Source: a virus
Virus record (IMG/VR): IMGVR_UViG_3300025732_003196
Location: 1 to 22,137 of that record
Reading direction: 5' to 3' (one strand)
DNA: 22,137 nt
Part shown: positions 1 to 22,137 of the stretch, one piece after another
How positions within the stretch are numbered: position 1 is the stretch's first letter
How the letters are laid out: every line of letters starts with the position of its first letter
The notes under the pieces: model-generated
Database searches by the model: none
Told to the model about the DNA's origin: nothing
The model's input: the letters and a program-made list of their open reading frames with translations, nothing else
Program-made: the position numbers and the translations under genes

Positions 1-188
1 ACGAATTTATTACACGTTCTGAAGTTCAGGAGATGATTGATGCAGCAATACGACGACACAACCGTAATGCTTCTATCATTAGTATGTGCGTCGGTTGGGT
101 GGTTCTTGCTTTATTTGCTGAGGGACTTTTAAGACTTATTGGAGTAATTCCACCACTATTACCTTGGCTTAAGATTACATTAAACTAA
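1..188 (+). CDS. Partial small membrane protein (5' end outside window)
   Basis: An open frame (first full codon at base 3) runs in from the left edge and stops at 186-188. The visible 61 residues begin with a polar helical stretch rich in charged residues (RSEVQEMIDAAIRRHNRN), then one hydrophobic segment of about 25 residues (IISMCVGWVVLALFAEGLLR), then a proline-rich hydrophobic tail. This fits a single-pass membrane protein with a cytoplasmic N-terminal part. The stop overlaps the next start (TAATG), so it belongs to the same transcript as the small genes that follow. I do not recognise the family; such short membrane proteins are common near virion genes in cyanophages. Confidence 0.6.
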   Translation, partial: EFITRSEVQEMIDAAIRRHNRNASIISMCVGWVVLALFAEGLLRLIGVIPPLLPWLKITLN

Positions 189-301
189 TGGTTCAATTTT
201 CAGACGAAGATCTAGAAGAATTATTAAAAAGAGTTTTAGAACAAAAGATGAATGAACTTTTTGAAGAACCTTCTACATACGAGGACGAAGAAGATGAATG
301 A
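188..301 (+). CDS. Very small acidic protein, 37 aa
   Basis: ATG at 188 overlaps the stop of the upstream gene by one base. The frame encodes 37 residues, strongly acidic, with an amphipathic helix pattern (DEDLEELLKRVLEQKMNELF) and an acidic C-terminal tail (YEDEEDE). It ends in an overlap with the next small gene, whose ATG is at 294. Function is unknown. The evidence for reality is the tight overlap with neighbours on both sides and the coherent helix; no motif was recognised. Confidence 0.5.
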   Translation: MVQFSDEDLEELLKRVLEQKMNELFEEPSTYEDEEDE

Positions 302-383
302 ACGAATTTACACAGCATTCACAATCTTTGGTGTTATTGGATTTTTGATTATTTGGTCTTTACAACACGCATATATAAAATGA
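294..383 (+). CDS. Very small single-pass membrane protein, 29 aa
   Basis: ATG at 294 lies inside the end of the preceding gene and the stop at 381-383 overlaps the next ATG at 380. The 29 residues have a short polar start (MNERIYT) and one hydrophobic segment (AFTIFGVIGFLIIWSL), then a short basic end. It looks like a phage membrane miniprotein. No family was recognised. The case rests on the unbroken chain of overlapping starts and stops. Confidence 0.45.
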   Translation: MNERIYTAFTIFGVIGFLIIWSLQHAYIK

Positions 384-499
384 TTTTCCACATTGTAGAA
401 GCACTCGCAGCAAGTCCATTTTTCCTTTTCCTCTGCGGGTGCGGGTTGACAATCGTACCATTTGCTGGTATTATGTTTATACATTCAAAAAAGGAGTAA
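380..499 (+). CDS. Very small membrane protein, 39 aa
   Basis: ATG at 380 overlaps the previous stop. The 39 residues contain a long hydrophobic region (from about residue 8 to 34, with a GCGLT turn) and end in a basic tail (HSKKE). It is the last of four overlapping small genes, three of which carry hydrophobic segments, and is followed by a 68-base gap holding a TATAAATA box. Function is unknown. Confidence 0.45.
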   Translation: MIFHIVEALAASPFFLFLCGCGLTIVPFAGIMFIHSKKE

Positions 500-537
500 G
501 TAATTTAATTTGATATTATCTCAAAACATACTACCTA

Positions 538-545
538 TATAAATA
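538..545 (+). promoter_or_regulatory. T4-type late promoter box TATAAATA
   Basis: The exact octamer TATAAATA lies 22 bases before the ATG of the first HNH gene. In T4-like phages this is the -10 element recognised by the late sigma factor gp55. Inference: the HNH gene is transcribed late, or picked up this signal when it inserted. Confidence 0.6.
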
Positions 546-567
546 GTTTTGAGTTATTTGGTTTGAT

Positions 568-1125
568 ATGAAAAAAAGAAATACTACCAAAGAAGAACTT
601 ATAACTGCTTGTATTGGATCAAATGGTCCTGCACAAGTTTTAAGAAAATTAGGTATGTGTGAAAATGGGGCAACTCGTTCATATCTTAAAAAAATTTCTA
701 AACTTTATGAAGTAGAAATTCCAAAGTATAAATCTCCAAGAAAATATGAACTAATTGAGAAAGAGTGTCCAGTTTGTGGAAAACTTTTTCAAACTTCTAT
801 TGGTTCAAAAGGGGAAAAAATAGTATGTTCACATTCTTGCTCAAATACATATTTTAGAAGCGGTGAAAATAATCCAAATTATAAAGATGGATTTGATGGT
901 GATAAAGCATATAGAAAAATATGTTTTAAATATCATTCTAAAAAATGTTGTATTTGTGGATTTGAACACATAGTAGAAGCCCATCATATGGATTGTAATA
1001 AAAATAATAATGATCCAAATAATTTAGTTCCATTATGTCCAAATCATCATAGAATGTTTCATTCCAGATATCGTCAATTAGTTACTCCATTAATTGAAGA
1101 ATATATAAACAATAACCGGGTGTAG
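568..1125 (+). CDS. HNH homing endonuclease with zinc finger (HNH-1)
   Basis: 185-residue free-standing HNH endonuclease, expected to nick or cut a specific DNA site and spread its own gene. The N-terminal 50 residues are basic and helical, with a helix-turn-helix look (QVLRKLGM), a likely DNA-reading part. A zinc-binding motif follows (C67-x2-C70, C87-x3-C91). The HNH core comes next: C127/C130, the catalytic pair H139-H140, N152, then C157 and H160-H161. The gene stands alone between a late-promoter box and a tRNA. Its last codons and stop are also the 5' acceptor strand and positions 8-10 of the proline tRNA-like gene that follows. Confidence 0.85.
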   Translation: MKKRNTTKEELITACIGSNGPAQVLRKLGMCENGATRSYLKKISKLYEVEIPKYKSPRKYELIEKECPVCGKLFQTSIGSKGEKIVCSHSCSNTYFRSGENNPNYKDGFDGDKAYRKICFKYHSKKCCICGFEHIVEAHHMDCNKNNNDPNNLVPLCPNHHRMFHSRYRQLVTPLIEEYINNNRV

Positions 1126-1186
1126 TAGAAAAGTATAACTCTGCGTTTGGGACGCAGCGAAGAGGGGGCAGTACCTTCCACTCGGA
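1116..1186 (+). tRNA. tRNA-Pro (UGG), somewhat degenerate
   Basis: A 71-base cloverleaf can be folded. Acceptor CCGGGTG (1116-1122) pairs with CACTCGG (1179-1185; one G-U), with discriminator A1186. The anticodon stem CTGCG/CGCAG is perfect around loop TTTGGGA (1146-1152), giving anticodon TGG, which reads proline CCN codons. The T-stem GAGGG/CCTTC has a G-U pair and a 7-base loop GGCAGTA. Weak points: the D-stem has a mismatch, the D-loop lacks GG, and the T-loop lacks the usual TTC. It may be a decayed tRNA or a phage tRNA with relaxed arms. No CCA is encoded. Its 5' end overlaps the end of HNH-1. Confidence 0.6.
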
Positions 1187-1203
1187 CTCATAAAAATCAC
1201 TTT

Positions 1204-1437
1204 ATGAAAATGAATCCAGAAATCGAAAAACTTCCATCCTTTACAATTGAAGAATTTCAAGCAGATTTTGATAATCTTATGAATAGAGTAGAAAGCGGAG
1301 AAACACTACTCATTAAAAGCGAACACGGAAATGCAATAATGGTTCCTTACAAAGAAGTGGTTAGTATATGTAACGAAGCAAAAGTGGATTTTGAAGAGAT
1401 AGTTAAAATCCACACAGACCACGAAGAAGGGTCTTGA
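1204..1437 (+). CDS. Phd/YefM-type antitoxin, no toxin partner seen
   Basis: 77 residues, taking ATG at 1204; an upstream in-frame ATG at 1147 would start inside the proline tRNA and is unlikely. The sequence has the Phd/YefM pattern: a short lead (IEEFQADFDNLMNRVESGE), a beta strand (TLLIKSEHGNAIMV), then a valine/proline turn and a helix (PYKEVVSI). In bacteria these proteins bind DNA and neutralise a paired toxin such as Doc or YoeB. No toxin gene follows: the next features are a promoter and a tRNA. Inference: a lone antitoxin that could block host toxin-antitoxin defence, or act as a small regulator. The family call is by pattern only. Confidence 0.65.
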   Translation: MKMNPEIEKLPSFTIEEFQADFDNLMNRVESGETLLIKSEHGNAIMVPYKEVVSICNEAKVDFEEIVKIHTDHEEGS

Positions 1438-1462
1438 CGAAGGGTTCCAAATCTCCTATAAT
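1434..1462 (+). promoter_or_regulatory. Sigma-70 promoter before class II tRNA
   Basis: TTGACG at 1434-1439 and TATAAT at 1457-1462 are separated by exactly 17 bases. The -35 hexamer overlaps the end of the antitoxin gene. The tRNA acceptor begins 13 bases after the -10 box, so this promoter would drive the tRNA using host RNA polymerase. Confidence 0.75.
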
Positions 1463-1475
1463 GATTTGGTCTTAA

Positions 1476-1563
1476 GCGAGTGAGACTTGGTAGTCAGAGG
1501 AGTCTTATAAACTCTTTCCGCCAGATTAGCGGCTTTGACCTGGTTCGAATCCAGGCACTCGTA
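1476..1563 (+). tRNA. Class II tRNA with long variable arm; anticodon loop reads UAU
   Basis: Acceptor GCGAGTG (1476-1482) pairs with CACTCGT (1556-1562; G-U at the first pair), discriminator A1563. The T-arm is canonical: CCTGG, loop TTCGAAT, CCAGG (1539-1555). The variable arm is long, with stem CCGC/GCGG (1518-1521 and 1529-1532), which is normally found in Leu, Ser or Tyr tRNAs. The anticodon stem GGAGT/ACTCT encloses CTTATAA (1504-1510), placing TAT at positions 34-36, an isoleucine AUA anticodon, which does not match class II tRNAs. The D-region is short and folds as GACT-TGGT-AGTC. It may be a leucine-type tRNA with altered arms, or a decayed gene. The tRNA nature is well supported; the identity is not. 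Confidence 0.65.
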
Positions 1564-1579
1564 TTGCATATACTGTTTT

Positions 1580-1587
1580 TATAAATA
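1580..1587 (+). promoter_or_regulatory. T4-type late promoter box TATAAATA
   Basis: An exact TATAAATA octamer, 26 bases before the second HNH gene and just after the class II tRNA. Same arrangement as the box before HNH-1. Confidence 0.6.
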
Positions 1588-1613
1588 GTTATGCATATGT
1601 TCATAACATCAAT

Positions 1614-2057
1614 ATGTTTACTTTAATATCTACCTGCCATAATTGTGGTTCAAATATTCTCAACGAAAGAGAAACAAAAGGAAGATTAAAAAAATGGTGC
1701 AGTGATTCTTGTAGACATCAATGGCGTTATAAAAACGACCCAAACTATAAACCAAAACAAGTACAAAGAAATACTTACGAAAGACAAAAAAGAGTTTCTT
1801 ATGAAAGAAAATGGGAAGCAATTCAAAATAAAGGTGGAAAATGTCAACAGTGCGGTGAAAACAGACCAGCAATGTTGTGCTTTCATCATAGAGATCCCTC
1901 ACAAAAAGAATTGAATCTTGATGCTAGAAGATTTGGAAACACAAAGTATGAAACTCTAAAAGAAGAAATAGACAAGTGCGATCTTTTGTGCCATAATTGT
2001 CATCAAGATCTCCATAATGGAAATTCTTGGAATCAATTCTTACAAACGCTCGTCTAG
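1614..2057 (+). CDS. HNH homing endonuclease with zinc finger (HNH-2)
   Basis: 147 residues. An N-terminal zinc-binding motif (C8, C11, C29, C33) is followed by a long basic linker (about 35-75), then the HNH fold: C77-x2-C80, catalytic H91-H92, C126-x2-C129, H130 and H134. It is shorter than HNH-1 and differently built in its DNA-reading part, so the two are not recent copies. Preceded by TATAAATA. The final residues (TLV) and TAG stop lie on the acceptor strand and positions 8-10 of the next tRNA, the same relation as for HNH-1. The function is mobility by cleaving DNA at or near a tRNA; the exact target is not visible. Confidence 0.85.
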   Translation: MFTLISTCHNCGSNILNERETKGRLKKWCSDSCRHQWRYKNDPNYKPKQVQRNTYERQKRVSYERKWEAIQNKGGKCQQCGENRPAMLCFHHRDPSQKELNLDARRFGNTKYETLKEEIDKCDLLCHNCHQDLHNGNSWNQFLQTLV

Positions 2058-2120
2058 CAATCTGTCGAATGCAGCGTTCTCATAAAGCGCCGAAGAGGGG
2101 TTAGATTCCCCTGACGAGCA
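2048..2120 (+). tRNA. tRNA with CAU anticodon (Met or Ile2)
   Basis: A 73-base cloverleaf. Acceptor GCTCGTC (2048-2054) pairs perfectly with GACGAGC (2113-2119), discriminator A2120. Anticodon stem GCGTT/AGCGC (one G-U) encloses CTCATAA (2079-2085), with anticodon CAT at 2081-2083. Variable loop CGAAG; T-arm AGGGG, loop TTAGATT, CCCCT. The D-stem has three good pairs and a weak loop without GG. CAU can be elongator methionine or, with lysidine at C34, isoleucine AUA; the sequence alone does not decide. CCA is not encoded. The first ten bases overlap the end of HNH-2. Confidence 0.85.
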
Positions 2121-2137
2121 TTAATTATTTGGACTCC

Positions 2138-2152
2138 AGCAAGGTGCTTGCT
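2138..2152 (+). other. Perfect hairpin in a 171-base leader region
   Basis: AGCAAG, GTG, CTTGCT: a six-base-pair stem with a three-base loop, 17 bases after the tRNA. The surrounding stretch 2121-2291 holds no gene I can support. It contains further short complementary segments (for example AGGAC and GTCCT at about 2217-2238) and ends with a promoter. The hairpin lacks a T-run, so it is not a classic terminator; it may aid tRNA 3' processing. Confidence 0.35.
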
Positions 2153-2240
2153 AGAATATAAAAGACTGACGCCTCCCTCTGCGGAAAGAGTAACCATCAG
2201 GTCAGCGTCCAAAACAAGGACACTTCCTAAAGCGTCCTAC

Positions 2241-2269
2241 TTGACTTTCAAACATCAACACTCTATAAT
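2241..2269 (+). promoter_or_regulatory. Sigma-70 promoter before small gene pair
   Basis: TTGACT at 2241-2246 and TATAAT at 2264-2269 with a 17-base spacer, 22 bases before the ATG at 2292. A near-consensus early-type promoter, expected to be read by the unmodified host polymerase. Confidence 0.75.
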
Positions 2270-2291
2270 ACTAAGGTCAACAATCAAAACA

Positions 2292-2507
2292 ATGACTCTC
2301 ACAGCAAAATTCAAGAAAGACGTTCAAACCCTTCGTGGTGCAGCAAATGGTGATTTCTACCTTGATGTAAAGAATCCGAAACTCTACAAAAAGGTTCGCC
2401 GCTACTACGAAAACGAAGGTGTAGTGTTCTCTGGTGATCCTCTTGATGACTATGAAATGCTCATGGAATATGTTCTTGCAGATCTTGAGTCCGTTGAAGT
2501 TGCATGA
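2292..2507 (+). CDS. Conserved-type small phage protein, 71 aa, unknown function
   Basis: Start ATG at 2292 is chosen because it lies just after a strong promoter; the open frame extends upstream to 2148, but that would overlap the promoter. The 71 residues begin MTLTAKFKKDVQTLRGAANG, continue with a DFYLDV strand and a basic KLYKKVRRYY helix, and end in a strongly acidic helix (DDYEMLMEYVLADLE). It is soluble, with no membrane segment. It overlaps the next gene by four bases (ATGA), so the two are co-translated. Position behind an early promoter suggests an early host-takeover or regulatory role; this is inference. Family not recognised. Confidence 0.7.
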   Translation: MTLTAKFKKDVQTLRGAANGDFYLDVKNPKLYKKVRRYYENEGVVFSGDPLDDYEMLMEYVLADLESVEVA

Positions 2508-2740
2508 CAAAAGTTCTTTTAGAACGAGAAGGATATCGCTTTGTTGAAGTTGGTATCCTTGAAATCAACGGTAAACCTGATTATCGTTTACAAAAACAAA
2601 ATCACTATACCAAACGCTGGAATGACATTTATCTTTTTGATAATGGTTTACAATGTACTACTGCAATGGAAGACATTGAGTATGCGCGTTGGCTCGACCC
2701 AGACAGAGTACCTTGCTACGTTAAAGATGATGAAGATTAA
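2504..2740 (+). CDS. Small phage protein, 78 aa, unknown function
   Basis: ATG at 2504 overlaps the preceding stop (ATGA). It encodes 78 soluble residues with alternating strands (LLEREGYRFVEVGILEINGK, then a YLFDNG turn), a helix (TTAMEDIEYARWLD) and an acidic tail (KDDED). No signal peptide or membrane segment, and no known motif. It shares the early-type promoter at 2241-2269 with its neighbour. Confidence 0.7.
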   Translation: MTKVLLEREGYRFVEVGILEINGKPDYRLQKQNHYTKRWNDIYLFDNGLQCTTAMEDIEYARWLDPDRVPCYVKDDED

Positions 2741-2746
2741 GATATA

Positions 2747-2754
2747 GATAAATA
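2747..2754 (+). promoter_or_regulatory. Late-promoter-like box GATAAATA
   Basis: GATAAATA differs from the T4 late octamer at the first base only. It lies 21 bases before the third HNH gene, like the boxes before the other two. The same variant occurs before the porin gene at 18985-18992, which supports its use as a promoter. Confidence 0.4.
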
Positions 2755-2775
2755 ATATAAAATAATCTATATCTC

Positions 2776-3162
2776 ATGTATAGAAACCAAGCAGATGCCA
2801 ATGCCAAAGCAAGAGAACTTTATAGGAAAAACACTGAAAAGTACTCTACAAAAAATAAAGAAAAGCGAGAAAGTCGTAGAAAATTAATTTATGAAGCACT
2901 TGGAAATAAGTGTGTTGAATGTGGATCCACTTCTAATCTAGAAATAGATCACATAAATCCTTCTCTAAAAGAAAATAGAATTTCTCCATTGGCACAAGGA
3001 TTATCAAAAACATTAAAAGACGATAATCTTCAACTATTATGTCATTGTTGTCATACTAAAAAATCAAAATATCAAAGAAATGCTGCTTGGAATTTGTTTA
3101 GAAGTTTGTCTCTTGAAGAGCAAAATAAATTGATACAAAAAGAAAAAGAGAAGGATGATTAA
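2776..3162 (+). CDS. HNH homing endonuclease (HNH-3)
   Basis: 128 residues. A long, highly charged N-terminal helix (about 1-40) leads into a compact HNH domain: C46-x2-C49, the D58-H59 pair in LEIDHI, N84 (DDNLQLLC), C89, C92-H93 and K95. There is no N-terminal zinc finger, unlike HNH-1 and HNH-2. A basic tail (QKEKEKDD end) follows. It is preceded by a GATAAATA box, stands alone, and is followed by a structured non-coding stretch and a terminator. No tRNA could be folded across its 3' end. Confidence 0.82.
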   Translation: MYRNQADANAKARELYRKNTEKYSTKNKEKRESRRKLIYEALGNKCVECGSTSNLEIDHINPSLKENRISPLAQGLSKTLKDDNLQLLCHCCHTKKSKYQRNAAWNLFRSLSLEEQNKLIQKEKEKDD

Positions 3163-3253
3163 AGGGACTTTAAAAATTCTTGCTGGTGCGGATGGGGAAT
3201 TCTTTCTCCGCCTGGTTTCCAATTTCCAGTTAAAGAATTGGTGGCGAGCCTGA
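3155..3253 (+). CDS. Doubtful 32-aa ORF, possible frameshifted gene remnant
   Basis: ATG at 3155 overlaps the end of HNH-3 and opens a 32-codon frame (MIKGTLKILAGADGEFFLRL, then VSNF...). The GADGEFFLRLVS pattern has the look of a DUF1508/YegP-like strand. A different frame over 3230-3276 reads VKELVASLSYQKWVA, which could be the continuation after a frameshift. This may be a broken small gene displaced by HNH-3, or chance. The region also folds (AATTCTTT at 3198-3205 with AAAGAATT at 3232-3239). Confidence 0.25.
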   Translation: MIKGTLKILAGADGEFFLRLVSNFQLKNWWRA

Positions 3254-3261
3254 GTTACCAA

Positions 3262-3290
3262 AAGTGGGTTGCATAAACCCACTTTTTTTA
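3262..3290 (+). terminator. Rho-independent terminator before glycan cassette
   Basis: AAGTGGGTT (3262-3270) pairs perfectly with AACCCACTT (3276-3284) around a five-base loop, followed by a run of T. This closes transcripts from the tRNA/HNH zone. The A-run on the left side could let it work on the other strand too, but no gene faces it. Confidence 0.9.
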
Positions 3291-3297
3291 GTATAAT
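3269..3297 (+). promoter_or_regulatory. Possible promoter overlapping the terminator
   Basis: A perfect -10 hexamer TATAAT (3292-3297) follows the terminator T-run. At 17 bases upstream is TTGCAT (3269-3274), a weak -35 that lies in the hairpin loop. It would be the natural start for the long cassette, whose first ATG is at 3320. Confidence 0.45.
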
Positions 3298-3319
3298 ATT
3301 AAAAAATCTTTCAGTTTTT

Positions 3320-4108
3320 ATGACATACTATATTGCAAGCGAAAATAGTGGAGACGGATTTGGATCTCAATTTCTTTCTAGAATTGCTGGAATAATTTAT
3401 GCAAACTATCATAACTTAAATTATGTTCATGTTCCAATTAGATCTTTAGTACTTGATGATAAACCATTTGTTTCTAGAGATAATGAGATAAAAGATGCTA
3501 ATATTTTGTTAGAAAATATTATGAAAAATTTTGAAATTAAATTTATAGATGAACTTTCTAGTTCAGATGTTGTTAATACTTACAGTCGAGTAGATATTTA
3601 CAATCAACTAAATTTAAATCCAAATTTGTATTATACTGATGATGTTTTAAATAAATTTAAAGCATCATATAGCATAAATCCTCCAGATTATTACGTACCT
3701 AATAAACTAAATGTATCCATTCACATAAGAAGAGGAAACGATATTAGTAGTGATAATTTTAATAGGTATGTAAGTTCTGATATTTATGATAATATTATTG
3801 AAAAAATATTAGATAGATATGATGAATCAATAATTAATATTTTTTCTTGGAATGATCCTTGCTTAAAAGTTAAATCAGATAGGATCAAATATCATACTGT
3901 CTCCGATGGAGGAGAAGAATTTTTATCACACTTTAACGGATTAGTTCATTCTGATATTTTATTGGTGGGGGCAAGCACTTTTAGTCTTTGTGCTGGATTT
4001 TTTAATAAAAATATAGTTTTGTGTAATAAAAATATACATCGTATGATCGTTAATCCTTACGTTCCTTCATGGGAAGATAATTATCAAAAAATTATCGAAA
4101 AGGTTTGA
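3320..4108 (+). CDS. Fucosyltransferase-like glycosyltransferase (GT11-related, divergent)
   Basis: 262 residues from ATG at 3320; the frame is open back to 3269 but that start lies in the terminator. Residues 135-141 read HIRRGND, the GDP-fucose-binding motif of alpha-1,2/1,6-fucosyltransferases and protein O-fucosyltransferases. The N-terminal SGDGFGSQFLSRIAG stretch matches the glycine-rich G-x-G-x-Q acceptor-side motif of the same group. Near the end, SDILLVGASTFSLCAGF resembles the family's ANSSFSWW motif but is altered. It is the first gene of the cassette, directly before the GDP-fucose genes. A role in fucose transfer is likely; linkage and acceptor are unknown. No signal or membrane segment, so cytoplasmic. 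Confidence 0.7.
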   Translation: MTYYIASENSGDGFGSQFLSRIAGIIYANYHNLNYVHVPIRSLVLDDKPFVSRDNEIKDANILLENIMKNFEIKFIDELSSSDVVNTYSRVDIYNQLNLNPNLYYTDDVLNKFKASYSINPPDYYVPNKLNVSIHIRRGNDISSDNFNRYVSSDIYDNIIEKILDRYDESIINIFSWNDPCLKVKSDRIKYHTVSDGGEEFLSHFNGLVHSDILLVGASTFSLCAGFFNKNIVLCNKNIHRMIVNPYVPSWEDNYQKIIEKV

Positions 4109-4153
4109 TAAAGATTATTTAAATTATAAAGATAAATTTTATTTCAACTAGTA

Positions 4154-5158
4154 ATGAAAAAAGTACTAATTACAGGAATCACTGGGCAAGATGGATCTTA
4201 TCTTGCTGAACTATTACTCGAAAAAGGTTATGAGGTTCATGGGATTGTCAGAAGAGCATCCCTTATTAACACTCATCGTATTGACCACATTTATAATCGT
4301 ATTCATCTCCATTACGGCGACCTTACTGATTCTACCAATCTTATAAAGGTAATTCAGAAAGTTAAACCAAATGAGATTTATAATCTTGGTGCCCAGAGTC
4401 ATGTAAAGGTATCTTTTGAAATACCTGAATATACTGGACAAGTTGATGCGCTTGGAACTCTTCGTATTCTTGAAGCAGTTCGTATTCTTGGAATGGAGAA
4501 TGATGTTCGTATCTATCAGGCGTCTACTTCTGAACTTTACGGTAAAGTTCAAGAGATTCCTCAAACGGAAACAACTCCTTTCTATCCAAGAAGTCCTTAT
4601 GGTGTTGCTAAGATCTATGGATACTGGATTGTCAAAAACTATCGTGAGGCATATGGAATGTATGCTTGCACGGGGATTCTTTTTAATCATGAATCTCCTC
4701 GCCGTGGTGAGACATTTGTTACTCGTAAGATTACCAGAGGTTTCAAGGCAATGTCTGAGGGTAGGCAAACGGTTCTTAAACTGGGCAATCTAAATGCTCT
4801 TCGTGACTGGGGACACGCAAAGGATTATGTTGAGGCAATGTGGTTAATGCTTCAACAAGATGAACCTGATGACTTTGTGATTGCTACTGGTAAACAATAT
4901 TCAGTTCGTGAGTTTGTAGAAAGAGCAGCACCTTACTTTGGAATGGATATTGAATGGCAGTTTACTGATCAAGGAACTGAAGTTGGAATTGATAAGAACA
5001 CTGGATTAGTGCGTGTAATTGTTGATCCTAAATATTTCCGACCTGCTGAAGTAGAGACCTTATTAGGTGATGCCACTAAGGCAAAACAGAAATTAGGTTG
5101 GGAACCTAAGATTTCTTTTGATCAATTAGTTGAGGAAATGTGTATTAATGAAACTTGA
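4154..5158 (+). CDS. gmd: GDP-mannose 4,6-dehydratase
   Basis: 334 residues, an extended short-chain dehydrogenase. It converts GDP-D-mannose to GDP-4-keto-6-deoxy-D-mannose, the first committed step toward GDP-fucose and other 6-deoxy sugars. It shows the NADP-binding motif [10 protein letters not shown] (residues 7-16), the family signature [15 protein letters not shown] (33-47), catalytic T125 and E127 in STSELYGK, and Y149-x3-K153 in RSPYGVAK. The [16 protein letters not shown] block is also characteristic. The length is slightly short of the common 340-370, ending soon after the usual LGW motif. The next gene, fcl, starts within its last 11 bases. It appears less AT-rich than fcl, which suggests a separate origin. 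Confidence 0.95.
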
Positions 5159-6092
5159 TTCTAAAATATATGTTGCTGGGCATCGTGGGTTGGTTGGTTC
5201 TGCGATTATTAGACGATTAAATGAACAAGGTTATAATAATATTATAACTAAAGATAAAAAAGATTTGGACCTAAGAAGACAGTTAGACGTAGAGAATTTT
5301 TTTGATTATCATAAACCAGATTATGTTTTTCTTGCTGCTGCACGAGTTGGTGGAATCGGATACAATAAATCTTGCCCTGCAGATTTTATAAGAGATAATT
5401 TGCAAATACAGACTAATGTAATTGATAGTGCTTATCGCAATAAATGCAAAAAACTTGCTTTTCTTGGATCCGCTTGCATCTATCCAAAACATGCACCTGT
5501 TCCCATAAAAGAAGAGTATTTAATGATATCAGCTTTAGAGGAAACTAATATTGCATATTCTCTTGCCAAAATTTCTGGTTATATAATGTGCAAAAAATAT
5601 TCTGAGCAGTATGGATTCAATACAATATCAGTAATGCCTAATAATCTTTATGGTATTAATGACAATTTTAATATTGAAAGATGTCATGTAATTCCAAGTT
5701 TTATTAATAAATTTATTACTGCTAAAGATAATAATAGTCCAACTGTTACTTGTTTAGGTGATGGAAGTCCAACTAGAGAATTTTTATTTTCCGATGATCT
5801 TGCAGATGGACTTATATTTTTGATGAATAATTATGATGATTCTGATATAATAAATATTGGACCAGATAGAGAAGTGAGTATTAAAGAACTTTCTGAAATT
5901 ATTGCTAAACATGTTGGATATAAAGGATCTATTATTTGGGATACTGAAAAACCAAATGGAACTCCGAGAAGAGCATTAGATACTTCTAAAATAAAATCTT
6001 TAAACTGGATGGCTAAAACTAGTTTAGATGAAGGACTTAGAATTACTATTGAGTGGTTTATGAACAACAGGAGAACATATGAAAAAGTATAA
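5148..6092 (+). CDS. fcl: GDP-L-fucose synthase (or GDP-L-colitose synthase)
   Basis: 314 residues from ATG at 5148, overlapping gmd. It is a bifunctional epimerase/reductase that turns GDP-4-keto-6-deoxy-mannose into GDP-L-fucose using NADPH. Motifs: [10 protein letters not shown] at 11-20; S108 and C110 in GSACIYP; Y137-x3-K141 in [11 protein letters not shown]180 in CHVIPSF. These match the S107/C109/Y136/K140/H179 set of E. coli Fcl. The LYGINDNFN and [14 protein letters not shown] blocks are also typical. The related ColC enzyme acts on the 3-deoxy version of the same substrate. Because a ColD-like gene follows, this protein could serve either or both. Sequence resembles Fcl most. Confidence 0.9.
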
Positions 6093-7236
6093 ATGGCCTC
6101 TTATGAAAAATACTTTATCTTTTATGGATAGAGTAAAACTTGCTAAATTTGTTTTAACATCAGATAAATTTACTCAGGGTGAAAAGGTAGAGGAATTTGA
6201 AAGAAAATGGTCTCAATGGTTAGGTTGCAAACACTCAATATATGTAACTTCCGGAAGTACTGCTAATTTTCTTCTAGTTGCTGCAGTAATAGAAAAATAT
6301 AATCTTAAAAAAGGCGATAAAGTTTTACTCCCAACTTGTACTTGGGTTACAAATATCAATCCAATTTTTCAACTTGGATTAACTCCAGTTTTTTGTGATG
6401 TTAATCTAGAAGATTATAGTTTTGATGTTGAAAATCTAAAAAGAATATCACAAAAACATCCTGATATTAAACTCATATTTGTCACACATCTTCTTGGCAT
6501 TCCTGCAAACGTTCCAAAATATAAGGAGTATTTTCCCAATGCAGTTTTTCTAGATGATGTTTGCGAATCTCATGGATGTGTTATGGGCAGTAAAGTTGGT
6601 TCCAATAGTGTCGGATCAACATTTAGTTTTTACTTCGGTCATCATATGTCAACTATTGAAGGAGGGATGATATCTACGAATGATAGTGATCTTTATGATC
6701 TTATGAAACTAAAAAGGTCTCATGGACTTGCAAGAGTTTCTGATAAATTTAAAGAGTATATTCAAAAGAATCCAGAGATTGAAGAGTCATTTTTGTTTGT
6801 GACTGATGGATATAATTTTAGGAATACTGAAATTGGAGCAGTTCTTGGAATCAATCAACTAAAAAGACTTGATAAGTTTATCCAGATACGAAGAGAAAAC
6901 TATAGGAGATATGTTGAAATCGTTAATAAATCAGATAAACTTTTTAAGGTAACTTATAACTATGGTAATAGTTCTTTCTGTTTTCCTTTTATATGTAAGA
7001 CTAAAGAGATAAAAACAGAATTAATTAACCTACTTGAAAAGTATGGTGTGGAGTATCGTCCAGTTGTTGGAGGTAATTTATTAAGACAACCATATTTGAA
7101 TTATGAAGTTGAGTGTGCATCCAAAACTTTAAATTCTGATATAATTCATGAGAATGGAATTTACATTGGTAATAATCAGTTTGTGGGCAACCAAGAAATG
7201 AGAATTTTAGAAAATATTATTAATGAACTGGGATAA
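6079..7236 (+). CDS. colD: GDP-4-keto-6-deoxymannose 3-dehydratase, ColD type
   Basis: 385 residues, PLP-dependent DegT/DnrJ/EryC1 fold. In sugar aminotransferases of this family a lysine binds PLP; here the position holds H188 (SFYFGHHMSTIEGGM, 183-197). This is the same residue and number as the catalytic His188 of E. coli ColD, which removes the 3-hydroxyl of GDP-4-keto-6-deoxymannose on the way to GDP-colitose. Other matches to ColD are SSG/TSGSTANFL (58-65), DDVCESHGC (159-167), EESFxFV with GYNFRNTE, and GINQLKRLDKFIQIRREN. Family length is about 388, so it is complete. A good ribosome site (AGGAG) lies before the ATG, and it overlaps fcl by 14 bases. RfbH-like enzymes also use His, but act on CDP sugars; gmd next door favours the GDP route. 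Confidence 0.85.
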   Translation: MKKYKWPLMKNTLSFMDRVKLAKFVLTSDKFTQGEKVEEFERKWSQWLGCKHSIYVTSGSTANFLLVAAVIEKYNLKKGDKVLLPTCTWVTNINPIFQLGLTPVFCDVNLEDYSFDVENLKRISQKHPDIKLIFVTHLLGIPANVPKYKEYFPNAVFLDDVCESHGCVMGSKVGSNSVGSTFSFYFGHHMSTIEGGMISTNDSDLYDLMKLKRSHGLARVSDKFKEYIQKNPEIEESFLFVTDGYNFRNTEIGAVLGINQLKRLDKFIQIRRENYRRYVEIVNKSDKLFKVTYNYGNSSFCFPFICKTKEIKTELINLLEKYGVEYRPVVGGNLLRQPYLNYEVECASKTLNSDIIHENGIYIGNNQFVGNQEMRILENIINELG

Positions 7237-7239
7237 TCT

Positions 7240-8094
7240 ATGAAAATTAATCTTTATAATGATTTTCATAATGGGGACATCTTTTATTCAAGAATTATTA
7301 TTGAGCAACTCTTGAAGAATGGATTTGAGGTTTCCTATAATCACGGAATGAATCCAAAAATCTTGTCTGATTATGGCGACATTTATAATGGACCATTGAA
7401 TCCAAACATTCATGTGTCAAGAGGTGACAATAATTTTGAACAAAATATTATCAATACTTGGATTGGAAAAGAAGATGCTAAATTTGTAAAGGTCGATGCT
7501 TGTTCTTTCAGAGGATATGTGCCTCTTGCAAATGAAATCTTTGATTATTATGGAATCAAATATGATAATGAAGAGGACATTCTTCCAGTCGTAAGATTTA
7601 GTAATCTGTCATCAAATCAATTAGATAGAATAAGTGACATTTTGTATCCTTTTGGAATATCTTATGACAAGATTATTATGATATGTAATAATAATTGTTT
7701 ATCTGGGCAATCTGAAAACTTTGATTTTGATCCAGTTATAAGTTATCTCAGTCAAAATTATCCAAAATGTTTGTTTTTAGTCACTAATAATACCTCAGTG
7801 ATTAATGAAAATATAATCAGTGTCTCTACGATTACTGAAAAAGTTGACTGTGATTTATTGTTGATTTCTTATATCTCTAAAGTTTGTGATATAATAGTTG
7901 GTAGAGCATCTGGACCATATTGTTATACTCATATTAAAGAAAATCTTCTAGATGATAAAAAAACTTATATCAGTTTTACCTATTATTCTAGTGAAGGAAT
8001 CTGGTATCATAACTCTAAATCAAAACAAGTATGGTCAGATAATTATGATCTAAATCATATTTGTGAAACTATCGAAAATGAAATTAAAATCTAA
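7240..8094 (+). CDS. Unrecognised cassette protein, possibly GT-B glycosyltransferase, 284 aa
   Basis: 284 residues starting two bases after the colD stop. The N-terminus MKINLYNDFHNGDIFYSRI resembles the opening of GT9/heptosyltransferase-like proteins (a strand followed by G-D and a helix). A later stretch, KVCDIIVGRASGPYCYTHIK (about 220-240), resembles the D-x-x-x-G-x-x-S-G nucleotide-sugar-binding part of GT-B enzymes. There are no membrane segments or signal peptide. A glycan role is inferred from context and these weak similarities; no firm family can be named. Confidence 0.6.
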   Translation: MKINLYNDFHNGDIFYSRIIIEQLLKNGFEVSYNHGMNPKILSDYGDIYNGPLNPNIHVSRGDNNFEQNIINTWIGKEDAKFVKVDACSFRGYVPLANEIFDYYGIKYDNEEDILPVVRFSNLSSNQLDRISDILYPFGISYDKIIMICNNNCLSGQSENFDFDPVISYLSQNYPKCLFLVTNNTSVINENIISVSTITEKVDCDLLLISYISKVCDIIVGRASGPYCYTHIKENLLDDKKTYISFTYYSSEGIWYHNSKSKQVWSDNYDLNHICETIENEIKI

Positions 8095-8104
8095 GGAAAG
8101 TAAA

Positions 8105-8458
8105 ATGGAAACAAATTTTGGTGAAGTGATTGAAAGATGTCTCAAGGAGACTATCAACTCAGTTCTTTCTAGGAGAGAGTTGACTGAGGTTGAATATATT
8201 CAAACAGATAATCTTGGTGAAGTCGTTGAGAAACTTGCTATCCTTCATATTAGAACTTGGATGTTAGAGGATGCAATTCAAGATGCAACTACGGATCAGG
8301 AAATTGCAGAACTTAAGAGAAAGATTGATACTTGTTTTAAAGTTAAGAGACCGAAACTGGTTCAAGCAATTAATCTATTAGTTGAAGATTCGATTGCAAA
8401 CAATAAGTCTCTTCGTGAGGATTCTGTAAAGTTATATAAAGGTGTTTCTAATGAGTAA
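8105..8458 (+). CDS. Small helical protein of glycan clusters, 117 aa, unknown function
   Basis: ATG at 8105 is preferred because AAGGA sits just before it; an in-frame ATG at 8063 lies within the upstream gene. The 117 residues are nearly all helical. The central part (TDNLGEVVEKLAILHIRTW, then MLEDAIQDATTDQEIAELKR, KIDTCFKVKRPKLVQAINLL) resembles, by arrangement, small helical proteins such as DUF4254 and DUF6165 that occur within lipopolysaccharide clusters. Their biochemical role is not known to me. It overlaps the next gene by 8 bases, so its product is made together with the fucosyltransferase that follows. Confidence 0.65.
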   Translation: METNFGEVIERCLKETINSVLSRRELTEVEYIQTDNLGEVVEKLAILHIRTWMLEDAIQDATTDQEIAELKRKIDTCFKVKRPKLVQAINLLVEDSIANNKSLREDSVKLYKGVSNE

Positions 8459-9260
8459 GGTTAAGTTAAATCTTATTGGAGATTCATTTACACATCTTAC
8501 TCACGGCAATAAAGGATACTCAGTTCATGGTAAAGAGTCAAAAACTATGGAATGGGTATTTGATAATAATGTTGGTACATCTTTCTATGTTGATGGGAAA
8601 ATGTATGAGGCATTTTCTGATAATGTCAAAGGTGTAAAATATGGATGGTTACTTGAATCTAAATATGTCACTCCAGAAATTGTTAGTGATGTAAGAAATA
8701 AGTATAAAGAATACTTTGAAGTTTTTAGATATATCTTTACACACAATAAAGAATTTCTTGATCTTGACGAAAGATTTAAGTGGTGTCCTCCTAATGGATC
8801 TTGGATTAAGGAACCAAAGATCTATCCAAAATCAAAGATAATTTCATTTATCACATCAAATAAAAACTCTACTCCCGGTCATAAATTGAGACTTCAATGG
8901 GTAGATATGATTGGCGATCAAGTAGATCTTTATGGTAGAGGATTTAAAGAGATCTCAAGTAAAGAAGAAGGTTTATGTGATTATATGTTCTCTGTTGCAA
9001 TCGAAAATGGTTTCTATGAATCTTATTACACTGAAAAAATTCTAGATTGTTTTGCTACTGGAACTATACCTGTGTATAAAGGAACTCCTGACATTGGAAA
9101 TTTCTTTAATCTTGAAGGTATCGTTGAACTTTCTGAAGAGTTTGAAGTTTCTGAGGAAATATACTATAATAAGATGGAAGCAATTGAAGATAACTTGGAA
9201 AGAGTTAAGAAAATAGAAGTATTGGAAGATTTTATTTTAAGAACATATGATATCGTTTAA
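8451..9260 (+). CDS. GT10 fucosyltransferase (alpha-1,3/1,4 type)
   Basis: 269 residues from ATG at 8451. The C-terminal half has the GT10 donor-binding signature: FSVAIENGFYESYYTEK (180-196) followed by ILDCFATGTIPVYKGTPDI (197-215), with E185, N186, E195 and K196 at the positions that hold GDP-fucose in this family. The N-terminal acceptor domain (1-150) is less conserved, as usual. GT10 enzymes move fucose from GDP-L-fucose to GlcNAc or glucose, as in Lewis-type antigens of Helicobacter. It lacks an N-terminal anchor and the amphipathic tail repeats of H. pylori enzymes. It lies between the GDP-fucose genes and a GT11 gene, which overlaps its end by 14 bases. Confidence 0.88.
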   Translation: MSKVKLNLIGDSFTHLTHGNKGYSVHGKESKTMEWVFDNNVGTSFYVDGKMYEAFSDNVKGVKYGWLLESKYVTPEIVSDVRNKYKEYFEVFRYIFTHNKEFLDLDERFKWCPPNGSWIKEPKIYPKSKIISFITSNKNSTPGHKLRLQWVDMIGDQVDLYGRGFKEISSKEEGLCDYMFSVAIENGFYESYYTEKILDCFATGTIPVYKGTPDIGNFFNLEGIVELSEEFEVSEEIYYNKMEAIEDNLERVKKIEVLEDFILRTYDIV

Positions 9261-10050
9261 CCATCTTGGAAATCTTGGAAGACTTGGAAACCAAATGTTT
9301 CAATATTCTGCTTTAAAGGGCATAGCATTAAAACATGGTTATGATTATTGTATTCCTCCTAGAAGTTTGTTTGGGGTAAAAGATCATAATGTAAAATATT
9401 CCGAAAGTATTCTTTATGATATTTTTGATTTGGAAAAAAATAATAATATTGAAATCACCTCAAATGCTATTTTATACGAAAACCAGTTTCATGTTAATGA
9501 AGATATTTTAGAAAAGTGTCCCGATAAAGTAGATCTTTATGGATATTTTCAATCAGAAAAATACTTTTTGCACATAAAAGACGAAATAAAGAAAGATTTT
9601 ACTTTTAAATCAAATTTGCTTTTAGAATGTAAAAAAATTTTTAATGATTTTTTAGTAAATCAAGAAGTTATTTCTTTGCATATAAGACGTGGTGATTATA
9701 TTATCAATGATAATCATCCTCTCCAATCAATTGAGTATTATAAAAATGCATTAAAATATTTTAATGAAAATATTCCGGTTTTAGTTTTTTCTGATGATCC
9801 AACTTGGTGCTCAGAGCAAAAAATGTTTGAATCTGATCGTTTTATGATATCTGAAAAAAATACTACAGATATTGATCTTTGTTTGATGACGTTGTGTGAC
9901 TATCATATAATAGCAAATAGTTCTTTTAGTTGGTGGGGTGCTTGGTTAGCAGATAGTAAAAAAGTTATAGCACCTAAAAAATGGTTTGCTGGTGACTGTA
10001 TAAATCATAATACCAGAGATTTGTATTGTTTGGATTGGATTTTAATATAG
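9247..10050 (+). CDS. GT11 alpha-1,2-fucosyltransferase
   Basis: 267 residues with all the GT11 motifs: GNLGRLGNQMFQYSALKG (8-25), HIRRGDY (145-151), VFSDDPTWC (180-188) and HIIANSSFSWWGAWL (220-234). The family transfers L-fucose in alpha-1,2 linkage to galactose, making the H-type structure, and is found in bacterial O-antigen clusters. The length is typical of bacterial forms (about 280-300), complete at both ends, and cytoplasmic. Its start overlaps the GT10 gene by 14 bases. Together with Gmd and Fcl it makes a self-contained fucosylation set. The acceptor is unknown. Confidence 0.93.
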   Translation: MISFNHLGNLGRLGNQMFQYSALKGIALKHGYDYCIPPRSLFGVKDHNVKYSESILYDIFDLEKNNNIEITSNAILYENQFHVNEDILEKCPDKVDLYGYFQSEKYFLHIKDEIKKDFTFKSNLLLECKKIFNDFLVNQEVISLHIRRGDYIINDNHPLQSIEYYKNALKYFNENIPVLVFSDDPTWCSEQKMFESDRFMISEKNTTDIDLCLMTLCDYHIIANSSFSWWGAWLADSKKVIAPKKWFAGDCINHNTRDLYCLDWILI

Positions 10051-10059
10051 GAGAAAAAA

Positions 10060-10872
10060 ATGAAAAAAGTGCAGCATTTTATTTTTAGTTGGTCAAGAGT
10101 TACAGAAGATGTAAAAAAAATTCAAAAAGATCTTCAAGATTCTGGGTATCAAGTTGATGTAATTAACTGTGATGATAATTCACAGGATGGATGGATTAAT
10201 ATTGGTAATGATTATTGGTTGTACGGACAATTTTTTACTTGTATAAATCATTTTAATTTTGATAATGATTATCTAAATGTAATGTTGGGTGATGTTGAAA
10301 CTGATAGTTACCCTGAACTTTTTAGGAGAACCGAAGAAGTCGTGAGTGAGGTTGAAAATGTTGGTATTTATGCACCAGATTATGGTAATAAAGAAAAATG
10401 TTGGTGGATTATTGATAATGTTTCTGTAGACAAATTTGATAATTATAATACTGTGGAATTTGATGATCCAAATCTTGTCGCTGGCACAATGTGCGATTTT
10501 TTCTATCTTACTATCCACAAAGATATTGTGGTTGAATATAAAGATTTTATTGATTTTCTTCTAAAAGAACATCCAGACTTTAAATTTTGGAAAGGTCATG
10601 GATGGGGTATTGATTTAATCCTTTGTGCCTTTGCACATATGCAAAATAAATTTGTAATTAGGGATAAGAAAATTGTCTTAGGTCATGGTATTGATAATGG
10701 TCATTCTGGTCCAGATTCTTCAATTAACTATAATAAATTAATAGAAGAATACAATAAATTTATGGGATCAAAATCTCAAAGAGCTCAAAGTAAAATAAAA
10801 GCAGCTCTTGATAGGTGCCCTCCACACGAAAACAAAACTGTTTATACTACTATTGAGGAACTTTGGAAATGA
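10060..10872 (+). CDS. Putative glycosyltransferase, family unassigned, 270 aa
   Basis: 270 residues with a strong ribosome site (AGGAG) before the ATG. The opening (QHFIFSWSRVTEDVKKIQKD) and VDVINCDD resemble the first two strands of GT-A folds. NVMLGDVETDSYPELFRR at about 73-90 holds a D-x-E set where GT-A enzymes keep their metal-binding D-x-D. A region around 190-210 (KFWKGHGWGIDLILCAFAHM) resembles the W-G-x-D segment of GT2-type enzymes, and GHGIDNGHSG could hold the last metal ligand. The C-terminal 40 residues are basic and helical. Sits between the H-type fucosyltransferase and the GT6 gene. A transferase role is likely but not proven. Confidence 0.65.
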   Translation: MKKVQHFIFSWSRVTEDVKKIQKDLQDSGYQVDVINCDDNSQDGWINIGNDYWLYGQFFTCINHFNFDNDYLNVMLGDVETDSYPELFRRTEEVVSEVENVGIYAPDYGNKEKCWWIIDNVSVDKFDNYNTVEFDDPNLVAGTMCDFFYLTIHKDIVVEYKDFIDFLLKEHPDFKFWKGHGWGIDLILCAFAHMQNKFVIRDKKIVLGHGIDNGHSGPDSSINYNKLIEEYNKFMGSKSQRAQSKIKAALDRCPPHENKTVYTTIEELWK

Positions 10873-11327
10873 ATAAGAATTCTAAAATTTTTGTTGCTGG
10901 TAATTTTAATGCTTATCTTTTTCACCCAAGAGATTGGATATATTGGGGATATAGAGAAGATTTAATAAATTTTTTTGATATCCCATTTCAAGTAAATGAA
11001 GAATGCCAAAGATTAAATGTCAATAAACAAAAATGTGAAAACAATGGAGAATATTTTAAACTTTTCACTAGACCAGAAACATATTTGGGGTCATATTATG
11101 CAAGTAGATTTGATGAGAGAGTTGTAAAGATGGTAAATAACCAAAGTGAATATCTTTATGATGATGCTCCTAAAATTGAAGAAGCATATGCTGTTAGTAA
11201 TGAAATTATGACTAAACTTTTTAAATCATTTCCAAGAACAGGTATTAACTTTGTTTGGCCAAAAAATAATATTTGGCATTTTCCAATCTCATTGCAGCAT
11301 GAGATTTGGCATGAAGAAGGTATGTAA
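10869..11327 (+). CDS. Unrecognised cassette protein, 152 aa
   Basis: ATG at 10869 overlaps the previous stop (ATGA); a TTG six bases upstream is also in frame. The 152 residues are rich in aromatics (FHPRDWIYWGYREDLINFF; NFVWPKNNIWHFPISLQHEIWHEE). No glycosyltransferase or nucleotide-binding motif could be seen, and there are no membrane segments. Repeated W-H pairs near the end could bind sugar or metal; this is only a guess. Context places it in the fucose part of the cassette. Confidence 0.6.
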   Translation: MNKNSKIFVAGNFNAYLFHPRDWIYWGYREDLINFFDIPFQVNEECQRLNVNKQKCENNGEYFKLFTRPETYLGSYYASRFDERVVKMVNNQSEYLYDDAPKIEEAYAVSNEIMTKLFKSFPRTGINFVWPKNNIWHFPISLQHEIWHEEGM

Positions 11328-11345
11328 TTTTATTTTTTTTTTACT

Positions 11346-12050
11346 ATGAAAATCTGTATCCTTAATATAGCGACAAATAAATATATTCAATTTGTTGAAT
11401 CTTTACTTGATTCTGTAGACGAAAATTTTTTAAATGGACACGATATTTCTGCATTAGTGTTTACTAACCATGAAATTGAAGAATCTTCGGATAATGTAAA
11501 GATTTCTCAAATTGATCATGAACCTTGGCCGATTCCCACTCTAAAAAGATATCATTATTTTCTTAAAGAAAGGGAGTATATTTCTCAATTTGATTATTGC
11601 TTTTATATGGATGTTGATATGAGAATTGAAGGAAAAGTTGGTGATGAAATTTTAGGAGATCTTGTAGCAACTCAACATCCTGGATTCTGGTTTAAGACTA
11701 ATCAAGAGTTTTCATATGAACGCCGTCCAGAGTCAACTGCATATGTTCCTTTTGGTGAAGGAAAGATGTATTATGCAGGTGGATTCAATGGTGGAAAACC
11801 TGAACATTTTCTAAAAATGTCAGAAACTATTGTATCGAATATTGAAAAAGACTTTGAGAAAGGATTGATTGCAGTGTGGCATGATGAGTCACATATGAAT
11901 CGTTATTTGATTGATAATCCTCCCACTGTAGAATTGAATTCTTCTTATTGTTATCCAGAAGCAGTTCGATTCAATCCTGGTGGATGGAATGTTCCTTTTG
12001 AACCAAAGATTGTTGCTCTTGAAAAAAATCATTCTCAAGTTCGCTCATGA
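11346..12050 (+). CDS. GT6 glycosyltransferase (ABO blood-group transferase family)
   Basis: 234 residues. All recognisable GT6 blocks are present: FYMDVDMRIE with the metal-binding D89-V-D91; ATQHPGFWF (108-116); YERRPESTAYVP (124-135); YYAGGFNGG (142-150); and AVWHDESHMNRYL (176-188), the family's donor/acceptor loop containing E181. The family transfers Gal or GalNAc in alpha-1,3 linkage to galactose, in the ABO enzymes to galactose already carrying alpha-1,2-fucose. Many bacterial members carry N-x-N in place of D-x-D; this one keeps D-x-D as in vertebrate enzymes. It has no membrane anchor. The nearby GT11 gene would supply the expected acceptor. The next gene starts within the stop (ATGA). 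Confidence 0.9.
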   Translation: MKICILNIATNKYIQFVESLLDSVDENFLNGHDISALVFTNHEIEESSDNVKISQIDHEPWPIPTLKRYHYFLKEREYISQFDYCFYMDVDMRIEGKVGDEILGDLVATQHPGFWFKTNQEFSYERRPESTAYVPFGEGKMYYAGGFNGGKPEHFLKMSETIVSNIEKDFEKGLIAVWHDESHMNRYLIDNPPTVELNSSYCYPEAVRFNPGGWNVPFEPKIVALEKNHSQVRS

Positions 12051-12799
12051 TTATAGACTTACTTGATGTTCCTGTTTACTACATTAATCTCGATAGTGAT
12101 GAAGAGAAGAGAAAATCTACAGAGACTCTTCTCAAAAGAACGGGGTTTAGAAATGTAATCAGAGTTTCTGCAATCTTTCATCCAAAAGGTAGAATTATTG
12201 GATGTGCTCGTTCACATTATGAGGTCTTAAAAGAAGCAAAACCACCATTCATTATCATTGAAGATGACTGTGCTCTCAATAAAGACTTTGTAAATGAGAT
12301 AAAAGTCCCAGATGATTCTGATGCACTTTACCTGGGAATCTCTCACTGGGGTCGATATTTGAATCACTCTGGACCATATGTTCATTATGAGAAAGTTGAT
12401 GATGATATTGTAAGAGTTTATAACATGCTTGCAACACATGCAATTATGTATTTGTCACAATCATATGTTGACATATGCAAAAGAATATCATATCATTATG
12501 GATATGAAGTAGAAGGACATCTTGACATTGGATTTGCAGAAATCCATAAATTTTATAAAGTTTATAGTTATAATGAACCCCTTCTTAGACAATATGATTG
12601 GAGTGCTGTAACATCCGGAAAATTGAGCGAAGTCTCAATAGACAAGATGAAATCCGAATCATTGTTTAATAGTATTTTGAAATCAGATGAAAATTATTAT
12701 AAACTTAATTCTGAATTTAAATCTCCCATTAAACCACTTATAGAGATGAGAGATGTAAATGGAATTCCTGGATATTATTTACCGACGAGGATAATGTGA
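12047..12799 (+). CDS. GT25-like glycosyltransferase
   Basis: 250 residues. The N-terminus PVYYINLDSDEEKR (9-22) is the GT25 opening (LPS beta-1,4-galactosyltransferase type). RIIGCARSHYEVLKEA (49-64) matches the G-C-x-x-S-H-x-x-x-x block, and FIIIEDDC (68-75) carries the metal-binding acids. The substrate cannot be assigned, since GT25 members move galactose, glucose or other sugars. The C-terminus ends RDVNGIPGYYLPTRIM; a related ending occurs as a remnant at 13624-13704. It is joined by ATGA to the GT6 gene and by an overlapping GTG to the next gene, so all three are co-translated. Confidence 0.82.
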   Translation: MIIDLLDVPVYYINLDSDEEKRKSTETLLKRTGFRNVIRVSAIFHPKGRIIGCARSHYEVLKEAKPPFIIIEDDCALNKDFVNEIKVPDDSDALYLGISHWGRYLNHSGPYVHYEKVDDDIVRVYNMLATHAIMYLSQSYVDICKRISYHYGYEVEGHLDIGFAEIHKFYKVYSYNEPLLRQYDWSAVTSGKLSEVSIDKMKSESLFNSILKSDENYYKLNSEFKSPIKPLIEMRDVNGIPGYYLPTRIM

Positions 12800-13614
12800 A
12801 AATATTTACATTTACTTTTAATAGACCTGATATTTTAGAGATACAGTATAAAACTTTTAAAAAATATTGTAAAAATGATTTTGAATTTATTGTCATTCAT
12901 GACAGTAGAAATGAAGAATATGTAGATGAATTTTCAAGTATTTGTGAAAAAAATAATTTTAAATTTTATCATCATAAATCCAGAGCAGGTAAACAACCTA
13001 GTGAATATCATAGCGATGTTTTAATGTGGACATATAAAAATATTGTCTGTAAAAAATACATTGATGATATTATTTTCTTTTTAGATCATGATATTTTTAT
13101 GGTTGACTATTTGGACATATTAAAATATATTGATAAATTTGATATGGTCACTTTTTTTCAGAGAAGACCAGATCCTGGTGAACACATAAAATATCCAAAA
13201 ATTTCCAACTCAATATCAATTGATGATTCAATTTTGTATTATGCTTGGCCTGGATTTTGTATATTTAAAAATAGTAAATTAAAAGATAAACCTTTTGATT
13301 TTATGTGTAAACTGCCAAGTGAACTTTCCGAACTTCCAGAAAATTTACGACAAAATTTAGATAGTGGAGGAGGAACATACAAGTTATTTAAAGATAAGTC
13401 TTTATTGATTAAGAATGTAGGATTTGAGCATATTAAAATGTATAATGGATTTGAAGTAATTAATAATCTAGTTAATAACGGTCACGATTACTTATTTTTG
13501 TGTGATAGAAAATTTTTACATTATAAAAATGCTTCAAATTGGCATACTTTTTATAGCGTAGTTGATACCGACAAGACAAATATTTTATTCAAAATATTTG
13601 AAGATATTAATTGA
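12796..13614 (+). CDS. GT-A-like glycosyltransferase, paralogue of the gene at 16771
   Basis: 272 residues with a GTG start at 12796, inside the stop of the GT25 gene. The opening FTFTFNRPDILEIQYKTF and IDDIIFFLDHDIFMVDYL (D97-H-D99) are typical of a GT-A nucleotide-sugar-binding core. The C-terminal DRKFLHYKNASNWHTFYS closely resembles LDCKFLHYRAGTNWHTQSS in the gene at 16771, and the N-termini also match (NRPDxxEIQ), so the two are paralogues. Donor and acceptor unknown. The gene is very AT-rich. It is followed by a 91-base gap with a gene remnant. Confidence 0.75.
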   Translation: MKIFTFTFNRPDILEIQYKTFKKYCKNDFEFIVIHDSRNEEYVDEFSSICEKNNFKFYHHKSRAGKQPSEYHSDVLMWTYKNIVCKKYIDDIIFFLDHDIFMVDYLDILKYIDKFDMVTFFQRRPDPGEHIKYPKISNSISIDDSILYYAWPGFCIFKNSKLKDKPFDFMCKLPSELSELPENLRQNLDSGGGTYKLFKDKSLLIKNVGFEHIKMYNGFEVINNLVNNGHDYLFLCDRKFLHYKNASNWHTFYSVVDTDKTNILFKIFEDIN

Positions 13615-13623
13615 GAGTAATAG

Positions 13624-13704
13624 AATGAAATCATTCTTCATTTTAAAAAAGATATAAATGGTATTTCGAGTTATTTTCTTCCATTCTCAACTAAAATAAT
13701 TTAA
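13624..13704 (+). pseudogene. C-terminal remnant of a GT25-like gene
   Basis: The reading frame ending at the TAA 13702-13704 encodes KKDINGISSYFLPFSTKII. This aligns with the last residues of the GT25-like protein ending at 12799 (MRDVNGIPGYYLPTRIM): D-(I/V)-N-G-I-x-x-Y-x-L-P. No start codon or upstream domain remains; the frame is closed by TAG at 13621. It looks like the tail of a lost second copy, left by gene replacement of the segment before it. Confidence 0.5.
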
Positions 13705-13705
13705 T

Positions 13706-14653
13706 ATGTATATTTCTTCTTGTCCTCTTCGAGTATCTTTGTTTGGTGGATCAACAGATAATCCATACTTTATTGAAAAATATGGATTTGGATCTGTGAT
13801 TAGTTTTAGTTGTAACTTGAAAACTTACATTACTCTTCATGAAGATAAACTTGGATATAATATGCAAGGTCGTAAGTATATCGTAAATTATTCTAAAAGA
13901 GAGGAGACTGAATATATTGTTGATATTAAAAATGAACTTGTTCGTATAGTTTTAAATTATTTTGGATGCTTTCCACTTACTGTTAGTATGACTAGTGATG
14001 CTTATTCGCAAGGAAGTGGACTTGCATCATCATCTTCTTATATTATTTCTCTCATTAAATGTATTTCAATGTTTCGTGATTTACATTTAACTGATATTGA
14101 AATATGTAAACTTGCTCTTAAATTGGAGCAAGAAATAAATCCTTATTGCGGATATCAAGATCCTTATGGGTGTGGTATTGGTGGATTTAAAAAAATTGAT
14201 TTTGAAAAAGGTGGTATTATTAAATATGACTTTTTATCTACTGATTTGTTTAAGCATTATGACACACATTTAGTCTTTACTGGTGTAACTAGAAATTCTA
14301 AAAATGTTCTTCAAGATGTAACTTTAAATATCGATAAGTCATTGCCTTTATTGAAAACGGTTGATGATGCTTATGATGCTTTAAGATATAAAGATTATTC
14401 TAAGTTTTTGCAGTTACTAAACTATAGTTGGGAACAGAAAAAGCAAACTAGCTCATTAATTACTGAAAATGAAGAAATTAAAATCATAGATAAAATTCTC
14501 ACTGAAAGTGAAGATGTTATTGCTCATAAACTTTGTGGAGCTGGTAATGGTGGGTTCTTTCTTGTTTTTTCAAAAATAAACAGCTTGAAAATTCCATATA
14601 AATCGATTAAAATAAAAGTCGAATCTAATGGCGTTGTTGGACATAGGTTATGA
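13706..14653 (+). CDS. hddA: D-glycero-D-manno-heptose 7-phosphate kinase-like GHMP kinase (HddA type)
   Basis: 315 residues, a GHMP-family sugar kinase. Motifs: CPLRVSLFGGSTDNPYF (6-22), the HddA-type opening; the ATP loop QGSGLASSSSYI (102-113); and the third motif HKLCGAGNGGFFLVFS near the C-terminus. HddA phosphorylates D-glycero-alpha-D-manno-heptose 7-phosphate at C1. Related sugar 1-kinases (L-fucokinase type) share the fold, so fucose salvage is an alternative, but the directly following GmhA-like gene argues for heptose. Length is near the family's usual 340. It overlaps the next gene by four bases (ATGA). Confidence 0.82.
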   Translation: MYISSCPLRVSLFGGSTDNPYFIEKYGFGSVISFSCNLKTYITLHEDKLGYNMQGRKYIVNYSKREETEYIVDIKNELVRIVLNYFGCFPLTVSMTSDAYSQGSGLASSSSYIISLIKCISMFRDLHLTDIEICKLALKLEQEINPYCGYQDPYGCGIGGFKKIDFEKGGIIKYDFLSTDLFKHYDTHLVFTGVTRNSKNVLQDVTLNIDKSLPLLKTVDDAYDALRYKDYSKFLQLLNYSWEQKKQTSSLITENEEIKIIDKILTESEDVIAHKLCGAGNGGFFLVFSKINSLKIPYKSIKIKVESNGVVGHRL

Positions 14654-15153
14654 ATCCGTTTACAGAATACATTAAAGCACTTCAGAGTGCTCATATTGAG
14701 GAGCAATTTAAAAAGTTTAGAAATGCTTTTGATAGATATCATAATATTATCATTCTTGGAAATGGTGGTAGTAACGCAGTAGCATCTCATATTTCACAGG
14801 ATTATGTGAAATTTAATAATAAAAATTCGATGGTATTTTCCGACCCATCAATGCTGACATGTTTTATTAATGATTTTGGAATGGAAAATGCATATTGCAA
14901 ATTCCTTCAGTATTATGCAAAATCAGATACTCTTTGTATTTTAATTAGTTCCGGTGGAGAATCTAAAAACATTGTAAATTGCATCAAATATTGTGAAAAT
15001 AATTCTATACCATATGGTATTTTAACTGGATTTGGATTATCAAATAAAGCAAGAAGTATTGCAAATAATGCTCTTTGGGACTATCATATAGATAGTAGTG
15101 ATTATGGAATTGTTGAGTGTGTCCACCAAATTTTTCTTCATGGTGTAGTATGA
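14650..15153 (+). CDS. gmhA: Phosphoheptose isomerase (GmhA-like SIS protein)
   Basis: 167 residues with a SIS fold. It would convert sedoheptulose 7-phosphate to D-glycero-D-manno-heptose 7-phosphate, the first step to nucleotide-heptoses. Seen: IILGNGGSNAVASHISQDY (34-52), the phosphosugar loop; ILISSGGESKNI, the second serine-rich loop; and the C-terminal ECVHQIFLHGVV with the histidine used in catalysis. The usual catalytic glutamate (E65 in E. coli) appears as D51. The protein is shorter than the typical 190 and ends right after the last helix motif. It overlaps the next gene by four bases. Substrate follows from the neighbouring kinase and phosphatase genes. Confidence 0.85.
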   Translation: MNPFTEYIKALQSAHIEEQFKKFRNAFDRYHNIIILGNGGSNAVASHISQDYVKFNNKNSMVFSDPSMLTCFINDFGMENAYCKFLQYYAKSDTLCILISSGGESKNIVNCIKYCENNSIPYGILTGFGLSNKARSIANNALWDYHIDSSDYGIVECVHQIFLHGVV

Positions 15154-15872
15154 GATATTGTTTTGATATTGATGGAACTCTTTGTCATACTCCAAATAAT
15201 GAGCTAGGAAAACCTGATTATGCAAATGCAAAACCTTTTCCATTTATGGTGGAACAGGTTAATCGTTTATATGAAGAAGGTCATTATATTATTATTCAAA
15301 CTGCTAGGGGAAAATCATCTGGAATAGATCATAGTAACCTCACTAAAAGACAACTTGATACTTGGGGATACAAGTATCATGATTTATTTCCCATGTTTTC
15401 TAAACCAAACGCTGATATTTTTATTGATGATAAAGCCATTAACTTTGACGAGTGGAAACAAAAACAACCTTTAATCAGAGGAATTACTGCGGGATCGTTT
15501 GATTTAATTCATCCCGGATATGTAAAAATGTTTAGAGATTGTAAAATGTATTGCAATCATTTTACAATTGCTTTGCATGAAGATCCATCTTTAGAAAGAC
15601 ATAATAAACTATCTCCTATACATTCTATTGAAGAAAGGTTAGAAATACTTAGTTCTATTAAGTATATCGATGATATTGTGGTTTATCATACTGAAGACAA
15701 GTTTCATGATTATTTAAAAAGCGGTAAATACAATATTCGTTTTCTTGGTGATGATTATAGTGATGGGTCTTATACTGGTAAAGATATTCCCATAAAAGTA
15801 ATTTTTGTTGATAGGAGTCATGGATACTCTACAACTGAATTAAAAAGAAAAATTTTTAAATCTTGGAGGTAA
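15150..15872 (+). CDS. Fused HAD phosphatase and nucleotidyltransferase (heptose pathway)
   Basis: 240 residues from ATG at 15150, which overlaps the gmhA stop. Residues 1-105 are a small HAD phosphatase: YCFDIDGTLC (nucleophile D6, D8), QTARG (motif II, T51) and DIFIDDKA (D93-D94). Residues 108-240 are a cytidylyltransferase-fold domain: RGITAGSFDLIHPGYVKMF, EERLEILSSIKYIDDIV and GYSTTELKRKI, as in the C-terminal half of HldE and in TagD. Two roles that are normally separate genes, removal of a phosphate (GmhB) and transfer of the nucleotide, would be joined here. The catalytic HxGH motif reads H121-P-G-Y124, so the second histidine is tyrosine. The nucleotide (ADP, GDP or CDP) cannot be told. 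Confidence 0.83.
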   Translation: MRYCFDIDGTLCHTPNNELGKPDYANAKPFPFMVEQVNRLYEEGHYIIIQTARGKSSGIDHSNLTKRQLDTWGYKYHDLFPMFSKPNADIFIDDKAINFDEWKQKQPLIRGITAGSFDLIHPGYVKMFRDCKMYCNHFTIALHEDPSLERHNKLSPIHSIEERLEILSSIKYIDDIVVYHTEDKFHDYLKSGKYNIRFLGDDYSDGSYTGKDIPIKVIFVDRSHGYSTTELKRKIFKSWR

Positions 15873-15877
15873 AAAAA

Positions 15878-16774
15878 ATGAAGTCATTAGTAACAGGTGG
15901 TGCAGGATTTATTGGTTCCAATCTTGTAGATAAATTAATTGATTTGGGACATCAAGTTATTGTAATTGATGATGAAAGTGCAGAATCAAATGTTCAATTT
16001 TATTGGAATGATAATGCTTTAAACTACAAATATGATATTAGAGATTATAAAAATACTCGCCCTCTATATGATGGTGTTGATTATGTTTTTCATCTTGCGG
16101 CAGAATCAAGGATTCAACCAGCAATTGAAAATCCAATTAATGCGGTGAGTCTAAACTCTGTTGGTACATGTACTGTTCTTCAATGTGCTCGTGAAGCGGG
16201 TGTTAAACGTGTAATGTATTCATCCACTTCTGCTGGATATGGTATGAATCCTTTTCCGAATGATGAGACTCAACCTGATGATTGTTTGAATCCATACTCA
16301 GTATCTAAGGTAAACGGTGAAAAGTTATGTAAAATGTATACCGATTTATATGGACTTCCCACAGTTTCATTCAGATATTTTAATGTTTACGGTGAAAGAC
16401 AACCAGTTCGTGGTCAGTACGCTCCCGTAATTGGAATTTTTCTTAGACAACTTACTGCAGGAGAACCTCTTACTATTGTTGGTGATGGTGAGCAACGTAG
16501 AGATTTTACTTATGTTGGTGATGTTGTAAATGCAAATATTTTAGCGGCAACAAAAGATGTTAATGATGAAGTATTTGGTCAGGTTTATAATGTTGGTTCC
16601 GGTAAGAACTATTCAATTAATGAAATTGCTGGAATGATTTCTGATAATATTATCAATATTCCTCCTAGAATTGGAGAAGCAAGAACAAGTCTTGCAAATA
16701 ATCAAAAACTTCGTTCTACTTTTGGATGGGAACCCACTATGAAAATTGAAGATTGGGTTGGGAAACAACTATGA
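15878..16774 (+). CDS. NAD-dependent sugar-nucleotide epimerase/dehydratase
   Basis: 298 residues from ATG at 15878, with a strong ribosome site (GGAGG) before it; an earlier in-frame ATG is within the upstream gene. An extended short-chain dehydrogenase: TGGAGFIGSNL (6-16), VFHLAAESR (70-78), MYSSTSAGYG (113-122, catalytic S/T) and NPYSVSKVNGEKL (138-150, Y140 and K144). FRYFNVYGERQPVRGQYAPV resembles the UDP-glucose/UDP-GlcNAc 4-epimerase group (GalE, WbpP). It could instead modify the heptose made by the genes before it. Shorter than the usual 320-340; ends GWEPTMKIEDWVGKQL. Joined by ATGA to the next gene. Confidence 0.82.
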   Translation: MKSLVTGGAGFIGSNLVDKLIDLGHQVIVIDDESAESNVQFYWNDNALNYKYDIRDYKNTRPLYDGVDYVFHLAAESRIQPAIENPINAVSLNSVGTCTVLQCAREAGVKRVMYSSTSAGYGMNPFPNDETQPDDCLNPYSVSKVNGEKLCKMYTDLYGLPTVSFRYFNVYGERQPVRGQYAPVIGIFLRQLTAGEPLTIVGDGEQRRDFTYVGDVVNANILAATKDVNDEVFGQVYNVGSGKNYSINEIAGMISDNIINIPPRIGEARTSLANNQKLRSTFGWEPTMKIEDWVGKQL

Positions 16775-17556
16775 CAGTTCAAATTTTTACATCAGTAGTT
16801 AATCGACCAGATTTCGTAGAGATACAAAAAAAGTTATTTGATAAGTTTCTTACTGAAGATTATCAATTTAATGTTGTTGATGATTCTTTAGATGAAAATA
16901 TTTCTTTGGAGTTTAAACATATCTGCAAAAAATATAATATCGTTTACTATAGAAAGGATCAGGGAAATCGTAATAAAGATGAGAGTCGTTGGTCTGGCGC
17001 CAGACATGCTACAGAAACAATTCAATGGGCATTTGATGAGATTATCAAGAAAAAACATTATAAAGATTTAGTTTTATTTTTAGATTCTGATATGTTTTTA
17101 CTTGATGAGTTTAATATATCTGAATATATGAAAGACACTATTATTTCGGGATTACCTCAAATAAGAGGTCATGTTCGTTATATGTGGAATGGAATAATGT
17201 TTTTTGATATGGAAAAAGTGTTTAATACTGATCCCAATCTCAATTTTTCTGACGGTATGGTAGATGGTGAACTAACAGATATTGGAGGTCATTTTTATTA
17301 TTATTTTAAAAAAAATAATGTTATAATGAAAGAAACTGATGTAACTTACCCAACTCACTTTAAGGATATTGAAATTCAAAATGATGATATTACAAATGGA
17401 TTTAATTTTGAGTTGCATTTAGATTGTAAGTTTTTGCACTATCGAGCTGGAACTAACTGGCATACTCAAAGTAGTTGGAAAACTAAAAAAAATCCTCTGA
17501 TTAAAAAGGAAGAAGTCTTTAGTCAAATTGTTAAAAATTTTTTAATTGAAGTATGA
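16771..17556 (+). CDS. GT-A-like glycosyltransferase, paralogue of the gene at 12796
   Basis: 261 residues from ATG at 16771, overlapping the epimerase stop; an upstream in-frame ATG at 16753 is less likely. FTSVVNRPDFVEIQKKLF opens the fold, and KDLVLFLDSDMFLLDEF holds the metal-binding D105-S-D107. The C-terminus (DCKFLHYRAGTNWHTQ) matches the gene at 12796. A longer basic loop (NRNKDESRWSGARHATETIQ, about 66-85) may lie at the donor site. Donor sugar unknown. It overlaps the methyltransferase gene by four bases. Confidence 0.75.
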   Translation: MTVQIFTSVVNRPDFVEIQKKLFDKFLTEDYQFNVVDDSLDENISLEFKHICKKYNIVYYRKDQGNRNKDESRWSGARHATETIQWAFDEIIKKKHYKDLVLFLDSDMFLLDEFNISEYMKDTIISGLPQIRGHVRYMWNGIMFFDMEKVFNTDPNLNFSDGMVDGELTDIGGHFYYYFKKNNVIMKETDVTYPTHFKDIEIQNDDITNGFNFELHLDCKFLHYRAGTNWHTQSSWKTKKNPLIKKEEVFSQIVKNFLIEV

Positions 17557-18164
17557 AATCTCAACTTGTAGAATTTTCTCCTGGAAAAGTAAGCGTTCTT
17601 GAAGGACACCTTGGTGGTTATTATACTACTATAGATTTTCCCTCACAATCACCTAAAATGTGGAAGTATATCGTGAATAAACTTAACATTAAAACAGTTC
17701 TTGATGTTGGGTGTGGAATGGGATATGCAATGCAAGAGTTTATGAAATATTGTGATGATGTTGTTGGTATCGACGGATCTCCATATGCTATTGAAAACTC
17801 ACCATTAAAAGAAAATATTTTTCAGCATGATTATACTATCGGTAAACTGGAAACTGAAGATAGTTATGATCTATGTTGGTGCTGTGAATTCGTTGAGCAT
17901 GTTAATGAAGAATATGTTGATAACTTTCTTTCGACGTTTGCTTTCTGTAAATATGTTGCAATGACTCATGCTATTCCCGGACAAGGTGGGCATCATCATG
18001 TTAACTGTCAACCTAAAGAATATTGGATAGATAAACTTAAAAAGTATGGTTTTGAATATGATGAAGATTTTACAAATGAGTTGAAAGAAATTGCTAAAAC
18101 TGAAGGAGATTATACCCCACACTTTGTTTCTACAGGTCTTTTCTTTAAAAAAATAGATGGATAA
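17553..18164 (+). CDS. SAM-dependent methyltransferase, class I
   Basis: 203 residues. VLDVGCGMGYAMQEF (49-63) is the SAM-binding motif I, VVGIDGSPYAIENSPL is motif post-I with the ribose-binding acid, and SYDLCWCCEFVEHV is motif II. The late GQGGHHHVNCQPKEYWIDKL (histidine-rich H-H-H-V then Y-W) is typical of methyltransferases in sugar clusters. It probably O-methylates a sugar of the glycan or caps its end; the target cannot be read. It overlaps both neighbours (ATGA before; 8 bases after). Confidence 0.85.
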   Translation: MKSQLVEFSPGKVSVLEGHLGGYYTTIDFPSQSPKMWKYIVNKLNIKTVLDVGCGMGYAMQEFMKYCDDVVGIDGSPYAIENSPLKENIFQHDYTIGKLETEDSYDLCWCCEFVEHVNEEYVDNFLSTFAFCKYVAMTHAIPGQGGHHHVNCQPKEYWIDKLKKYGFEYDEDFTNELKEIAKTEGDYTPHFVSTGLFFKKIDG

Positions 18165-18978
18165 AAATAAATCAATTTACAAGTTAAAAAATATTGGTCC
18201 AATATATTACTTAAATCTTGATGGACAACCAGAAAGACGACAATATATTGAAGACCAATTTAAATATTGGGAAATTGAAAATTATACTCGTATTTCTGCT
18301 TATGATGGTAGAGATGATGATTTAAGTGATATCATTGTAGGTCGTTATCCAGAAATGATGACTTCGGGTGAAATCGGATGTGTTACTTCTCATCTCAAAG
18401 CAATTAAGCACTGGTATGAAACTTCAGATTCACCATATGCAATCATCATGGAGGATGATTGTAATTTAGATTTGGTTAAAAACTGGAATTTTACCTGGCA
18501 AGATTTTTATTCTCAAATTCCCTACGATTGGGATATTGTACAAATCGCTATTATTTGTACTGGAGATTTACACGTAAAACTTCATAAAAGATTTGTAAAT
18601 GATTTCTCCACTGCTTGTTATTTGATTACAAGACATCATGCAGAAAAACTTATTAAATTTCATGTAAAGGGGAATAAGTACCGTCTGGATAATGGTATGA
18701 AACCTCGTCCAGTTGCAGATGATTTGATTTATAATTCGGGAAATACATATTCAATTCCTCTTCTTCTTTATAGAATTGAATTGGGATCTTCTATTCATCC
18801 AGAACATATTGATATGTTCCATAGAGGTAATTTTGATGCTCTAAGTAATTTCTGGCAACAGAATGGTCCAGATATTGATATTAGGGATTATATGGATTAT
18901 GATCCTTATCTTGGTAGAGTGGTCCAAAACTCCGCAGCAATAGAACAGCAAGCTCATCTTGACAATTCTTCCCAATAA
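18157..18978 (+). CDS. GT25-like glycosyltransferase
   Basis: 273 residues, the last gene of the cassette. IYYLNLDGQPERRQYIEDQF (16-35) is the GT25 opening, SGEIGCVTSHLKAIKHW (70-86) the central block, and AIIMEDDCNLDL (95-106) the metal-binding acids. Residues RPVADDLIYNSG (about 187-198) match the family's V-D-D-F segment near the active site. It differs from the gene at 12047 throughout the C-terminal half, so the two probably use different substrates. The stop lies 6 bases before a GATAAATA box. No terminator follows, so transcripts could run into the porin leader. Confidence 0.8.
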   Translation: MDKNKSIYKLKNIGPIYYLNLDGQPERRQYIEDQFKYWEIENYTRISAYDGRDDDLSDIIVGRYPEMMTSGEIGCVTSHLKAIKHWYETSDSPYAIIMEDDCNLDLVKNWNFTWQDFYSQIPYDWDIVQIAIICTGDLHVKLHKRFVNDFSTACYLITRHHAEKLIKFHVKGNKYRLDNGMKPRPVADDLIYNSGNTYSIPLLLYRIELGSSIHPEHIDMFHRGNFDALSNFWQQNGPDIDIRDYMDYDPYLGRVVQNSAAIEQQAHLDNSSQ

Positions 18979-18984
18979 TGGTAA

Positions 18985-18992
18985 GATAAATA
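18985..18992 (+). promoter_or_regulatory. Late-promoter-like box GATAAATA before porin
   Basis: One base off the T4 late octamer; lies directly after the last cassette gene and 109 bases before the porin start. A weak sigma-70-like set (TTGACT 19022-19027 with TATGTC 17 bases on) follows it. Confidence 0.4.
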
Positions 18993-19039
18993 TGTTCTGG
19001 TGACGAAACCTCAAATACTCGTTGACTCACTGAGCAAAC

Positions 19040-19082
19040 GGAGTTATGTCGAAACTCCTTACATCCGCAGGTAAACTCTGCG
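19040..19082 (+). other. Two tandem hairpins in the porin leader
   Basis: GGAGTT (19040-19045) pairs with AACTCC (19053-19058) around seven bases; CGCAG (19066-19070) pairs with CTGCG (19078-19082) around seven bases. They end 19 bases before the ATG. They could stabilise the message or control translation; neither has a T-run. Confidence 0.5.
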
Positions 19083-19101
19083 AGAAACTATAGAGGTACT
19101 T

Positions 19102-20592
19102 ATGTTTAAATCCGCTTTCGCAGCAACTCTTGCTGCAACTCCACTTGTCGCTGGTGCTGCGTTCGCAGAACCTTATGGCACGTATGGACCTTATGTTGAA
19201 TCCCAAGTTACGAGCATCGCACAATTCTCTGATGTTCGTCCTACTGACTGGGCATATCAAGCACTCAACAACCTTGTAGAGCGTTATGGTTGTGTTGCTG
19301 GTTATCCTAACGGCACTTATGGTGGTGGTCAGTCAATGACCCGTTATGAGGCAGCAGCACTTTTGAATGCTTGCCTGGATCGTGTAACCGAAGTTACTGA
19401 TGAACTGAAGCGTCTTCAAACCGAATTTGCTGCTGAACTTGCAGTTATTCGTGGTCGTGTAGACAAACTGGAAGCACAAGTTGGTCAACTAGAAGCAACT
19501 CAGTTCTCTACTACCACCAAACTGCGTGGTGAAGCAACCTTCGTTCTTGGTGGTGTAGATGACTATCGCACTAAATTAGGTAGTGTTACTCCTTCTAAAA
19601 CCGATGATGTCACCAAAACTGCCTTTAACTATGATGTTCGTCTGAACTTTGATACTTCGTTCACTGGTCAAGACCTGCTTCGTACTCGTCTTCGTTCTTC
19701 AAACTTCAGTGCTGATCCTTTCGGTTCGTCTTCATCACTCTTCAAACTGGACAAGGCAGACAATTTCTCCAGTGCTAATGGTGATAATGTAGTTCTTGAT
19801 CGTCTCTACTATCAGTTCCCTGCGTTCAACAACACCACTACTCTGACTGCTGGTGCTAAAGTTCGCAACACTGAAATGTCTTGGGTTCCTACTGCTTACA
19901 AGTCTGATATCCTTGACTTCTTTGCTGTTGCTGGTGCTCCTGGTGTTTATAACAAGGCAACTGGTGCTGGTTTCGGTGCTCAGTGGAAGCAAAAAGGTGA
20001 GCAAGGATTTGTTGCTGGTGTGAACTATGTTGCTCAAGCAGGTCAAGATAGTACCCGTGGTGAGTTTGATGAATCTGGTGCTCTGAATACTCTGGCGCAA
20101 GTTGGTTATCGTGGTACTAACTGGGGTGCTGCATTTGGTTATCGTTATGGTACTGAAGGCACCCGTGTTCGCACCTACAACGGTCTGAACGGTGCTTCTG
20201 GTACTCTGGTTCCTGGTCAAACCTCTAATGGATATGCTCTGAATGCATACTGGCAACCTACCCAATCTGGTTGGATTCCTTCGGTCTCTGCTGGTTATGG
20301 TTGGAATACTGTAAGTGGTACTGAAAGTGCTGCTACTAACAGTGAGTCGTGGTTTGCTGGTCTTCAGTGGGCAGATGTATTTGCCAAGGGTAACTCTGCT
20401 GGCGTTGCTGTTGGTCAAGCACCTACGGGTGAAGATCTTGAAGATGCAACGATGCTTGAAATCTTCTACAAGTATCAAGTGTCTGATAACATCAGCATTA
20501 CTCCTGCAATCTTCTATGCAAGTGACAATCAACGTCTTGCTAAAGATTCCTCAAACTGGGGTGGTGTAATTCAGACAACCTTTAAGTTCTGA
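19102..20592 (+). CDS. SLH-domain outer-membrane porin of cyanobacterial type
   Basis: 496 residues. A signal peptide is clear (MFKSAFAATLAATPLVAGAA, cut after AFA at 23). An SLH domain (about 40-90: FSDVRPTDWAYQALNNLVER, then TRYEAAALLNACLDR) would anchor it to the cell wall. A coiled coil follows (95-135: DELKRLQTEFAAELAVIRGR). The rest is a beta-barrel rich in G, S, T and aromatics, ending FKF as outer-membrane proteins do. This is the Som/OprB-like porin plan of cyanobacteria; in cyanophages such genes accompany pstS. It may help phosphate or other nutrient entry during infection. A terminator follows directly. Base composition is richer in GC than the cassette. Confidence 0.92.
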   Translation: MFKSAFAATLAATPLVAGAAFAEPYGTYGPYVESQVTSIAQFSDVRPTDWAYQALNNLVERYGCVAGYPNGTYGGGQSMTRYEAAALLNACLDRVTEVTDELKRLQTEFAAELAVIRGRVDKLEAQVGQLEATQFSTTTKLRGEATFVLGGVDDYRTKLGSVTPSKTDDVTKTAFNYDVRLNFDTSFTGQDLLRTRLRSSNFSADPFGSSSSLFKLDKADNFSSANGDNVVLDRLYYQFPAFNNTTTLTAGAKVRNTEMSWVPTAYKSDILDFFAVAGAPGVYNKATGAGFGAQWKQKGEQGFVAGVNYVAQAGQDSTRGEFDESGALNTLAQVGYRGTNWGAAFGYRYGTEGTRVRTYNGLNGASGTLVPGQTSNGYALNAYWQPTQSGWIPSVSAGYGWNTVSGTESAATNSESWFAGLQWADVFAKGNSAGVAVGQAPTGEDLEDATMLEIFYKYQVSDNISITPAIFYASDNQRLAKDSSNWGGVIQTTFKF

Positions 20593-20597
20593 TAAAT

Positions 20598-20643
20598 CAC
20601 TCATAACCTGAGTGGAAGCACCCATTTTTTGGGTGCTTTTTTT
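20598..20643 (+). terminator. Rho-independent terminator after porin
   Basis: A first hairpin CACTCA/TGAGTG (20598-20603 and 20609-20614) is followed by AGCACCCA (20617-20624) paired with TGGGTGCT (20630-20637) and a run of T. The second is a classic terminator, directly after the porin stop. Confidence 0.92.
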
Positions 20644-20656
20644 ATGAAATCAAAAC

Positions 20657-20701
20657 CTTAACCAAATCTTAGTGGACTTTAATTTTTCTTTCTAGTAAAA
20701 T
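20657..20701 (+). promoter_or_regulatory. Pho-box-like promoter of pstS
   Basis: CTTAACCA (20657-20664), CTTAGTGG (20668-20675) and TTAATTTT (20679-20686) repeat with an 11-base period, matching the cyanobacterial Pho-box unit CTTAACCT imperfectly. TAAAAT at 20696-20701 is a fair -10, nine bases after the last repeat. In this layout PhoB would take the place of a -35. Expected outcome: pstS is switched on by the host PhoR/PhoB system under phosphate shortage. Confidence 0.6.
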
Positions 20702-20725
20702 CATTTACGAAGTTATTCACTTTTT

Positions 20726-21688
20726 ATGAAACTCAAAAACTTTATTGCTATTGGTCTGGTTGCCTCTCCTGTTGCGGCATTTGCTGGACCCGCTCTGAAT
20801 GGTGCTGGTGCCACCTTCCCTGCACCGATTTATCAACGATGGTTCCAAGATTATGCACTAACTTCCGGTAGTCGTGTAAATTATCAGTCAGTTGGTTCTG
20901 GTGCTGGTGTTCGTCAATATATTGCGGGAACAGTTGACTTTGGGGCATCCGACGAACCCATCAAATCCTCCGAAGCAGCAAAGGTGAAGCGTGGTGTCGT
21001 TCAAATCCCGATGGTGGGTGGAACGATTGCCGTTGCTTACAACAAACCTGGATGTACCCTGAAACTCACACAGAAACAAACTGTGGATGTCTTTTCTGGA
21101 CGCATTAAGGATTGGAAGCAAGTTGGATGTTCTGCTGGACCTATGAAAGTGGTTTATCGTTCTGACGGTTCTGGAACTACATTTGCTTTCACAAATTCTC
21201 TTGATACCTTTGGTGGTTGGGGTTCTGGTGTAGGTAAGTCAGTTAAATGGCCTACTGGAGTTGGTGGTAAAGGTAACGAAGGTGTTGCTGGAACTGTCAA
21301 GAACACTCCAGGTGCCATTGGTTATGTAAATACTGGATTTGTAAAAGCAAACAAACTCCAAGCAGCAGCAATTCAAAACAAGGCAGGTAAGTTCGTTCTT
21401 CCTTCTGCTGCTTCTGGTGCCGTTGCTCTCAATAATATCACTCTGGATGCCAATCTTGCTGGAGAGAATCCTAATCCTTCTGGTGCAAATGCTTATCCCA
21501 TTTCTACTTTGACTTGGATTCTTGCATACAAAACTGGTAATGGAGAGAAGGCAGATGATATTCGTGCTGCTCTCAAGTATGCTCTAAGTTCTAAAGCACA
21601 GAGTATTGCCGATGATCTTGGTTATGTTCCTCTGAGTGGTTCTATTCTTAACCGAGCACGGATTGCTATAGATCGTATCGGTAAGTGA
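20726..21688 (+). CDS. pstS: Phosphate-binding protein PstS
   Basis: 320 residues, the periplasmic phosphate-binding part of the Pst ABC transporter. Signal peptide MKLKNFIAIGLVASPVAAFA, cut after AFA at 20. Family motifs: GAGATFPAPIYQRWF (27-41), VGSGAGVRQYI (56-66), FGASDEPI (72-79), YRSDGSGTTFAF (144-155, phosphate-binding S/G/T residues) and GAIGYVNTGF. The length is typical. Cyanophage PstS is thought to keep phosphate uptake going for phage DNA synthesis, working with the host PstCAB since no transporter genes are seen here. Preceded by a Pho-box-like site. Confidence 0.95.
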   Translation: MKLKNFIAIGLVASPVAAFAGPALNGAGATFPAPIYQRWFQDYALTSGSRVNYQSVGSGAGVRQYIAGTVDFGASDEPIKSSEAAKVKRGVVQIPMVGGTIAVAYNKPGCTLKLTQKQTVDVFSGRIKDWKQVGCSAGPMKVVYRSDGSGTTFAFTNSLDTFGGWGSGVGKSVKWPTGVGGKGNEGVAGTVKNTPGAIGYVNTGFVKANKLQAAAIQNKAGKFVLPSAASGAVALNNITLDANLAGENPNPSGANAYPISTLTWILAYKTGNGEKADDIRAALKYALSSKAQSIADDLGYVPLSGSILNRARIAIDRIGK

Positions 21689-21706
21689 TGAAACTCTGAC
21701 AGTCGG

Positions 21707-21720
21707 GACGGGAAACCGTC
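21707..21720 (+). other. GAAA-tetraloop hairpin after pstS
   Basis: GACGG, GAAA, CCGTC: a five-base-pair stem capped by a stable GNRA loop, 18 bases after the pstS stop and directly abutting the next -35 box. Possible 3'-end stabiliser or weak terminator; the T-run is missing. Confidence 0.5.
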
Positions 21721-21749
21721 TTGACAAAACTTTACATTTCCTATATAAT
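21721..21749 (+). promoter_or_regulatory. Consensus sigma-70 promoter of hli
   Basis: TTGACA (21721-21726) and TATAAT (21744-21749) are both perfect, with a 17-base spacer, 25 bases before the hli ATG. Expected to be very strong with host polymerase early in infection. Confidence 0.92.
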
Positions 21750-21774
21750 ATTGTTGTAAATCGTTACAAAGACA

Positions 21775-21969
21775 ATGACTGTTACGACTAATGATCGTGG
21801 ACAAATGAATATGTGGGCGAAAGAACCCGTAATGTATTATCAGAACTACGGAATGCTGACTCCCAACCAAGTCAAGGAGAGGACTAATGGAAGATGGGCG
21901 ATGATGGGATTTGTTGCTGGTATTATTTCATATGCTATCACTGGTAACTTCTTCTTCGGTGTCTTCTGA
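21775..21969 (+). CDS. hli: High-light-inducible protein (Hli)
   Basis: 64 residues, one transmembrane helix. The chlorophyll-binding signature ERTNGRWAMMGFVAG (E, N, R and M/G positions of the ExxNGRxAMxGF motif) occupies about 35-49. Hlis protect photosystem II and carry off excess energy; cyanophage copies are thought to keep photosynthesis running in the infected cell. The N-terminal 30 residues are polar, the C-terminus short and hydrophobic. Driven by the consensus promoter just upstream. Its stop overlaps the next ATG. Confidence 0.95.
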   Translation: MTVTTNDRGQMNMWAKEPVMYYQNYGMLTPNQVKERTNGRWAMMGFVAGIISYAITGNFFFGVF

Positions 21970-22055
21970 TGACTGAAACAATCTTCACCTTTACAGGAGT
22001 TGCTTTTTTGGTCCTCCTGAGTTATGCTGTTGAGAAGGTCGTAGAAACTTACTGA
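21969..22055 (+). CDS. Very small membrane protein, 28 aa
   Basis: ATG at 21969 overlaps the hli stop and the stop overlaps the next ATG (TGATGA). The 28 residues form one hydrophobic helix (IFTFTGVAFLVLLSYAV) with a charged end (EKVVETY). Size and form resemble small photosystem or cytochrome subunits, but no specific one is recognised. Confidence 0.5.
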   Translation: MTETIFTFTGVAFLVLLSYAVEKVVETY

Positions 22056-22137
22056 TGAGTGCTAATATGTTGGGGCAGTTTGCTCTTGCCCTTGAAAAAC
22101 TTGGATGGGATACCGATGATGAACTTTCTGTTGAAAT
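22055..22137 (+). CDS. Start of a gene running out of the window
   Basis: ATG at 22055 overlaps the previous stop. The 27 visible residues (MSANMLGQFALALEKLGWDT, then DDELSVE) are soluble and helical with an acidic end. Too little to name. The overlap chain from hli makes it likely real and in the same transcript. Confidence 0.5.
   Translation, partial: MSANMLGQFALALEKLGWDTDDELSVE

Follow-up and report, generated by a model that had tools for sequence, protein, structure and literature searches.

The cluster and its relatives

The window analyzed here, the whole of a 22137-base IMG/VR virus record, most closely resembles T4-type cyanophages, in agreement with the phage origin that a preliminary description of this DNA had assigned to the gene set. 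All of the genes noted there were found in place, within a cluster whose reading frames are all intact and overlapping:

3269-4108 (+), protein with an HIRRGND motif read directly in the sequence, possibly a further fucosyltransferase-type enzyme
4154-5158 (+), gmd, GDP-mannose 4,6-dehydratase (NCBIfam equivalog TIGR01472, 556 bits against a cut-off of 415)
5130-6092 (+), start probably 5151, fcl-like SDR (NF047922, 400 bits; Fcl matches in the PDB)
6079-7236 (+), ColD-like GDP-4-keto-6-deoxymannose-3-dehydratase, PMP-dependent (PDB 2gms, E 5e-63)
7240-8094 (+), protein without known function, kept beside GT10 in phages that have colD (26-32% identity)
8063-8458 (+), small DUF4254-like protein (PF14063, E 1.7e-5, under cut-off)
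8451-9260 (+), alternative start 8442, GT10, alpha-1,3/1,4-fucosyltransferase-type, probably GT-B (PF00852, E 3.4e-8)
9247-10050 (+), GT11, alpha-1,2-fucosyl/colitosyltransferase-type (PF01531, E 6e-27; phrog_2644, E 4e-110)
10060-10872 (+), protein without known function between GT11 and GT6 (46% homolog at the same place in locus L020)
10863-11327 (+), short protein without known function between GT11 and GT6
11346-12050 (+), GT6, ABO transferase family (PF03414, E 1.4e-44, residues 5-233)
12047-12799 (+), GT25-like glycosyltransferase (PF01755, E 2e-4, under cut-off; 51% identical to PSSM2_269)
12796-13614 (+), GT2-like glycosyltransferase (PF10111, E 6e-4, under cut-off)
13706-15872 (+), heptose-phosphate block: HddA-like kinase (13706-14653), GmhA-like isomerase (14650-15153), HAD plus cytidylyltransferase-like protein (15117-15872)
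15863-16774 (+), nucleotide-sugar epimerase, T4-GC 265 type (64% identical to PSSM2_270)
16753-18978 (+), cluster end: protein without known function, methyltransferase (17553-18164), GT25 (18157-18978; 60% identical to PSSM2_271, 78% to the S-SRM01 GT25)

The family matches of the cluster genes are not chance, and Pfam profiles bear out the GT10, GT11 and GT6 assignments proposed earlier for 8451-9260, 9247-10050 and 11346-12050. The HIRRGND motif in the product of 3269-4108 recalls the fucosyltransferase motif H-x-R-R-G-D; this protein has no match in Pfam or PHROGs and a pattern scan found no relatives, while locus L021 carries a 57% homolog placed after gmd and the SDR gene. No Pfam match was obtained for the product of 7240-8094, and a family search gave none for that of 10863-11327. 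Proteins of the 8063-8458 type accompany colD or GT10 in other phages (72-77% identical), a GT25-like gene of the 12047-12799 type is the usual next gene after GT6, and the heptose-phosphate block is also present in loci L047, L059 and L079.

This cluster is a mosaic of already known cyanophage modules, and it belongs with the LPS-type clusters of the P-SSM2 kind. In P-SSM2 itself (AY939844, PSSM2_257-271) gmd and fcl likewise lie upstream, and GT11, two small genes, GT6 (61%), a GT25-like gene, an epimerase (64%) and a GT25 follow in the same order as in the window. Unlike the window, the P-SSM2 cluster contains neither GT10 nor colD, its Fcl comes from another clade, and the pair of genes separating its GT11 from its GT6 has no homology to ours. 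ACG-2014f (NC_026927, gp223-gp235) has gmd (75%), SDR (50%), colD (55%), GT11 (48%), GT6 and GT25 in one block, although its GT6 is just 30% identical to that of the window and no GT10 was found by tblastn. Its colD is annotated as an 'aminotransferase'. The IMG/VR record G059 (locus L061) combines gmd, SDR, colD, GT10 and GT6 in one block with two GT11 genes, but its GT10 is only 23% identical to that of the window and its SDR falls in the ordinary Fcl clade. The preliminary description knew of no account of the full set together; ACG-2014f already holds all of it except GT10, which G059 adds, and the trio of GT10, GT11 and GT6, accompanied there by gmd, SDR and colD, is thus not unique to the window. 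An assembly chimera is not favored, given that L021 shares gmd, SDR, the 3269-type gene, colD, GT11 and GT6 with the window, that L020 shares gmd, SDR, colD, GT11, the 10060-type gene and GT6, and that the GT10-GT11 adjacency recurs.

Three glycosyltransferases and their co-occurrence

The GT6 matches BoGT6a of Bacteroides ovatus (E 2e-48), its closest solved relative, and the human ABO transferase (E 4.5e-38). It has a DVD metal motif, an AGG donor motif and the catalytic Glu within WHDE; among 61 distinct phage GT6 sequences, WHDES is present in all 61, with DVD in 54 and DAD in 7. The AGG motif and the catalytic Glu are common to BoGT6a and the window enzyme, whereas BoGT6a carries NXN and needs no metal (PMC3961637); the DXD motif is common to the window enzyme and the human ABO transferases, the human A enzyme having LGG at the position of the phage AGG. 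BoGT6a moves GalNAc onto 2'-fucosyllactose (PMC3961637), and an A-type (GalNAc) reaction is predicted for the window GT6 because it combines DXD and the catalytic Glu with the AGG motif of this GalNAc transferase. The preliminary description had mentioned a GT6 from a marine cyanophage; P-SSM2 does have one, and GT6 genes have been counted in two cyanophages (PMC3961637).

The GT11 sequence contains HIRRGDY, which fits the family motif HxRRGDY, and shares 51% identity with the P-SSM2 GT11 and 34% with E. coli O55 WbgN; a sequence search of the PDB gave no match. For GT10, the PF00852 match covers residues 129-216 only (33.8 bits, cut-off 23.9), and the sequence also matches the H. pylori alpha-1,3-fucosyltransferase (2nzw, E 5.5e-8). 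The E-N and T-E-K residues are unchanged in 13 phage GT10s. Foldseek places HpFucT (2nzx/2nzy/2nzw, TM about 0.4) at the top for a modest structural model (pLDDT 66), and VIA-align ranks generic GT-B enzymes first with no GT10, an outcome that is uninformative because of the low confidence of the model.

A coupling of GT11 with GT6 was anticipated in the preliminary description, and both occur together in 69 of the 80 IMG/VR loci with GT6, as well as in P-SSM2 and ACG-2014f. The gmd-fcl-colD-GT10-GT11 module is found in other records too, and gmd-SDR-colD-GT11 is conserved in ACG-2014f and S-CAM7. GT10 and GT6, however, share a record only in the window and G059, and an obligate joint pathway is disfavored because they so rarely do. 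It is possible, if somewhat short of an even chance, that there is no joint blood-group-like pathway at all, with GT10 and GT11/GT6 acting on different glycans or residues as freely recombining modules. The high variability of module order among cyanophage loci is consistent with this, as are the complete genomes of S-SM2, S-T4 and S-SSM7, in which GT10 is present and gmd is absent. Because GT10 occurs without gmd, its donor may come from outside the phage pathway. Against separate action, GT10 and GT11 are overlapping neighbors in the window and adjacent in L083, L084 and L085, and the association of GT11 with GT6 is conserved.

A ColD-like gene beside the fcl-like SDR

The product of ColD is the precursor of GDP-colitose (3-deoxy-fucose). 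The gene at 6079-7236, which the preliminary description did not list, lies directly after the SDR gene and overlaps it. Its product is, by homology, a ColD-like 3-dehydratase, and C3 deoxygenation is predicted. Alignment to ColD (2gms) and its mutant (3b8x) places His188 where aminotransferases have Lys, and H188 is invariant in 10 phage homologs. ColD is the best PDB match (2gms, E 5e-63, compared with 9e-32 for CDP-E1), exceeding the next solved 3-dehydratases by nearly 100 bits, and the product groups with E. coli ColD in a tree, where the E. coli protein has a long branch. A perosamine- or PseC-type aminotransferase is ruled out by the replacement of Lys with His and by the scores. Enzymes of the E1 type carry cluster cysteines in the 75-residue stretch after the position matching H188; a CDP-type E1 (RfbH) is disfavored, being some 100 bits weaker as a match, and the window protein has no Cys within those 75 residues. 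The ColD mechanism with its catalytic His has been described (PMC8987622). In the window gmd accompanies colD, and 18 of 20 further distinct phage ColD homologs also have it in their loci; relatives of the window ColD turn up in 78 phage records, and 54 of these records come from Synechococcus phages. A search of the available literature returned no paper joining colitose, phage and cyanobacteria, and the papers on colitose and bacteriophage that were listed are, by title, not on cyanophages.

The preliminary description placed gmd and fcl just upstream of the glycosyltransferases. Both are present, and gmd is 69-91% identical to that of related phages, but the second gene is only fcl-like and falls in a colD-linked clade. 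At 400 bits its product misses the NF047922 Fcl equivalog cut-off of 500, which is a weak argument because the P-SSM2 (462) and S-SRM01 (474) proteins miss it too. In the tree, the SDR clade (5 rows) and a second clade of 6 members consist exclusively of proteins from phages with colD, whereas colD is absent from most members of the P-SSM2-type Fcl clade; some phages with colD have the ordinary Fcl type. We consider the SDR to be of the GDP-L-fucose synthase or, more likely, the GDP-L-colitose synthase type.

A pathway producing GDP-fucose alone, as first proposed, does not accommodate a ColD-like gene with a catalytic His directly after fcl and an SDR clade confined to phages with colD. A version that keeps the earlier pathway, with GDP-fucose from GMD and Fcl, an H-type structure made by GT11, a Lewis-type branch by GT10 and an A/B cap by GT6, and with the ColD-like gene as a separate side branch, is doubtful. 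By identity the SDR resembles E. coli Fcl (43%) more than E. coli ColC (36%), so that fucose may still be its product; it keeps every Fcl catalytic residue, and colD is missing from many phages that combine GT11 and GT6 with gmd and fcl. On the other hand, the overlapping colD gene would compete for one intermediate, and the SDR differs from the P-SSM2-type Fcl at A108, S137 and R283 (E. coli numbering), departures that adjoin the catalytic Cys and Tyr. Its function may be ColC-like despite its tree position: E. coli ColC forms a separate long branch, with which the window SDR does not group.

In the colitose O-antigen clusters of E. coli O55 and O111, ColD likewise lies directly after the SDR; O111 has, like the window, a separate gmd, and O55 has WbgN. 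They differ from the window in being bacterial O-antigen operons that include Wzx and Wzy, and they have no annotated GT6 or GT10. WbgN is a GT11 colitosyltransferase whose donor is GDP-colitose but which takes GDP-fucose too (PMC12723683). By analogy, GDP-colitose is at least as likely as GDP-fucose to be the donor of GT11 and GT10, because the ColD-like gene adjoins and the SDR clade is exclusively colD-linked; GT10 could use either.

A proposed colitose pathway

We propose, at about even odds of being right, that the mosaic cluster decorates a host-surface glycan through a colitose pathway, GT11, GT10 and a GT6 cap. GMD would form GDP-4-keto-6-deoxymannose, the ColD-like enzyme would remove its C3 hydroxyl, and the Fcl-type SDR would epimerize and reduce the ColD product to GDP-L-colitose, with GDP-L-fucose as a possible side or alternative product. 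GT11 would then transfer colitose alpha-1,2 onto galactose, GT10 would add the same sugar to a neighboring residue to give an H/Lewis-type branch, and GT6 would cap the alpha-1,2-substituted galactose, GalNAc being the likeliest cap. The host glycan (LPS/O-antigen) is the presumed target because none of the cluster genes was recognized as a flippase, a polymerase or an initiating transferase; the enzymes would act during infection, for example in a superinfection block, and remodelling of the host surface glycan is the likeliest role. More tentatively, and rather unlikely in its full form, the product would be an analog of blood-group A/Lewis structures built with colitose, in which Col-alpha-1,2-Gal receives a GalNAc/Gal cap from GT6 and a second Col/Fuc from GT10, and the colD-linked SDR lineages would represent a GDP-colitose synthase that evolved in phages and differs from enterobacterial ColC.

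Glycosylation of the virion or of other phage proteins is improbable: such clusters can adjoin tail fibre genes (ACG-2014f, S-CAM7), but the set resembles O-antigen enzymes and its position is that of the P-SSM2 LPS cluster. It has been suggested that LPS clusters may be non-functional 'stuffer' DNA used in headful packaging (PMC3037559), but this is very hard to reconcile here with intact, overlapping frames and catalytic residues conserved across diverged phages.

Related viruses were already known to carry most of these enzymes, and the overlooked colD gene suggests colitose instead of, or besides, fucose. If the proposed colitose pathway is correct, many T4-like cyanophages would carry a GDP-colitose pathway whose genes bear no annotation beyond fucose synthesis, 'aminotransferase' or 'hypothetical', and the long-noted cyanophage LPS clusters would gain a testable function. 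The metal-type (DXD) GT6 family would also extend beyond vertebrates and a few DXD bacteria, possibly with a 3-deoxy-fucose acceptor, and such a phage family would be relevant to how ABO-type transferases evolved and useful in glycan synthesis.

Organization of the cluster

The window record is a linear viral sequence of 22137 bases from IMG/VR, and its nearest named records are T4-like phages of Synechococcus and Prochlorococcus. Tightly packed, overlapping + strand ORFs of low G+C content (26-36%) form the cluster from ~3.3 to 19.0 kb, which is followed, at 42-45% G+C, by a porin-like gene and by a pstS-like gene and small hli-like ORF, both called by reading translations. HNH-type genes and two tRNAs lie upstream.

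Features upstream of the cluster
568-1125, HNH-type endonuclease-like ORF
1614-2057, HNH-type endonuclease-like ORF
2776-3162, HNH-type endonuclease-like ORF
within 568-3162, tRNA-Ile(tat) and tRNA-Met(cat)

tRNA-Ile and tRNA-Met likewise immediately precede the sugar cluster of cyanophage S-SM2. The product of 3269-4108, before gmd, has an HIRRGND motif and no family match and is a possible additional fucosyl/colitosyltransferase; a 57% homolog is located after the SDR in compared locus L021. A small DUF4254-like protein (8063-8458) shows 72-77% identity to copies that other phages encode next to gmd/colD or GT10, exceeding the conservation of ColD or the SDR (54-55%) in some of those loci. 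At 13706-15872, a heptose-phosphate block encodes an HddA-like kinase, a GmhA-like isomerase, and a single fused protein with a HAD-type N-terminus and a cytidylyltransferase/RfaE-domain-II-like C-terminus. Because this block recurs intact in loci L047, L059 and L079, a nucleotide-heptose is probably a second phage-made donor.

The three glycosyltransferases

Profile searches bear out the GT6, GT11 and GT10 families named in the preliminary description, with the products of 11346-12050 and 8451-9260 falling inside GT6 and GT10. GT10 is the weakest of the three by profile (E 3.4e-8, C-terminal part), and its sequence matches H. pylori alpha-1,3-fucosyltransferase, which is also the top Foldseek match of a low-confidence predicted model; the E-N and T-E-K residues are kept in 13/13 aligned phage relatives. 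The GT10 genes of cyanophages S-SRM01 (L248:9001-9822), S-SM2 (L249:18001-18807) and S-SSM7 (L250:7902-8879) are annotated merely as 'putative transferase'.

The window GT6 can be aligned over its full length with two enzymes of solved structure, BoGT6a (E 2e-48) and human ABO transferase (E 4.5e-38). At the positions numbered 235 and 266-268 in the human protein it carries Gly and Ala-Gly-Gly, where the human A enzyme carries Gly and Leu-Gly-Gly, in agreement with the alignment. DXD (DVD in 54, DAD in 7), AGG and WHDES are present in all 61 distinct phage GT6 sequences. BoGT6a, which is metal-independent and transfers GalNAc to 2'-fucosyllactose (PMC3961637), shares AGG in the alignment but has NAN in place of the phage DXD. 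The window GT6 is predicted from its sequence to be metal-dependent and to prefer GalNAc. A second, diverged GT6 (35%) directly follows the first in L065 (10708-11427), and GT6 is likewise present in two copies in L047 and L059 (second copy 37%).

A ColD-like gene and the donor sugar

The preliminary description, sound on the transferase families, overlooked the gene at 6079-7236. Its product is DegT-type by Pfam, and its best solved relatives are ColD (E 5e-63), far above CDP-type E1 (9e-32) and perosamine synthetases. ColD is the GDP-4-keto-6-deoxymannose-3-dehydratase of the colitose pathway. Its 'YSHHIAT' aligns with 'FGHHMST' of the phage protein; the first His of that pair is the catalytic residue according to PDB mutant 3b8x, and the His at this position is invariant in ten phage relatives. 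Sugar 3-dehydratases have His at the position of the aminotransferase Lys (PMC8987622). In the tree, E. coli ColD falls together with the phage proteins in one 30-row set (SH-aLRT 100) that is separate from a large 'AHH' family of cellular proteins, most of which have no gmd nearby. Because three phage 'AHH' rows also fall within the set and branches are long, this grouping with E. coli ColD is suggestive, not firm.

ColD-like genes also adjoin gmd in S-CAM7 (L260:8016-9149) and ACG-2014f (L259:7980-9173), despite which the annotations of these named cyanophages read CDP-4-keto-6-deoxy-D-glucose-3-dehydrase, aminotransferase or hypothetical. Locus L163 comes from a contig assigned to a Crocinitomicaceae MAG, but probably represents a mis-binned phage contig: its SDR falls within the cyanophage Fcl clade, and it also encodes a 59% ColD and a GT10-profile match.

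The SDR immediately precedes the ColD-like gene, as ColC does ColD in E. coli O111 and O55, although it is 43% identical to E. coli Fcl versus 36% to ColC. In the tree it is joined by four phage proteins in a clade (SH-aLRT 100) whose members are all encoded next to colD; the six members of a second clade are likewise all colD-linked, whereas the P-SSM2-type Fcl clade mostly lacks colD (five phage rows have it). Both colD-only clades retain catalytic Ser107, Cys109, Tyr136, Lys140 and His179 and share S137, R283 and, mostly, A108, in place of the A137, K283 and S108 of P-SSM2-type Fcl, E. coli Fcl and ColC. These changes may reflect adaptation to an altered substrate, e.g. a 3-deoxy sugar, although E. 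coli ColC itself does without them. GT11 is compatible with colitose, since WbgN of E. coli O55, 34% identical to the window GT11, acts as an alpha-1,2-colitosyltransferase and can use GDP-fucose as well (PMC12723683, PMC12409901).

Recurrence of the modules and the proposed pathway

The co-occurrence survey found GT6 commonly with GT11: of 80 IMG/VR GT6 loci, 68 carry GT11 but no GT10, 11 carry neither gene, and L061 (record G059) alone carries both. Conversely, GT11 occurs in 45/80 GT10 loci and GT6 in none. In whole records, many of them fragmentary so that counts are lower bounds, GT10 was found in 1/81 GT6 records, and GT6 in 0/50 GT10 records and 0/9 further GT10 phage records; a repeat of the GT10 search, using a GT10 alignment, covered 31 of the 81, and both GT10 records used as positive controls were detected. 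The gmd-SDR-colD-GT10-GT11 module recurs in L083, L084 and L087, and the gmd-SDR-colD-GT11-GT6 set in L020, L021, L065, L069 and ACG-2014f. The window is therefore a junction of two recurrent modules, not a new kind of cluster.

We propose that GMD, ColD and the SDR would produce GDP-colitose (or GDP-fucose), whose sugar GT11 and GT10 would attach before GT6 caps the product. Alternatively, GT10 and GT6 may modify separate glycans. The GT10-bearing records of S-SM2, S-T4 and S-SSM7 show no gmd above the family cut-off, suggesting that GT10 can work without a phage-encoded donor pathway. That the cluster is stuffer DNA, as PMC3037559 allows for clusters of this kind, is unlikely given its intact frames and conserved residues. 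Family and profile searches recognised no flippase, polymerase or initiating transferase among the cluster genes, and we infer that the acceptor of the proposed pathway is a host LPS or lipid-linked glycan. For the P-SSM2 cluster, a surface change directed against other phages has been proposed (PMC2984593).

Follow-up and report, generated by a model that had tools for sequence, protein, structure and literature searches.

Three architectures have been listed for NDP-heptose enzymes, and the phosphatase of the pathway has been described as absent from viruses (PMC11461863, PMC11573728). The closest described systems to the gene analysed here are TagD, the glycerol-3-phosphate cytidylyltransferase (1coz, 2b7l); HldC and the C-terminal domain of HldE, the heptose-1-phosphate adenylyltransferases; GmhB, the heptose 1,7-bisphosphate 7-phosphatase; AfhF, the D-arabinose 1,5-bisphosphate phosphatase of phage HY126 (9iqw); and the GDP-alpha-heptose pathway of HddA and HddC, in which HddC is a GalU-like (SNT-fold) enzyme (PMC6981941). 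In the window, the whole 22,137-nucleotide stretch that we analysed, which comes from a virus record, a single marine phage gene joins a HAD phosphatase to an HxGH-type nucleotidyltransferase (NT) and stands in the following cassette:

13706..14653, plus strand: HddA-type GHMP heptose-7-phosphate kinase (NF049969, 5e-27; 4n3o, 1e-23)
14650..15153, plus strand: GmhA-type SIS isomerase, sedoheptulose-7-phosphate isomerase (NF001628, 1e-13; 1x94, 6e-10)
15150..15872, plus strand: fused HAD phosphatase and HxGH-type NT, 240 aa (reading frame, profiles, AlphaFold model)
15150..15467, plus strand: HAD phosphatase domain, residues about 1-106 (match to AfhF, 9iqw; conserved catalytic residues)
15468..15869, plus strand: TagD/HldE-fold NT domain, residues about 107-240 (1coz superposition, TIGR02199, PF01467)
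15510..15521, plus strand: HPGY motif, H121-P122-G123-Y124, in place of HxGH (alignment with 1coz; invariant in the clade)
15881..16774, plus strand: SDR nucleotide-sugar epimerase/dehydratase, the last cassette gene (PF01370, 2e-57)

The fused open reading frame is intact from its ATG at 15150, which overlaps the stop of the preceding gene (ATGA), to its stop at 15872; the coordinates and motif given in a preliminary description of the sequence were exact. Domain searches and an AlphaFold model both agreed with that description in placing a HAD phosphatase and a TagD/HldE-like domain in one chain. The HAD domain matched PHROG 1238 (2e-25) and the solved structure 9iqw (3e-12), and the NT domain matched Pfam CTP_transf_like (1e-9), TIGR02199 rfaE_dom_II (5e-16), the TagD model (2e-14) and 1coz (3e-13). 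The whole-chain model had a pLDDT of 90.6 and a pTM of 0.83, and it superposed on TagD (1coz) over 125 aligned residues with a Z of 18.0 and an rmsd of 2.0. Chance juxtaposition of two genes was ruled out by 85 distinct fused homologues, and the median dN/dS of close pairs was low in both domains (0.07 for HAD, 0.11 for NT). The fused gene is annotated as hypothetical in the record of the Synechococcus phage SynMITS9220M01, a megablast search with the cluster returned no close phage record, and no heptose fusion of this kind was found in the open-licence papers searched. The fusion offers a further architecture for NDP-heptose synthesis and a concrete candidate for the missing viral phosphatase step. 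One relative cleanly lacks the HAD domain (L211:4968-5429), and in another a linker frameshift, whether real or a sequencing error, splits the gene (L180:4642-5387).

The gene order hddA-gmhA-fusion-epimerase recurs in the window, in the isolated phage SynMITS9220M01, in viral contigs and in genomes of the Prochlorococcus family. In one of the latter (G1180) the cassette lies on a 1.94-Mb contig, so the gene is not confined to phages; its neighbours there are what we take, from their sequences, to be ilvC-like and clpP-like genes. The isomerase scored 44.1 bits against TIGR00441 (cut-off 209.45) and the kinase 95.2 bits against NF049969 (cut-off 600), yet GmhA and HddA were their best families. 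The SDR gene likewise stayed below each equivalog cut-off shown (TIGR02197 HldD, 7e-35). Because the kinase, the isomerase and the NT all fall far under their equivalog cut-offs, exact substrates are not fixed. The cassette resembles the HddA/HddC pathway in its HddA-type kinase and GmhA, and differs from it in that an HxGH-fold NT occupies the place of HddC; an HddC-like enzyme was found near one of 132 fused loci, counted within the fetched flanks and with some contigs fetched twice.

These data make it probable that the fused gene encodes an active two-step NDP-heptose enzyme serving a surface-glycan cluster, both phage-borne and picocyanobacterial, in which the tyrosine of the NT motif arose once. 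The reactions that we infer, with their anomer and nucleotide, would run as follows. GmhA would give D-glycero-D-manno-heptose 7-phosphate, to which the HddA-type kinase would add the 1-phosphate; the HAD domain would then take off the 7-phosphate of the heptose 1,7-bisphosphate, and the attached HPGY domain would join heptose 1-phosphate to a nucleotide, yielding an NDP-heptose that the SDR enzyme may afterwards modify. Counting against heptose are the solved structure closest to the HAD domain, from an enzyme that acts on arabinose 1,5-bisphosphate, a stand-alone HPGY enzyme in a chromosome record without a GmhA match (G005), and an HAGH relative that is linked to hddA-gmhA.

The replacement of H-x-G-H by HPGY, also reported in the preliminary description, is real: in the sequence alignment Y124 falls on H17 of TagD and H121 on H14. 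We collected 118 distinct HPGY NTs from the fetched loci, namely 85 joined to HAD, 31 that stand unfused, and one each fused to GmhA and to HddA. The remaining NTs read HAGH, HPGH, HIGH, HVGH, HRGH, HYGH, HTGH, HLGH or TPAH and all kept the fourth histidine; two rows of the tally were unreadable, and L123 ends before the motif. The invariance rests on profile searches, which covered 386 cyanobacterial, 369 gammaproteobacterial and 395 flavobacterial-order genomes, or on patterns without tyrosine, and the genome-scan pattern that contained HPGY was not counted. Among the loci fetched with these profiles and the tyrosine-free virus patterns, no HPGH member was found inside the clade. Both tyrosine codons are in use (TAT in 94 sequences, TAC in 24), and this, with the invariance, ruled out a sequencing error or a pseudogene. 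A maximum-likelihood tree of 112 rows placed every HPGY row on one side of a single branch (support 100/98), beside an HAGH group from Flavobacteriales and phages. The change from histidine to tyrosine has a single origin and is fixed in the clade, and tyrosine in 118 of 118 clade relatives argues for a functional though unusual enzyme and against a broken one. It offers a natural, ancient and fixed change in a motif usually held inviolable, with histidine relatives at hand for comparison.

The NT domain shares with TagD the fold and the equivalents of D11, H14, R55, R113 and S118, which map to D118, H121, R163, R222 and S227 and are invariant in the alignment. Unlike TagD, it has Y124 in place of H17, is fused to a HAD domain and lies among heptose-type rather than teichoic acid genes. 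With the HldE C-terminal domain and HldC it shares the fold, the TIGR02199 match and adjacent genes for other heptose steps; it differs from them in its HPGY motif, its HddA-type rather than PfkB-type partner kinase and its phosphatase fusion. Membership of the superfamily was clear from PF01467 (39.2 bits, gathering score 21) and from the fold, H121 being the one retained histidine of the motif and tyrosine the fourth residue. The scores against the two equivalogs, TIGR02199 for HldE/RfaE domain II (58.8 bits, cut-off 181.5) and TIGR01518 for TagD (53.8 bits, cut-off 165.4), fell below their cut-offs. An (F/L)xxGRSTT motif with arginine before STT marks the promiscuous heptose nucleotidyltransferases of the STTR5 type (PMC11573728); the NT reads VDRSHGYSTT, with tyrosine preceding STT, and does not match it. 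Its R-S-H-G-Y-S-T-T is the counterpart of the RTEGISTT-like motif of TagD, and its R-x-x-G-x-S-T-T form resembles the signature of cytidylyltransferases (PMC6060094). Because of this TagD-like R-x-H-x-Y-S-T-T form, we would guess that the nucleotide is CTP.

As for Tyr124, it probably still contacts the NTP phosphates, and a use of tyrosine in catalysis, as first suggested, is plausible. Alignment position 143 is histidine in 96% of the HPGY clade, glutamine in the sister group and aspartate in most others, and we would guess that this switch could compensate for Tyr124. The motif of eukaryotic tyrosyl-tRNA synthetase is HVAY, which would be a precedent for tyrosine in the fourth place, and our paper search gave no confirmation of it. 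More tentatively, the HPGY enzymes may form a catalytically distinct HxGH subclass in which Tyr124, perhaps aided by His143, replaces the second catalytic histidine, and which, with an AfhF-type HAD, would be a non-orthologous replacement of GmhB and HddC in the alpha-heptose pathway of cyanophages and picocyanobacteria.

The fusion partners and neighbours of the NT bear on whether the tyrosine goes with a different substrate, another early suggestion, which was borne out in part. A huge phage (L085) carries an HPGY NT fused to HddA, a MAG contig (L094) carries one fused to GmhA, and fusion to HAD, HddA and GmhA in turn across genomes is a classical sign of a shared pathway. Where a kinase is in reach, HPGY NTs go with the HddA type, and 25 HPGH, TPAH or HRGH NTs, including HPGH enzymes of related phages, go with the PfkB type, which favours the suggestion. 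Against it, an HAGH enzyme adjoins hddA-like and gmhA genes in a phage-like stretch of G008 (L141) and breaks a strict rule of tyrosine with HddA and histidine with PfkB kinases. Many HPGY enzymes also stand alone, in marine Flavobacteria and Gammaproteobacteria, with no recognisable heptose genes nearby, and the Arcticimaribacter chromosome record that carries one (G005) gave no GmhA match; tyrosine is therefore not a heptose signature. In two gammaproteobacterial loci (L120, L112) the stand-alone gene immediately follows what we take, from sequence, to be rpsA-like and lapB-like genes, a context that suggests an envelope role.

Histidine and tyrosine enzymes both occurring with hddA-gmhA would also fit a neutral, lineage-specific variant in an otherwise ordinary NDP-heptose synthetase. 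We consider this unlikely, since the position is invariant on either side of the split (118 with tyrosine; the HxGH, TPAH and HRGH relatives keep histidine), unlike a neutral site.

Five loci (L031, L038, L040, L238, L092) carry a PfkB kinase, an HPGH NT and a cupin followed by the HddA-GmhA-fusion(HPGY)-epimerase module, and may make two activated sugars side by side. Two phage genes, PSSM2_312 (NC_006883.2) and AVU42_gp194 (NC_028955.1), are labelled cysteine dioxygenase; the Cupin_2 match of PSSM2_312 is barely above the cut-off, and this match within an NDP-heptose gene block makes a sugar-related cupin likelier than a cysteine dioxygenase.

The HAD domain carries the DxD, Thr/Ser, Lys and DD motifs (D6, D8, T51, K85, D93, D94), and of the 86 fused proteins in the alignment nearly all keep its catalytic residues; L259 is the degenerate case. 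Two heptose-type steps in one chain, as first described, are supported, with the nuance that the HAD domain differs in type from GmhB (HAD-IIIA): it shares with GmhB the proposed reaction, comes from a different HAD subfamily and had no match to the GmhB model TIGR00213 up to E 0.1. The nearest solved relative is AfhF (40% identity, Foldseek), with the same HAD core and motif residues; AfhF stands alone in a pentose pathway, whereas the HAD of the window is fused and lies beside heptose-type genes. The product of the cassette could accordingly be an activated sugar other than heptose, such as a pentose (arabinose), with a 5-carbon sugar phosphate as the substrate of the isomerase, the kinase and the AfhF-like HAD, much as in DNA arabinosylation by phages, and the HY126 region also has a SIS isomerase annotated as arabinose-5-phosphate isomerase. 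This is improbable in view of the other genes: the solved matches of the isomerase were GmhA and DiaA, with KdsD absent among them; the best solved relatives of the kinase were the heptose kinases 4n3o and 3k85; and the genes around the cassette are glycosyltransferases, not DNA-modification genes. In one genome (G271) the HAD domain has lost motif II and D93, the NT residues are intact, and a GmhB above the curated cut-off lies 2.8 kb from the fused gene. GmhB was absent at E up to 0.001 from G001, G002, G003 and G1180, all with an intact HAD, several genomes being incomplete, so that G271 is the sole genome of five in its family with canonical GmhB; the pairing of HAD decay with a nearby GmhB, a single case, favours heptose over arabinose. 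A GmhB match in the huge phage W01 was set aside, as from its sequence it resembles a polynucleotide-kinase-type protein. Stand-alone HADs adjoining a PfkB kinase and an HPGH NT in P-SSM2-type phages are also phosphatase candidates.

That the NT has lost its transferase activity, as was also suggested, and now serves the HAD as a partner for structure or sugar binding is very unlikely: mutating the second histidine of the motif abolishes activity in the related C. ammoniagenes FAD synthetase (PMC3509593), but some IleRS2 (class I tRNA synthetases) remain active with a naturally altered HXGH (PMC10485003), and here the tyrosine is invariant and uses both codons, the mapped active-site residues are invariant, dN/dS indicates purifying selection, free-standing HPGY enzymes exist, the NT has three different fusion partners, and the HAD rather than the NT decays in one relative.

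The family that the HAD domain matches, phrog_1238, is HAD-fold, not the SIS-fold GmhA, and carries the name phosphoheptose isomerase both in PHROGs and in RefSeq phage annotation (PSSM2_311 of NC_006883.2 and many T4-like phages), probably a name-transfer error. Elsewhere in the window, positions 4154-12799 hold GDP-mannose dehydratase-like and fucose-synthase-like genes with GT10, GT11 and GT6 glycosyltransferases, and this phage cluster could make a fucosylated, ABO-like glycan. After the glycan cluster, positions 19102-21969 carry what we take, from sequence, to be porin-like, PstS-like and small hli-like genes, which are typical of cyanophages.
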